A stretch of DNA of 64,000 bases from Alloascoidea africana (lineage: Eukaryota > Ascomycota > Alloascoideomycetes > Alloascoideales > Alloascoideaceae): positions 62,001 through 126,000 of the forward strand of contig JAKTTT010000061.1 in the NCBI GenBank assembly GCA_030581615.1, written 5' to 3'. The notes under the pieces were generated by a model, which worked only from the letters and a program-made list of their open reading frames with translations, was not told the DNA's origin and did no database searches. The position numbers and the translations under genes are program-made. Positions 1 through 64,000 of this stretch are shown one piece after another. Positions within the stretch are counted from its first letter, which is position 1. Each line of letters begins with the position of its first letter.

Positions 1-2
1 TT

Positions 3-305
3 CCTCCTGTGTCTGGCGCCGTTAGCGTTGTTCACGCGATGCCCAATGATCGGCACCTACTCTGTGGATCTCAAGACAATATTCGAATGTATGACTTTGA
101 AAAGTATCCAGGGAGTGATGGTAAGACGAAATCCAAGAGCGGAGTTGCACCTTTCTTAATTTTGCCTGGACACCATGGTGGTGTCTTATCGTCCCTTTTT
201 GTTGACCCAAGCTGTAAGTATATGGTTACAGCAAGCGGGAACAGAGGATGGCAAGGTCATAGCACGGAATCTGTGCTCGTATACGAGATCGACATCATAG
301 ACTAG
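3..305 (+). CDS. SWT21: SWT21/WRAP53-like WD40 protein, C-terminal end (partial)
   Basis: Only the last ~100 residues lie in the window; the gene enters from the left edge. The visible part reads as the final WD40 blades: a LLCGSQDNIRMYDFE strand/turn segment, then a GHHGGVLSSLFVDPSCKYM segment and TASGNRGWQGHSTESVLVYE near the end. The pairing of PGHHGG with TASGNRGW is the pattern I associate with the Swt21/TCAB1 (WRAP53) family of RNA-biogenesis WD40 proteins; yeast Swt21 is a nuclear factor linked to pre-mRNA splicing. Stop is TAG at 303-305. It converges on PAN1. The family call rests on a short piece, so the symbol is tentative. Confidence 0.6.
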   Translation, partial: PPVSGAVSVVHAMPNDRHLLCGSQDNIRMYDFEKYPGSDGKTKSKSGVAPFLILPGHHGGVLSSLFVDPSCKYMVTASGNRGWQGHSTESVLVYEIDIID

Positions 306-706
306 ATCCGAACGAGGCTTTTGTGTACAATATGTTGTTTTCATAGTGTTTAGTCATTTCATAGTCTATACTATATTTTTGTGTACATGCTATTTTGTTT
401 AATTCAGATATCTCGGTTTTTTAATGTCTTTGGAACTCGGTTTTAGGAGAAAATGTTATATTTGTTGAAAAGAATTGCTAGTATTTGCAACTCTAAAAAC
501 TAGACCAAGCTTCTTTGGGAAGTGTTGGCAAATTCAAACAGTTACTATCCTAAAACTTACAATCTCCACCAGATAAGGAAAAGAAAACACTTCATTATTA
601 TCGCTATCTTTAACTGTCTGAATTCTTTTAATAGCCTAGGCCAAAGACATCATGCTATATTATTTTACTTTCAGTTTGCAGATTCTACAACCCCAGTGAG
701 AGCAAG
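306..706. other. Convergent intergenic region, no gene seen
   Basis: AT-rich spacer between the stop codons of the SWT21-like gene (+) and PAN1 (-). It should hold both 3' UTRs and polyadenylation signals. No RNA gene or repeat was recognised. Confidence 0.6.
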
Positions 707-3700
707 CTATAGAACTTTGCCTACAACAGCCCCATCCTTGATCTTTTTATCTTCATCTCTTACCTTCTTCAGCGTTTTTCCTGAATTGATCTCTCCTAAC
801 AATGCACCGATATTGGGAGCTCCACCTCCAAAGGATGGAGCTGGACCTGGAGCTGGACCTGGTGGAGGTGGTGGTGGCGGCGGCGGTGCTCCAGTTGGAG
901 CTGGCGGGGCTGGCGGAGCAGGAGGAGCTGGTGGTGGAGGAGGCGGTGGTGGTGGAGCAGACCCGGTGGGGACAGGAGGAGGCGTGGTAACATCACTAGG
1001 AGCAGCAGGAGGAGTAGAGGTAGTAGGAATTCCATTGCTTTCCTCTACAGAGGCTTGCCTTGGAGGTCCCATGCTTCTAAACAGCAAGGAGGCTAGGTGT
1101 GAGGGATCATTGCTCTGTCGAATGTGAGGTTCGTCTTCGTCTGACGAAGAATCGCCATTGGAGTCTGCACCCCAATCGTCGTCCGAGTCCGAGTCTCCTC
1201 CGCGCAATGCTCTAGAAGAAGAGCTCTGTGCGACAGCTGCAGATATGTCAAAAGGAGCAGAAGATGGTGGCGCTGGTGGTGCCACAGGTGGTGCTACTGG
1301 TGGCGCCACAGGTGCTTCCGATTTAGACTCTACCGTAGGCGGCTTAAAGAAAGGATTGTTTGTGCCAGGTCCTGGAGGCGCTGGAGGCGCTGGAGGCGCT
1401 GCTGATGGTGGAGTACCACTTGGCGTTGCGCCTGAAGGCTGCTTCTTGGCAAAAGGATTGCTTTCGTGCAAACTTGTTGGAGGCAAGACTTCAGCGGGCT
1501 GTTGAGGTGGTGTAGGAATCTTAGGCTCTGGTACTGGCTCTGGTGCTGCTGGCGAAATAGACTGCTGTGGCTCTGCTGGTACATCTCTTGCCTTTGGTTC
1601 CGACCAAATATCGTCTTCTTTATCGCTATCATCAAACTTTTCCTCAGAAGGTGCTGGTACAATTTCTGATTCCTTGCGTAGCAATTCCTCTTCTCTTCGT
1701 TTAGCTTCTGCCATTTCAGCTCTAAGCCTAGCCATACGCTCCTCCCTCTCCTTTGCCTTTTTGGCCTTTTTAGCTTTAGAAGCCTCTAATTTGGCTTTTA
1801 CTGCGTCTTTCTTGGCCCTCTCAGCCTGTTCTTTTTCTTCTGCCAATTTGCGAAGTCGAGCTTCCTGCTCTTGCTTCTGTTTCAGCAATAACTGGTACTC
1901 AGCCTCGTCTTCATCGTCCGATGAGGATTCCGATTCCGATTCCGATTCAGGCTCAGGTCTCGGAGGTGGAATAGTTCTTGCTGGTGGTACTGCTGCATGA
2001 GGTTGTTCCTCCAGAGTTTGAGCATTGATTGGCGCTCGAGGAGTAGGATGCTGCAGTGGAAGAGCTGGTTCAGCGTCTTGGGGTACAGCAGGAGATCTAG
2101 ACCGAGATCTAGATTTAGGAGGAGGTGGAGGAGCCTTTTTCAAAGAAGGAGTGAGTTTGGGTGATAACCCACTACCGGAGGATGTTGATGAAGGTGAAAG
2201 TTGAGACTCTGGTGCTTTAAAAGCTTGAGAAGATGGCTTCTTGTTTCTAGTAATTCCCAACTTGGCCAATCTTTCAGCCATCTTCTTCTCTGCTTGAGCT
2301 TTAATGTATGCTGCTCTACTTTGGGGCGAGCTGGTTGAAGGAGCACTTGGAGTAACAGATACTGAAGGGTTAGAATATGTTGAGGGCGAGCTCCTTGAGT
2401 TGCTTAAAGAGGACATGGATTTGGAAATCGATCTTTGTAGAGTAGAAATAAAGTCCTTCACTTCGGGCTCAACACCAATGCCGTCTTCCCATCTTCTCCT
2501 CTCTCTTTCTTCATTTACGCCTCCACCGTTAGAGGAAGTTTTCAATTTCGCAAGGTTTCCGCTGATGCTAGATTCAATGTCCGTAATTATGTCATGGATA
2601 GAGGCGATATTGGTAAGTTGTTGCTCATGCTCTCCGTTGATCTTTCTTGTCTCTTCCAGCAATCTTGTCTCAAAAGCTTCTACATCACCTCCACTTGAAG
2701 GAGCTGGCTTGCCTGTCAAAGCAGCCATACGAGCCTTTAGTAGCGCCTTGGACTTGGCCCTTCTTCTATCAGCATCAGTAACTTCCCCATTAGGCCCAGT
2801 TCCTACAATACTGCTTGAAGGATCAGTAACCCCAGTCTCCTTCTGAAGCTTAAGTCGCGTGAGCTCAATTTTTGATCGAGCAATTTCGTCTTCTATTTTC
2901 TTAACCTCAGAAACCAAAAGAGGAACTCGATCCATTAGTCGGTTCAATTTAGAGGAGAGCTGGCGAGTTTCATTTTGATTGCTGCCTGAGCCTATCGGTC
3001 TCGTAGGCTCAATTCGATCAATGCTACGCTGGATATTTGTGATCTGTCGTTTTAAATCATCAATCTGTGCTTTATCACGGTTGTCCAAAATTGCATCGAT
3101 TCCAGAATCATCGTCATCTCTTGTGTCAATTGCATCAAGCAAAATTTGCTTCTCATGCACTGCTTTCCGCAGTTCGTCAACTGTCTTTAGCTCTGATTCC
3201 TTCTTGTAACCACCTTCAGAAGAAACATCATTTGAAGAGTCGTTGATTCTTCTAGATCGGTGTCTAGCGCTGGATACATAACTTACAGCATTGTCATCGT
3301 TTCTAAACAAAGTTGCATCTTTTTTAATAGGATTGGATTTAGCATTCGAAAATGATCGGTCTTTCAAGTAGCTGACATTTCCCAATCCAGCGCCACCCGT
3401 TTTCTCCTGTTTAAGGTAATTTTTTATTTGATTCACGGAATCGGAAAAGTTTCTGGAAGATGGAGGGATAAGTTCAGGAGGCAGTCTCAGAGGGATCGGA
3501 TGACCATTGATTCTTCTATAAACAAGGTGCATGGCAACAGCAAATTCGTCCCTGTTGAGACTTCCTTTGTTCCCGGCATCAGCCAAAGTCCAGATTTGTT
3601 CCAAATCTTGCCTGTTCAAACCACTTTTCCCAAAAATTTCAATTGCAACTGAACCTTCAATCAAGCCTCTGTGAGACTTGTCCCAGGCACCAAAAATGTC

Positions 3701-5015
3701 ATCGTATATCCGTTTTTCTTGTTTTGTAATAGCCCAAGGGATATCTTGAGTTCCTGTTGCTGAGGGAAGAGCATTAAATGCATTCATCGCTCCTCCTGTC
3801 ATTGCCTGTGGTAAAAAGTGGGATTGCATCAAGTCAATTCCAGGAAGTCCAGATGCTGGGGCATTGACAAAGCCCCACTGGCCAGGGATTCCAGTTGGTT
3901 GTGCAATCAAATAGCCACCACCTGTAGGCTGTTGGACAATCCCTCCAGTGGTGGTTTGTGGCAAAAATCCGCCAGTGCGTTGTTGTCCCAAAACGGGAGC
4001 TGTGGGTTGAGATGGCACGTAGCCAGTGGGTTGGGGAGCAAATCCTCCCGTTCGTTGTTGAGGGAGCAAACCAGGCCCAACTCCTCCTGTCAAGGATGTT
4101 GAAAGATAAGGAGTGGAATGGGATTGCTGCTGATAAAAGCCCGTTGCCTGAGGTTGTAAAGAAGAAGCGCCCCCAGTGAGGGAGCTAAGCAATTGCAAAT
4201 TTGACTGCCCAGTACTAACACTAGAGGTTACAGCTGGCGCAGCGGAAGGTGCTCCAAACCCGGGCGTGCTTGTCGCAGGCGCAGTAGCGGTACTGGTCGA
4301 AGATTGTTCAGGGACATTAAAACTTATGATATCGACCAAACTAACTACTTCATTCTTAATCTTTTCAGGCAATTTGGAAGGAATTGACTCTTTTCTAATT
4401 GCAAGGTTGCACAAATACATTGCAAGAGCGAATTCGGGGAAAAGCAAAGCACCAGATCTATTTGTGTCTGCTAGTTGCCAGATTTGAGAAAGAACTTCAG
4501 GGGATAGCTTAGACCGTAGCATAATATCCCGGGCCTTTTCGCCTTTATTTCAAAAAAGATGTTAACATGTGATGGAGCATTCGAAATTAGGGACAAAACT
4601 TACCTGAAAGAGCTTGTTCATTGTTCGGAACAGCCGTTCTAAAAAGCTTTTCAAACTTTTGTTGATCGCCTGAGGTTATAAATGACAACCGAACTATAAA
4701 GATACGTCAGTATTTTTATCAAAATCTACAAACAAGAGAGACATACCATTAGGAATATGGAGAGTTGTATTCTCCGCTGAGCCAGGTGCAGAAACAGAGG
4801 TAGAAGTGTTGGTGGGCTGTTGTTGAATTCCAGTGGTAATTCCAGTGGGCAACTGGGGGACAGGAGGAGGCATTGAAGATGTGATCTGTTGCGATTGGAA
4901 ACCAGTGAGGGCCGGGTTCAATGGCTGGACATACCCCGTAGGGTTCACAGCAAGGCCTCCACTGCCAAGCTGGTACTGCGAGTAGCCAGTCATGTTCGGC
5001 TGAAGAGCTTGTGGG

Positions 5016-5053
<38 letters not shown>

Positions 5054-5248
5054 GAGCTGTTGCTGGCCTCCTAGGGGGAATTGACCCGGGGCAGTGTTAT
5101 ATCCCGTAAGCTGTGGAGCTTGGCCAATTCCGACCGCCGAGCCCATGACTCCCGGCTGCTGCTGCTGGAAGCCATACTGCTGCTGACCAGTCGGCTGGAA
5201 GGCCTGCTGCTGCTGGTCCTGGGCGCTTCTCAGCGGATAGAATGACAT
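707..5248 (-). CDS. PAN1: PAN1, endocytic EH-domain scaffold
   Basis: Pan1 builds the endocytic coat at actin patches, binding NPF-containing adaptors through EH domains and activating Arp2/3. Three exons: 5248-4747, 4693-4604 and 4542-707, joined in phase (introns of 53 and 61 nt with GTATGT and GTAAGT donors), giving about 1475 residues, like the yeast protein. Order: a Q-rich N-terminus with xTGY/xTGF repeats; EH1 spanning both introns (IPN..LSFIT then SKLSPEVLSQIWQLAD); a second tract of TGG repeats; EH2 at about residues 466-562 (LEQIWTLADAGNKGSLNRDE); coiled coil; an E/K-rich helix; and a proline-rich C-terminus with PPPPPPPPP runs and a WH2-like end. The start at 5248 (MSFYPLRSAQDQ) is preferred over upstream in-frame codons because it begins the Q-rich tract. 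Transcribed divergently from the SREBP gene. Confidence 0.95.
5016..5051. repeat. Trinucleotide (CTG/CAG) tract coding poly-Q in PAN1
   Basis: An uninterrupted run of GCT/CTG triplets on the + strand, read as CAG glutamine codons in PAN1 on the - strand. A likely length-polymorphic microsatellite. Confidence 0.9.
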
Positions 5249-5547
5249 TGGCGAGGTGACAGCGGGAACGAGGGCAGTGGCGAGCAGAAGAAGGTTGTGT
5301 TCGATCCGGGGGCGGGTAACCCGGGTCCAGGCCAGAATGGAGGTGTACGGGTGTATGTGCGGCGCATCACGCGAGGTGGGCACGTGACTTCGAATGTGGG
5401 CTGATCGGGCTTATTTTAATGCTGGGATGGCATGACGGACCAATATATATAACCTCCAGGGCCGCTGTGTCCATTCCAAATTCCACGGTCAGATTCCCAG
5501 AGCTCGAAGGCAGTGCGTGTGCGAGACCAGGCTGCTACTGTCCTAGG
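5249..5547. promoter_or_regulatory. Divergent promoter of PAN1 and the SREBP gene
   Basis: A 299-nt spacer between two divergent start codons. A TATATATAA box lies at 5444-5452, about 95 nt upstream of the chosen SREBP start at 5548. It argues against the in-frame ATG at 5419, which would lie upstream of the TATA box. Confidence 0.6.
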
Positions 5548-8500
5548 ATGTATCCCTCCGGCTTTTCATATGGCGCCCAATCCAGGGCTCAGGTGCAAAG
5601 CCAGGTTCAGGTCCAGAACCAGAACCAGAGCCAAAACCAGAGCCAAAATCAGAACCAGCTAGACGATCCACCTTTCACAATTGAAGATTGCGACGAGTTT
5701 CTTGCTTCGTTAGATGTCCCATTGTCTCACAGTGGTATAGACGGCTTGGAGAACTTTGATATGGATCTGGATTTGCCGTTTAACCCCAACCTGCTCTCAA
5801 CCTCGGGGAACGATTACCATAGCCAAAAGTGTCAACATAGTTCCACATCGTCTGCCTTTTCTTCGGTTCCTAGTAATTCCTCGTCTTCTTCTCCCGAAGG
5901 ATACGCCCCCAATGACACGTCGATCTCTGCAAGTATGATCTCATACGCCACTCCCCGAACATCTCATACCCCCCACCATGGCAATGCCTTAATACTACCC
6001 AACGGATCTCAGCAAAAAGTGACTTACTATGCAGCTGTTGACTCGAGAAACAGAATTGTCAAGCCGAAAAAGGAAAAGTCCGCACACAACATGATCGAAA
6101 AGCGCTACCGAACAAACATCAACGACAAAATAGTTTTGCTTAGAGATTGTGTTCCCTCTCTGAAATGTGCTGTTGACGGTGTAGATGACCATCCAGAATT
6201 AGACGGCCTAAAGCCTGCAACAAAGCTAAATAAAGCAACTGTTTTGACAAAGGCAACTGAATACATTATGCATCTTAAAAAGAGGAATAGAATGCTGCAG
6301 CGTGAAAATGATGAACTAAGAAAGTCTCGTGTTAACAGCAAGAATGAGCCAATATTAATCAAAGATGAAGAGGATGAGGAACAAGATTTTGCAAAGATAA
6401 AGTTGAAGACACCAATAACTTCACCCAAAACTCCAGCTGTTTCAACAATAGCAACAACGTCCCAGAACACAGTTGTGACTGTAAGCGATGGCGGCATTAG
6501 TCCTCCAAGTTCTCCATCAAGTAGCCGCTCTAGCGACTCATCTCCAGTATCCCTGTCAGACCAATATAAAGTTAAGAAAGAGGATGGCACGTCCACCGCC
6601 TCGAAAGTGCTTATCACCGCGATGGCGGGCGTAGTGGGCACTGGATTGATCAATACAGACTCTATGGGAGGATCAACTAGAAGCTCTTTGCTTGCAATTC
6701 CCGCCCCGCTAATAAAGATGGTTGGAGGCCATTCTGAGACAACAAGGCTGATTATTTGGATGTTCAAGTTTACCCTTTTTTTCGCTGCAATGTCGTATGT
6801 TTTGCTTCCCAATTTGTTCAACATGGCCACGAAATCGAAAAAATCAGAAAAGAGGTTGCGGAACTGTTCCAAAGTAGTGAATGAAGCCAACACAAGTGAG
6901 ACAAATTTCAATACTGTTCATGAACTGAGAGTTAATGTATGGGAGTCAATCATCACCAAAGATCCTTACCTATCTGCCCCTGCGGTGGTAAAGCCCTCCA
7001 AATCCGCAATAGTCGACATAGATACAAATGCATTTATGCAATTTGCCAAGGTTGCACTTAAAGCTGTTTGGGCAAAGCTGTTTGGATCTGATTCTCTCGT
7101 GTCTGACCCATCTTTGGAACCAGATAGTGATACATGGGAAAAGGCAATCAATGCCCAATTATGTGGTGGAGAACATCAAATTACAAAGTACCACCTTTTG
7201 TATACATTTTTGGTTGGCTTGACCTTATCTTCCTCTACTTTGTCTCCAATGCGCCTATTAACCCAAGCTATCCACGGAAAGCTTGTTGCAGAGCAGTTTA
7301 AGGACTACAAACTATTTAAAAATGTACTAGACCTGTATTCTTTGAAACTGTGGAAACAAGCTCGAAGAATGTTGCTAGAAGAAGAGTTTTTGCTTCGGCA
7401 TGAAAAGGCTGGTTCAACCACTATGGGAGAGCAACTTTCTCTTGGAATCCCTCAACATATTAGAGATTTATTGGTTTATGCCGACGAAGATGACATATTC
7501 TCAAACTCGCAACTTGTGGAAAAGCTTCTGCATTTCACAAATGTTCCTCAGTCCTCAACTTCCGCCACACCTCTGTCTACATCACAGTCTCTATCAATAC
7601 TGCAAGACGATTCGTACTCGTCAATAATTAATGACTCCTCCATTCATTCTGTAGCCGATGCTCTCTGTGTATGGTACTCTCAGGACTTGTTATTAAAAGC
7701 TATTGTGAACATCATTGAGAATGAATCGAACGATTACGAGGTAATAGCGGCAAATGATGAGCTTTTGAACCAATCCGTAATGTTTGCTCCAAAAGTTGAC
7801 AGCGAGGGAAGTCTTGCTGGCGGTGTTTGGCTAAGATACCTACAAAGCATGACTGCTAATGCGATGTTCAAGAGCGGTGTGGATCTAGAAGGTATTCTAG
7901 AAGTTGCAAAAACTGTCAAGTCCCAGTTAGCTCGCAAACATTCGTACAGTGTTAACGGCAATGTTAGCCCAGCATCTCCCAATCACCTTGGTGTGTTCAA
8001 TTTGGATTGTCAAATATCGCTGTATTGCTGTTTCATCAACCACTATTTGAATGAAAAGGATTGGACCATGGCATGGAAATTTATGAGAAAGCTGGACCGA
8101 ATGAAAAAGATAGTCCATAACAACCTGGTTGTCAACTTTAACAGTCCAATTCGCAATTTTGATCACGTAATGGGATCGCCAACTCCTTTTGATACCGATA
8201 CAAATGTTGGAGACGCAAGCAACGAGTTGAATGAGACATGCAAATTAGATTCAGATTCGGCTGACGAGTGTTGTGTTTATTATGACGATGATCAGCAATC
8301 ACTAGGCATGCTTGGATTCAGTGGGTTAATTTCAATTTTGAGGAGAGTTGATAATTTATCAGATGAGGACAAACAGGCTTTATCGAAGGCCTCATCTATC
8401 AGGGGCTCTATAGATGATCAGATAGGGATGAGTATGCCAAAAACGCTCGACAGCCCTGTTAGCGACCCTCCACACGGTTTGTTACACACAGACCAGTACC

Positions 8501-8973
8501 AATCTCAATCTGATACCGAGAGTGAGCCACCCACTCCAGAGTCTTCCCCCAAAGGCATTCTTTTCGATGCCTCTCTTGGAATGGAAGACCACACCTTGAC
8601 GTCTTCTTCCCCCGCATCTGCCACTGAGACGGCGTTCACGCCTGTGTCCACGCCTAGCATAAGCGCGACCATTTCGAATTCGGAGCTGAGCTTTGCATCG
8701 TTTATGGAGCGCATTGCCGCCATTTGCCGGATCTGGATAGGGAACGACGCGGACGACCATCAGCGGTCCGAGAGTATCGGGTCCAAAGTCACCGCACATA
8801 GGAGGAAAATTAATGGTTATGCCGGTGAGGGATCGATCAGGGGGAGAAGCGGTCTCGTGGGAAATAAAATGTTGGGCGTGGAGACCAGGCAAGAGATTAG
8901 CGACTACTGTTTTAAAATGGGCTGTAAATTTGGAGGTCTCGATTTTATTGATGAGGGATATGGGAGTTTTTGA
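5548..8973 (+). CDS. SRE1: SREBP-type membrane-bound bHLH transcription factor
   Basis: Sterol-regulatory-element-binding-protein family: an ER-anchored bHLH factor released by proteolysis. About 1141 residues from ATG 5548. Features: a Q/N/S-rich N-terminus; a bHLH-zip at about residues 170-260 with HNMIEKRYRTNINDKI, whose tyrosine (KRYR) is the SREBP-specific replacement of the usual arginine; a long loop before LNKATVLTKATEYI; a leucine-zipper start (LKKRNRMLQRENDEL); an S/T/P linker; two hydrophobic segments at about 353-368 (VLITAMAGVVGTGLI) and 400-420 (LIIWMFKFTLFFAAMSYVLL), consistent with a membrane hairpin; then ~700 residues of cytosolic C-terminal region as in Sre1. Fungal homologues are Sre1 (fission yeast, Yarrowia) and Cph2 (Candida). 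The class is clear; whether it senses sterols or oxygen is inferred. No SCAP-like gene is in the window. Confidence 0.88.
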   Translation: MYPSGFSYGAQSRAQVQSQVQVQNQNQSQNQSQNQNQLDDPPFTIEDCDEFLASLDVPLSHSGIDGLENFDMDLDLPFNPNLLSTSGNDYHSQKCQHSSTSSAFSSVPSNSSSSSPEGYAPNDTSISASMISYATPRTSHTPHHGNALILPNGSQQKVTYYAAVDSRNRIVKPKKEKSAHNMIEKRYRTNINDKIVLLRDCVPSLKCAVDGVDDHPELDGLKPATKLNKATVLTKATEYIMHLKKRNRMLQRENDELRKSRVNSKNEPILIKDEEDEEQDFAKIKLKTPITSPKTPAVSTIATTSQNTVVTVSDGGISPPSSPSSSRSSDSSPVSLSDQYKVKKEDGTSTASKVLITAMAGVVGTGLINTDSMGGSTRSSLLAIPAPLIKMVGGHSETTRLIIWMFKFTLFFAAMSYVLLPNLFNMATKSKKSEKRLRNCSKVVNEANTSETNFNTVHELRVNVWESIITKDPYLSAPAVVKPSKSAIVDIDTNAFMQFAKVALKAVWAKLFGSDSLVSDPSLEPDSDTWEKAINAQLCGGEHQITKYHLLYTFLVGLTLSSSTLSPMRLLTQAIHGKLVAEQFKDYKLFKNVLDLYSLKLWKQARRMLLEEEFLLRHEKAGSTTMGEQLSLGIPQHIRDLLVYADEDDIFSNSQLVEKLLHFTNVPQSSTSATPLSTSQSLSILQDDSYSSIINDSSIHSVADALCVWYSQDLLLKAIVNIIENESNDYEVIAANDELLNQSVMFAPKVDSEGSLAGGVWLRYLQSMTANAMFKSGVDLEGILEVAKTVKSQLARKHSYSVNGNVSPASPNHLGVFNLDCQISLYCCFINHYLNEKDWTMAWKFMRKLDRMKKIVHNNLVVNFNSPIRNFDHVMGSPTPFDTDTNVGDASNELNETCKLDSDSADECCVYYDDDQQSLGMLGFSGLISILRRVDNLSDEDKQALSKASSIRGSIDDQIGMSMPKTLDSPVSDPPHGLLHTDQYQSQSDTESEPPTPESSPKGILFDASLGMEDHTLTSSSPASATETAFTPVSTPSISATISNSELSFASFMERIAAICRIWIGNDADDHQRSESIGSKVTAHRRKINGYAGEGSIRGRSGLVGNKMLGVETRQEISDYCFKMGCKFGGLDFIDEGYGSF
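5588..5665. repeat. Degenerate Q/N codon repeat in the SREBP gene
   Basis: Imperfect repeats of cag/aac/agc-type codons encode alternating Q, N, S and V residues at the protein N-terminus, a low-complexity prion-like stretch just after the start codon. Confidence 0.75.
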
Positions 8974-10121
8974 TTATTATTTTTGGTTGTCCCACGAAGA
9001 TGGATGGTTCTGTATTAAAAATTTGTTTTAGCCTATCTTTTTGACTTTAGATTTGCGTTTGCGAGTTTGTCAAGGTATGAATAGTTGAAGTATACTATTG
9101 ATTTACGTTTTTAATTTTCATGTTTGGATTTCAATTTCAATTCATTTCTAGAGCTAAGCAAAAGATGGTTTTTTTTGGTTATAAAATTCCGCCAAGATAT
9201 CGAACATGTAGGACCCCCGCGTTAAGAAAACCCGATCGAAGGGCAAAGCACAATAGAAAGAGCCATGAATAGAGCACACAATTGCGAAAGCAGTCGGAGT
9301 CCACAAAAGAAACCTGCTGATTTTCCCCCGGATTTGGAGCCGTTCTACGCGATAAAGGGACAAACGATAGGTGACGTTATCCCAGGCTACGTTCTTCATG
9401 CCGGGATCTTGGAGAGGATCGCATACAGACCCTGACGGCCACCCCTGTCAGCGAATCACCGAAGCGCCAGAATCCCACTATTTTGTGGTATTAAGTGCTG
9501 TTTGGAGTCGGGCGATGGTGGGGTACACACGGGAGAGCCCTGACCCCAGGAAAGGCGCGTGCTCGCTGGCTCTGCTCTGGTTAGAGGGCTGATTGCAAGT
9601 GGGGGAAAACGGGCACATTTCTCCCTGGAGGGCTCAGGCCCCTGCTCTACTTGCTGCTGCTACTCCAGCTCCCAAGACGAGTGGCGAGACTCGGCAAACG
9701 TTGAGAAAGAGTAGAGATGATAGGAGAGCATGGCTTAAAAGTCCACTATCAAGCGAGGATGGTGGGGTAGAGAGTCCCACTAGATCCATTTCTCCCGCGA
9801 AAAAACTGCCCACTCTGCAAGAATTCATGACCTTGAACGACTACCCCGCTTGCGGCTGGTATTAGCTAGTGTTTGGCTCCTGAAGGTTGTTGAAGAAAAT
9901 GGCGGTGGTGGCTCGATTCTCGAAATTAGTGTGTGTCTTCCCCTCCTCGCTCTTCTCCCACATCCCGTCCCACGGGCCTATGGAAACCAGCGATGGGAAA
10001 CAAGAAGCCTCCAAATTAAAATTCCGGCCACCCTGGGCCCCGGCTCTATTTAAACGATCAAACCGCCTCCGGTCTTTCCAAAAAAGCATCAATCAATCAA
10101 TTCTCTTTCTCAAGTTTCACA
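8974..10121. other. 1.1-kb interval with a possible unrecognised small coding segment
   Basis: 9000-9380 is AT-rich and shows nothing. From about 9400 to 10040 the base composition becomes clearly more GC-rich. Two open segments in the same frame (about 9401-9589 and 9593-9865) lie there; the second ends in a protein-like LPTLQEFMTLNDYPACGWY. No confident start or splice pair was found, so no gene is called. The right end is the FMP46 promoter. Confidence 0.4.
10047..10054 (+). promoter_or_regulatory. TATA-like element of FMP46
   Basis: TATTTAAA lies 68 nt upstream of the FMP46 start at 10122, at the end of a GC-rich stretch. Confidence 0.45.
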
Positions 10122-10635
10122 ATGTCTATGCTCAAAGCCATCTCCACCAACCCTGGTCTCGTCACCATCTTGTATGCACTTTCTATGCATTAGCCGCCGC
10201 TAATTCGTGGACTTTTGTCCCCTTACTAACAAACAATTCCTTTCTAGCCACACGTGCAAAAGCCCTATTTCTTTCAACCTCCTCAGAAAGCTCAAGTCCA
10301 GTCCTCTCAATAAAGAGCCCGAGTCGAAGCTGTTCAACAAAGAGGTGCTTCCAAAGTTTAAGCTCCATGTGTCTACAGACATTCCTTCTTATGATGAGGC
10401 TGTCATGATCTATGAACATCTTCTTGCCGCTGGAAAGTATAGAAAGCTAAAGCAAATTTACCCATGGCTAGTTATGGATGACATCAAGAGAACTCCATTT
10501 GTGACTGCAGAACAGTACAAAGTTTTGTCCGAAGAGATTTCAAAACCACTGGTTGTGGAATGGGAAGACGGATATGTCGCCACCAATGAAGAGGGTTTGA
10601 ACAAGCTTCTCGATAAGATAAACAAAAAGGACTAG
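10122..10635 (+). CDS. FMP46: Fmp46-like mitochondrial putative redox protein
   Basis: Fmp46 is a small mitochondrial protein of the DUF1687 family with a thioredoxin-like fold; its biochemical role is not well defined. Two exons: 10122-10171 and 10248-10635, phase 2, separated by a 76-nt intron with GTATGC donor, TACTAAC branch and TAG acceptor, giving 145 residues. Matching landmarks to the yeast protein as I recall it: an N-terminal NPGLVTIFHTCKSPIS segment (yeast PRTISLF), a central FKLHVSTDIPSYDEA (yeast FDVEIANRFPTWDQ) and a C-terminal KPLVVEWEDGYVATNEEGL (yeast LWVDWENKLVGNEP). A single cysteine follows the first strand. The fission of the N-terminus by an intron is typical of genes here. 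Confidence 0.78.
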
Positions 10636-11303
10636 ATTCCTAATGACCTAGCTTTTTTGTCTTTGCATTCTAATGTTGGAAGCCTTTTTATTTGCATTTT
10701 TTTCTATAATTTTATAGCATGACACGCTTGGGGTGGGTTTTAAGCGTCCTTAAAATATTTTAACGAGAATTATGATTATCAAAAGTGAATTGTGTTGAAA
10801 GAGTTCAATTATGTCATTGGCATTTAATTCTAAAATCTTAGCTTTGGCATCCATACAGCGCCAAGACTTGAAACAACATTAACAGAAATGCATTCACATC
10901 CTCCTTTTTCCGTCTATCCAGTAGCATCTCCTTGCTCTGACAGTGGTTCTAAGCGAGTTGACTAGAAATCAGAATTATCCAATCTTTTTGAAAAATATAC
11001 TTTCCTGTCAGTGGCCATGAAAAAAAGAAATCGATCTGTACGGCAAATTCTTCTTATGTCAAAAAAGTTCATGTCCATCTGCACCGCGTAAATCTGAGAC
11101 CAAATACAGAAACTTAAACATGTAGTTATCAAGAGTCAAAAATCAGAACTGAGATAACCCACTTCGGAACTCGATACACCATCCTTTTATGTGCATGTCG
11201 CGATAGAATACCTGTCTTGTGATTTTTTATTTCTGTTGACGGGGTAATAAAACGGTTTCTTTCCACTTCTAATCAGGGCCGCAACCTTGCATTCTCGGGC
11301 AAA
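10636..11303. other. Intergenic FMP46-TRK1, nothing recognised
   Basis: AT-rich spacer that should hold the FMP46 terminator and the TRK1 promoter. No open frame, RNA gene or repeat stood out. Confidence 0.5.
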
Positions 11304-14193
11304 ATGTTTCGAAGGAGATACGAGTCCCCAGAATGTTTAAAAGGGTTTAAAAACTACTTCAAAAATTTTGCAGTCGAGAAAGTATTTCCATCATTTATCA
11401 CCTTTCATTGTAAGTGTTTTGCTTGAAGTTCGTATTCCACTTGTTTCTGCTCACTGACTGACATGGGTTTGATCCAGATGTCTACATCATTTCCGCCGCT
11501 TTTCTTGGTTCTATTTTGACTTATCCGGTCAAAAATATAAGATACATAGATTGTCTATTTCTTTCTACAGGAGCAGCCACCCAGGCTGGTCTTAACACGT
11601 AAGTTCTTACAAGACTTTCGGAGGGCAAGACTTCTAACCTTTACAAAGAGTTGACTTGAACAAACTAAGCCTATGGCAACAGATAGCGCTATATATTATC
11701 TGCATGTGCACAACTCCCATTTTCATCCATACGGGTGTGGTTATCATGAGACTGTATATTTTTGAAAAGCACTTTGATGACATAAAGCAGAGGTCAAGAC
11801 AACAGCATAAGATGAGACGAACAACCACCCTTGCAGCACGAACTTTGACTAATGATAAAACATTCGAGGTAACAGGAATGGAAAACGGACTTACAGAACA
11901 TTTGGGTCCAATGGTCTCTACGTCCTTCTCTGGAGTAAAACACAATGGCACCACTGGGGTACTTTCTAAAGATTCCAGCGTAAATGATCTGATTAACCCC
12001 CCTCTGTCGAAGGATATCAAATTTGCAGATCTTCCAAGCCCCAGAAAAGGAAATAGGGACATCGATCCAAGAGATATGTTAAGGTCTATTTCCATGATGC
12101 AGAGGAATAGAAGAGCAAGTTTGGATAATGTGGAAAAGGGCCAGGCTCTGGTCTTAAAGGGACCCCAGGAACAAGATCTAGAGTTAGAACAAGAAAAAAG
12201 AAGCCGTAATAGCACCGCCTTGCCAGATAATTTTGAAAGACCAAGCTCCATTATGTTTGACAATATAGAAACAAAAGAACAAAAGTCCGTCTCAACACAA
12301 CGTCCGACTTCACAGCGCTCAACTATCTCTTCCACCTCATTATCGCCATCAAATTCGGATAAAGGGTCTCTAGATGAACTGAAGGAAAAAAACACACTTT
12401 CGCGGGCTCGAACAAATTTGGTTCAGTCCTCCAACCCACCAGAAACAAAAGGAATTGAGCTTACTAAAAGATCAAACACAATTGACGTAGATCCCAGCCA
12501 CAAGGGCTTCTTTTCTAACAAATTTCGAAATACACCGACACTAGAACGCTTTGCAAAACACAGGCCACGCTATTCACGTAGGAGCTCAACAGCACAGAGT
12601 GCATCTGGCATTTCTGTGACCTCTTCAATTCGTTCTGGACACAAACTGACTCACCAAATCAGCGGGAATTACCTCTCGTGGACTCCTGCAATTGGTAGGA
12701 ATTCCACGTTTTATGATCTTTCAGATGTACAGAAGGATGAGCTAGGAGGTGTTGAATACAGGGCAGTCAAGCTACTAGTCAAGCTCCTGTTGGGCTATTA
12801 CATCGGTTTCCACCTGCTTGCAATAGTGTGTTTAACTCCTTGGATTATTGAAATGAAATGGTACGAATCATACGTACAATCAAAGGGAATTGAGCCCACC
12901 TGGTGGAGTTTCTTCACCTCCATGTCCATGTTCAACGATCTGGGGTTTACCCTTACGCCAGATTCTATGAATAGTTTCAACAAATCTATATTTGTGCTCC
13001 TTATAGGAGCTTTTCTAATCATCATTGGAAATACTGGGTTTCCTTGTTTACTGAGGTTTATCATATGGATCTCTTTTAAATTTGCTCGAGATTTGTCACA
13101 GCTCAAGGAAAGTCTGGGGTTTTTGCTTGACCATCCAAGAAGATGTTTTACTCTTCTTTTCCCTTCAAACGCCACTTGGTGGCTGTTTTTTATACTGGTT
13201 GCTATGAATACCATTGATTTAGTCTTGTTCATTATCCTGGACTTTCACAATGATGTTTTGAAACCAATTAGTCCTGGTTATCGCGTTCTGGATGGCTTTT
13301 TTCAGGCCGTTTCTACTCGTACAGCCGGCCTTTCAGTTGTTGACCTGTCTCAGCTTCATCCTGCTATCCAGGTGAGTTACATGTTGATGATGTATGTGTC
13401 TATTTTGCCCCTGGCAATCAGTATTCGAAGGACCAATGTCTACGAAGAACAATCTCTTGGTGTCTATCACAATGAAGACGAGGACCTTTCAGATAGCGCA
13501 AAGGCAAAATCATACATTGCTTCTCATCTCAGAAGACAACTTTCCTTCGATTTATGGTATCTATTTCTCGGTCTCTTTATCATTTGTCTCGCAGAAGGAG
13601 GGAGATTAAAGGACCCGAAAGATCCTGGAGTTAATGTGTTTGCGATACTGTTTGAAATTGTCAGTGCCTATGGTACTGTTGGTCTGAGTCTAGGATATCC
13701 TGGAATAACTGTTTCTCTTTCTGGGGAGCTGTCGACATTGTCTAAGCTTGTAATGGTAGCTATGATGATAAGAGGTAGGCATAGAGGTCTTCCGTATTCG
13801 TTGGATCGAGCTGTAATGCTTCCGACAGAAAAGATGAAGTTGCGAGATGAAGCACAGGAACAGGCATCGCATGGAGTCCATAGACTGCAACGGATTCAAG
13901 GCCATGTTCCTACACTGGATGAGTTACAGGCAATCCATCCTCAGAAGAAGTCGTTAATGCAAAGAACTCGGAGCTCTCTTTTACGAAACATTCGGGGAGT
14001 CACGACAATTGATGCAAAGGCAACATCTTTGAAATCGTATGGGCCAGCTTTGACCAGCGATTCTTACGCTGCCGGACTTTACAATCAACGGCCTGAAGAG
14101 GGCAGTTTCCTTGGTTCAAAACAATATGAACTGCACTCTTATCCTTCTAGAAAGAGAAGGCGAAATTCCGAAAGGAGTAATATGGGTATTTGA
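11304..14193 (+). CDS. TRK1: Trk-type high-affinity potassium transporter
   Basis: Plasma-membrane K+ uptake protein of the Trk/HKT superfamily with four M1-P-M2 motifs. Three exons: 11304-11409, 11478-11598 and 11649-14193 (introns of 68 and 50 nt), about 923 residues. The splices restore the first pore: FLSTGAATQAGLNTVDLN, with the filter glycine. The other filter segments are FNDLGFTLTPDSMNSF, STRTAGLSVVDLS and YGTVGLSLGYPG. Between the first and second motif is a long hydrophilic S/T/R-rich loop (about residues 120-410), as in yeast Trk1. The C-terminal MIRGRHRGLPYSLDRAV is the family signature after the last membrane segment. Start chosen at 11304 because the frame then gives the conserved first membrane helix HYVYIISAAFLGSILTYP across intron 1. 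Confidence 0.95.
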
Positions 14194-14961
14194 GTGTGAT
14201 TTCTTCCTAGATAGACAATTGTCATATACGTTATTTGCTTTTTGGGAATTAAACTGATTTAAGCTTTGTAACCGATTCCGTAAGGGATGTGATCCTGTTG
14301 ATGTCCGAGCGGATTTCACGTACAAATCGTGTAATACCGGGCAGATACATCTGTTTAGTTCCTAGGCAGAATGCCATTGATGGTCAAGGACACACTTGAG
14401 TCAACTAGAAAAAGCAAGCATTAAAAGCCAAGCATGAAACACTGGTTGGTTCTTAGATATCATTTCAAGTACCTTTACTTTTATTGTACCAGTGTTAGCT
14501 TAGTTATGATCCTTATAGAAAACTTGACCCTCACTTTGTCTTATGTTTGTTTCGGAAGTTTTCAGGAGGCCAAGCATGCGTCATGGAACAGAATACAAAG
14601 TTAATTTCAGAATGCAGGATCCTTGTATATAGACTACCAAAACATTTGCGAAATCTTTAATATTTTTGATGGTATTTGAATATAATTGCGGTAAACACAG
14701 AATCCGAAGGTGAAACCATATGATTGTTCAGTGAGGGTGCCCCAAAGGCTAACAACAAAGTTTAGTTCAACATGATATTGTGCCTATAGTAATAGAGCGA
14801 GGATGAAAAAAAGAAAAAAAAGTATTCACCACAAGAAGTGGAAAGTTTTTTGGAAAACTCCAGCAGGGCTATTTTCAACTGGTTCATTGGTATTCCGAAC
14901 ACCATAACAAAATACACAATATATCAAATTTTTTGTCTAACGAAAAACAAAACGTCTCTAT
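14194..14961. other. Convergent intergenic region, no gene seen
   Basis: 770 nt of AT-rich sequence between two stop codons (TRK1 + and the 14962-15819 gene -). No RNA gene, repeat or coding signal recognised. Confidence 0.5.
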
Positions 14962-15819
14962 CTATTGTTCCAAATCATACTGCATAGTCATAACGTTACT
15001 TGGTAGCATGGAAGAGCTGCGATAGCTTTCAAATATCTTACGGGAACCAGAACCAGGGGTTTCGTTTCCAGTATGTTCATAGCCACTTCCTCCAGAAGTT
15101 TTGCTTGAACCTGATGACCTTTTTTCGCTTGAGGTAGAGCTCGAGTTTGTTGTATTTTCCAACCAAGAGCCAGAGCAGCTAGAAGCCCCGGCCGGTGTGA
15201 ATGGGCTTACACTTGAAAATGGGGAGGATGAAACAGATGAGTACTCCACGCTCGTACCTGGAAAGTTTCCATAAGAAAAGCGAACGCCGTCATTTGACTT
15301 CTCAGAGGAGGCTTTTGTTGATTGTGGCAACTCCCCAACTTGGTTCTTATCCTTTTGCTTAGTTTCTAGTTCTAGCCTTAGCCGTCGTTTTTGTGCCTGC
15401 CGTAGTCGTCTGGATCTGATTTGTTTATCTTCTTCTGAGCTCTCATCTTCATCATCGTGATAGACCTGCATGTCATCATCGTCATCAGTTCGCAATGACC
15501 CCAAGGATAGTAACCTTTGCCGAGAAGACATTCTTCTACCCTCTTTATTCCCTACCCTGACCTCATCGTGATCACTTTCATGAATCATTTGACTACTATT
15601 GCTCTTGGTATCTGAATCCCGACTTGCCGATCTGTGCAGGCGAAAAGAGTGAGAAGGTTTCAAAGAATTCAACGTCTGAAGTGGCGATTTTTTGGATTTA
15701 TGATTATTCTTTATGGCAGCTGACTCCTGGCGATTAACTGTTTTGTTGCTCAGGGCGTTATGCTTTGAATTAACCGAGCCCTTCTTCTGGGCAGGGGGAA
15801 AAGGCGCTATTATTGGCAT
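14962..15819 (-). CDS. Unrecognised low-complexity protein, S/D/R-rich
   Basis: An open frame of 285 codons from the ATG at 15819 (MPIIAPFPPAQKKGSV). The frame extends upstream to 16017, but that part reads as a run of hydrophobic and basic residues and is probably leader. The protein is basic at the N-terminus (many K/S/N/H), then has an acidic stretch (DDDDDMQVYHDDEDESSEEDK) followed at once by an arginine-rich helix (RSRRLRQAQKRRLRLELE), and a C-terminal half rich in S, T and G. No domain is recognisable. The acidic/basic pairing suggests an intrinsically disordered nuclear or regulatory protein, but this is inference. Coding is supported by frame length and composition only. Confidence 0.55.
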   Translation of the reverse strand: MPIIAPFPPAQKKGSVNSKHNALSNKTVNRQESAAIKNNHKSKKSPLQTLNSLKPSHSFRLHRSASRDSDTKSNSSQMIHESDHDEVRVGNKEGRRMSSRQRLLSLGSLRTDDDDDMQVYHDDEDESSEEDKQIRSRRLRQAQKRRLRLELETKQKDKNQVGELPQSTKASSEKSNDGVRFSYGNFPGTSVEYSSVSSSPFSSVSPFTPAGASSCSGSWLENTTNSSSTSSEKRSSGSSKTSGGSGYEHTGNETPGSGSRKIFESYRSSSMLPSNVMTMQYDLEQ

Positions 15820-17950
15820 TGAGCTTGTATGAGTATCAAGAATATGGATATTTAGCCTATATCGAGCTATTATAATGAGAACATGAGATTTTTTCGTAGA
15901 TTGGTGAAACAGGAAACCAAGAAATAGAAGAAGACCAAAAGAAAAGCCAGGTCTAGAAATTATAATGTAGACTGACGATGCTGCAAGAGCATCGCGCTTA
16001 TGCATATATATGCACATTGCTATTTAGGGGTGTCGGCATCCCCATGTGGCGAGACCGGGTAAACAGGAGGACTAGAACGCCTTGAGCGAGACATCCACGG
16101 CTGGGTACTGTGTCTCTTATGAGGCAGGCACCAGTGAGAGCTGTGGCCCTGAAGTCTATACGACAGGAGGATATGAAACTTACAGTCTTGCTGTTGTCCT
16201 TCTGTGCACAGTCAGATCTGGGTTGGAGTGTACAGATGAATTCTTCGTGTCTTTTAACGGTTGGCTATGCCCGTGGTATCAATGTAGTCAGATTATGCCT
16301 AGTTTTTTGAAAAAAATTCTGGCGGGAAAAGGTTACAAGATTAAAAGTAATATTCTGTTATCCATGGCACGGCACACCAAAATTTATGGACACAAGATAA
16401 AATGTCAGAGGTTAGCCAGTGCGCAGTTGCTTTTTTGACCATATGAAAGGTGCGTATCTGTTGTATGCACTACACCGCTCCATTATTTTAGATAGTCTCT
16501 CCCCGCTGTAACAAGAGATCTCTATACTGTGATAAATGTTGATTCATCACTTTTGTTTTATGTCTAATGAAGGCGACAGAAGTTATTGAACATTATCAAT
16601 AATAGTTGCACAGGGTTCCTCAGAGTGGTCAATTGTGTGAGATGGCTGAGCTATTATTGCCTTCAGTAGTCATGTTCATTCCGAGGCAAGAATTTGCTGA
16701 CATGAATATTGAATAACAAGCATCCCAATCGTTGCTAACCGAATTATCCTGTACTGTTGGAAAATGAATTGAATCTTTGTTGGTTGTAAGTCAATGCTTG
16801 TAGTTTGGGAATTCCAGGTCTGAAGATTTAGCCTATCTGTCAGATTTTGGTCATGCTTTGAACACTTGTCATAGGTAAAGGCGCGTTGCACTCTACTTAA
16901 TCCCATCATATTGTGAGTGCTCCTTTGGACATGATACAGCCCATTCCGTCAAATGATAAGCTTCCGTATTATTTAATGACAAGAAAGATTCCAAAAATTT
17001 GTAACCTGCAATTGCATCAAGCATAACTTGCAGCTGAATGAGGCTATTGTTTGGTAATAACACTGGATCCGATTTGTGGGAAAAGTACAGAGTAAGATGC
17101 CACCCAGAAAAAAGAGTGGTCACAAACAAAAAGCAGTGTGTCCGACTTGTTAATAACCAAGAAGTTCAATATGCTGTGGTTTCAGATGCTCTGACCTTCT
17201 ACATACATAATCTGTTACAACGGTTTAGTCAAAGTACTCCTGCTCTTTAAACAGCAGACAATACATTGGGGTAAGTGGAGAAATGAGAATAACCAATGTG
17301 AAACTCAATTGCAACAAACTTGACGCAGGATATACAAGATGAAAGTTGCTGAAGAGCTTTTATTGTTGCTTCTCAAAAGAAAGGTTGGCTAGGAGAATCA
17401 TCAACTAAAGTGTGGAAGTATTTGTCAAGATGATCAAGTTGAATAGGTTCCCAGCCATTTCCTTAATTTTTCCACTCTTGATAGGTTCAGAAGTAGGACA
17501 GAGCCTTTTATTCATTGTACCCTGCTTAGCATTAACCTTCATTTACTATTGGCTCAACACTGCCCATGTACAACGACCAAGTATTTTAAACAGCCAATGG
17601 TTCTAATCATTGAACTGAATAGTTAGTTCATTTGTGATCAACAAATTGTTAAACAATACTTCTCTCTGCTGTCATACCACTACTATTTTAATATCATAGT
17701 TTCTCCTTTTATTCTTTGCGGGATTGACAAGTGCAGTCTTTTCAAGAAATAGAACAACATTGTCAATGTTTACTAACAATGCAGAAGCAAATAAACATTC
17801 TGTAGAAAGTCACAAAAGATATCCTAGTAATTGAATTTCAAATGCTCACTTAATGTACGTGAATTTACCTCTCATGAAAAATCGTTTTTTCTAAATGTCA
17901 TTATTGTTAAATAGTTTCAAAGTAAATAGATACAAAGATAGTCTATCTTG
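15820..17950. other. Gene-poor interval, nothing recognised
   Basis: About 2.1 kb of AT-rich sequence with only short, overlapping open frames on both strands and no protein-like composition. The left end is the promoter of the 14962-15819 gene. No tRNA A/B-box pair, terminal repeat or RNA gene was found by eye. Confidence 0.45.
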
Positions 17951-17959
17951 ACGCTCCAA

Positions 17960-20420
17960 CTGTAACATCTAACATGGAGGTTGTGCCGAAACTCCTCCAT
18001 CTTTTCTTCACTCTCCTCGGATGGTTGGTAGTCAAACAAAACTATCAGGACCTTCCTCGAATTTGGCCCTCATCCACCAGGAGTGCGATTGAAGGGAAGA
18101 CACAACACTAACCCAACGTTATATTCCCAATTATCTCTTGGGCCAACTACTTTCAAAGATCTTCTAACCTCTATGGTAATTATCGTCCACTTCATCCCTC
18201 AACACATTTCTTACGGGATTTCGTCGACTCGTCAAATCATAACGCCATACACCAAAGTTTCGTAATTTCACGATTACTGCAGGGCTTCCGATTCCTGCAT
18301 AGTGTTTTTGCAGGACAACTGTTGACGGTGCGAGAAGGAGTATGATTCGCCGTTCTAGGCCATAGTCTACTTATTTACGCCAGACAAACGTGCAAACAGG
18401 GAAAGGAAAAGAAGGAATCTTCCCCTTAAGCGACGGTCAACCTCGCGCAATCCTTTCATTGGCAAGAGTCAGTTGAGACCATCTTTTACTCCGATCGAAA
18501 ACAGTTGACCAAAGCAGAAGAACAAGTCACAGCAGTCGAGATTTTCTACTACTTTCCATTAATAGAAGTACAAAATCTCAATAACAGAGTGGAAGTTTGG
18601 AACAACATCTGGAAGGAAGTTCGAAACAAAGAATTCCAACCCAGCAAGGTTTTACAAGCTCTATATTATCGACTGTAGGCAGCGATCAGATAGTCAAATT
18701 CCTTCAATGTCTTACAAAGCTCGCGTTATCACAACTCATGACTCTACAGCAATTCAGAAAGATGATTTTTAAAGAAAATCTTCATGGTGGAACTTTCGAG
18801 AAAATGTGTGTCGAAGCAAGGGAGAACAAGAAAACGTCCTGAACAACCCGGTAGTCAAACACGTCAAAGACGCTGAAGAATTATTGACCCTCATCGAAAA
18901 AACTCCTTACTTATGTTTTAGAGAAGCCACAATCTTCTTCGCTAGCCTTCTTGATAATGGACCTTCAAGGGACATGAAGTCATAAAGCGGTACATTTACG
19001 ATCACTCTACAGTAGACGTGAACGGACAAGAGTACGGATGATAACTGCAACGGGAATGACATTCTGTTTAGAGGAAACAAGAATAAAGTAAAAGATGGAA
19101 ACAAATAATTCAGATCAGAAAACATCGCAATTAATCATGCGAAATTTTAAAGGAATAAACCTACGATCCCAACAGTACTTCTCCAGCTCGAAAACGGACA
19201 CGAATTAACCGCGCTAGTCGATACAGCTTCCAAAAGTTTTGTCAGCAGAAATCTCTTAAAAGACTAAAAACAAAGATCCTGAGAACAATAGCAAAGTATT
19301 TACCCACACATTTGCTGTTCAAGACCTTGACGACAAGATTGGCTTGCAAGAAGACTTTTTTCACAAGTTTCAAATTAAAGTCGATTCTCTTCGAGAAGCG
19401 TATCATTTAATGGGATCAAAAGAAAACAAGACAGTCTCATCAAACAATGTATGTTACCCCATATATATCAAGGAGAGGTCACCTTGGCTGATCTTAGCGA
19501 GTTCGACTACCATATACAGCAACCGTTTAATACAATAAAGCCAAGGCCATTAATCTCAGAGTAACAACAGTAACATGTAATAGTTTCTAGAATAGAATTT
19601 TCTTTGTTTTTAAAATAAGCAAAGAGTCGCATTTTAAACACACGCTAATCTTCATCATCCTTGATGCAGAGAAAAAGCAAAACCAGAGCTCAATTATTTA
19701 AGGCATTCTGTTCCAGGAATAGGAGAGGATGGAGTACACCCACCAGAGTAGAAAAATCATCCACTATGACAACCTATCGTAAAAACTGGCATCAAATAAA
19801 GACCAGAATGCACGGCGTTTGAATTTCGGAAGTTGTGATAGCATAAGGATACCAAAACGAGCGGCCAGTAATAGGGAAAAACTGAAAAAGAAATGCAAAA
19901 AGGTTGCAGTATTATAGTTTCTCGCTCTCAGGCGACTCAGATTTTACTGGAGAGTGAAAGCCAAATAAATTGCTTAGGTTCGCATAGAAAGCTCTACTCT
20001 CTTCAAGGAAGTGAAGTGGTAGTCCAGTGGGACATATAAACAGAGACCAAATTACGAAAATTATGATTACGAGAAACTAATCCAACCGCCTGATATGAAA
20101 CTTGTTGTTCATCACATCATCTTGGGATATATAGTATCCACCAGGTGGAGTCTAGAATTCCACTTACCCGAAATGATTCACCCATCACTAAACGCCAACA
20201 ATGCCTTTGCTCTAACTATCTCTTTAGACTCTGGCAGAGGGATATCTATGAAATAGTAGCGATTATTCCAACAGAGACAAACAAAATGAGCTAATCATTT
20301 CAGTAATCACTGATCTATCGTTCTTCTGAAGAAGCATAGCACAACTCCGGAGACTGTGCTTCCACAAACTATAAAGACCAATATTCTCTACTAGAATAGT
20401 CGATCAAAATGTTAATAAAT
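17960..20420 (+). mobile_element. Decayed LTR retrotransposon remnant, Ty3/gypsy-like (fossil)
   Basis: A fossil element with many breaks. A short stretch at about 19165-19266 reads as a retropepsin-type protease with an ALVDTAS active-site signature in the usual hydrophobic setting. Upstream sequence (about 18450-18900) is gag-like in composition (Q/E/K-rich) and downstream sequence to about 20400 has pol-like composition but no clear reverse-transcriptase or integrase motif. I saw no intact terminal repeats, so the ends are approximate. The decay suggests an old insertion, not active. Family assignment (Ty3/gypsy over Ty1/copia) rests on the protease style and gene order and is tentative. 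Confidence 0.4.
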
Positions 20421-20801
20421 TCAATCAACATTTTATCTGTTCTTATCGTGAAAAGTCAACATCTGGTCCTCGCAAGTTCAGCACTCCAGGCCGGCGTATA
20501 TTTCAGAATACACGAGTAAAAGCAAGTACGCACTCCTGGCTTAATGAAAATTATCACACTAGAACACAAAGGTCTCCAGTCTGCTGAGTGCTTGCGTACG
20601 ACTATAGAAGGAATTGGTTGAAAATTGATTGTGAAGTTATAGTGCGAACAATAAAAACGAACAGTTAAGGTTCCTCTTTGTTGAGGTATGACACATTTGC
20701 TAGTATTTGATGACTCCAATGCCAAAGACGCTATTGTCCGATCTCTCGCATTAGAACCTATTAGTTGTCCACAGTTTGCTAACTTTACCAGAGCAAAAGA
20801 A

Positions 20802-23384
20802 ATGACTTCAATATCAAAGGATAAATTTTTGCCTGCCAAGGAACAGTCCAACTTTAGAACCTGCTTGAAGCTTTATGAAGCAAAAAAGTACAAGAAGGCT
20901 CTAAAATTAGCCGAAGGGATACTGAAGAAGCACCCCAAGCATGGTGAAACTTTAGCGCTCAAAGGCCTTCTATTGTATAACGATGACCGTAAGGAGGAAG
21001 CCGATTCCTACATCGAAAAAGGCATCGCAAACGATCCTACCAGTTCCATTGGCCACCATATTGCTGGCATTTACAAAAGAGCCGAGAGGTTGTACGAGGA
21101 TGCGTACAAGCACGATTCATTGGCTCTAAAATATGACCCCCATAACGTGAATGTTTTACGGGACATTGCTATTCTGGAGGTTCACCTCAGAAAGTACGAT
21201 AATCTTGTCAAGTCTCGCGTTCAACAACTTCAAGATCAACCGGGTTATAGGCAAAACTGGACAGCCTTAGCAATTGCACATCATCTCAATGGGGATTATG
21301 CGCTTGCCGAGAAGACTCTTTCAAGATTTGAAGAAGCTTTAAAAGGAGAATTGTCCGAAGCTGAAAAATTCGAACATTCAGAATGCTTACTGTACAAGAA
21401 CTTGATTATCTATGAAAGTGGAGATATCGAAAGAGCACTCAAAAACCTGGAAGAATCCGAGAAGAGCATTTCTGATAAGCTCAGTGTAGAAGAATATCGA
21501 GCACAGTACCTCTTAGACCTGAAAAGAAACAAGGAAGCCGAGACAGTCATCCGGGGGTTGATTAAAAGAAATCCTGACAACAACGAGTACTACACGCTCC
21601 TCATAAAATCGCTTGAAATTCCATTGTCCGATAAGAAAACCCGTGCTGCACTGTTCAAAAAGTTTCAGAACTTTTATCCTCGAAGTGATGTACCACAATA
21701 CATTCCTCTCACATTTATAGATGATGAGGCAGATTTCATGAGCGCAGCGTCCGATTATATTTTGAAGCAATTGAAAAGAGGCGTCCCCTCTTTATTTTTG
21801 AAAATCAAGCCTTTGTACGATGCTTCTTGGAGACGTCAGCTTATTGAGAAGATTGTTTTGGATTTTTTCAACAGCTTGAACGCTGAAAGGAATTCTCCAA
21901 CAAATGACGCAACCCATACTGAATCAACACCCACCACTTGGGCATGGACTTGCTATTTTCTTGCACAGCATTATACATATCTCGAAGATCTTGACCTTGC
22001 TTTGGACTACGTCAACCGTGCTTTGGAACACACTCCAACTTTGGTAGAATTGCATATTTCTAAGGCACGAATCGTGAAGCATTTGGGCGATTTTGTTGGG
22101 GCCAGCAAGATTATGAATTATGCTCGGGAGCTGGACCTTCAGGATAGATTTGTTAATTCAAAGGCCGGCAAGTACTATTTGCGGGCAGACAATATTGACA
22201 AAGCTGTAGAAGTCGTCAGCCTTTTCACACGGAATGATAAGGCTGGCAAGGGTGTTCAGGATCTACAGGACATGCAGGCAAGCTGGTTTCTTCTTGAGTT
22301 GGCAGATGCTTACTCTAGGAAAGGTGAAACTGGACTAGCTTTGAAGCGTTACCTTGGCGTTGTCCAGATCTTTACTACCGAATATTATCAGGATCAGTTT
22401 GATTTTCATTCCTACTGCTTGAGAAGGGGAACGGCTCGAGAATACGTTAAAATGCTGAAATGGGAAGACTCATTGTACAAGAGTCCTGTATTTATTCGAG
22501 CCGCAAAAGGTGCTATAGATATTTATTTACACCTCTTTGCCCAACAAGAAAGCAATGGGGTCGACTCTAAGGAAGAAAGCGTTGATAATGAGTTCAGCGA
22601 ACTTATCAAAAATGCTAAAGATGAATCTACAAAGAGGAAGCTGATACGAAAAGCAAAACAAAAGAAAGCCAAAGAATTGAAGAAGAAACAAAATGAAGCG
22701 GAAAAGATTAGCAAGGGTGGCGATCCTGACCCACAGGGGAAAACGCTGCTGGCTACCAAAAATCCTCTGGAGGAGGCAAGCAAACTGTGGAGCATTTTTG
22801 AAGCTGAGGCACCTGATAATCTTTTAACGTGGAAGCTTGGTTTTGAGATTTACTTGGCCCAAAAGAAGTACATTTTGGCTCTCAAAGCTTTGAACAAAAT
22901 CAGAGCCATTGACGAAAAGAATTTTTTTGTTTTTGTTGGCATTGTCAAGTTGAAACTGGCGATTTCCAAAGATGGCGCACTACAAGCGCCAGTGAAAACC
23001 ATTGTTTCTCGCTCTTTACACGCTTCATACCCAAGGAGCGAGACTGACAAACTAATTGAGTTTTTGAATGAAAATTTAGATTCAACTAACACAGAAAGCA
23101 TTTTGGGTTGGTGTGAAGGCACAGCTGTTCTGATAAAAGAGGATGAACGAGTACAGAACAGGGCGGAAGATTTAAAGCAAGAGGTTTTCAAAAAGCTAAA
23201 ATCGATTGTTGCAATTAAAGCCACAACGTTTTTACAGTTTAGTGTTGGAGTAGATCTTTTGGAGAAGCTAGATAGCAGATTATCTGGCGATTTGAAGGAG
23301 GTTGGATCAAAGAGGTGGTCATTCACTGAGAAAGTAGCCGAAGATCAAAATGAAGGGATGAGCGATACTGTACAAGAACATTGA
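20802..23384 (+). CDS. NAT1: NatA N-terminal acetyltransferase auxiliary subunit
   Basis: Nat1/Naa15 is the ribosome-anchoring TPR scaffold of NatA, which with catalytic Ard1 acetylates N-termini of nascent proteins. 860 residues, near the yeast size of 854. The N-terminus FLPAKEQSNFRTCLKLYEAK followed by KKALKLAEGILKKHPKHGET matches the conserved Naa15 opening. TPR-like helical pairs follow for most of the length (for example YNDDRKEEADSYIEKGI, YIALAHHLNGDY-type units, LALDYVNRALEHTPTLVELH). A lysine-rich segment (KRKLIRKAKQKKAKELKKKQ) near residue 640 is the basic region seen in the family. Start at 20802 was chosen because the conserved sequence begins right after it; the frame is open back to 20688, but those 38 codons show no family resemblance. 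Confidence 0.93.
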   Translation: MTSISKDKFLPAKEQSNFRTCLKLYEAKKYKKALKLAEGILKKHPKHGETLALKGLLLYNDDRKEEADSYIEKGIANDPTSSIGHHIAGIYKRAERLYEDAYKHDSLALKYDPHNVNVLRDIAILEVHLRKYDNLVKSRVQQLQDQPGYRQNWTALAIAHHLNGDYALAEKTLSRFEEALKGELSEAEKFEHSECLLYKNLIIYESGDIERALKNLEESEKSISDKLSVEEYRAQYLLDLKRNKEAETVIRGLIKRNPDNNEYYTLLIKSLEIPLSDKKTRAALFKKFQNFYPRSDVPQYIPLTFIDDEADFMSAASDYILKQLKRGVPSLFLKIKPLYDASWRRQLIEKIVLDFFNSLNAERNSPTNDATHTESTPTTWAWTCYFLAQHYTYLEDLDLALDYVNRALEHTPTLVELHISKARIVKHLGDFVGASKIMNYARELDLQDRFVNSKAGKYYLRADNIDKAVEVVSLFTRNDKAGKGVQDLQDMQASWFLLELADAYSRKGETGLALKRYLGVVQIFTTEYYQDQFDFHSYCLRRGTAREYVKMLKWEDSLYKSPVFIRAAKGAIDIYLHLFAQQESNGVDSKEESVDNEFSELIKNAKDESTKRKLIRKAKQKKAKELKKKQNEAEKISKGGDPDPQGKTLLATKNPLEEASKLWSIFEAEAPDNLLTWKLGFEIYLAQKKYILALKALNKIRAIDEKNFFVFVGIVKLKLAISKDGALQAPVKTIVSRSLHASYPRSETDKLIEFLNENLDSTNTESILGWCEGTAVLIKEDERVQNRAEDLKQEVFKKLKSIVAIKATTFLQFSVGVDLLEKLDSRLSGDLKEVGSKRWSFTEKVAEDQNEGMSDTVQEH

Positions 23385-23695
23385 TCAAGAATCCAAATGA
23401 AAAAGTTCAAATAGTACAAAATAAGCAAAATAAAATGGCAAAAAAAGCACAAAAATGAAAGACAAGTTATAGAACTAATAAGACTATTTCTTCTAAGCCA
23501 TCCCTAAAGAAATCAAAAAATAGAAAGCCTACCTCTTAATGATGTTTATCCATTGTCCACCCATACTAAAGTATTTTGAGTTGTGTACCAGTAGTTGAGA
23601 TTGGAGCCTGTTACATTTTAGAGCTTTTCATTTCAAACAATAAAAACCAAAGAAAGGAAATAATACCAAGCATCTGAGAATTCTCTATCTATTCA
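23385..23695. other. Convergent intergenic region, no gene seen
   Basis: 311 nt, very A/T-rich, between the stop codons of NAT1 (+) and RTG1 (-). Likely 3' UTRs and polyadenylation signals only. Confidence 0.55.
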
Positions 23696-24814
23696 TTAAT
23701 AACCAGTGTCGTACTTCATATTTTCGTGTCCGTCTTTTCCTTGATTGTTGGCGGGTTCTTCGTGCAATTGGCTTGGATCAAAATCGGCATAATTGGAAGT
23801 GGAAAAGTCATCGTTCAAATTTTGGTCCATGGAAATAGAATCCAATGCGTTTAGATTATCAAAATGATACAAGGGATCGTTCAAATTAGGAGTTTCAAAC
23901 ACATGATGGCTTTGCTGTGGCTGGTTTAGTTTGTTTCCTGGAGAGTTGATATACATGGCTGAAATTCCCCCACCGTGCTGGCTAGTTCTGCTCTCCAGCC
24001 TATTGAGCTGAGACAAAACGGGATGCTGAGGAGATAACCGCTGGAGATTTCCCAATGGAGACCTCGGCGAAGAAGTAGATGCAATACGCGTTAGTTGATT
24101 TGAAGGAGTGGATACTGATATAATGCTGGATTGGCTAGGAGAGACCACGTCGCTAGTTACTTCGTCTTCTTCACCAACTAGCTGATCACATCCCACTTGA
24201 TGTGGAAACATTTCTGCGCCTCCATAAAGCGGTAGAGCGGGCCTACTTTCTCTTAGATCGTCTTCGTCATCCGAGAGAACGCCAAGTTCAGCGAGTGCCT
24301 TTTCTGCAGAAGTCGGACCAAAAGTTGAGGGTTGAACCCCATTGACTACCTCCAGCTCGTGTAACTGATCTATCAGTTCTACCTCCAAACGGTTCTGTTC
24401 ATCAATCATGCTCTGTAGCAGCTTTATATACTCCACCGATTTAATGAGAATGGTGCCCTTGTTGGGCTTTTTGTCTTTGGAACTCCCACTCGGGTTAGAG
24501 GACGGAGATGCTAGCAATGGAGACGTCATTCCGCTCGTACCACCGGGGACAGAGCCGGTTTGAGACTTTACTGGGGCCATTAGAAATGGATCAGGTATTA
24601 TCGTCCCCAGCTCTTGAATTTTCTCGTTCACAATGTCTTTCCGCTTGTACAATTGACTTTCGCGTCTTTTTCCTATTGAGGATATCGATAGGGGATGCTT
24701 CGATCTGCCTTTCCCAATCGGCGAGCTAAAATGAGAATCTGGGGGAATGGAAGTCGAGCTTTTGGGCGATGTTAGCTCTTTTATTCCAGGTTGATTAGCC
24801 TCTTGTTTACTCAT
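23696..24814 (-). CDS. RTG1: Rtg1-like bHLH retrograde-response transcription factor
   Basis: Rtg1 pairs with Rtg3 to activate mitochondria-to-nucleus retrograde genes. 372 residues. The bHLH lies at about residues 49-150: an atypical basic region (KRRESQLYKRKDIVNEKIQE) without the usual ERxRR core, helix 1 (IQELGTIIP), a long S/G/P loop of about 40 residues, then KPNKGTILIKSVEYIKLLQS as helix 2. After it, PTSAEKALAELGV matches the conserved Rtg1 tail element (yeast TSAEVALSRIGV). The long loop and odd basic region are also features of yeast Rtg1, which supports Rtg1 over Rtg3. The C-terminal 170 residues are S/N/Q-rich and longer than in yeast Rtg1 (177 residues). Confidence 0.82.
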   Translation of the reverse strand: MSKQEANQPGIKELTSPKSSTSIPPDSHFSSPIGKGRSKHPLSISSIGKRRESQLYKRKDIVNEKIQELGTIIPDPFLMAPVKSQTGSVPGGTSGMTSPLLASPSSNPSGSSKDKKPNKGTILIKSVEYIKLLQSMIDEQNRLEVELIDQLHELEVVNGVQPSTFGPTSAEKALAELGVLSDDEDDLRESRPALPLYGGAEMFPHQVGCDQLVGEEDEVTSDVVSPSQSSIISVSTPSNQLTRIASTSSPRSPLGNLQRLSPQHPVLSQLNRLESRTSQHGGGISAMYINSPGNKLNQPQQSHHVFETPNLNDPLYHFDNLNALDSISMDQNLNDDFSTSNYADFDPSQLHEEPANNQGKDGHENMKYDTGY

Positions 24815-25292
24815 GATTGGTTTGTGTGTTTGTTGGGCGATGAAGAGGAAGTAGAGGGCTAACCAGTATAGACAGGGAAAAGCTCAATATATTACAAGGT
24901 CCGCGCAAAAATCCTCTAAATACCCACTGCGAATTGTACTTTTAAGGAAAAGGATAGCAGTACTAAATAAAGGGCAAAAGAAGTAGTGGCTAGAAAAAGT
25001 TTAAAAGATCACCAAAGGTAGCTAGAAGCTTTTTGAAGATAAAGCAGGGTACAGAATCGAAATGCCCACACCAGAACTTCTAAACCTACGCTACACTCTC
25101 TTTCTCTCCATTTAAGTAGCCAAATATTCTAATATATATACGCTTCTTACAGTCCCTTACAAAACACACAATCGTCATGGCTATTGCTGCTCTACTGTGT
25201 GGCCTGGGGGAAATCTCCAGATGTACGGGCTTTTTGCTTTGGTCCACAGAAACGCTTCACTCTGTGGATTGACCAGTTCAGGCTCTGATAAC
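24815..25292. promoter_or_regulatory. Divergent promoter of RTG1 and HST1 with a uORF
   Basis: TATATATA at 25133-25140 precedes HST1. The first ATG downstream of it (25177) opens a 31-codon frame ending at 25272, out of frame with HST1 and ending 20 nt before its likely start at 25293. The left part serves RTG1. Confidence 0.5.
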
Positions 25293-26990
25293 ATGCCTTT
25301 GGACGGGTATGCCTCCAAGGCAAGGAAGCTGGACGGCTCGGATACGCCCCAGTCGCATCTGAACAGCCCGGCTAGGACTCCTGAAAAGCAAGAACTTTCC
25401 GATGGGCATGATTTGCTCAAGCACGAGCAAAAGTCATTTCGGCCAGCTGGATTAGGTCAGAGCGGCAACCATCGACTCAAATCTTCATCCGAACCCCTTC
25501 TAGTGTCCAGCGAGAGTACTAAAGGAAAGAGAAAAGTGGATGAAGGCGCTTGTTTTGGCGTTTCCGAGCGAAGACTGCCATCGCGGCCATCGCCTGAATC
25601 ACCACCTCCTTCTACCTCTAGAGAACACCAATCTCAAGACAAGCCTCGACACACAAACAGCGGGCCTGTTTCAAGTACGGGTTCAAGCTCCAGCTCAGAC
25701 TATGCTGATGATGACTCTGGCTCCGATTCTGATTCTGATTCCCAGCTCCAGTACATTTCTCAAAGTGCAGAAGAAACACTAAACGTGCAGAGTATTCTGA
25801 CAGCCATGCCGAGCGATGATAGGAAAGCTGTTCACAGCTATTTGAGAAAAAACGGGCCTGTGAAATTTCTGGAAAAATATTTACTGGCCGAAGATGCCCT
25901 CTACTCCGTACCCCAACTTATACTTCTTTTGGGGTTTGTGTTACCAGGGTCTGTTCTATTTGATGACTCTCTTGATGGCCAAGAAACTCTTTATATGTAT
26001 CTGAGACAGGCTATGAGAAAAGTTCTGTATTCGAGAGAAAGGCTTGAAAACTATACCAATGTCTCAGACTTTTGGGAAAGTTTGAAAACGGCTAAGAAAA
26101 TTATTGTTCTTACAGGGGCTGGAATCTCCACTTCTCTAGGTATCCCTGATTTTCGCTCAAGCTCTGGGCTATACGCAAGACTGGAAAAACTAGGCCTGAA
26201 CGACCCACAAGATGTTTTTGATATTGGATTGTTTAGAACAGATCCTAGCGTATTCTATTCAATAGCGAAAGAAGTGCTACCTCCAACGACCAGATTCACC
26301 CCTACTCATGCATTTATCAAACATTTACAGGATCGGGGAACCTTGCTGAGAAACTACACCCAAAATATTGACAATTTAGAGGGCTATGCTGGCGTTGCTC
26401 GTGATAAGTGCATTCAATGCCATGGATCTTTCGCGTTTGCAACGTGCCAATCGTGCGGATACAAATGTGAAGGAAAAGAAATATTTGATGACATACGAAC
26501 AGAGACGATACCTAGATGCCCTTTATGTATGGAAAAGCTCGCTCAAAAGCGTGCAAAGATAAGCAAAAGCAAAAAGTTCAATGAGAGCGATGACTCGGAT
26601 AGTGACGACTATGAGAACGGTGAGATGTATGGAGTAATGAAACCAGATATTACATTTTTTGGGGAAGACCTGCCAAGCTTATTTTATTCAAGTCTTGAAA
26701 AAGATTTGCAGGAATGTGACTTGCTAATTTGTATTGGAACATCCTTAAAGGTGGCACCGGTGAGTGAAATTGTAAGACATATTCCATCTCAGGTTCCACA
26801 GGTTTACATCAATAAAGACCCAGTTAAGCACTGCGAGTTTGATATCACCATGCTTGGATACTGCGATATTGTTGTTGAAAACATTTATCGTGAAATGGGA
26901 TGGAAATTTGATCACGAAATGCTGACAAGAAAGCCTATCCACATGAACAGGATAGAGGACAGGACCTTTAAGTTTGAAGGTGAAAAGTAG
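25293..26990 (+). CDS. HST1: Sir2/Hst1-class NAD-dependent deacetylase
   Basis: Class I sirtuin removing acetyl groups from histones and other proteins using NAD+; Hst1/Sir2 repress middle-sporulation, NAD-biosynthesis or silent-locus genes. 565 residues from the ATG at 25293 (an in-frame ATG at 25221 would add 24 residues). A long acidic S-rich N-terminus; a helical Sir2/Hst1 N-domain (about 195-260, YLRKNGPVKFLEKYLL); then the catalytic core: IIVLTGAGISTSLGIPDFRS (NAD binding), TQNIDNLE, catalytic His in QCHGSF, zinc cysteines TCQSC and PRCPLC, PDITFFGEDLP, and LICIGTSLKVAPVSEI. The acidic insertion SDDSDSDDYENGE between zinc site and FFGE is longer than usual. A uORF precedes the gene. Confidence 0.92.
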   Translation: MPLDGYASKARKLDGSDTPQSHLNSPARTPEKQELSDGHDLLKHEQKSFRPAGLGQSGNHRLKSSSEPLLVSSESTKGKRKVDEGACFGVSERRLPSRPSPESPPPSTSREHQSQDKPRHTNSGPVSSTGSSSSSDYADDDSGSDSDSDSQLQYISQSAEETLNVQSILTAMPSDDRKAVHSYLRKNGPVKFLEKYLLAEDALYSVPQLILLLGFVLPGSVLFDDSLDGQETLYMYLRQAMRKVLYSRERLENYTNVSDFWESLKTAKKIIVLTGAGISTSLGIPDFRSSSGLYARLEKLGLNDPQDVFDIGLFRTDPSVFYSIAKEVLPPTTRFTPTHAFIKHLQDRGTLLRNYTQNIDNLEGYAGVARDKCIQCHGSFAFATCQSCGYKCEGKEIFDDIRTETIPRCPLCMEKLAQKRAKISKSKKFNESDDSDSDDYENGEMYGVMKPDITFFGEDLPSLFYSSLEKDLQECDLLICIGTSLKVAPVSEIVRHIPSQVPQVYINKDPVKHCEFDITMLGYCDIVVENIYREMGWKFDHEMLTRKPIHMNRIEDRTFKFEGEK

Positions 26991-27250
26991 GAGAACTTTG
27001 AGCTTTCTTTGCATAATTCGTTATTTTATGAGACTGTATCAGTACATTATGTATTGTGGGGATGATTATTGTGTTTTCTCGGATTCTTTATATTTTAGTT
27101 TTATTTTTCTTTATAGGCCTCGATTAGAATATATTGCTTCTCAATGTCAAGAATCGAATAATGATCTAAAGAAAATGTGGCATAGCTCTGTCAACATTAC
27201 CCTGCTTTGATATATATCTGTGTTCATGTTCATCGAAGCCAGTGGAGACC

Positions 27251-28631
27251 ATGATGTCCACAAAGTATGCTGGTCTACCGGATATAGTGAGTTTTGCACA
27301 GGTTTCGCATGCTTGTATTTTGCACTAACCATTCGAAAGGACCTGGATTCAAAAGATGTGTATGAAACGCCAGACACCGAGGAGCTGGTTGAGGTAGAAG
27401 GGGTATGCAGATTGAAGCATTCAAGTCGTTCTCAATAGACTGACCAACCTTTCCGTTTAGTTGGAGAGTAACCAGCGATCAAATTCTCGGAGATCATCGA
27501 TTGATGAACTTGATTTTTCAAGAGAATCAGCGTTCAAGCGCTTTGAAAATGAAATAGTTGATACACGAAGAGCTGATTTCTCAGATCGCATTGATCAGTT
27601 AGAATCGTACAAAACCTACACGGTTACAGAGACATTAGAGGCCAGGGTAGCGCGTATAAAAAGGGAAATTGAAGAAATAAAAGTGCTGAAAGAGCAGGAG
27701 GAAAGAAGTGAGAGCCAGAAAGCTCATGCATCAGATGAAAATCTCGATGAATTGATATCTGTCCTTGACAAGCTCAAAACTGGTACAGCTGTGAAGCCAC
27801 ATCCCGAAATTGCATTCAGGTTACTTAAGGAGGTTAAAATTTCGGATAAAGAAAAAGGGCCATTCGGCTTGGACCTTGGATTTAAGGTATGGCGATCTGA
27901 TTCTCTGAATAGTATCATTTTCTAATGGAGTATAGAAAATATCGAATGAAGCAAAACAAATTTTGGACCAGTTTGCCCTTCTTGAAAAACGGATCACGAA
28001 ACTCGAACATGTTTTAGGGCCCCAAGTTTTGGAGATTGGTTCAGGCTCCGGTTCACACGTAACATCGAATCAACCCATACGGACAGTTCTGAATCAAATG
28101 GCACAAAAATTAAACATTCTTAGCGCATCTCCAAAACAGTTGGAAGAACTTTCTCAGAGTATCGAAAAGCTAAACTCTCAATCTGAACGAATAATCATGT
28201 CTCGTCACTTGACAGAATCTGCGCGACTACGAAATGCTAGATCTGCCATGAACCCCCAATCTCCAAACTCTGGGTCAAAAAACAATACATCGGCCTCAGC
28301 AGTCCAAGATGACGTGACGATTGAGAAAATAAACGAAATGTATGACAAGATGAAATACCTTGAGTCGTTAGCTTCAACTTTACCATTTGTGTTTGGCCGC
28401 TTAGAAACGCTCAATTCTTTACATTCCGATCTGGGGTCTTCAACAGATGCAGTTCACCAGATCGAATCTAACCTATCAACAATGAAAAGCGAAATTCAAA
28501 AGTGGGAGTCGTCATTAACGAACGTGGAAAACAAGTTGGAAAAGTATGAGCACTCTGTATCCGCAAATAAGAAAGAGGTTCAGGAATGGGTCAATAGTTT
28601 GCAAGAAAGAGTGAAAGCTTTAAAAGAGTAA
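27251..28631 (+). CDS. JNM1: Dynactin subunit 2 (p50 dynamitin)
   Basis: Dynamitin forms the shoulder of dynactin and links the p150 arm to the Arp1 filament, needed for dynein-driven nuclear movement. Four exons: 27251-27286, 27340-27402, 27461-27886 and 27936-28631, with three short introns (53, 58, 49 nt), giving about 406 residues, close to the animal protein. The spliced N-terminus reads MMSTKYAGLPDI then DLDSKDVYETPDTEE, the near-universal dynamitin opening (KYADLPGIA...PDVYETSD). The rest is coiled coil in several blocks (about 50-110, 165-190, 310-405). The first two exons carry no signal unless spliced, so this gene is easily mis-annotated as two unknown fragments. ATG 27251 is followed by a second ATG at 27254. 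Confidence 0.87.
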
Positions 28632-28688
28632 TGTGTAAAAAGAACATAACAGCTTTATATTAAATGCTAACTATTTATACAAAAGTTT

Positions 28689-30506
28689 TCAGTTGTGATT
28701 TCTACTATTACGAGGATTGTTTTGCTTATATTTATCACGGCGTATGGTTCGGCCACTTGATCCAATACTGATAGATACTTTTGGAGCCCCTACAAAACCA
28801 AACGATTTTGCTACTTTGACCAAGTCCAGTTTGTCGACCTGGTATACAGTCTTGAGATGGTGACTTGCATAAGCCTGTAGATATGCTCTGTATCCATCTT
28901 TTGCGGATTTATTTAAATGGTAGTTAGAAGAAATTAGCTTTTCCAGTTGTGTTTGGACATTGAATAGTTTGTTGGTTGGAAAGTCGTACTCGTTCAAGGG
29001 GACCTTTGCCTGCTTCAGATACCGAAGGAAGCCGAGCTCAGAGGGAGTTAAAAACATTAGAGACCTTCCTTTGGCTGATGCACGAGCTGTTCGTCCTACT
29101 CTATGAATGTAGTCTCGAGGATCATCTGGAGGATCAAACTGAATAATCCAGTCCACATCAGGAATATCCAATCCACGAGCTGCAACGTCGGTACAAATCA
29201 AAATGCCCGTTTTTGCGTTCCTAAATTCAAAAAATGTTTTTGTTCGCTTGTCCTGCTTTTGTTTGCCATGCAAATCTAAGACTGGAAGGTCGATGTAATT
29301 TAGCAGCTCGCCATAAAACTTGACAGAATTGCAAGAAGATAGAAAGACCACGATTTTCTTTTTGTTTCCATTTCTTCTCAAAAACGAGTACAACAGCAAA
29401 AACCGTTTATCGCTGTCGCAAACAACATAACCCTGTTCCAATCCGTCAGCAGTAGCGGTTTCTTTTCCTTCGTCAACATTGATATAGAGCGGCCCTTTTC
29501 TCAATGAAATTCTGGCCAAATCCGAAACCTTGGTTGTTTGAGTGGCCGAGAATAGCATCGATTGTCGGCCTTCATGGGGCAAAATTTTGATGATTTGTTT
29601 CATCTCACGTTCAAACCCTTCCTCCAAGATACGATCAGCCTCGTCGATAACCAGTGCCTTGAGATTCTTGAACACAAAGCCTTCCGTGTTTTGCAAGTGA
29701 TCCAGTAGCCTCCCAGGGGTTGCAATCACTAGATTGACACCCTTTGACAGCTTTTCTGCTTCCGCACGCCGATTGGCTCCACCCATAATGATACTGACCG
29801 TTTGACTGTGATTCTCCATTAGCTCTTTGGCCACTCCAAATATCTGTAAAGAGAGCTCACGAGTAGGAGAAACAACGATAACACCAGTGCCATTCCTGGG
29901 CTTGAACTTCAGTGAATGCAGCAACTCAATTGCAGGAATCAAAAAAGCCAATGTCTTGCCTGAGCCGGTTTTCGCTGCTCCAAGTACATCTCGGCCAGCT
30001 AGAAGTGGAGGAATTGTACGAGCCTGAACCGTAGTCATTGTAGTATACCCCATTGCTTTGATCCCCTTCTGAGTCTTGTCCGAAAGGCCTAAATCTGTAA
30101 ACAATGTGGGATGATCTGAGTTTGCTCCTTCAGAGGCAGATACTTGCTCTGTTTCGCGGGCTCCCTCTTCATTTTCCTCATCGCTACTGTCTTCTTGTTC
30201 ATCTGACTCTTGCATTTTTTTATCCTCACTTTCAACTGCCATTTCAGTCTCGTCTTCTACATCTGAGGCCTTTTCCAAAAGACTTTCAACCTCTTTCAGC
30301 TTTTGATCGACTTTGCTAACTATTTCTTGTTGTTCCTCCATTTCGCTGTCGCTTTCACCGTCATTTTTTTTCTCATGCTTTCTCTTCTTCAGTTTTGCGT
30401 CTTCGTGCAGCTTTGAAGAATTTGACTTTTTTGAGTGGTGGGAACGTACAAGATTCTTCTTTGAAGGTTTAGCCTTCTTTGAGAAGGATTTTCTATCTTT
30501 GCCCAT
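28689..30506 (-). CDS. HAS1: HAS1, DEAD-box RNA helicase of ribosome biogenesis
   Basis: Has1 is a nucleolar ATP-dependent RNA helicase needed for both 40S and 60S assembly and snoRNA release. 605 residues. All helicase motifs are visible: Q-motif region ([16 protein letters not shown]), Walker [41 protein letters not shown] in [17 protein letters not shown] in [14 protein letters not shown], then the C-lobe [17 protein letters not shown] and HRVGRTAR. The C-terminal part ([27 protein letters not shown]) is the Has1/DDX18-specific tail. The N-terminus is about 100 residues longer than in S. cerevisiae: lysine-rich, then strongly acidic (E/D/S). Confidence 0.95.
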
Positions 30507-30688
30507 TGTAGCACCCGATTTGATACTTTCAAGACAGAAAGAAAAAAAAATCCGCTCATCTTCTCATCTCAAATTTCAAATTTTCAGTTCTGTAGATGTA
30601 CGGGTGTTTAGGGTCAGGTGATTCATTTTGCAACATCAACTTTTGGCGACTATTCATATCAGCTCTAAAAGAGTGCTTGGGCTTGGTC

Positions 30689-32368
30689 ATGAGTATAGCA
30701 AGATCTCTGAAGCAGAATCTGGTTCGGATCAATAACCTCAAGGGTGTGAATGAAAAGTTTAATATCTTTACGTCGCTGAGGTCACCAGAGACATTGAAAA
30801 GGGTACTGGAACAAAATGAACAAAGTTCCAATGGTAAGAAGGTATAAAGCTGGGGCGTATGAGTGCAATTTCTCATTCTATAGAATTATAGGCTCGTTAA
30901 GAGGAACCATTTCGGCTATAAAGGACAACATTTCGACAGTTGAAGAGCCAACAACATGCTCATCCAAGATGCTAAAAGGCTAGTTTGAAATCAATGCTAC
31001 AGATGCTTTTATAATTCTAATACTTGTGTTGATATAGACTATACCAGTCCTTACGAAGCAACCGTTGTGACATTACTGAACGAATCAAACACTACAATAG
31101 TGGGGAAGACGAATCTTGACGAATTTGGCATGGGCTCAGCTACAGTGAATACAATATTTGGACCCACATTGAACCCTATGTATCCAACTGATGATGTAAG
31201 GGTCGCAGGAGGATCTTCTGGTGGAAGCGCTGCTGCTGTTTCTTCCGGGGCCGTTGATTTGTATGCTTATTTTGTGCTTTCTATGGCAGATTCTTACTGA
31301 TTTGAAATTTAAAACTTGAAGCGCTTTGGGTACAGACACTGGAGGATCGGTACGACTACCAGCAGCATACTGTGGTGTGTTTGGATTCAAACCGAGCTAT
31401 GGAAGACTTTCAAGATGGGGCGTGATAGCATATGCCCAGAGCTTGGATACTGTTGGAATTTTGGCAAACAGTGTTGATATAATCAGAGCTGTATATGGTA
31501 AGCAAGATTGTAATAGTATTTTCTGTCTCGGTCTAACGCTCAGTTGCTAGGGGTTTTGAATCGATATGACTCCAAGGATCCGACATCGCTTAAAGAGAGT
31601 GTAAATGAACGGATAGAGACTTTATCTAGAACACACTCAACAAATCCCGGTTCCTTCAAAATTGGAGTACCTCTTGAATTCAACATAAGCGAGCTGTCTC
31701 CTCCAGTCAGAAAGACATGGTATTCTTTTATAAAGAAATTAAAATCCCTTGGTAATGAAGTCGTGCCTGTGTCTATCCCCAGTATCAAGAATGCGTTACC
31801 AGCCTACTACATTTTGGCTCCCGCTGAAGCCTCCTCGAACCTGGCAAGGTACGATGGTATAAGGTACGGACATCGCGGGAAAGAGGATAGCAAAGGAGAC
31901 ACGCTTTTTGCAACTACACGCAGCGAGGGGTTTGGGGACGAGGTCAGGAGGAGGATTTTGCTGGGAACTTACAATCTGAGCAGCGAAGCTTTTCAAAATC
32001 ATTACATCAAGGCCCAGCTAGTGCGAAGAAAGCTACAAAATGAGTTTGACTCAATATTTCGAATGCCTAATGTATTGCAAACATCAGAGACGGGCGGAGA
32101 TACTGCAATTGATGCTATAATCTCACCTACATCAATGACGGGGGCACCCACTCTCAAAGAAACGATGTCTTCTCTTTCAACTACAAACCAAGCAAAAGAG
32201 GTATATATCAACGACATTATGACAGTGCCCGCTTCTTTAGTGGGTCTCCCTACAATTTCTGTTCCGTGGAAGATGGACGGAGAGGCTCATCCTTTAGGAA
32301 TGCAGATTATGGGCCAGTATGGTGACGACGAGAGAGTTTTAAATCTTGCTTCAGCTCTTTACGAGTGA
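30689..32368 (+). CDS. HER2: Mitochondrial Glu-tRNA(Gln) amidotransferase subunit A
   Basis: GatA-type amidase of the mitochondrial GatFAB complex, which converts Glu-tRNA(Gln) to Gln-tRNA(Gln). Five exons: 30689-30833, 30892-30978, 31038-31260, 31322-31497 and 31551-32368, total 482 residues. The amidase signature is complete: catalytic Lys in [10 protein letters not shown] (exon 2), [16 protein letters not shown] in exon 3 with one serine of the triad, and [20 protein letters not shown] in exon 4 with the nucleophile serine. Four introns are GT-AG except intron 2 (30979-31037), which fits best as GC-AG (donor gctagt), giving [15 protein letters not shown] as in the family. Its start lies about 180 nt from that of divergent HAS1. 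Confidence 0.9.
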
Positions 32369-32480
32369 AATCAGACAGTTCATTTCTTTTGTAAATAGTG
32401 TTATGAATGGAGGAAAGAACAAAGAAGAAAAGTATCTTATATAGATTCAACTTTAAGGGAGTGGTCAAAACTTGCGTGTC

Positions 32481-34363
32481 TCAACTCATCAACAAGTTCA
32501 CGGCCCATTCAACAGACAAGACTTTTAAATCCGTATACATCTGGCCCGTTCCAAGAAATAGAATCGGTATCCCCGTGCTATAGGTCATGTTCACCATGCT
32601 CCCTATCATATCTCCAACAGTATCGCATTTACTAATAAGAAAAAAGTCCAAGTGACGTGAATGTCCAAAAGCAGCATTAAAATTCTTTGCCTGCATTACA
32701 GAGTCCGTTCCAACAAGTGCTTCGCCGACCATAATGATTTTGTCTGGGTTAGCAGCTCTCGCAAAGGATTCCAGCGGCGCCATTAAATGAGCATCGTTAT
32801 GTCTTCTACCAGCAGTGTCCATCAGGACAACATCAAATTTGTTATTCTGAGCAAACTGAATTGACTTTCTAGCAATTTTTGCAACCAGGTCAGCTCCTCC
32901 ATAGCCACCTTCGAATAGTTCAATGTGGCCATTTCCTGTTGTCTCGATAAGCTTGCTCAAGTTGTTGACATGTACTCGGAGCTGCTCAACCGCTCCTGAT
33001 CTAAACGTGTCACAGGCTGTGATGAGCACCCTCAAGTTGTTTTGTAATAGCCAGAACGCTATTTTGGAGAGGTTAGTGGATTTTCCAACTCCGTTGACGC
33101 CCACAACGGAGATGACATAAGGTGAGCTCGGTTGGGTTTTGAGCTTTGATTGTATCTCATGAAGAAGGTCCACAGATGTAGACGGTGTCAAAATTTTTGT
33201 TAGCTGCTCAGCCATTGCCGACTTTACAGTTTTCTCCACTGATGTCCAGCTATCGGTCTTTAAGCCGATGAGATTCTTCTCGACTCCCTCGCACAAGTGC
33301 ATTGCTACTTCCTGGGCTACATTTTTCTTCACCAAGTGATTCTCAAGAGCGGTCGTGGTTTTAACAAGGTCGTTTTTTGTCAGCACTTTGCCTCCTATTA
33401 TATTTCGCAGGAAGCCAAGCGGTGCGGAAGGTTTCTGTGAATCTTGAGACCCACTTTTATTGGAGGAGAGAATATCTTGAATCTCTTTGGAAATGTCGTT
33501 TACTATAAAGTCACCGGATTTCGTTTTGCTGCCCCAGTTCTTTTCGCTAATCAGCTTCTCAGCCGAACCATCGTCAACGTGGGAATTGCCATTGGTTTCC
33601 GCCACTTCGGAGTAGTCGCGGGCATAGTCGTCTCCTTCGCCATCATCAAAACCGCCATCGTCTCCCCAGGTTCTGTTCTTCTTCTTTTTCTTGGGACCCT
33701 TGGGCCCTTTCTTCTTCTTTCCCCCAGCTGTTGGCGTTTGGCTTCTTGATTTCTCCAGCTCCGGGGTAGATACTAAAGATCGGTTTGGAGAACTTTCAAC
33801 AGTCGAAAACTTTTCTTCTTCAATTATAGGTTGCCGGGGCCTATGGTGATCAGCTCGACCTTCTTCCAACTCGCTTAATCTTGCTTCAAACAGTTGTCCA
33901 AATTTTGTCAAGTCCAGATTGTAGGTTGGATAGTTTCTGGTGTTTAGGTAGGTAACACCAGCGGTAGACACGGACTTTTTCAGTTCCTCTCCGCAAATAG
34001 AAGAGAACAATGTTTCAAAATTGTTGACCAGCTCATCTACGTAAGGAAGATGGACAATGTCTCTGTATATAATCTACAATCATGTGTTAGCAAAATGAAA
34101 CGAAAAAGAATGTTCTTTTCATAGCATACCGTGAATACAACATCCAAATCATTTGATTTCAGACTCTTTGCCATGAACCCATTCTTTGCATAGGTCATAA
34201 CACTATTGTCCCCTGTGAGCTGGTTGTTTCGTTGATCCACAAACATCTCCGACACGAGCGAATTTACTACGGCATCGGGGACCTTTTGGAACACCAGTCT
34301 CCAAAGAACCAGTCCGGATGCCGTAAACACCAAAGCAGAGTTGATCAGGGACGACTTTGACAT
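32481..34363 (-). CDS. SRP101: Signal recognition particle receptor alpha subunit
   Basis: SR-alpha docks ribosome-SRP complexes at the ER membrane through its GTPase. Two exons: 34363-34130 and 34073-32481, joined in phase 0 across a 56-nt intron (GTATGC donor), giving 608 residues. The N-terminal longin-like SRX domain (MSKSSLINSALVFTASGLVL... to about residue 140) binds SR-beta. A charged linker follows (GGKKKKGPKGPKKKKKNRTW). The NG domain begins near residue 290: GVNGVGKSTNLSKIAFWL (G1), ACDTFRSGAVEQL (G2 and insertion box), MDTAGRRHNDAHLM (G3), SKCDTVGDMIGS (G4 region) and FLGTGQMYTDL (G5). The frame upstream of 34363 is open but without resemblance and is excluded. Confidence 0.93.
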
Positions 34364-34620
34364 GATCCGTGGCGCTAGCGGAGTTGAGAGGATGTCTAGA
34401 AAAGTTGGGTTACGTGGAGACAGTTTGGATGTATGAGAAAAGATAACCAATGCAAGCCTATGCAGCCTAACAAAGTCCGATTTTTCGAGACTCCAAGAAA
34501 CTACAAAAAAATACGGTTTGAGAGCTTGTTTGAGGTAAAAATACATCATATGGAGAAACATAAATTCATGACTAGATAAAATGGTACAATAAAAGTTCAT
34601 GAAGGATTAAATGCACACAT

Positions 34621-36876
34621 TCACCGAGGTAAAAAGTAGTTAAAGTGCACTTTTTTAAGGCTTTGGTATTGGTTAAAACCATGGAGACCGTTATAGCCAA
34701 AGATTATAGGCTTCCATTGACTGAGCTGCTCTCCTGAATGGTTTAGCATGGGATCATCACCGGCAGCAGAGTCCATGCTTTTGTTCTGAGTCGAGAGAGA
34801 GTTTTCACGTCTTCTTCGAGCGGTCATTGACTGTCTCGGATGATGGGCGCCGTGTGGGAAATACACCACCTCGACTGGGGGTGTGTAGTAGGCTGAAGAC
34901 ATTGGAAAGTATTCATAGTTGGAAACGGAAGATGGCCTTCGGTTTTTCGACTTTTGTTTGGAGTTTTGGGGTGAATCGCAACTACTAGTCTGTGACTTGG
35001 AGTTTTCGAGATTCTCTGGTTGAAACTTGGAAAAGGTGGAGCAGGGGGACAGTTTGTCGGGATCGATTTCCATCGGCAAAGATGTGGTGACAGAAAATCG
35101 CTTTTCTTCTTTCGGTTCCCATTCTGTGTATTTCTTCCTGCCTTGGGGTAATTCTGCCACTTGTTCGTGTTTGACTATAGGAGACAATGAGTGTCTGAAC
35201 TTTGTTTCATTCTCATTTGCTGAGGAGTCTTTCCTTAATTTCTTGTCATGTTCAACTAGCTTTCGCCTTTGGGAAGCCTGGATGGTTCTCCTGGAGAATG
35301 TCGATTGCGGATTTGTAGTAGCTGGTAAAGGAGCAGCAACTTTATGGCTGCTAATTATAAGGATTTCATCTCGCTCAATGTAAAAGCTGGGGTTTCTACC
35401 ACGAACAATAATGTGTCTAGATGTTGCAGTAGCGACAGGTGCTGTTTTGCCCGATTCAAGCACCGCTTCCAAGCTCACCACTATCGAATAGTACTGCTGA
35501 AAAATGTTTTTCCTGCCATTATTTGCTGTTGCAGACTTGAACTGAAGCCGTTTCCATTCAAAAGACTCTGAGCCTTGGAAACGGTCTAACTGGTACACTT
35601 GCGGCAGCAATTTCCGTTTCCCAGAGCCCGACGTTTTCTTCACACGGTCAGTATCTTTTGAGTCGGCATCGAGGGAGTCGGAACCTCCAAAAGGGAAATA
35701 GTACAGCTCTATTTTGTCATTAGAAAAGTTGTGCGTGGCGTACACAGAAAGACGAAACCTGTCGGTTTTGCGTTGCTCCAAAGTAGACAAATCGACCAGC
35801 TTCACTGGCATCTTTGGTACTTTCACCGATGCTGTTACCTGTATAAAGTTACGTCGGTAACAGGCGAGGTTGAATATTGGGTTGGCAGAAGAGGTATCAT
35901 CTCTCTTACTTTCGGAAATAATGGACTCTGTGGTTCCTGTTGTATTGTTCTCGGGGATCGGGTTCTCGGCCAAGAAGAACCGGCCCTCCATTTTCCCTTG
36001 TAGTGAGACCAAAACTGGAGAGTCATCTTCGGATAGCAGTGTGCAGGACGGATCTCTCTGCGTCTTAAAGTTCAAAAAATGAGTATTATCTTGCTGCTGT
36101 CTCTCATCAGTGCTTGGGGAGTTTGGGTTCTCCTCTTCCTCTTGTATCGCTGGCACAGGAGTGCTACGATTTCCACCCAAGGTTTGGTCAGAGGCTGGAG
36201 AATTGTCTCTTGGCCTCTTGCTGTAGGTTGCGGCGGTATAGGGAAGAACATTTTCAGATGGAGGGTACAGGGATAAACTGTTTGCAAAGTGGGGCGATGG
36301 TGAAAGTCCAAGTGTAAGGTTCCCGTATGGTATCTCATGGTCGCTTCTGTGGGGATCGTAGTCACTGGGGAAAACCAAAGAAGAGCTATTTCCGTAAAAG
36401 TTGGTCCTTGCCGCTTGATTTAAGCCACTTTTCTGAATCGTCTCGTTTTCACTCGTAAAGGAAGTTGAGGGCTGTTGACGGTTCTGGAAAGCAGAGAAAG
36501 CTCCCTTTTGTTGACTGTTTGACTTGGCAAGGAGACCAGATATAGCTGTAAAATCAATATTTTGTGGAAAATACGAAGCCTCGGGTACCAAATGCTGATA
36601 GTGGAAAAACTTTGGAGCATCCAAACCAGCAGAAAGTATTCGAGAGGGATTCTGGACTTTTTCGTCTTGTAAAGCGTCGGACGCTGGATTCAAAAGCCTA
36701 TCAGAGAGGACTGAAGGGTTATGAAGGTTGAGCGCGGTGGTGCCATCCTCGAGTTGTTGCTGTTGTTGCTGTTGTCGCTGGTCTCCAGGGTCTTCTAGCG
36801 GATTTCCAGGAGAGTCCTCAAAGTCTAGCACGGGCAAAAGCAAAGAGGCGAACTCGTCGTCTGCGGACTCTTCCAT
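34621..36876 (-). CDS. NDT80/PhoG-family transcription factor, RON1-like candidate
   Basis: 751 residues with an Ndt80-type Ig-fold DNA-binding domain at about 265-500: FKTQRDPSCTL, the YRRN signature CYRRNFIQVTASV, KLVDLSTLEQRKTDRFRLSV, a YYSIVVSLEAVLE strand and the terminal IIVRGRNPSFYIERDE (family VRGRSPSHY). The N-terminus is acidic and Q-rich (QQQQQQQ at 34-41) and the C-terminus is basic and disordered. In Trichoderma reesei an Ndt80-like factor, RON1, lies in and controls the GlcNAc gene cluster; Candida Ron1 has a related role. This gene sits directly beside transporter, deaminase, GH3 and deacetylase genes, so a RON1-like role is likely but inferred. Ndt80-type meiotic or vib-1/xprG-type functions are alternatives. 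Confidence 0.85.
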   Translation of the reverse strand: MEESADDEFASLLLPVLDFEDSPGNPLEDPGDQRQQQQQQQLEDGTTALNLHNPSVLSDRLLNPASDALQDEKVQNPSRILSAGLDAPKFFHYQHLVPEASYFPQNIDFTAISGLLAKSNSQQKGAFSAFQNRQQPSTSFTSENETIQKSGLNQAARTNFYGNSSSLVFPSDYDPHRSDHEIPYGNLTLGLSPSPHFANSLSLYPPSENVLPYTAATYSKRPRDNSPASDQTLGGNRSTPVPAIQEEEENPNSPSTDERQQQDNTHFLNFKTQRDPSCTLLSEDDSPVLVSLQGKMEGRFFLAENPIPENNTTGTTESIISESKRDDTSSANPIFNLACYRRNFIQVTASVKVPKMPVKLVDLSTLEQRKTDRFRLSVYATHNFSNDKIELYYFPFGGSDSLDADSKDTDRVKKTSGSGKRKLLPQVYQLDRFQGSESFEWKRLQFKSATANNGRKNIFQQYYSIVVSLEAVLESGKTAPVATATSRHIIVRGRNPSFYIERDEILIISSHKVAAPLPATTNPQSTFSRRTIQASQRRKLVEHDKKLRKDSSANENETKFRHSLSPIVKHEQVAELPQGRKKYTEWEPKEEKRFSVTTSLPMEIDPDKLSPCSTFSKFQPENLENSKSQTSSCDSPQNSKQKSKNRRPSSVSNYEYFPMSSAYYTPPVEVVYFPHGAHHPRQSMTARRRRENSLSTQNKSMDSAAGDDPMLNHSGEQLSQWKPIIFGYNGLHGFNQYQSLKKVHFNYFLPR

Positions 36877-37058
36877 CGAGTGAGTTGACAGTCCAGATTC
36901 GAGCTGCGGACGAGCAGCGAAAGGACTTTATTCTCCACCAGATTGTGAGTCACGTGCTCACAGAAGCAGAGAAAAACTTGCCTGTTTGGGCATATTAGGA
37001 CAATGGACTGGAGCAAAAAAAAAAAAAATTGGTTTCGATTTACACAAAGCATGCCTAT

Positions 37059-38558
37059 TTACACTCTTTCTATAGCATCGGAAGTGGATTTCTCTCCATC
37101 TAGCCCGTAGAAAACCTGGTCCTCTTCGGTTTCGCCTTCAGTGTGCTCTGTGATTCTGAAGAAAATGCTCGGGATTGCAAGAAACAGAGAACCTACCAGC
37201 AGCGCCCAGCTAGATATGAAAAGGCTCATATAGGAGGTATGCATTGCGTCCAGTCTCCAGGAAATGGCCGAACCAGCAGATTGTATGCCTTTGTAGAACC
37301 CAGCATATAACGCTGTCTTTTGTGAGGAGTTGGAAAGAGCACCCATGACCCAGTAGACATAGGTCTGCCAAAATGCGTCATAGGCGCCATAAAACATGTA
37401 GAGGAACATAGGCCCAATGTAGCCGGAATCCTTAAAATCAAAGGGTTTGAGCTCTAGAGCGGAGTGTCTTGTGTAGGAGAGCTGAAACTTTAGGCCACCT
37501 CCCCAGATTGCAAGTGTGAGTAGTAACAGAAGAACCCATCCTCCTCGGGCCCTTGTCTTTCTGGAAAACCGCTTCCAGTCTAGTAAACTGCCCATTATTA
37601 CCGCAGCAATCATTTGCAAAAGCCAGTACAAAAGACTATTCAAAGCTCTTGTTCTCACATTGAAGCGTGCGCCATTCACGGCGTTGAACTGATAGGTGTA
37701 GAACCAGTTGGAGGTAAAGAACATTGGGAAAAGAGTTAGCAGCTTCACCGGCTCGCTTATTAGGACTTTATAAAGACCTATGAGCTCAGCTTTCCACGAT
37801 GGATGTTTCTGCGTTATGATCCGTGTCCCATTTGTCCTCCAGACACGGTTCACTGGTAGAAGGGTAAATGCCAAAATAGAACCAACCACCATCAATACCA
37901 AAAATGCAGAGTATGTTCCGTCTCCAACGCTCGTGTTTTCACTATGCATATTGCTCGCCAGCGGGATGATGGACCCAATGACCGCGCCCATGTTGAAGAT
38001 TACCCAAAAGATCATGATTGCTTGGCCTTTTGTCTCTTCGGTTGGATAGGACATAATAACAGAGCCCTGGGCGGCCCACAAACAACTGGCCCCTATGCCG
38101 AGCAGGGCACCAGAGGCAATAACAAATCCTTCGTTCTGTACATGTTCAAACGCGAGCAGAGAAGAGGCATAGAGTGCGTAACCCATACCTCCCAGGGCCA
38201 AAGTCACTCTGATCCCCAACCTGTTGCAAATCGCACCGGAGAAAAAACCAACTGTAGCAAAAGTGGTGTATAGGGCCACATTGGCGTTTGAAGCCACATA
38301 TTGGTTTTGGTTCGCAAGACCTCCCCCACCAAGCCCATTCAGAGCATTGAACATTCCGGGACACAGAAAGCACACTATTGAGACCATCAAGATTTGGGCA
38401 TTCGCATTTGAGTAGGGCCATAGCTGACGGCCAAAAAGGGCCAATGGCGTGTCAAACCATTGGTTTTGATTAGGACGATTTTCTGAATCCGACTGTGTTA
38501 GCGGTGAATCTAGTTCATGGTTCTGTTCCTTTTCCTTGTCAATATGGCTGGAAGACAT
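37059..38558 (-). CDS. UNC93-type MFS transporter, GlcNAc importer candidate
   Basis: 499 residues with about 11-12 hydrophobic helices, beginning after a hydrophilic 50-residue N-terminus. IVCFLCPGMFNALNGLGGGG and YTTFATVGFFSGAICNRLGI are the characteristic first two helices of the fungal UNC93/DUF895 branch of the major facilitator superfamily; GALLGIGASCLWAAQGSVIM and YPTEETKGQA follow. Candida Ngt1, the GlcNAc permease, is as far as I recall a member of this branch. Transcribed divergently from the deaminase gene with 488 nt between starts, in a GlcNAc gene cluster, so GlcNAc uptake is the favoured role. The substrate is inferred from context. The C-terminus (ITEHTEGETEEDQV) is acidic and cytosolic. 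Confidence 0.82.
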   Translation of the reverse strand: MSSSHIDKEKEQNHELDSPLTQSDSENRPNQNQWFDTPLALFGRQLWPYSNANAQILMVSIVCFLCPGMFNALNGLGGGGLANQNQYVASNANVALYTTFATVGFFSGAICNRLGIRVTLALGGMGYALYASSLLAFEHVQNEGFVIASGALLGIGASCLWAAQGSVIMSYPTEETKGQAIMIFWVIFNMGAVIGSIIPLASNMHSENTSVGDGTYSAFLVLMVVGSILAFTLLPVNRVWRTNGTRIITQKHPSWKAELIGLYKVLISEPVKLLTLFPMFFTSNWFYTYQFNAVNGARFNVRTRALNSLLYWLLQMIAAVIMGSLLDWKRFSRKTRARGGWVLLLLLTLAIWGGGLKFQLSYTRHSALELKPFDFKDSGYIGPMFLYMFYGAYDAFWQTYVYWVMGALSNSSQKTALYAGFYKGIQSAGSAISWRLDAMHTSYMSLFISSWALLVGSLFLAIPSIFFRITEHTEGETEEDQVFYGLDGEKSTSDAIERV

Positions 38559-39046
38559 GGTTTGGAGGTTCGAGGAAAGGAGCCAGGGGAAAGAGAAAAG
38601 ATTTTATAAATGTGGAGAAGAGTTGCAATTTCTTATCTCTTTTCAGACTAAGTTGTCCCCAGGACGATGTAACTTGCGCGACAGTTGGCAATGTCGCAAG
38701 ATCAGGAACAGAAACCACAGCGAGTGCAGATGAAAGAGAAGAGTGCAAATGCCATCTCCAACCGCCGTGAGCGGGAGTCTGCATTCGCAAATGTGTGGAG
38801 GCAAAGAGACCCTGCAGGACGCCCAAACGGGCAATGCCACCAGCTCCCGGGAAATAAGCTTTGGAGATTGCATTCGACGCGTAAGCCGCTCTCACGTTGC
38901 ATTGTAACTGGCCATCGCAAGAAGAACAAGCAGAGCTGCCCCGGGTGGCATGATAGAGCGCCAACTAGCACAGATATTTATTCATCGCATCCTCCTACTC
39001 GTTTTTTTTTTTCAACCTATCGATTCACTACTCACCTATTCACACA
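38559..39046. promoter_or_regulatory. Shared divergent promoter, transporter and NAG1
   Basis: 488 nt between the starts of the MFS transporter (-) and NAG1 (+). A pyrimidine-rich run (poly-T) and CACAC/ACAATG lie just before NAG1. Joint control of uptake and deamination is suggested by the arrangement. No operator could be assigned by eye. Confidence 0.5.
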
Positions 39047-39805
39047 ATGCAATTACAGGTTTTCTCGACGCCAGCTCAGGCCTCCAAGTTTCTGGCTGAC
39101 TACATCGTGGAGCGCATCAACAGCTTCAAGCCCAGTCCTGCAAAGCCTTTTGTGCTGGGGCTGCCAACAGGATCATCGCCAGAAGGTGTCTACAAAAGGC
39201 TTGTGGAACTATACAAACAAGGGCAAGTTTCTTTTGAAAACGTGGTCACTTTCAATATGGACGAGTACGTTGGACTTGACCCATCAGACATCAATTCTTA
39301 TCACTACTTTATGTACCACCATCTGTTCAGCCATATCGATATCAAACCAGAGAACATAAACATACTGAACGGGTTGGCTGAAGACTGGGAACTGGAATGC
39401 CAAAGATACGAACAGAAAATCGCCAGTTATGGAAGGATACATTTATTTCTAGGAGGATTAGGTCCTGAGGGCCACATTGCCTTCAACGAAGCTGGCTCAG
39501 AAAGATCATCAAAAACCAGGCGGGTTGCACTTGCAGAAAGCACAATCGCAGCAAACTCTCGGTTCTTTGAGAATGACCTTTCAAAAGTGCCTCGATATGC
39601 ACTTTCTGTTGGCATTTCCACGCTCCTAGATAACTCAGATGAAGTGATTCTAATCGTTTTGGGATCAAAAAAGAGAAAGGCTCTCGAGCGAACGCTTTCA
39701 GGACCTATTTCTTCCGAGTTTCCTGGAACATATTTGCAGCTTGCCAAGACTGCCATGATTGTTGCTGATTTTGGCGCGGTTTATCAAAAAGACGTAGAGA
39801 ATTAA
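39047..39805 (+). CDS. NAG1: Glucosamine-6-phosphate deaminase
   Basis: Converts glucosamine-6-phosphate to fructose-6-phosphate and ammonia, the last step of GlcNAc catabolism. 252 residues, as for the family. Landmarks: LPTGSSPEGVYKRLVELYKQ (phosphate loop), FNMDEYVGLDPSDINSYHYF with the catalytic Asp of NMDEY, LFLGGLGPEGHIAFNEAGS (usual GGIGPDGHIAFNEPGS), SRFF, and ALSVGISTLLDNSDEVIL. In GPEGHIAF the usual Asp of GPDGHIAF is Glu, and the C-terminal region (SSEFPGTYLQLAKTAMIVAD) replaces the usual VNHMWTxSxxQ motif, so it is a somewhat divergent member. Start 39047 is the only sensible ATG. Gene order with transporter, GH3 and DAC1 supports the role. Confidence 0.92.
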   Translation: MQLQVFSTPAQASKFLADYIVERINSFKPSPAKPFVLGLPTGSSPEGVYKRLVELYKQGQVSFENVVTFNMDEYVGLDPSDINSYHYFMYHHLFSHIDIKPENINILNGLAEDWELECQRYEQKIASYGRIHLFLGGLGPEGHIAFNEAGSERSSKTRRVALAESTIAANSRFFENDLSKVPRYALSVGISTLLDNSDEVILIVLGSKKRKALERTLSGPISSEFPGTYLQLAKTAMIVADFGAVYQKDVEN

Positions 39806-40201
39806 TATATCTAGACTCCTTATTTTTGTCCTCTGGGAATGATTAAATGACTTGGAAAATGCAACTTTGTTAGTATGTAGCATATACACTTGCAAACTAT
39901 TGAACATTATGACTTTTACAATTATGATAACAAACGTGCTTGCTTTTAGTACTAAGACGTTGCAACGCTTGGATGAAACCTTGATTGTCACCCAGAGTCC
40001 AAATTTTTTTTTGGTAGAAAAAAAGAGAAAAATTAGATCATACATATGCAGTAGTGTCTGCCTAAAACAGGTACAGTACAGGATTGTCATTACTGCTTTT
40101 CAAGCAGGTAGACAATCACCAAAAAAAAAAAAAAAAAAAACTTCACGCTAAACTTTATTCCCTTTAGGTAACATGGTCATCGCTCTTCTAACCCCAGATT
40201 T
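39806..40201. other. Convergent intergenic region with poly-A tract
   Basis: AT-rich spacer between NAG1 (+) and the GH3 gene (-). It contains a 20-nt A run at 40121-40140 and no coding signal. Confidence 0.6.
40121..40140. repeat. Homopolymer A tract (20 nt)
   Basis: Uninterrupted run of 20 A, preceded by CACC. On the - strand it is a poly-T just downstream of the GH3 gene stop. Confidence 0.95.
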
Positions 40202-43200
40202 TCAAGAATCCCATTCTTTCGCATTTTTTTCCTCATAAAAATCCATATAGTTTTTCCAGATACTGAATCCATTCTCTTTTAGACTTTCAATTTGTCGGTC
40301 CTCAACGCCTGTGATGACACACTTGTTGATATCGCTCTTTTTAAAGTGTCGTAGAGCAGTACAAACCAGCCCCAATCGAAACACATCGTTCAGATTTTGA
40401 TAAGAAGGATCAATCACTTGTCCCGTTATGCACCCAACTTTTGGGGGCTGCTGATGGTCCTGCACGCCAGTAGCTGATTGACCAGAGCCGTCATTTGACT
40501 CCCCGCTGCTGTTCCATACTGACTCTTGAAGCCCATCTATAAAGGGAAAATACTTTGAGGTGGGATTCTGATCGGTAAATACAATGACGCACCCCACAAC
40601 TGCTCGGTTTGCCGGTTCCAGTGCCATGATGATTCTACACGTCATGCCGGCGTTTCTGATTGCCTCGGTGTACTGTTCCAGTAACCCAATTGTATTACTG
40701 TAGTTTTCTTTGATAAGGTTGATCACCTCTTCCTGTCGCTGTTGTGAATGGCACATGTCAAATAGTACCCCAACCACCTGCAACTCTCGAACCAGTTTCG
40801 TCGGAACTGTCCAAGAGGGTATGTTATCCATTTTCATAACAGTGAAAATTTTGTGAGAATTGGAAGACAAACTCCCTCCAACGCTCGCAGGCCCCGACAC
40901 AGAGTTAGAAGCCTTCGGGCTTGAGCTTGACCTATGTCTCCAGTCGAGCATGCTTGTTCCCCATCCGACAGCTTTCAAAAACGAAATAGCCGGAGACTGT
41001 GCATAAAACTTCAATGGGTCCGCTGCCTCTGTGTTGAGTAGCTGATCAGGGAAGAATATCAACGGGAAAGACGTTCCCAATGTTATTTTTTCACACTTTC
41101 TCTCCTTTATCAGGTACCGGATAGCTCTAGAATGCAAGCTTTTCCCTATTGCTTGGTTTCTGCGGGATTTATCTACAGCGATAAGCAAAATACTACCAGT
41201 TTTCAATCTTGGGTCTATCCACGTCAGACAAAATCCATACAGCGAGTTGATGCTAGAGTTGCGAACCACAAAGTGTGTTTGGCCAGCATTTGGGTTGAAA
41301 AGGGCCTGACTTAGCAGATTTGTGAACTTTAGCGTTGGTGTGCTCATGTAAATGGGGTGGTTACTGGAAGCATCTGACGATTCGGTCGTAGAACGGATTG
41401 TGTTCCAAAGTGCTATGAACCCCTTCAAATCACGTTCGGGTTCGAACCTGTCAACTAGCCATCGATGATAGTGTTTTCGTTTCTTTTTCACTCTGGAATC
41501 GTTATCGTCCTCTCCAGAGGCTTCCAAATACCTCTCGCCAGGGACGTGCCCTTTTGGGTTGAGCTTGCCAAACAGCACATCCGCAAGAACGTCAAGCGCT
41601 TCAGAAGTATATTCGTAAGTGCACAGATAAGTAGAGACAATGCTTCGCTCGTACAAAAAGTCGTAGGGTGATGAGACAGCAACAATAATCAGCGGCTTTA
41701 CAACTCTGGTGCTACTACGGCAGATCATCGATACATGTTTGGCAAAGCCAATTTGATACATGTTGCGACTCGAGTCTGCGGTTATGAGAATGACCACTTT
41801 GCTCTTCTCTATCAATTGCTCATGTATGCCAGTTAGACCATTTGCGGTGTAGCTCGTGTGGTAGACTTTGTACTTGGGCGGATATTCTTCATCATCAAAA
41901 TATTCAGACAGCTTTCGGCCAAAATCTTGAAACACTTTTTCGCCAATGAACAAATCTTCATCCTCGTCATCTTCATTCTCATCATCCGAAGGAATATCGT
42001 TATGTTCGTCGTCAAAGTGTTCGTATAGCGGATAGACCAAGGGCGTCAGCAGTAGAATGCCATTGTCTTCAGGGAGACAGTCCTCGGTAATGTACTTTGT
42101 CAACGGGAGATTGTTATTGTGGTCACGTATCAGGGTGATCGATTGCTGGTATGCCAATTTGGACAAAATCCTGTGATTTTCCCAGATTTTCAGGCTTGAC
42201 GGCGGAGGGGAACTAAGAATCTCGTCCCAGCTTGGGAGCTTGCTTTTCACGGTTGCTATTCTCGCAAGAGCCTCGTCCAGATAGTCCTCCTCGATAGTCC
42301 CGTTTAGTATACCCTCGTAAAGCGATTGGAAAGACTCCTCTTGTAGCTGGGAATCATGACAAACCATGATTAGATCGCACCCTGCAAAAAACGCCATTAT
42401 CACGCCCTGTCGTATGCCAACGTTTCTGTAAAGGGCCTCCATTTCCAAGCACTCGCTAATAATCATTCCATTAAAATTCATTTTTTCACGGAGAAGCTGT
42501 TTAACAATGATAGGGCTGAGGCAAGCATGCATTTCGTCCGGTGATATTCTCGGGACCGCACAACCCCCGACGAAAATTGCGTCAAGCACACCCTCGTTGA
42601 TACAGTGCTGGAATGGTATAATCAGAGAGGACTCTATTCTGTTGAGAGTGTCGTGAACCATTGGGAGTCCGAGCAAGCCATCCACCACGGCGGCCCCCAA
42701 TCCTGGAAAGTGTTTCCCCGCCGTTAGCACGCCTCCTTCTCGATATCCTCTCGCAGCAGCGGCCCCGTATTTGCACACTTCGTCGGTGTTGCTGCCCATG
42801 GAACGGACGCCGATGAGCTGGTTTGACATGACAGCGACAACGTCCAGCACGGGACCCAGAGTCATTCCCACGCCTATCGACACCAGCTCCTGGCCTATGG
42901 CTTTGCACACGTTATGTATTAGGTCGAGGCTGCCGGTGCTGGCCAGCCCCATGGCGCCGGGGAACTGGGTGATGTAGTTGTTGTCCGAGAGAGAGTTGAG
43001 CATGCCTCCTTCCTCATCGATACATATCAAAAGGGGATTTTTGTGTCCAGAGTCGTACGCCAGCTTCTGTAGGTCGTAGATAAGCTGCCGAGTCTGTGAA
43101 GCATCGACAATGTTCTTGCTGCTGATGATGAGCGAGCCCACCTTGAACTCTGTGATCAGCTTGCGGGCCTGGGGCGTGATTGTCGGGCCCTCGAAGCCCA

Positions 43201-43243
43201 GCAGCAGCAGCTGTCCCACCTTATCCACAATCTTTTGGTCCAT
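40202..43243 (-). CDS. GH3 beta-N-acetylglucosaminidase-like plus GNAT fusion
   Basis: About 1013 residues from the ATG at 43243 (the three codons before it lack an ATG). N-terminal ~360 residues are a GH3 NagZ-type barrel: KVGQLLLLGFEG, ICIDEEGG, GMTLGPVLDVV, AGKHFPGLGA (177-183) and ISECLEMEAL. A middle domain with an acidic insertion (EDDEDEDLF) follows, and the C-terminal ~390 residues resemble GNAT acetyltransferase folds (VDKSRRNQAIGKSLHSRAI, and LVCTALRHFKKSDINKCVITG). The Trichoderma reesei GlcNAc cluster likewise contains a GH3 gene, nag3. In NagZ the KHFPGHG and DSH loops carry the catalytic His and SDD the nucleophile; here they read KHFPGLG, DGL and SEC, so activity may be altered. 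No signal peptide: cytosolic. Confidence 0.85.
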   Translation of the reverse strand: MDQKIVDKVGQLLLLGFEGPTITPQARKLITEFKVGSLIISSKNIVDASQTRQLIYDLQKLAYDSGHKNPLLICIDEEGGMLNSLSDNNYITQFPGAMGLASTGSLDLIHNVCKAIGQELVSIGVGMTLGPVLDVVAVMSNQLIGVRSMGSNTDEVCKYGAAAARGYREGGVLTAGKHFPGLGAAVVDGLLGLPMVHDTLNRIESSLIIPFQHCINEGVLDAIFVGGCAVPRISPDEMHACLSPIIVKQLLREKMNFNGMIISECLEMEALYRNVGIRQGVIMAFFAGCDLIMVCHDSQLQEESFQSLYEGILNGTIEEDYLDEALARIATVKSKLPSWDEILSSPPPSSLKIWENHRILSKLAYQQSITLIRDHNNNLPLTKYITEDCLPEDNGILLLTPLVYPLYEHFDDEHNDIPSDDENEDDEDEDLFIGEKVFQDFGRKLSEYFDDEEYPPKYKVYHTSYTANGLTGIHEQLIEKSKVVILITADSSRNMYQIGFAKHVSMICRSSTRVVKPLIIVAVSSPYDFLYERSIVSTYLCTYEYTSEALDVLADVLFGKLNPKGHVPGERYLEASGEDDNDSRVKKKRKHYHRWLVDRFEPERDLKGFIALWNTIRSTTESSDASSNHPIYMSTPTLKFTNLLSQALFNPNAGQTHFVVRNSSINSLYGFCLTWIDPRLKTGSILLIAVDKSRRNQAIGKSLHSRAIRYLIKERKCEKITLGTSFPLIFFPDQLLNTEAADPLKFYAQSPAISFLKAVGWGTSMLDWRHRSSSSPKASNSVSGPASVGGSLSSNSHKIFTVMKMDNIPSWTVPTKLVRELQVVGVLFDMCHSQQRQEEVINLIKENYSNTIGLLEQYTEAIRNAGMTCRIIMALEPANRAVVGCVIVFTDQNPTSKYFPFIDGLQESVWNSSGESNDGSGQSATGVQDHQQPPKVGCITGQVIDPSYQNLNDVFRLGLVCTALRHFKKSDINKCVITGVEDRQIESLKENGFSIWKNYMDFYEEKNAKEWDS

Positions 43244-43613
43244 CGTGCCCAAGTAGCGTGCAAAACTAGCCCCAAACGGGTGTGGACCTTAATAATGTGG
43301 AGCGGGCGCACCGGGCGCGGCGGGGGGGTAGAAAGCCAGAGACAGTCACGTGACATGCTGACTCAGCTGTTCCCACGTGCATCTGCGCCCACGTGCCTCT
43401 AGGCTACCGGCCGCAATGCAACCGTTGCATTTCGGAACGAAGCGCTGGGTCCCCGGCAGAGGAAACGGAGTTGCAGACCTAAAAGAGCATCTCATCATCG
43501 CATCTTTCGTAGCTTTCCACACAAGGTTGTTGCTTTCGAACGGAAAAATAGCACCTATATAACCGGACGAAGCCATCGCTTTTCTGCTCTTCACAAAGAC
43601 ACATTAAATTGAA
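43244..43613. promoter_or_regulatory. Shared divergent promoter, GH3 gene and DAC1
   Basis: 370 nt between start codons of the GH3 gene (-) and DAC1 (+). TATATAA at 43556-43562 lies 52 nt before the DAC1 start. CACGTG occurs twice (near 43374 and 43389) and CACAAA (an Ndt80-type core) at 43592-43597. A GC-rich stretch near 43300 is distinctive. Confidence 0.55.
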
Positions 43614-44891
43614 ATGGCTCCAGCTATAACATCTCCAACCTCTTTTTCTTCCCCCACATCCCCTCTATCCCCCAGGATCAAAAGGTTCACCAACTGTACC
43701 CTTTGTGATAAAGGCACTTTACTGGAAAATTCAGAACTGTGGGTTGACACTGCTGCCGGAACAATTATTCCGGCGCCAAGCGAAGGCGAACTTTCGGGTC
43801 TAGAGTACTCCACGATCGACCTGGAAGGGCTTATCGTGGCCCCCGGCTTTCTGGATATTCAGATCAACGGCTGCTGGGGATTCGATTTCTCGGGTTTATC
43901 CACTTCCCGCACAACAGAAATCATCAAATACCAGAATGAATACAAAAAAGTGATGCAAAACCTGATATCTACGGGGGTTACGAGCATATGTCCCACCATT
44001 ACTTCAAACTTTTCAGAAGTTTACCAAAACGTCCTCCCGATTTTGAAGCCCGAACGCGTCGACGACAGAACAGAATCCCTAGGTGCACACTGCGAGGGCC
44101 CTTTTCTGTCTCCTCAAAAGCCAGGGTGCCATCCTCGCGAGTGCATAGTCGACGCTCCCCAGGGTTACCAGAGCTTTGTTGAAATGTACGGCAGGGAAAA
44201 CCTGAAAAACATCAAAATCATCACAGGTGCTCCAGAGCGCAACGGCGTTATGAGCGCTATTCCAGGGCTTGTTCAGGACGGCGTTATTTTTTCCGTCGGA
44301 CACACCACTGCTAACTATGAAACTGCCCACAAGGCAGTCAAACAGGGAAGCAACATGATCACCCATTTGTACAATGCCATGCCCCAACCCCATCACCGAC
44401 ACCCAGGCGTGTTTGGTCTTATTGGTGCTCCACTGACCGACGAGGATAACACCCCATTTAAAAGACCATATTTTGGTCTGGTGGCTGATGGTATTCACAT
44501 CCACCCTTCAACTGTTAACATTGCATACTACTCGGACCCAGGCAAAATATGTCTCGTTACTGATGCAATCAAACTAATCGGTTGCGAAGATGGCGTTTAC
44601 CCATGGGGCAATCAATTTTTGGAGAAGAGAGGACCGTACGTTCATCTCCAGAATACATCTACAATTGCTGGAAGCGCCACCGATCTAGCACAGTGTCTGC
44701 GAAACTTGATCAGATGGAGCTCAATCAGCTTGGAGAAAGCTGTTCAGACTGTTACCAACAACCCAGCTCTTTCGATAGGAGTTGAGAAGAAGAAGGGCTT
44801 TTTGAATGTTAACTGTGATGCTGACCTAACAGTTTTGGACAAACAGGGAAATGTGAAGCAGGTTTACAAACTTGGTAACAGAGTTTTTTGA
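43614..44891 (+). CDS. DAC1: N-acetylglucosamine-6-phosphate deacetylase
   Basis: NagA-type amidohydrolase that removes acetate from GlcNAc-6-phosphate, feeding the NAG1 deaminase. 425 residues, the usual length. Motifs in order: VAPGFLDIQINGCWGFDFS, GVTSICPTITSN, HCEGPFLSPQKPGCHPRE (metal Glu), SVGHTTANYETAHKAV (His), ITHLYNAMPQPHHRHPG (His), GLVADGIHIHPSTV and LVTDAIKLIG (catalytic Asp in TDAI). All expected catalytic residues are present. The first motif has HCEGPF where bacteria usually have HLEGPF. Divergent from the GH3 gene. In the cluster the pathway transporter, kinase (not in this window), deacetylase, deaminase would be completed. Confidence 0.95.
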   Translation: MAPAITSPTSFSSPTSPLSPRIKRFTNCTLCDKGTLLENSELWVDTAAGTIIPAPSEGELSGLEYSTIDLEGLIVAPGFLDIQINGCWGFDFSGLSTSRTTEIIKYQNEYKKVMQNLISTGVTSICPTITSNFSEVYQNVLPILKPERVDDRTESLGAHCEGPFLSPQKPGCHPRECIVDAPQGYQSFVEMYGRENLKNIKIITGAPERNGVMSAIPGLVQDGVIFSVGHTTANYETAHKAVKQGSNMITHLYNAMPQPHHRHPGVFGLIGAPLTDEDNTPFKRPYFGLVADGIHIHPSTVNIAYYSDPGKICLVTDAIKLIGCEDGVYPWGNQFLEKRGPYVHLQNTSTIAGSATDLAQCLRNLIRWSSISLEKAVQTVTNNPALSIGVEKKKGFLNVNCDADLTVLDKQGNVKQVYKLGNRVF

Positions 44892-45953
44892 TCTGGCAGT
44901 ATTGTTGAATTTGATTTAAGTATGACTATTCGCAAGGTCGAAAATATGATTGTTTATTATGCATTTAGAAACTAGAGATTGAATCTAAAGTGAAGTAGTT
45001 GATTTTATATTACGTTTTCTGTATTTTATGCTTTTCAATATAATGTGGTGGTGTCATTAATGTCTGTTCTTTATCTTTAGTGTTGTACCCGAGCCTCCAA
45101 TATTTCCAGGCGCAGAACTTGAGCCTTTGGAAACTCACACGTGTAAACCACTTTGGAAAGAATGTGATGCATCATTTTTGAATGGAGTAAATATCTTTAG
45201 TCACGCGAATCAAGCTGTTATCGGTCTGCGAGCTCTGTGTTCGCCTGACGAAATGAAGCCGGTTCATTTTACACTATTACGTCATTAACGGCTGGTACTG
45301 CGCTCATGGAGGAATATCTCAAAATATAAACATTTGTACAAAAGTGCTGAAAAAGGATGTTAGATTCTTGATCTGAGCAATCCCAAATGTTTAATTCCAC
45401 CTCGAAACGTACTTATCTGGAGAGCCTGCTCTCAACCTAAGAGTAAGAACTAAAACCAAGATCTGGCTACAAAACTCATTCCGAATTCAGATACAATTTT
45501 TAATTTCCTACCTCTTCAGGACAATAACTAACACTCTAGCTGAAAGCTAGAAATGCACCAATTGTCTGCCCAGCACAACATGAAAAACATAATAGTATCA
45601 ACCATTTCAAACTATAATCTCAAAAACAAGTCGTATCTTCCGAAATATGATATTCTCCGAGAGTAGTAGTAAACCAGGCACAGGAATATACCAACTGCGA
45701 TTTTCAGGCGGCATGAGCACATGCACCTATACCGCAATACCAAGATAACGGCAATGATCAGGGACAAGACCCTGTACATGGGATACACTAGAACAATTCC
45801 ACGGCTGAGAATCGCGAAATTAGAGAATGACATTCACAGGTCATATAAAAGAGAGTCATAGGCACCTTTTGTTTTTCCTCAGTAAACTAGCTCACCTCAG
45901 TCGCTCTTTCACTAGGTTATCATCACTCGTTTAAGGTACCTAAACTTTTTCAA
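44892..45953. other. 1.06-kb intergenic interval, nothing recognised
   Basis: DAC1 terminator at the left and the promoter of the CBM1 gene at the right (a TATAAAA at about 45844-45850). Short open frames on both strands have no start codon or no family resemblance. No RNA gene recognised. Confidence 0.5.
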
Positions 45954-46637
45954 ATGCGTTTTACCAATCTTATTCTTATTTCGGCGTTCTTATCTTCTAC
46001 GGCACTCGCAATAGATTCCATACCAGTATATGGACAATGTGGTGGAATCAATTGGGATGGTCCAACGGTTTGTAAAGCTGGAAGTTCTTGCAAAGCAACC
46101 TCTTCAGATCCTCACATCAAGTTGTGTATCCCTATTGATGTTCTCTACTCCAATAGTTCCAGCACAGATGAGGTAACATCTACTGTCACCAGTACCTCAC
46201 GCATCACTTTCACTCTTGCAACTCAGCAGGCACATCAGACTGGCTTTTCAAATTCCACACTCACTTTTGGTTATCACAACTTGACCAACTCTAGTACTGA
46301 TTCTGTCCCATCTTTGAAAGTTTCTGCGTCGGTGGAACAAAACGATCTAGCTTTGGCAACAGCCTGTGCCTCTTATCTCACCCCTATCAACACCCAAGAC
46401 ATTGTTGTGGTGTCTAGCACCGAGACCAAAGGTGTTGGCCTTGAAACGACTGTTACATGGACGACGACTTTGCAAAGATCAGTTCCAACTTTATCATCCA
46501 ACTATACCGGTCCAGTGGGTTCTCCCAGTACTTTCAGCTATATCTATTCAAAATCAACCTTGTCTTACAACTCCACCAGTGAATATACTACTAAAGCCAT
46601 CGTTTCTGGCTATTCTTGGCTCAAATATCTTCTCTAA
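45954..46637 (+). CDS. Secreted CBM1-domain protein, S/T-rich
   Basis: 227 residues. A signal peptide (MRFTNLILISAFLSSTALA) is followed at once by a fungal family-1 carbohydrate-binding module (residues ~24-59): VYGQCGGINWDGPTVC then KAGSSCKATSSDPH and a last C, with all four cysteines. The rest (60-227) is S/T-rich, mucin-like, with several N-glycosylation sites (NSS, NST, NLT, NYT). No catalytic domain and no clear GPI-attachment tail (ends SWLKYLL). CBM1 normally binds cellulose through three flat aromatics; here the first two positions hold Y and W, while the NPYYSQC pair is replaced by DPHIKLC. A cell-wall or extracellular polysaccharide-binding role is likely; the ligand is unknown. CBM1 is rare in budding yeasts. 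Confidence 0.8.
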   Translation: MRFTNLILISAFLSSTALAIDSIPVYGQCGGINWDGPTVCKAGSSCKATSSDPHIKLCIPIDVLYSNSSSTDEVTSTVTSTSRITFTLATQQAHQTGFSNSTLTFGYHNLTNSSTDSVPSLKVSASVEQNDLALATACASYLTPINTQDIVVVSSTETKGVGLETTVTWTTTLQRSVPTLSSNYTGPVGSPSTFSYIYSKSTLSYNSTSEYTTKAIVSGYSWLKYLL

Positions 46638-46822
46638 ATGATTACTTTGCTTTATTTTAAATGTTCTTGTACCATTGTATTCTGCTCCCTTTAACGATGT
46701 TTTTGTTATTCCCTATTTATTTTTAACAAACTGTACTTTCTACTTTCTAAAAAGACAATCAAGTTTACACTCAAACTCGCGTAGAATCCAAAAATACAAG
46801 CTTGGCTAAAAGTTGAGTAAGA

Positions 46823-48349
46823 TCATAAATCATCATCGTCGCCGCCCTCACCATCTAGGTAGTTTTCACTTTCAGCTCTTTTATACTCCTCTATCAGATG
46901 CTGCGTAACCTCTCTCGAATCAATAAACTCGTCAAAGTTGTCTTCGAACATGGCCACTTTTTTGTAGTTTTCCAAAAAAACGTTGCGCTTCATCATACGG
47001 TCATATTGTGAGCACGTTCTTTTCAAAAGTACAGAAATGTTTGTATGGTTTGCGAGCATTAGCCCTGCTGTGTTTACATGTTTCTTCTTGGTTAGATATG
47101 GCGACCTTTTGCCTTGGGCTACATGGATTCCTGTAGGTCCCCAGGGGATGAATTTGGTTCTGTGCTGTGCCTTCATGATGGCTTTCCTTAACTATAGAAC
47201 AGTTAATACCAACCACATAGAAAAACCCTGCTGAATACTTACATCGATCTGGTCAATATCACCTTGTAATATATCAAATATAGAGATATAAGCGCCATCT
47301 GAAATCTGGCTTTCCAAAGAAGCCATTCTGTTCTTTTTGTCCAAAAGCTCGAGAACCACATCGTAAGCATTTGACTTTCTGACCTCTTTGGCCTGTTGAA
47401 CAAAATCGCTCGTGAAAGGGGTATAGCTAGGAGTTAGAAAGTGCAATTCTGGCGTGGGAATCAATGTGGAGAGAATGCTGGTGAGGCTATTGTATGAGTA
47501 GCCGGGATACCTCAGCGTATTTGTGTAGGTGCTCATAACTGCGCTCACCAGCTGGTTGATTTGAGATAGAGAAGGATTCTGGATGGACAGATTTGAAAGA
47601 GCCAGTTGGTGAAGAGCAGGATTTTCAAGCACAATCACAGAGTCTGCGTTTCTGGCGAGCCTTTTCAAGGTCAGTATCGAGTTATAGGGTTGAACGACAA
47701 CATCATCATTGCTTGGGAAGACGGAAAAGGTTTGGATTAGCTTTTTGGGGTATCTATCGTTAACACTTTCTAAAAGGAAGGAGCCGACACCGCTTCCCGT
47801 GCCTCCAGCCACTGAGTGCATCAGCATGAATCCTTCAAGAGAGTCTGTTCCATCTGCCTCCCGATCTATCATGTCCATCAGCTGCTCTGCCTTTTTAACA
47901 CCGTGATCGTATCCCATGGCCCAAGTGTTTCCAGCGCCTCCTCCGCCTGGTGCCATGTATATATTTCGCGGATTGAAAACATTACCGTATTTTCCAGTGG
48001 TAATTGCATTCAGCACTCTTGGTTCGAGATCTATGAGGACAGAGCGTGGGGTGTAGCGGTTGTCGTCTGAGTGGTCAAAAAACACATCTGTGCGATCAAT
48101 TTGTTTGTTCTCATCTCCGAGGGAAAGGCGCGTTCCGTCTGGCTGAATCCCATGTTCTAGGCATAGCTGTTCCCAGAACTGGATACCAAGCTGGTTACCG
48201 CATTGGCCTAAACGATGTTAGCAGGGGCTCAAGGTGGATTAGATAACAAACGAATCTTGGTATACCTGCTTGGATGGAAATGATTTCGCTACAAAAACAG
48301 TTAGTAGAGTAATAACCAGGGCCCAGTTTTATCCTACTTACCCAGGCAT
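46823..48349 (-). CDS. TUB4: Gamma-tubulin
   Basis: Gamma-tubulin nucleates microtubules at the spindle pole body. Four exons: 48349-48342 (only 8 nt: ATG CCT GG), 48288-48266 (23 nt), 48207-47243 and 47191-46823, with three introns, total about 454 residues. The spliced N-terminus reads [24 protein letters not shown], exactly the gamma-tubulin opening. Other landmarks: [26 protein letters not shown], the GTP loop [21 protein letters not shown]-type NNPAL region ([12 protein letters not shown]) and [13 protein letters not shown]. Gamma-specific features ([16 protein letters not shown]) rule out alpha or beta tubulin. The acidic C-terminus ([10 protein letters not shown]) is unusual. The two micro-exons would be missed by ordinary gene finding. 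Confidence 0.94.
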
Positions 48350-48765
48350 CTAAAAAGCGTGGTTTAGAACGAGGTGTAGATGTTGGAGAACAAATGTTGG
48401 AGAGAAGCACAGGCTTGTTGATGTTTAGAGTCCACGGCGACGCGTTGCAACCGCAACCAAAAAAACCAAGACCGGAGAAAAAAGCAAACACACTAATAAG
48501 CCAGCATCTTATTCAAACATCAACCAGACATTTGGAATCGTTTTGAAAGCCTGTTGGAGACGCGTTTACCTGAGGTCTCCTGCGTACTTTTCGTCACGCG
48601 CGCGTAAACGCAAACATTCCCTCTGCCTCTGCTTACCCTGCCTCGGCATCTGTCCGGCGCGTTCGCGTGCGGGAAACAAAAAAATCAGAATATGGGCCCT
48701 AGCGACAGAAAAGGGCCGGACAAGTTGGAAGCTGCCTGTTTCTCCCTCTTCCGTGTGCTATACCC
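48350..48765. promoter_or_regulatory. Divergent promoter of TUB4 and CBR1
   Basis: 416 nt between two divergent starts. It includes a short GC-rich CACGCGCGCG stretch near 48595. No operator assigned. Confidence 0.5.
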
Positions 48766-49617
48766 ATGAACTCGCCATACGAGAGCCTGGCCCCTTTTGG
48801 AGTCGTTTTGGCTGTTCTGGCCTTGCTTGTTGGCTCCATTGGTTTCCACATTCTGTCCAACCGAGAAAAGTCGGTTTTGGATCCCACCACGTTCAGGCAT
48901 TTCCCCCTGATCAAGAAAACTCCAATAAATCACAATTCGGCAATCTACAGGTTCGGGCTGCCTCGTGCCAGCGACACACTTGGTCTGCCAGTGGGCCAGC
49001 ATGTCTCGATTTCCGCGGTGGTTCACGGGAAGGAGATTGTGCGATCGTACACCCCGACTTCAACGGACGAGCAGAAAGGGTACTTTGATTTGGTTGTCAA
49101 GGCATATCCAAACGGTAACGTCTCGAAACACATTGCCCAGCTAAATATTGGAGAGACAATTAGCGTCAAGGGTCCCAAGGGATTTTTTGTGTATACTCCG
49201 AACATGGTTCGGGAGTTTGGAATGATAGCTGGAGGAACGGGAATTTCGCCAATGTACCAGATCATAGCAGCGATTGTCGGCAATCCGGAAGACAACACGA
49301 TTGTCAATTTGATCTTTGCCAATGTTACGGAGCAGGACATTTTGCTCCGACCAGAGTTGGATGTGCTGGCGGCTACACATCCGAATGTAAATGTGTACTA
49401 CGTGCTAAACGACCCTCCAGAAGACTGGACTGGCGGCGTTGGATTTGTGACAGCAGGCATTTTGAAAAAAAGGCTCCCAGCAGTGGCCGATGATGTGATG
49501 ATTTTGGTTTGCGGCCCTCCTCCAATGGTTAGCGCTGTCAAGAAGGCGCTTGTGGATCAGGGGTTTCGGAAGCCAAAACCAGGATCAAAGCTTCCTGACC
49601 AGGTGTTTGTTTTCTAA
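48766..49617 (+). CDS. CBR1: NADH-cytochrome b5 reductase
   Basis: Transfers electrons from NADH to cytochrome b5 at the ER and outer mitochondrial membrane. 283 residues, near the yeast 284. An N-terminal membrane anchor ([20 protein letters not shown]) precedes the FAD domain: GQHVSI, RSYTPTS (FAD-phosphate arginine), [10 protein letters not shown]; then the NADH domain: [21 protein letters not shown] and the end CGPPPMV, finishing VFVF. Fully typical; no irregularity. Confidence 0.95.
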
Positions 49618-49935
49618 AAGAGCATTGCATTTATATAGACGAACCACATTCATAGTTTATTTTATCCACTAATAGTTCTATGGGAGCCAACGCGGCAAGC
49701 AATTGCGAGCTCCGTTCCCGACCAGGCGAGAGCAGAAAGCCTTGTTCAGAGAATGCAAACTTGTGAATGCACTTTTAACTTAAACGATGACAATTAGACA
49801 TTTCCCCCAACATTTAGATCGCTTCCGGGTAACGGTCCAACATAGAAAGATCTGCTTCTGACCAGCCAGCTTCTCTCTGACGAGCCAGGCACGCGCGGCA
49901 GGAGAAGAGAGCTTGGGAGTGACAGCGAGAGTCAG
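49618..49935. other. Intergenic region, nothing recognised
   Basis: 318 nt between CBR1 and the p24 gene, both +. Contains the CBR1 terminator and the p24 promoter; a GC-rich patch at about 49860-49920. Confidence 0.5.
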
Positions 49936-50741
49936 ATGCTGGCCAGTACCTACCACTGTAGAATTGGCATGGGACCGCTCGTTTGTGTGCTGATCGCACT
50001 GGTGATGTGCTCCGTGAGAGGAGAGCCAGTAGTGACTTTGGTGCCTGCGGATGAAACCAGGTGTTTCTACCACATGCTAACAGATGAAAACGACCTGATT
50101 GCCTTTTACTTTTCCGTATGACTTACGATTCTGCCGTATATTCTGTTTCAGACCATGCCGGGCGATCTAACATCCTGGATTTGCACCTGTAGGTACTGTC
50201 TGGCGGCCACTTTGACATCCGAGCTACAGTCACCGGCCCTGGCCCGGATCACCTTGTGCTGGCAGACGAGAAAAAGGGCAAGACGGGACACTACATCTTT
50301 GCCAACACGGGCCTCGGCGAGTACAGCTTCTGCTTCGAGAACTCCATGAGCACGTTTGCCGAGAAAAGAGTCGACTTTGAGATTGTTGTAAGTCCTGGTT
50401 CGCAGCTTTCCACACCCCCCACCCGCACTAACACTCACTCTCGCCAGCTCCAGAGCGACAGGCTCCCGGCCAAGCCCTCCATGGGGCCCGTGGACGTGGA
50501 GTCTGAGCGAATCGACCTGCTGCTAGATCGACTGGACCTCAAGCTCGGTCACATGATCTCGGGGATGCGGTACATGAAGACACGGGAATGGAGGAACATG
50601 GCGACGGTGCAGTCCACGGCGACTCGGGTGGTTCTGCTCTCGCTGACGGCCGGCTTGGTTCTGGCAGTAACGAGTGCTCTCCAGGTCGCTCTGGTGCAGG
50701 TGTTTTTTCGCGGGGCCCGGCGGCGGATGCGGCGGTTCTAG
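49936..50741 (+). CDS. p24 (emp24/gp25L) family cargo receptor, Erp-like
   Basis: Type I membrane protein of COPI/COPII vesicles that sorts cargo such as GPI proteins. Three exons: 49936-50115, 50193-50387 and 50448-50741, phase 0 joins, 222 residues (usual about 200-215). Signal peptide (GPLVCVLIALVMCSVRG), then the GOLD domain with its paired cysteines: DETRCFYHML and GEYSFCFENSMSTFAEKRV. The exon 1-2 junction restores AFYFSVLSGGHFDI, the family strand. A coiled-coil stem (RIDLLLDRLDLKLGHM) and a single membrane helix (VVLLSLTAGLVLAVTSALQVAL) precede a tail ending VFFRGARRRMRRF, an FF plus basic signal but not KKxx. Start at 49936 is uncertain; the ATG at 49969 is equally possible. Confidence 0.88.
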
Positions 50742-50878
50742 GGGCAGTTCCATTCAGTGAAGCATCGAGAAATCGAATGAAACCAGCTCGATGGGGCTAT
50801 TTATTTCGCTCCTCTTCCCTTTTTTCCTCTCCTTTTCCCCCCCTCCACCACGTCTTTTTTGTCCATCGCTAGTTCGCC

Positions 50879-52684
50879 ATGAGACAATCGTTTCTCTCTA
50901 TCATCCTGGCCGCTGTCTTGCGCTTTTCGTTTGCGCTGGCGGTTAAAGTGAACCCTCTTCCCGCCCCCAGATCAATTGAGTGGGGATCATCTGGGCCTCT
51001 TTATTTCGAGAATTTGGAACTAGAGGGCACCGATAACACTGTTGTGGTGGAGGCCTTTTCCCGTATGATAACCACGATTTCTAAAGAAAAATGGATCCCA
51101 GCAGGTGTGGAACAGCCAGTTCCCTCGTTTGAACCTTTCCCCCACTCCTCGCAACATGAAAAAAGAGATAACGATAATATTAAATTACACAGCGTCAGGG
51201 TTGCAATCTCTGCTCCAGGGGAGGATTTGCAACTAGGGACCGATGAAAAGTACACCCTTAGCATCATGCAAGGGAGCCCGTATATCGAGATTGCAGCAAT
51301 CACCGTCTGGGGGGTTCTAAATGCTTTTTCCACCTTGGAGCAAATCGTGGTCTATGACACATCGAGCAACTCTTTCTATGTCGAGCAGCCCGTTGCGATT
51401 GCGGATGAACCCTTGTTCACCCACAGAGGCATCATGATTGACACCGGACGTAACTTTTACTCCATTGAGTCTCTGAAGCGGCAGGTCGATGCTATGGCTC
51501 TGTCTAAACTGAACGTGCTACACTGGCATATAACCGACACACAGTCTTGGCCCATTACTATCAACGCATATCCCGAGATGACCAAAGATGCCTATTCTCC
51601 AAGAGAGGTGTACCAGACCGATCAAGTCAAGGACCTCGTCGCCTATGCGCGCGCCAGAGGAGTTAGAATCATCCCTGAAATCGACATGCCTGGACACTCT
51701 GCCTCTGGATGGCAACAAATCGATCCAGAGTTGGTTGCCTGTGCCAATGCCTGGTGGGCAGGAACAGAGACAGACCCCGCCCCAGCTGTTCAACCCAACC
51801 CAGGCCAGTTGGAGATTTTGAATCCAAAGACATATGAGGTGGTGGAAAACGTTGTTCATGAATTGACCCAGATTTTCTCCGACAACGTTTTCCACGTTGG
51901 GTTTGATGAACTCAACCGTAATTGCTATAACTATTCTCGCATCACAAGAGAGTGGTTTGAGGCTGACAGCTCAAGAACTTATAATGATTTGGCACAGCAT
52001 TGGGTGGACAATATTCTACCTATTCTTGAGAAAAATTCCAAACAAAGACTAATGATGTGGGAGGACTCAGTCCTTAGCAAGGATTTTGCCGCATTGGATA
52101 TTCCCAAAAATGTGATTATGCATTCTTGGGATAACTTTGCGACAAACAAAATCAAGAACTTGACTTCGAAAGGTTACGATGTGGTCATTAGCTCTAATGA
52201 CTTTTTATATATGGACTGTGGCTTTGGTGGGACGGTTGCAAATGACCCAAGGTACAGTGTAATAGACACTGGCGCAGAAATTTCTTTCAACTATGGGGGC
52301 AATGGAGGCTCCTGGTGCGGACCATACAAGACATGGCAAAGAATCTACGATTTTGAATTGCTCACCAATCTTACAGCTGAGGAGCAAAAACATGTTTTGG
52401 GTGCCACTGCTGCGCTTTGGTCTGAGCAATCGGACAGTAGCGTTGTGGACTCCAAACTGTGGCCTCGTGTCGCTGCACTTGCGGAAAGACTCTGGTCTGG
52501 AAACAGAAACGAGGATGGCAACATTCGAGCCACCGAATTGACAGCAAGGATTTTGAACTTTCGTGAACGTCTCGTGGCAAGAGGTGTTTCTGCCTCTCCT
52601 TTACTTCCAAAGTACTGTATGCAGCACCCCCATGCCTGTGACCTTTATCAAAACCAAACGATCGTTGTTCCGATCTCCCTCTAA
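50879..52684 (+). CDS. HEX1: Secreted GH20 beta-N-acetylhexosaminidase
   Basis: Releases GlcNAc from chito-oligosaccharides and glycans outside the cell. 601 residues. Signal peptide (FLSIILAAVLRFSFALAV), a first beta-alpha-beta domain (about 22-180), then the GH20 barrel: GIMIDTGRNFYSIESLKRQV, LNVLHWHITDTQSWP, PEIDMPGHSASG, and the catalytic pair in NVFHVGFDELNRNC (Asp-Glu of HxGxDE); MMWEDSVL, WCGPYKTWQRIYDF and ALWSEQSDSSVVDSKLWPR complete the site. Numerous N-x-S/T sites. It belongs to the same pathway as the cluster 6 kb away, acting upstream of GlcNAc uptake. Confidence 0.95.
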   Translation: MRQSFLSIILAAVLRFSFALAVKVNPLPAPRSIEWGSSGPLYFENLELEGTDNTVVVEAFSRMITTISKEKWIPAGVEQPVPSFEPFPHSSQHEKRDNDNIKLHSVRVAISAPGEDLQLGTDEKYTLSIMQGSPYIEIAAITVWGVLNAFSTLEQIVVYDTSSNSFYVEQPVAIADEPLFTHRGIMIDTGRNFYSIESLKRQVDAMALSKLNVLHWHITDTQSWPITINAYPEMTKDAYSPREVYQTDQVKDLVAYARARGVRIIPEIDMPGHSASGWQQIDPELVACANAWWAGTETDPAPAVQPNPGQLEILNPKTYEVVENVVHELTQIFSDNVFHVGFDELNRNCYNYSRITREWFEADSSRTYNDLAQHWVDNILPILEKNSKQRLMMWEDSVLSKDFAALDIPKNVIMHSWDNFATNKIKNLTSKGYDVVISSNDFLYMDCGFGGTVANDPRYSVIDTGAEISFNYGGNGGSWCGPYKTWQRIYDFELLTNLTAEEQKHVLGATAALWSEQSDSSVVDSKLWPRVAALAERLWSGNRNEDGNIRATELTARILNFRERLVARGVSASPLLPKYCMQHPHACDLYQNQTIVVPISL

Positions 52685-52981
52685 AAGAGTTTCAGTAGTT
52701 ATATACATGCTTAATTTCTAATTTAATTCCCTAGTAGTAGATTTTGCTATTTGAAGTTGAAATTTTATGATTCACAAGGGCGCGTCATGTTTTTTTCTTT
52801 ATTCGCATCTTGTTCCCTCGATATAAATAGAAATGCTGAAACATGAGCACTAATTGACAGAGCAGCAAGCTCTTGAGGGAAAGTTAGAGTATGTGCAAAT
52901 CCAATTTACAAGCATGCTTACTATTGTGGAAAACAGATAGGCGGTATACCACTATCAACAAGGTTAGAAATGCAGTGGATA

Positions 52982-53850
52982 TTACAAGAAATAATCCCAT
53001 ACCCCATTTTCCTCTTTCCGAAGGAACTTTTCACTCAGATAGACCAGATACAATAAACACCCCGTAAATTCAAGCAGAACCCATTTGATGCTTACGCCAA
53101 GTGTGCACTGACCAAGCCAATTCATGGAAATCTGGAAAAGGATTAGCACACAGTTGAAGAGACTTTAACTGACAATCTTACCTGTGGAACAAGTCTTGCG
53201 CTTTGTCCAAAGTATCCAATCGCAGCGAGCCAGTCTACACAATCCAATATCATGACGCCATAGAACCCGAGCTTATCCGGAAAGTGATAGGTAGCCAAGT
53301 AATAAAGCGCAAGCTCAAGGAGACAGAATACCACCAGTATGGCAATAGCTATTGTGGAAACGCCTTGGAAGACGTTGTGGGATCGTTGAAATCGAAAACA
53401 TTGAAATAATGTCCAGGTTGATAAAAAAATCATCGTGACATCAAGCGTGGTTTCGGTTATTGGAAGCACCGGGATGGGATCCAGGGGATATCGTTCTTCA
53501 TACTGTGACCGAACTGAACTGCTATGCTTATAAAAATACGCGCTAACTAATGAAAAAAGATGACCAAGTGCCTATAGTAAGGTTAGGACTAGAGCAAAGG
53601 GCAGGGAGAACAAAAGCACATACAGTCCATAGAATTGTGTCAAAAGATAGGCCTTGAACGGACTTTTTTCTCTCGCAGAGGTGTATCTGTAGTATCGATG
53701 CTGTGGTCTAGAGTTTTTGGTCAAATACAGATCAGGAGCGCAAGGAAACGTCAGCATACTCTCAAGACCAGGTACGTTGGCTTCCAATAGACCATGGCCA
53801 TTGGGCTTTGGGCATCTGGTGACAGACCAGAAGGTTTGTGTCAAAAACAT
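52982..53850 (-). CDS. PQ-loop repeat membrane protein, first intron uncertain
   Basis: Small multi-pass membrane protein. The last two exons are clear: a segment ending at 53182 and exon 53131-52982, joined by a 50-nt GT-AG intron (phase 0), restoring YFGQSARLVPQ then ISMNWLGQCTLGVSIKW, a PQ-loop motif between two helices, ending KFLRKEENGVWDYFL. Upstream, helices VTMIFLSTWTLF, AIAILVVFCLLELALYYLA and FYGVMILDCVDWLAAI are clear. The 5' part (from ATG 53850) reads on in the same frame but a TAG at 53572-53574 interrupts it; an intron ending CTAACCTTACTATAG is likely, but no donor gives a clean phase. PQ-loop proteins include lysosomal/vacuolar amino-acid exporters. The specific relative was not recognised. 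Confidence 0.6.
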
Positions 53851-54261
53851 CCATCATCCAGGACAAAAGTTACCACGCGGACCAAAAGCTTAACTACGCT
53901 ACAATTGTCCCTCATACAATGAAAATAGAGATTGAACAATGGGGCATACAATAATAACAGATTTTCGGAACTGGATGCACCACTTTTAGATGCTAAACTA
54001 TATCTGTGGAGTCATACATAGTGGCTATCCCACCAACCCCAGCTTTCAGTGAAAAAGAAATACCTTAGCCTCACCGAAATGTACCGGGATGTTGTGAAAG
54101 CGGGTATTGTGTGTCACGGCGGAATGTCTCTCATTCATCCCATGCTTCTTCTCATCTGTTTTCCATTTCTGCCACGCCAAAGTCCAACAAGCGAATAATA
54201 AAACAAAGGGGGACCTCGCTCATATTTGTTTAGAACAGACCGATTCAAATTGTTCTGAGAT
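53851..54261. promoter_or_regulatory. Divergent promoter, PQ-loop and LIM genes
   Basis: 411 nt between two divergent starts; AT-rich, no distinctive element seen. Confidence 0.4.
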
Positions 54262-55945
54262 ATGCCAGAGCCCCATCCCTTTTCGTCCTCTACGCTGCGG
54301 ACTGTTTCAAATCAAGGTATGAGAGCACCAACACGCCTGCCCTATTGCCATCACGAAAGCTAATGACAACGTTTTTGATGTTTTAGATCCAGAAGAAGAG
54401 CTTAATCCGTTAAAAGCATGCACTTCAAACAGCTTATGGCAGTCTCTTATCCCTCCTGTGCCGTCTACAAACTATAGACCCAAGGAGGAGCCCCAGGCAC
54501 GGGCCCAAGCTCTAGCTCAGGTCCAGACGCACTCGCAGAATCAAGCTCAGACAAGACAACAGTCTCAGACTCTGAAAGACCAAAACAGAACGCCATTTTT
54601 GACAAGAAATCAGAGTGGTAGAGACACGAACATCAAGCAGCTGCCAACCGCTGGTCAGGATGTGTGTCGAGCCTGTCACAAAAGACTATACGGCAAGCGC
54701 ATACGGGCTCTCAACTACAGTTACCACATTAACTGTTTCCGGTGCCATGACTGCTATTGCCTGCTGGACCATGAAAGGTTTTATTCGATTGAAATCTCGA
54801 ATGTAAAGGGTAATCTTTCGATTTCTGAAATGTTCCCAGTATGCGAATACGACCGTTATAAAAGATGCGATCTTCTATGTGCAACCTGCCATGCCCCCTT
54901 GAAAGGTTCATATGTGTTGACCAGTTCATCTATCAAGTTCCATCTGGAGCACTTTAAGTGCACAATCTGTAGTAAAGTTCTGGATCCGAGTGAATCGTAT
55001 TACGAAGGGGATGATAATAAGATATTTTGCCATTTCCACTACTCTACGATGGAGGCGGTAAGATGCGAAGGATGCCATCTACCAATTTTGAAAAAGTATG
55101 TAGAGATGAAAGCAGAGGACGAAAGAACCAAAAGGTGGCATATTGAGTGTTATAGTGTTTACAATTCATGGAGTATCCGAATAACGCCCGAATTTCTGGG
55201 GTTTGGCGATAGAATACATGATTTGCAGCAACTGTCTGAGTCGTTTCTGTTTACTATGGAATTGGAAACAGAGCGAATGGTAGACTTGACATGGAAAACG
55301 CTGTCCGTTTTTGACTCCGCTGTCAGTTCGAGCACATCCATCATGTGTGGCAATATTCGAGGGAAAGAGTATTCCAGGGCTATTCGCTCTGTGTGCAAGC
55401 TTGTGTCACTACTGGGCTATTTGATAAAAGATGTGGAGTTTCGGTCAACGGCATACACGAACGGGAACAGATTAGAGGACTCTAACCTGACCAAGCCGGT
55501 AATTCTGTCAGATGAACCGCCAAAGCTTGATCTAATAGTGGCATCTTTGTTTTCAATACTCCGCGAAATTAGCCCTTTCAGTGAGGGAGATTGTGAAGAA
55601 TCAATCGACGAACTGGATAAAAACATCCGTCAATACTCTCTCCTTATAACCCAATACACTCTATATTCTGTTATTCAAATGAATAAGGAAAGGAAAAATT
55701 CCAAACCGTTGATGACTTGGTTGAACAATGTATCTCAGCATCTGAAAATGGGCCCTGATCCTTTTGCGGAGTTGGATTCGGCCACATCTTTTAATCTTCC
55801 CTCCAATTTCAACTCTGGAAATAAGGAACTTCTGGATCAGCTAGAACAAGCAGTTTTTGAGCAGGTTGATCGGTTTCCAAGCATTCCTAATTATTTCTTA
55901 CGACTGGTGCAGCTGAACCCGGAGAATATTTTATGTGATCAGTAG
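54262..55945 (+). CDS. LIM-domain protein, LRG1 N-terminal-half-like, no RhoGAP
   Basis: Two exons: 54262-54316 and 54387-55945, phase 1, giving 537 residues. N-terminus Q-rich (residues 50-85, QARAQALAQVQ). Three LIM zinc fingers: CRACHKRLYGKRIRALNYSY.HxxCFRCHDC (about 110-170), CATCHAPLKGSYVL...HxxHFKCTICSKVL (about 175-230) and CEGCHLPILKKYVEM...WHIECY. The rest (about 260-537) is helical: DLTWKTLSVFDSAVSSSTS resembles the region between LIM and RhoGAP in yeast Lrg1 (KIWTVLSTFEESSAACIS). Lrg1 is a RhoGAP for Rho1 of about 1017 residues; here the protein stops before any GAP domain and NSA2 follows. Either a truncated relative or a distinct LIM adaptor. Confidence 0.75.
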
Positions 55946-56131
55946 TTAGCATATGTGCTTTTATGATTGTGTTGTTTTGTTCTTACTCTACTTTAATTAA
56001 TTGTTTGGTCTAATGAAAAACTCAAATCTGCAAATTGGTGGTGCGGCTCCATCCGGGTAACACAACATCACATCTGTGCGAACTTTTTTTTTTTTCTCCT
56101 CCATCTCAACTTTTTTCTCACAGTAAGGAAA

Positions 56132-56971
56132 ATGGTATGCTCTAATAGTACTGGTGGCTTTCCACGAATTGTTACTAACTTTGCATAGCCTCAAAACGAG
56201 TATATTGAGCAACACATCAAAAAGCATGGTCGCCGTCTGGACCATGAGGAAAGGCAACGAAAGAAGGAAGCGAGAGAGGGACATCGAATAGCTAAAGATG
56301 CACAACGGTTGACTGGATTCCGAGGCAAGATGTTTGCAAAGAAGAGGTATAACGAAAAGGTACAGATGAAGAAGCGGATAAAAGCTCATGAAGAGTCGAA
56401 GGTCAATGGACCTAAGACGGCCGAGCCCGAGAAAGGAGATGCTTTACCTACATATCTCTTGGACCGAAAAGATTCGAATCAAGCAAAAGCTTTGTCGAGC
56501 TCGATTAAACAGAAGCGGATGGAAAAAGCGGACAAGTTTAGCGTTCCTCTTCCCAAAGTGCGCGGTATTAGCGAGGAGGAAATGTTCAAGGTGATCAAGA
56601 CGGGATCGAAGAAGGCGAAATCGTGGAAACGAATGATTACAAAGCACACGTTTGTAGGCGAGGGCTTTACAAGAAGACCTGTCAAGATGGAGAGGATCAT
56701 CAGGCCTGCAGCGCTCCGACAAAAGAAGGCCAACGTTACACATCCTGAGCTCGGTGTAACTGTGTTTTTGCCAATTCTCGGTGTGAAGAAGAACCCACAG
56801 AGTCCAATGTATACCCAGCTTGGTGTGCTCACAAAGGGTACGATTATAGAGGTTAACGTTAGTGAGATGGGGCTTGTTACAGCGGGAGGAAAAGTTGTTT
56901 GGGGTAAATACGCACAGATTACGAATGAGCCAGACCGGGACGGATGTGTGAATGCTGTGCTTTTGGTTTAA
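56132..56971 (+). CDS. NSA2: NSA2, 60S ribosome biogenesis factor
   Basis: Nsa2 is a nucleolar component of pre-60S particles needed for 27S pre-rRNA processing. Two exons: 56132-56134, where the first exon is just the ATG, and 56189-56971, with a 54-nt intron (GTATGC donor, TACTAAC branch), total 261 residues, the same as S. cerevisiae. The sequence is almost the known one: [90 protein letters not shown] and the end [16 protein letters not shown]. An alternative without splicing has no good start codon, so the ATG-only exon is well supported. Confidence 0.96.
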
Positions 56972-58469
56972 TAGAGACGGAATACATTTATTTTGATAGG
57001 GATTCTACACAGTATTTTACAGTGACTTCCAAAACTGCGTCTATATTCATTGCCATCACTCTATACATTGGATGAGTTTTAGAACATAGCTGGAATCGCC
57101 CAGCTCTAGGTGTTGTGTAGACTGAGATGAAGCAGTTTGTACTCATTTTTGTTGTCGGTTAAAATACAATATATGAAATGTTTTCCAGTACGCTCTATAG
57201 CTCCCTCTTTTTCAGAAAAAGTTCCATTTTTTGGAATGGTGTTGGCAAATAGACGAAATGTTTGTGAAAACGTTTTCAACTTTTCTTTCAAAATTGTAAT
57301 AGGCTAAGGTTTTGATTATACTCCAGACTCCATTTTCAAATGGTGCTATGCCTCTCAGTTGGATTTAGACCCGGAGACTGAGTAGTCTTGCTAAATCCTC
57401 GATATGATGATGTGTTTCACTCTTTGTGACTTTGTGGCTTTGTGCTTTGGATTCGTATCTTACTGCATTTTCTACTTGTTGTTTTCTCACCAATGAGTCG
57501 AGAAGCTTTTTTTCCAAAAATTTGACGTAAACCTTGCTGTTCATACTGTTTTCATTCTGTTGAACAAGTCCAAGAGTATAGCGGCCCAGGTCAACTTAGA
57601 CAAGTTGTCGTATTTCACCATTCCTTCGACCAGTTTCACACTCTGCTGCCTCTTTCATACCTGTCGACACCTTTGAACTTTTATCTATTAATTTTGGTAT
57701 TTTCTAATCAAATACTGTTTCGAGCTTGTAATATTGTGAAAGAGTAATCTGGGCCGGTTTCAAATCAGGTCTTTTTACCTCAACCCTGCTTAAACACTTT
57801 CCCAACTGGTTTGATAGACAAACTTTTATTCATCATGATTGTTCGAAAAATTTGAATTTGTTGAGCGTTGTCTACCTTTTGAGATAAGTCTCTGCGAATT
57901 GCAGTTCACTTGAAAGCCTTGGTGGACTTGCTCCATTTGGGAAACCCCAAAGCAATTTTCCTCTAGTTTCACACCCAGTCACTGTAATATATCTGATTTG
58001 GAAATCAATTTTCTTAATAGTCATTTCTGAAGACCAATTATAGCTTCACTCTTCGACAATGTGGGGACAGAAGAAACTCATTTTGTTATAGATATATAAG
58101 TATCTACCTTGCTAAATGATTTGATATATTATTTGCTTCAAAAGGAGTGCGTAAAAGCTTAGAGTTCATGTTTTAACTGGCACAAAACTGAATGCAAGCA
58201 CAACCTAACGATTCTAGCTGTTCTATACTCAGAATCTTAAAAGCATGGAATGGCCGTGATTGCTTAAATGAAAACACCCCCAGTTTCGGAAGTCACTACA
58301 GGTTTTCAATCTGATAGGAATCATTATATTTAAAACTATGGACCAAAGCAAAATGAAATCAATTGATATCAAAATTCAAAAAATTCAGGGTTGTTTTTGT
58401 TTTTGTTTTCCTTTTTGAACACTCCATATATGCAAATTATCGTTTCAAGTATTATTATTTGTTTGTCTT
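56972..58469. other. 1.5-kb convergent gene-free interval
   Basis: Between the stop codons of NSA2 (+) and the FAD-repeat gene (-). AT-rich, with no open frame of protein-like composition on either strand. A weak C/D-box-like stretch near 57395-57505 was considered and rejected. The left and right 150 nt are likely 3' UTRs. Confidence 0.5.
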
Positions 58470-61262
58470 TTAGATCTTAGACCATGCCCTAATGCCATTT
58501 ACATGTCTCCAGAAACCATCGACATCACCAGAATCACAAACTTCACGAATTTGCACCAACTGAGGATCCCATTTCCATTGGTTTTTCTGAACAGAGTCAA
58601 GAGCCAAGTCCTCACCATGTTCAACCACACGAGCAATGTAACGTCCAATAACAGGCAAGTACTTGAGACCATAACCAGAGTCACCGGTACCAAGAATAAG
58701 ACCCTTAAAGTCGGGATGCTCACCGATTATAAAATGCTTGTCAGGAACATCGGTGTACCAACCAAGTTTGGAGTTGTGGAAGGGACGGGTAGCAAATTGG
58801 GGCAATGTTTCGGAAAGATACTTTCTGATTTCCGATTCAACTTGGTTTGGAAGCAAAACGGTATTACCTGGGAGAGGCTTTGCCTTTTGCAGAGTATCCT
58901 TGAATTTTTTGTAGCCGCCAGGGAACTCGTAGTAGACCTTCAAATCCGACTTTTCGGGCTCGAACTCAACAAAGAAACCTCTTTCCAAGTTGACCAACAC
59001 GGGCAAAGTCTTCAACAACTGGGCCTCTTCAGGGGAGACCTTGAGCTCTGTTGTGGTCCAGTATTTGGGGACGACCTGGGACTTGAAATCAAGCACATCT
59101 GTGAAAGAAGCGCCAGCGCTGATAACAGTCTTTTCAGCAGGAAGAGCAACACCGTGCTCTGTAACGGCGCCTCTGACTCTGTTTTCCTCGTCAAAGATGA
59201 ATCTGTTGACCTTGTCGGGGATAAACTTGGCACCTAATCGTTGGCATTCGTCAAAGACAGATTTCAAGCTTTCAAGAGGCTTTTCGTTTGAAACAGGGAA
59301 AACGGGTTTTTTGCTCTCGACCTCAACAACAGTGGCAGTGGTTTGTGGGAGGATTCTCTCATCGGCGGGCTTGACAAAGAATACATCTGTTTCCTTGAAC
59401 GAGTCCTTGAACACGGGGTCTGTCTTCCAGAGTCTGTAAGCCTCTTCGTTCAAAACGGTGTAGACACCTTCGGGACCTTCTTCTCTGTAAAAGACCTGGG
59501 GTCTAGGGCCTTGGAACTGTGGTTGTTGGTGGTAGACTTCTTCCTTTCTCACTGTTCCATCAATGGTGGTTGTCACAGTTTCCTCCTTGACGACTGGAGC
59601 TTGAGTCTCGGTTGTGGTCTTGACCTCAACAACCTTGGAAGGTGGAGCAACATAGGGTCTGTAAACAGTCTCTTTGAAAATTCTTCCCTTGGTATCCTTT
59701 CTCACAATCTCGTCCTTGTAGAATGGCTGAGGGTTGATGGCACCGGGCGGAGGACATAGCTCGTAGGATTCTTCTTTGTAGTATCTGCCATCAACAGTCT
59801 GCTTGACATGCTCATGCTTATAGTAAAGTTCTGGGACAACTGGAGCAGGAACGGGGGCAGGCAGAGACACGGGCTTGTAAACGACATCTTTGTAGAAAGA
59901 GCCGGATGGAGCCTGCTTTACGATTTCCTCCTTGACGTAGGCTTGTGGGTTCACAGCACCTGGGGGAGGGAAGTCTCTGTAGACCAACTCCTTGACGTAT
60001 CTTCCATCTGGGGCCTGTTTCACCACCTCGTGTCTGTAGTAAAACTGGGGCTCGGCAACGGTATCGACCTCAGTGGTCGTGGTGGTCGTGGTTGTTGTGG
60101 ACTCTTTAACATAAGGCTTGTAGACAAGCTCCTTGACCAGGTTTCCTCTCAGATCCTTCTTGACAATTTCTTCTCTAACAAAAGCCTGTGGGGTTAATAC
60201 ACCAGGGGGAGGAACGGGTCTGTATTCGACATCCTTGTAGTATGAGCCATTGGGTCTCTGCTTGACGACCTCGTACTTGTAGAAGAAGTCGGGGACTGGA
60301 TAGGTGGTCTCCTTTGTGACTCTTGTAGGGGTGGAGTCTTCAACAGTGGTTGTGGTAGAGACAGCAGGGCCTGGCAAAGGCTTGTAGACCTGCTCCTTGA
60401 TGACCTTCCCGTCGAGACCGTGGGAAACAACCTCTTCCTTGATGTAAGGGACAGGGTTTTCGACGCCTCTGGGAGGATAAGGTTTGTAGATCTCTTCGTT
60501 GTACCATGAGCCATCAGGGGCCTGCTTCACGGCCACATGTTTGTAGTAGAGGACGGAGGTTTCTGAGGAGACGACTGGCTTGGGGAGCACAACAGGCTTG
60601 TAGAATTCCTCTCTGTGGAGGTTCCCACGGGCATCTGTTCGGATAATTTCCTCTTTGACGTATGGCTGAGGATTCAGGACGTTTTTTGGTGGCACAGGTT
60701 CGTAGGTTTCCTCTTTGTAGAACTTTCCGTCTCGAGCCTGTTTGACGGAGGTGTGTTTGTAGTAATAGACTTGGTGTTTTGGAGCTGGAGGAGCAGGAAT
60801 TTGCTCAGGGACTGGGTCAGGGAGCACAGAGACCGAGACGGCGGCAGATGGGCCAGATGGGCCAGATGGCACGGCTTTGAAGGTTTCTTCTTTGTAAACC
60901 TTACCGCAGGAGTCAGTCTTTACGATTTCCTCCTTGACGTATGGTTGGGGATTGAGCACACCAGTTGGAGGGTAGGGTCTGTAAACAATGTCCTTGTAGT
61001 AAGAGCCGTCGTGACGCTGCTTGACGACTTCGTGTGTGTAGTATAGAGTGACCTTTGGCTGGTCGACGGGCAGACCGATGGGGGGCAGGACCTTGAGCTG
61101 GTCTGCCTTAGCGAGGGCCGCGAGCTGGGGGTCGACGACGGTGACGTCTTTGAAGTTTTCACGGAGCAGCCAGAGGGTGGTGGACAGGCCGTAGGCGCCG
61201 CCTCCGACGACGACCACGGGGGCGGACTTGTCGACCTGGCAAGGGTTTTGGATTGGAGGCAT
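58470..61262 (-). CDS. FAD-dependent amine-oxidase-like protein with internal hairpin-repeat insertion
   Basis: 930 residues. Residues 14-45 (VVVVGGGAYGLSTTLWLL, then VTVVDP) are the FAD-binding Rossmann start of the DAO family, closest to fructosyl-amine/sarcosine oxidases. Residues ~71-590 are six long repeats plus a seventh part. The enzyme resumes at about 600 (LNEEAYRLWKTDPVFKDSF), continues through TVISAGASFTDVLD, and ends with YTDVPDKHFIIGEHP and ILGTGDSGYGLKYLPVIGRY, the family C-terminus. So the repeat block lies inside the oxidase fold. In the family the FAD is bound to a Cys just before WYTD; here it is Gly (KLGWYTD). No signal peptide. The protein continues as one frame without introns; the TATA-like TATAAATA at 61350-61343 fits the start. 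Function unknown; divergent from MCA1. Confidence 0.82.
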   Translation of the reverse strand: MPPIQNPCQVDKSAPVVVVGGGAYGLSTTLWLLRENFKDVTVVDPQLAALAKADQLKVLPPIGLPVDQPKVTLYYTHEVVKQRHDGSYYKDIVYRPYPPTGVLNPQPYVKEEIVKTDSCGKVYKEETFKAVPSGPSGPSAAVSVSVLPDPVPEQIPAPPAPKHQVYYYKHTSVKQARDGKFYKEETYEPVPPKNVLNPQPYVKEEIIRTDARGNLHREEFYKPVVLPKPVVSSETSVLYYKHVAVKQAPDGSWYNEEIYKPYPPRGVENPVPYIKEEVVSHGLDGKVIKEQVYKPLPGPAVSTTTTVEDSTPTRVTKETTYPVPDFFYKYEVVKQRPNGSYYKDVEYRPVPPPGVLTPQAFVREEIVKKDLRGNLVKELVYKPYVKESTTTTTTTTTEVDTVAEPQFYYRHEVVKQAPDGRYVKELVYRDFPPPGAVNPQAYVKEEIVKQAPSGSFYKDVVYKPVSLPAPVPAPVVPELYYKHEHVKQTVDGRYYKEESYELCPPPGAINPQPFYKDEIVRKDTKGRIFKETVYRPYVAPPSKVVEVKTTTETQAPVVKEETVTTTIDGTVRKEEVYHQQPQFQGPRPQVFYREEGPEGVYTVLNEEAYRLWKTDPVFKDSFKETDVFFVKPADERILPQTTATVVEVESKKPVFPVSNEKPLESLKSVFDECQRLGAKFIPDKVNRFIFDEENRVRGAVTEHGVALPAEKTVISAGASFTDVLDFKSQVVPKYWTTTELKVSPEEAQLLKTLPVLVNLERGFFVEFEPEKSDLKVYYEFPGGYKKFKDTLQKAKPLPGNTVLLPNQVESEIRKYLSETLPQFATRPFHNSKLGWYTDVPDKHFIIGEHPDFKGLILGTGDSGYGLKYLPVIGRYIARVVEHGEDLALDSVQKNQWKWDPQLVQIREVCDSGDVDGFWRHVNGIRAWSKI
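59487..61052 (-). repeat. Tandem beta-hairpin-like coding repeats inside the oxidase
   Basis: Six repeats of about 75-90 residues plus part of a seventh (residues ~71-592). Each has two half-repeats: YYKHEVVKQxPDGxYYKE and, after PPxGVxNPQP, YVKEEIVKxDxxGxxYKE, each followed by xxYKP. Both halves read strand, D/N-G turn, strand, so 12-13 hairpins can be imagined. Linkers are P- or T-rich (nine threonines at residues 389-397). Confidence 0.85.
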
Positions 61263-61767
61263 TGGAGATGTAGACGAGGATGAGGAAGAGAACTAAGGGA
61301 GAAGACAATGAGGGAAAGAAGCAGGAGCAGGGAGCAGAAGTGTATTTATAAGGGAGCCGGGCATGGCCAGTGTTTGGCGATTGCCTTTTCGGGCGCGGTC
61401 GGCTGGCTGGGGCTGGGGGGGATATTATCATAATGGGCGGGAGCAGCCAACCTCGTCTGGAAACGGGCAAAAGAGAAACAAAACCTCCGCCGGGAGCGGG
61501 CTGGTGGAGCTGGCAGGGAACAGAGAACAGAGAGCTGGGAGAGAACACCGAGAGAACACAGAGGGCTGGCCGCAAACGGCAAAAGTGCTCGTCCACGGCG
61601 GCGGACTGGTGAAGCTGGCCGGCTGGGCTTTATCGTGCTCCATCCGCCGCTTGGGCCGGGCTCGGATCGAGAGACAGAACAAAACAGAACAGGGTCATCC
61701 ACGCCGTTGCGTATATAAGAGGTCGGTCCCCGGCAGCTCCACGGGCTCGCCATCCTCCATCTTCAGC
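61263..61767. promoter_or_regulatory. Divergent promoter, FAD-repeat gene and MCA1
   Basis: 505 nt, clearly GC-rich at 61350-61720. TATAAATA (-) at 61350-61343 precedes the FAD-repeat start by about 80 nt; TATATAAG (+) at 61712-61719 precedes the MCA1 start by about 50 nt. Confidence 0.6.
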
Positions 61768-63426
61768 ATGAACCGGCACGGAGACAGGCACGGAGACAGG
61801 GCCTGGGACAAGGCCTGGGACAAGTACGTGTACGAGACCTACAGAGGCCCCCGCGGGCCTGGCAGCGCCAGCAGCTACGCCTTCGCGAGCCCACGCCGCC
61901 AGCCACGGCCTCCTCCACGGCCCCAGCAGCAGCAGCAACAGCAGCAACAGCATCACCAGCATCACCAGTATCACCAGTATCACCAGTATGAACAGGAACA
62001 GCTCCAGCCAGCCCCCAAACCTCCCGGATCCTCGTGGCTGGGTCTGGGTGCAGGCCTGGCCGGCGCAGCAGCCGTGTCCGCGCTCTTCTCGTCCGAGCCA
62101 GCTGCTCCAGCTGCTCCAGCTCCTCCACGGCCACAGGCTTCAACCCAGGTGGGCTTGAACCAGGCCAAGAACGAGGTCTCCAAGAACGAGCACCAGATCG
62201 AACACCAGCCCCAGATCCAGGACCTCGACCACAGCTACGTGCAAGTGGACCAAGTGGACCAAGTGGACCAAGTGGACGGGCCCCATCATCACCTCCACCA
62301 CTATGCCCTCCCGCCAACGGTGCCCCAGGCCTTCACCGCCGACGGCAACGTCAACTACGCCTACAAGTACTCGTCGTGCACGGGCAAGAAAAAAGCCCTG
62401 CTGATCGGAATCAACTACATCGGCCAAAAGTACGAGCTCAAGGGCTGTATCAACGACGTGAAAAACCTCCAGCGCTTTCTCACCACCCACTTTGGCTACC
62501 AGGAAAAAGACATGGTCGTGCTGACCGACGACACTGATCCCAAGCCCACCAGAGAGACTCTGCTCAGAGCCATGAACTGGCTGGTCAAAGACGCCAGCGA
62601 AAACGACTCGCTCGTCTTCCACTTCTCCGGCCACGGCGGCCGCACAGAGGACCTGGACGGCGACGAGGAGGACGGCTTCGACGATGTCATCTATCCTCTG
62701 GACTTTGAGCACGCCGGCCACATCGTGGACGACGACTTGCACGAAATCATGGTCCGTCCGCTGGAGGCCGGCACCAGGCTCACCGCCCTGTTCGACAGCT
62801 GCCATTCGGGCACCGCCTTGGACCTGCCCTACGTGTATTCCACCAAGGGCGTCATCAAGGAGCCCAACCTCCTCAAAGAGGCCGGCCTGGGGCTTCTCGA
62901 CGCTCTCGGCGATTATGGCAAGGGCGACATTGCCGGAGTCATCTCCACGGCCACCTCGCTCGCCCGTAGAGTCGTCAAGGGCGACCAGATCAGAGAGCAC
63001 AAGATTGCAACAAAAACATCCCCGGCCGACGTTTTATCTCTTTCCGGATGCAAGGACAACCAAACCTCGTGTGTATTCATACCGTGTGAACAGTGTCTAT
63101 GCCATTATTCTTGTCTCCTCACTAACCTCCCTCCTGTGCTAGTGCCGATTCCTTTGCAAACGGTGAATCCACCGGAGCAATGTCCCATGCTTTTGTCTCC
63201 GTCCTGGAAAAAGACCCAGACCAGAGTTATCTCAGTCTGTTGAACAACATGAGACAAATGCTCAAGGAAAAATACACACAAAAACCCCAGTTAAGTGTAA
63301 GTACAAAATGATCAAAATGATCAAAATGATCAAAATGATCAAAAGTGCTGCTTATTTCCTACTAACCAACTCAACCTTTCCTAGGCTTCCCATCCAATGG
63401 ACATGAATCTCCAATTCATCATGTAG
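61768..63426 (+). CDS. MCA1: Type I metacaspase
   Basis: Arg/Lys-specific cysteine protease implicated in stress-induced death and protein quality control. Three exons: 61768-63068, 63143-63296 and 63385-63426, total 498 residues. The prodomain is P/Q/H-rich (poly-Q near 60, [12 protein letters not shown]) and has a 9-bp coding repeat (VDQ x4). The caspase domain starts near 205: [10 protein letters not shown], the catalytic His in [20 protein letters not shown] and the catalytic Cys in [14 protein letters not shown]. Introns restore [16 protein letters not shown] and [19 protein letters not shown], the standard C-terminus. Coding sequence is markedly G/C-rich with G/C-ending codons, unlike nearby genes. 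CTG is leucine in KALLIGI. Confidence 0.95.
62242..62277 (+). repeat. 9-bp coding repeat, four copies, in MCA1 prodomain
   Basis: Four exact copies of caagtggac, read as repeated Q-V-D in the prodomain of the metacaspase. Confidence 0.95.
63304..63344 (+). repeat. 9-bp microsatellite inside MCA1 intron 2
   Basis: Tandem caaaatgat units (about 4.5 copies) lying within the second intron of the metacaspase gene (63297-63384), between donor and branch site. Probably length-polymorphic. Confidence 0.9.
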
Positions 63427-63679
63427 TCTTCCTTCCTCCTACTTATATACTATATGGTATGAACAATATATTATTATGATGTGACGTTTTAAGCATAAAG
63501 TTAAACACAGAAACGGAAAGAGAAACAAAAACAGATTCAATTGCTTCAATCCATAAATTCCCCCTTCCGAAATGTCCAAACTATAAAAAAAATTATATAG
63601 ATCAAATACAAAACAATTTCCAGCTTCTTCAATTGTTCAACAATCACTGTAATGCCACCACCAGAACACCAAAATATCC

Positions 63680-64000
63680 TCAAAACTCGTGCAACGTCAA
63701 CACTTGACTCACTTTGGTGTGTTGAGTAGCCTTGACAAACTCATCAAAGCTCAATTTGCCATCCCCATCTCGATCTGCCTCCATAATCGTCTTATCCACA
63801 ATCTGTTGTAACTGCTCATCCTCCAAATTGCTCCCAACCATCATCTTCAACACCAGAAATAGCTCACCGTTGGATATAAATCCATCCCGATCAATATCAT
63901 ACACCCGAAAAAGAAACTTGAGCTTTTCGATTTGCGTCCCTTTACTACTGAACACTGACAACCCGTATATAAATTCCTCAAAATCAATAGTACCACCACT
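63680..64000 (-). CDS. CNB1: Calcineurin B regulatory subunit (partial, N-terminus outside)
   Basis: C-terminal 106 residues of the Ca2+-binding subunit of calcineurin; the gene runs off the right edge. EF-hand loops are visible: [14 protein letters not shown] and [14 protein letters not shown], with the helix LKFLFRVYD and the family linker [20 protein letters not shown]. The visible start of the segment, [16 protein letters not shown], is the exit of EF-hand 2. The last EF-hand and tail ([16 protein letters not shown]) are slightly different from the yeast protein but of the usual length. Confidence 0.93.

Follow-up and report, generated by a model that had tools for sequence, protein, structure and literature searches.

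In Alloascoidea africana we found a repeat-bearing amadoriase-like protein, here called W, which is probably, if by no means certainly, one of at least three retired amadoriases (fructosyl-amine oxidases) that would now be abundant non-catalytic proteins with repeats acting as multivalent assembly elements. Its gene lies in the window, the 64,000-nucleotide stretch of contig JAKTTT010000061.1 analysed here, and occupies positions 58470..61262 of the reverse strand, where all features given below lie unless stated otherwise. As an earlier note on this DNA had described, a single 930-codon frame runs uninterrupted from ATG to stop (contig 61:120473-123262, 0 stops). W opens with a Rossmann start at residues ~12-46, continues with six repeat modules (73-538) and ends in an amadoriase-like C-terminal part (~600-905). 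The N-terminal Rossmann beta-alpha-beta unit (residues 12-46, GGGAYG ... VVDP; 61125..61229) carries the amadoriase/FAOX trait of a dinucleotide-binding GGGAYG start and an acidic residue, D44, that ends strand 2; in the alignment, Asp44 corresponds to the FAD-contacting Asp41 of PnFPOX. The sequence VVVVGGGAYGLSTTL occupies residues 16-30, just where the FAD-binding start had been placed. The C-terminal amadoriase/FAD-oxidoreductase-like part (residues 600-905, 58548..59465) was matched by PF01266 (E 4.2e-20, best stretch 664-878) and, in the PDB, by amadoriase II (3djd; E 2.3e-52, best stretch 667-905), which bears out an amine-oxidase-like part beginning near residue 600.

With the amadoriases/FAOX of PF01266 (A. 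fumigatus amadoriase I and II; PnFPOX), which gave the best PDB matches, W shares the N-terminal Rossmann start, the order of the C-terminal domain and many residues, but it differs from them in several points. Its repeat block replaces ~30 residues including the SAGNDVNKI flavin loop and comprises, with linkers, ~540 residues; between 630 and 665, W is shorter by a further ~30 residues (net). The roles of the flavin-loop residues and of the covalent-FAD cysteine in amadoriases are treated in PMC5459902. W has no counterpart of Ser47, Lys57 and Ile58 (PnFPOX numbering), Asp54 and Asn56 are aligned to Phe and Arg, and two Ala fall at the Ser50 and Ala51 positions solely via an artificial join. 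Gly834 stands at the position of the covalent-FAD cysteine (Cys335/342/343; Cys343 in the alignment), a region absent from both paralogs described below, and the flavin loop is absent from all three family members. Equivalents of Lys274, Glu278 and Lys376 are retained in W (K775, E779 and K867) but not in the paralogs, where the Lys274/Glu278 region is replaced. An intact homologue in the same genome (L002, contig 9) possesses both the flavin loop and the covalent cysteine. The missing loop and the glycine at the cysteine position support the earlier suggestion that the protein may be non-enzymatic, and W is probably out of enzymatic duty. Since its C-terminal part is still recognisable (E 2e-52) and the three equivalents are kept, some ligand or flavin binding may be possible. 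The earlier note had also placed the repeats between the nucleotide-binding and substrate parts; this location is correct, but W is not an intact enzyme that was simply split, with the flavin loop replaced and ~30 further residues gone.

The repeat block consists of six modules at residues 73-132 (60867..61046), 166-225 (60588..60767), 238-297 (60372..60551), 326-385 (60108..60287), 407-466 (59865..60044) and 479-538 (59649..59828). Each is exactly 60 residues long without indels, with 45-57% identity in all 15 pairs, and the five linkers are P/T/V-rich and 12-33 aa long. The five other modules were recovered at E 2e-17 to 9e-13, far above chance. The two halves of each module look homologous: a profile built from the six second halves detected all six first halves at 11.1-25.1 bits (300 shuffled decoys: ≤3.8). 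The same profile found a 13th, lone and divergent half-repeat, VKEETVTTTIDGTVRKEEVY, at residues 558-577 (59532..59591; 12.9 bits versus a decoy maximum of 3.8). In the reverse and weaker test, the first-half profile gave four of six second halves a score over 2 bits, and only two of these (31.1 and 5.6 bits) exceeded its decoy maximum of 5.5. Module pairs showed pN values of 0.26-0.35 versus pS values of 0.54-0.86, with pS exceeding pN in 15/15. The modules are rich in Lys and Tyr (11.4% and 12.2%), and W as a whole is hydrophilic and K/E/P/T-rich (GRAVY -0.55; the paralogs have a pI of 4.7).

A central glycine is kept in all 12 half-repeats of the modules. The D/N-G turn that had been ascribed to the repeat pairs is present in 6/6 first halves but in only 1/6 second halves. 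Amphipathic strand alternation was sought and not found. Hydrophobicity has a periodicity of ~80 degrees per residue, as in the doublets of YY-KHE-VV-KQ, whereas amphipathic strands would give 160-180 degrees; the 80-degree signal was the best of 13 angles tried and was matched by 5 of 300 shuffles. The beta-hairpin character proposed earlier finds no backing in the modules.

At least two further W-like proteins, of 501 and 547 aa (L003, L004), are encoded on other contigs. In both, differing low-complexity sequence sits where W has its repeats, behind the VDP strand, and the greater part of the substrate domain is missing; the three members found, each on a different contig, share one architecture. 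Remnants common to the family are the Rossmann start, an LWxxDPVFK helix, an LGAKF(I/V)PDKV stretch and a GEHPxxKxLILGTG stretch. The lone half VKEETVTTTIDGTVRKEEVY aligned with VKEETTTT stretches of both short paralogs; the link between these stretches and the modules comes from alignment, and neither paralog has a match above 2 bits to the half-repeat profiles. A dN/dS of 0.11 between the two short paralogs (dS 2.65, near saturation) shows constraint on both, and purifying selection on all three genes is strongly suggested. No shared neighbours were found among ORFs of ≥150 aa (E≤1e-5) within 20 kb around each short paralog and 34 kb around W, a comparison that would miss spliced or short genes; an origin of the three loci by segmental duplication was rejected on this basis. 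Among the best candidates scored in the genome, the repeat block occurs nowhere else, and so no donor gene was seen.

Codon usage sets the family apart. The codon adaptation index (CAI) was 0.700 for W, 0.707 for its repeats alone and uniform over its parts (0.706/0.707/0.685), with 0.657 for L003 and 0.662 for L004. Reference ORFs scored 0.692-0.854 in 9 of 10 cases (one eEF1A-like copy: 0.468), these leave-one-out values being not fully independent because several reference ORFs are near-copies of each other. Other ORFs of the window reached 0.387-0.517 (20/20), and those near the three genes 0.409-0.446 (8/8). In the main run, the background did not include the metacaspase ORF, nor the references the EF-Tu-like L038; scored separately, the metacaspase gave 0.498 (0.556 when an inner Met is taken as the start). 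W lies far above the intact homologue L002 (0.700 versus 0.438), and eight other FAD-oxidoreductase ORFs gave 0.246-0.565. When the W protein was recoded with background codons, CAI stayed ≤0.509 in 1000 draws. Codon use of all three genes resembles that of glycolytic and ribosomal genes, and this high bias predicts high abundance; it strongly suggests very high production of the three proteins, codon bias being a proxy for abundance only. Upstream of W, a TATA element (TATAAATA, 61343..61350) lies 81-88 nt before the ATG and is followed by a CT-rich leader; all three family promoters have such an element at -76 to -134. The word ACAGAGGGC lies upstream of W on the forward strand (61558..61566), opposite to the gene; the two paralogs have it upstream as well, but in the orientation of the gene. 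In the 23.18-Mb genome, the 12-mer AACAGAGGGCGG has two occurrences, one in each short-paralog promoter.

Relatives were sought in several ways. Full-length W had none at E≤1e-3 among 8000 candidates scored, a list possibly crowded by low-complexity words, and residues 590-930 gave 0 of 3145 full-length candidates. A profile search yielded the sole protein match among 7534 candidates, an oxidase of Exophiala bonariae (P0002, E 9.1e-5), and no protein of W layout was found. These protein searches (matches can come from nr and uniref) were narrowed by shared-word filters and length windows, so absence is not proof. The repeat profile matched 0 of 39 stretches in genome contigs and 0 of 43 in viral contigs, and a P0002/L002 profile 0 of 77 in genome contigs. 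No family in Pfam or NCBIfam matched the module array at E≤1, and a single PDB chain matched the repeat profile at chance level (E 0.98). Among titles and abstract openings, none was found that describes the W layout.

W ends in Ser-Lys-Ile (58473..58481), a possible type-1 peroxisomal targeting signal (PTS1), and SKI is the PTS1 of Hansenula polymorpha catalase (PMC12316961). Because this tripeptide is a known yeast PTS1, W is plausible as a peroxisomal matrix scaffold. Within the family only W ends in SKI, and the related oxidase P0002 ends in ARL at the same place. Both paralogs end in YKL, to our knowledge no standard PTS1, and the intact L002 has no PTS1 at its C-terminus. An alternative that we consider possible, albeit rather unlikely, is that W is an abundant cytosolic protein, either hydrophilic and stress-protective or a cytoskeletal or translation-associated linker, with the enzyme remnant serving solely for dimerisation and the terminal SKI arising by chance. 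The hydrophilic K/E/P/T-rich composition and the paralogs' lack of a standard PTS1 would fit such a protein. However, the last three residues of W are used as a PTS1 by another yeast and stand in the place of the terminal ARL of a related oxidase, and nothing points specifically to another compartment. By eye, no signal sequence was seen at the N-terminus; since W moreover starts with a Rossmann strand, an adhesive role of the repeats in the cell-surface sense, as once proposed, is unlikely.

It is doubtful that W still works as a flavoenzyme whose Rossmann start and C-terminal part meet while the modules loop out as a tether, with chemistry proceeding without the covalent cysteine. Frame and codon bias are uniform over all its parts, D44, K775, E779 and K867 are present, and the match to amadoriase II is strong, all of which this reading would expect. 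Yet the SAGNDVNKI loop is gone in 3/3 members, the cysteine is a glycine and ~30 more residues are missing, and the constrained paralogs show nearly the same high codon bias despite having lost most of the substrate domain. An illusion of annotation or assembly (a pair of genes, an unseen intron or a repeat gene misassembled into an oxidase) is very improbable: this yeast may well have introns, and seven candidate GTAAGT/GTATGT...CTAAC...AG matches lie elsewhere in the window, but the W frame is uninterrupted with 0 GTRWGT donors in its 2793-nt CDS, two independent loci share the insertion point, codon bias is no lower in the repeats than in the rest of the gene and no donor gene was seen among the best-scored genome candidates. 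With one frame, no GTRWGT donor and pS above pN in every module pair, the two-gene or hidden-intron reading has no support. W is unlikely to be a chimera, artefact or pseudogene.

We therefore return to the retired amadoriases. Most simply, replacement of the flavin loop by low-complexity sequence and partial loss of the substrate domain would have happened once, in a common ancestor, after which the family genes would have dispersed with remnants of the old fold kept. In the lineage of W, the six 60-residue modules probably arose by expansion of a VKEE...DG...KEE stretch; in that of the short paralogs, most of the substrate domain would have given way to VKEETTTT stretches and a further low-complexity insert. 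The family would no longer catalyse amadoriase chemistry but act as abundant assembly or matrix proteins, in which the remnant fold may provide folded or dimerising ends. The module array, with aromatic/valine doublets and Lys-Glu triplet spacers, could offer many weak contacts, as in a sticker-and-spacer condensate or scaffold, and W at least may assemble in peroxisomes after import via its terminal SKI. We infer self-assembly of W from composition and periodicity. The scaffold role first suggested for the repeats agrees with this: they look structural, given two paralogs with the same architecture and codon usage that predicts abundance.

HEX-1 derives from the translation factor eIF5A; its ancestor differs from that of W and, as far as we know, it has no tandem modules. 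The two proteins can be compared only in how they may work: HEX-1, the Woronin body matrix protein of Pezizomycotina, is a PTS1 structural protein that self-assembles in peroxisomes (PMC3713238), whereas assembly and peroxisomal location of W are predicted. Likewise, Mac1 and Mac3 of Ustilago maydis self-assemble in the peroxisome lumen, Mac3 via a short TIIV motif (PMC11842775); instead of TIIV, W has Tyr/Val doublets flanked by Lys-Glu triplets. Septal pore SPP/SPA proteins of filamentous ascomycetes are partly disordered, in some cases lineage-specific, and accumulate at septa; their disordered regions are reported to disfavour Lys and Gly and to favour Arg/His (PMC10023807), unlike the Lys- and Tyr-rich modules of W. 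A bolder version, to which we give little credence, is that a dead peroxisomal flavoenzyme became a self-assembling organelle-core matrix protein in a budding yeast, an independently arisen counterpart of HEX-1 and the Woronin body; it would be made from an amadoriase in which six multivalent 60-residue modules arose from the flavin loop, with the two other dead amadoriases as partners.

Structural recruitment of enzymes is already known, but here one genome may display stages of such a change: the intact L002, two paralogs eaten into by low-complexity sequence, and W with an array of equal-length modules. If abundance follows the codon-based prediction, these proteins would be a major cell component of Alloascoidea africana for which no name was found. 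The family would make the change from catalytic fold to scaffold directly testable.

A stop-free frame on the minus strand (58470-61262) encodes 930 residues. A Rossmann start occupies residues 12-46, and residues ~600-905 correspond to the latter half of an oxidase of the amadoriase type; this C-terminal part matched the Pfam profile PF01266 at E 4.2e-20, and a PDB comparison paired the protein with amadoriase II (3djd) at E 2.3e-52. Six modules separate these two parts; every one is exactly 60 residues long with zero indels, they are mutually 45-57% identical, and P/T/V-rich linkers (12-33 residues) connect them. The earlier note's single uninterrupted 930-codon frame, with tandem repeats between the FAD-binding start and the oxidase remainder, was thus borne out.

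Excerpts of a study of the fructosyl peptide oxidase PnFPOX name Asp41, Ser47, Ser50, Ala51, Lys57, Ile58 and Lys376 among the FAD-holding residues and assign a putative proton relay to Asn56, Lys57 and Lys274; the covalent bond to FAD is formed by Cys343 (Cys335 in amadoriase II; PMC5459902). In our alignment, the window protein retained equivalents of Asp41, Lys274, Glu278 and Lys376 and had no counterpart of Ser47, Lys57 and Ile58. The Asp54 and Asn56 positions aligned to Phe and Arg, while two Ala aligned at Ser50/Ala51 fall on an artificial join and are uninformative. The position of the covalent cysteine was occupied by Gly834, a pairing found in two comparisons. Besides the loop, a second gap removes about 30 residues. 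The intact homologue in the same genome, L002, retains the flavin loop and the cysteine, but lacks Glu278. Judged by these sequence features, the protein is an amadoriase by descent and no longer a member of the enzyme family. With the flavin loop absent and Gly834 in place of the cysteine, the suggestion that it may be non-enzymatic gains ground, and oxidase activity has presumably been lost.

Searching the genome (23.18 Mb, 138 contigs), whose gene content points to a budding yeast, revealed two short paralogs of the same kind, L003 (501 aa, contig 3) and L004 (547 aa, contig 24), which are 64% identical to each other in one comparison and 54% in another. At the N-terminus both match the window protein (59.6% identity over 47 residues), and in 3/3 members the VDP strand is succeeded at an equivalent position by low-complexity sequence or repeats. 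Downstream of this insert, the stretches LWxxDPVFK, LGAKF(I/V)PDKV and GEHPxxKxLILGTG return in every member. Most of the substrate domain of L003 and L004 is replaced by a second low-complexity stretch, and the flavin loop and cysteine region is wholly absent. Since loss of the loop is common to all three members, it most simply predates the duplications. Among the best candidates scored, the N-terminal 46 residues of L003 matched the three members and L002 (E 0.018) only. Because the genome searches score best candidates only, three members is a lower bound; the protein searches scored limited candidates too, beyond which relatives in other yeasts may exist. No shared neighbours were found among ORFs of ≥150 aa in the 20-34 kb around each locus.

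Each module appears to consist of two halves related to each other. When the six second halves were combined into a profile, it matched 6/6 first halves (11.1-25.1 bits; 300 shuffled decoys ≤3.8 bits) and a 13th, lone half at residues 558-577 (12.9 bits). The reverse profile was weaker, with 2/6 second halves above its own decoy maximum. Since the lone half (VKEETVTTTIDGTVRKEEVY) aligns with VKEETTTT stretches of L003 and L004, such a stretch may have been the source of the modules; the half-repeat profiles gave no score >2 bits against these paralogs. No further modules were found among the best candidates scored in the same genome, no Pfam or NCBIfam family matched at E≤1, and the best PDB match reached only E 0.98. 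Among the six modules pS was 0.54-0.86 versus a pN of 0.26-0.35; therefore, the array is old and constrained.

Codon adaptation (CAI) was weighted on 10 ORFs for RPL3, GAPDH, enolase and eEF1A. These housekeeping genes occur in two to four copies (RPL3 C31/C24, enolase C33/C21, GAPDH C23/C41/C18/C14, eEF1A-like L039-L041). Leave-one-out values were 0.692-0.854 in 9/10; the exception, eEF1A-like L040, shows ordinary codon usage (0.468). The window protein scored 0.700 (N-terminus 0.706, repeats 0.707, C-terminal part 0.685), L003 0.657 and L004 0.662. Values were 0.387-0.517 for 20 other window ORFs (among them a metacaspase, 0.556 from an inner Met), 0.409-0.446 for eight ORFs near the three loci, 0.438 for L002 and 0.246-0.565 for eight other FAD-oxidoreductase ORFs. 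Another FAD-oxidoreductase-like stretch (L025/L026, G000:C53:98326-99643) carries in-frame stops, 4 in one match and 1 in the other, and is likely a pseudogene or intron-bearing gene. The codon bias of the window protein is not due to amino-acid composition, because recoding with background codons gave a mean of 0.465 and at most 0.509 (1000 draws). L003 versus L004 yielded a dN/dS of 0.11 at a dS of 2.65, near saturation. By codon bias and constraint, all three genes look cherished.

A TATA element lies 76-134 nt upstream of each gene. AACAGAGGGCGG occurs twice genome-wide, once in each promoter of L003 and L004; its 9-base core is also found upstream of the window gene in opposite orientation, plus once within the L003 coding region. 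The genome count matches chance expectation; the placement stands out. The divergent metacaspase-like gene (61363-63243, plus strand; Peptidase_C14, E 1.7e-30) has a long low-complexity N-terminus. As the first ATG of its frame lies 101 nt upstream of the window protein's ATG, the two may share a promoter region.

Elsewhere in the window, Pfam matches at 37059-52684 outline an apparent N-acetylglucosamine-use cluster: an UNC-93/MFS transporter (37059-38558), a glucosamine-6-phosphate isomerase-type protein (39047-39805), a GH3 plus GNAT fusion (40202-43243) that we take to be reminiscent of the Candida GlcNAc sensor Ngs1, an amidohydrolase (43614-44891) and a GH20 hexosaminidase (50879-52684). 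Within it, a small, apparently secreted protein (45954-46637, plus strand) carries a fungal cellulose-binding CBM_1 domain (E 7.5e-10), unusual in yeast.

Module sequences switch back and forth between hydrophobic doublets (YY, VV, IV, VY) and triplets of the form K-[HE]-E. Of 13 angles, 80 degrees per residue gave the strongest periodicity (5/300 shuffles as high), and hydrophobicity periodicity gave no amphipathic-strand signal. On these grounds the array would make multivalent sticker-and-spacer contacts rather than form plain beta-hairpins. Of the beta-hairpins proposed earlier, the turn keeps a hint, as glycine in 12/12 half-repeats suggests one, whereas the strands lack that signal. The window protein ends in Ser-Lys-Ile and a related Exophiala bonariae oxidase in ARL; according to excerpts of PMC12316961, Hansenula polymorpha catalase enters peroxisomes by an SKI tripeptide. 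Both L003 and L004 end in YKL, which makes their peroxisomal case weaker. Taken from sequence, the family would combine high abundance, lost oxidase activity and assembly. Among proteins recruited as organelle matrix, the nearest likeness would be HEX-1 (PMC3713238), and the core-forming peroxisomal proteins of Ustilago maydis (PMC11842775) offer a further parallel; both are likened by analogy, with no claim of sequence relation.
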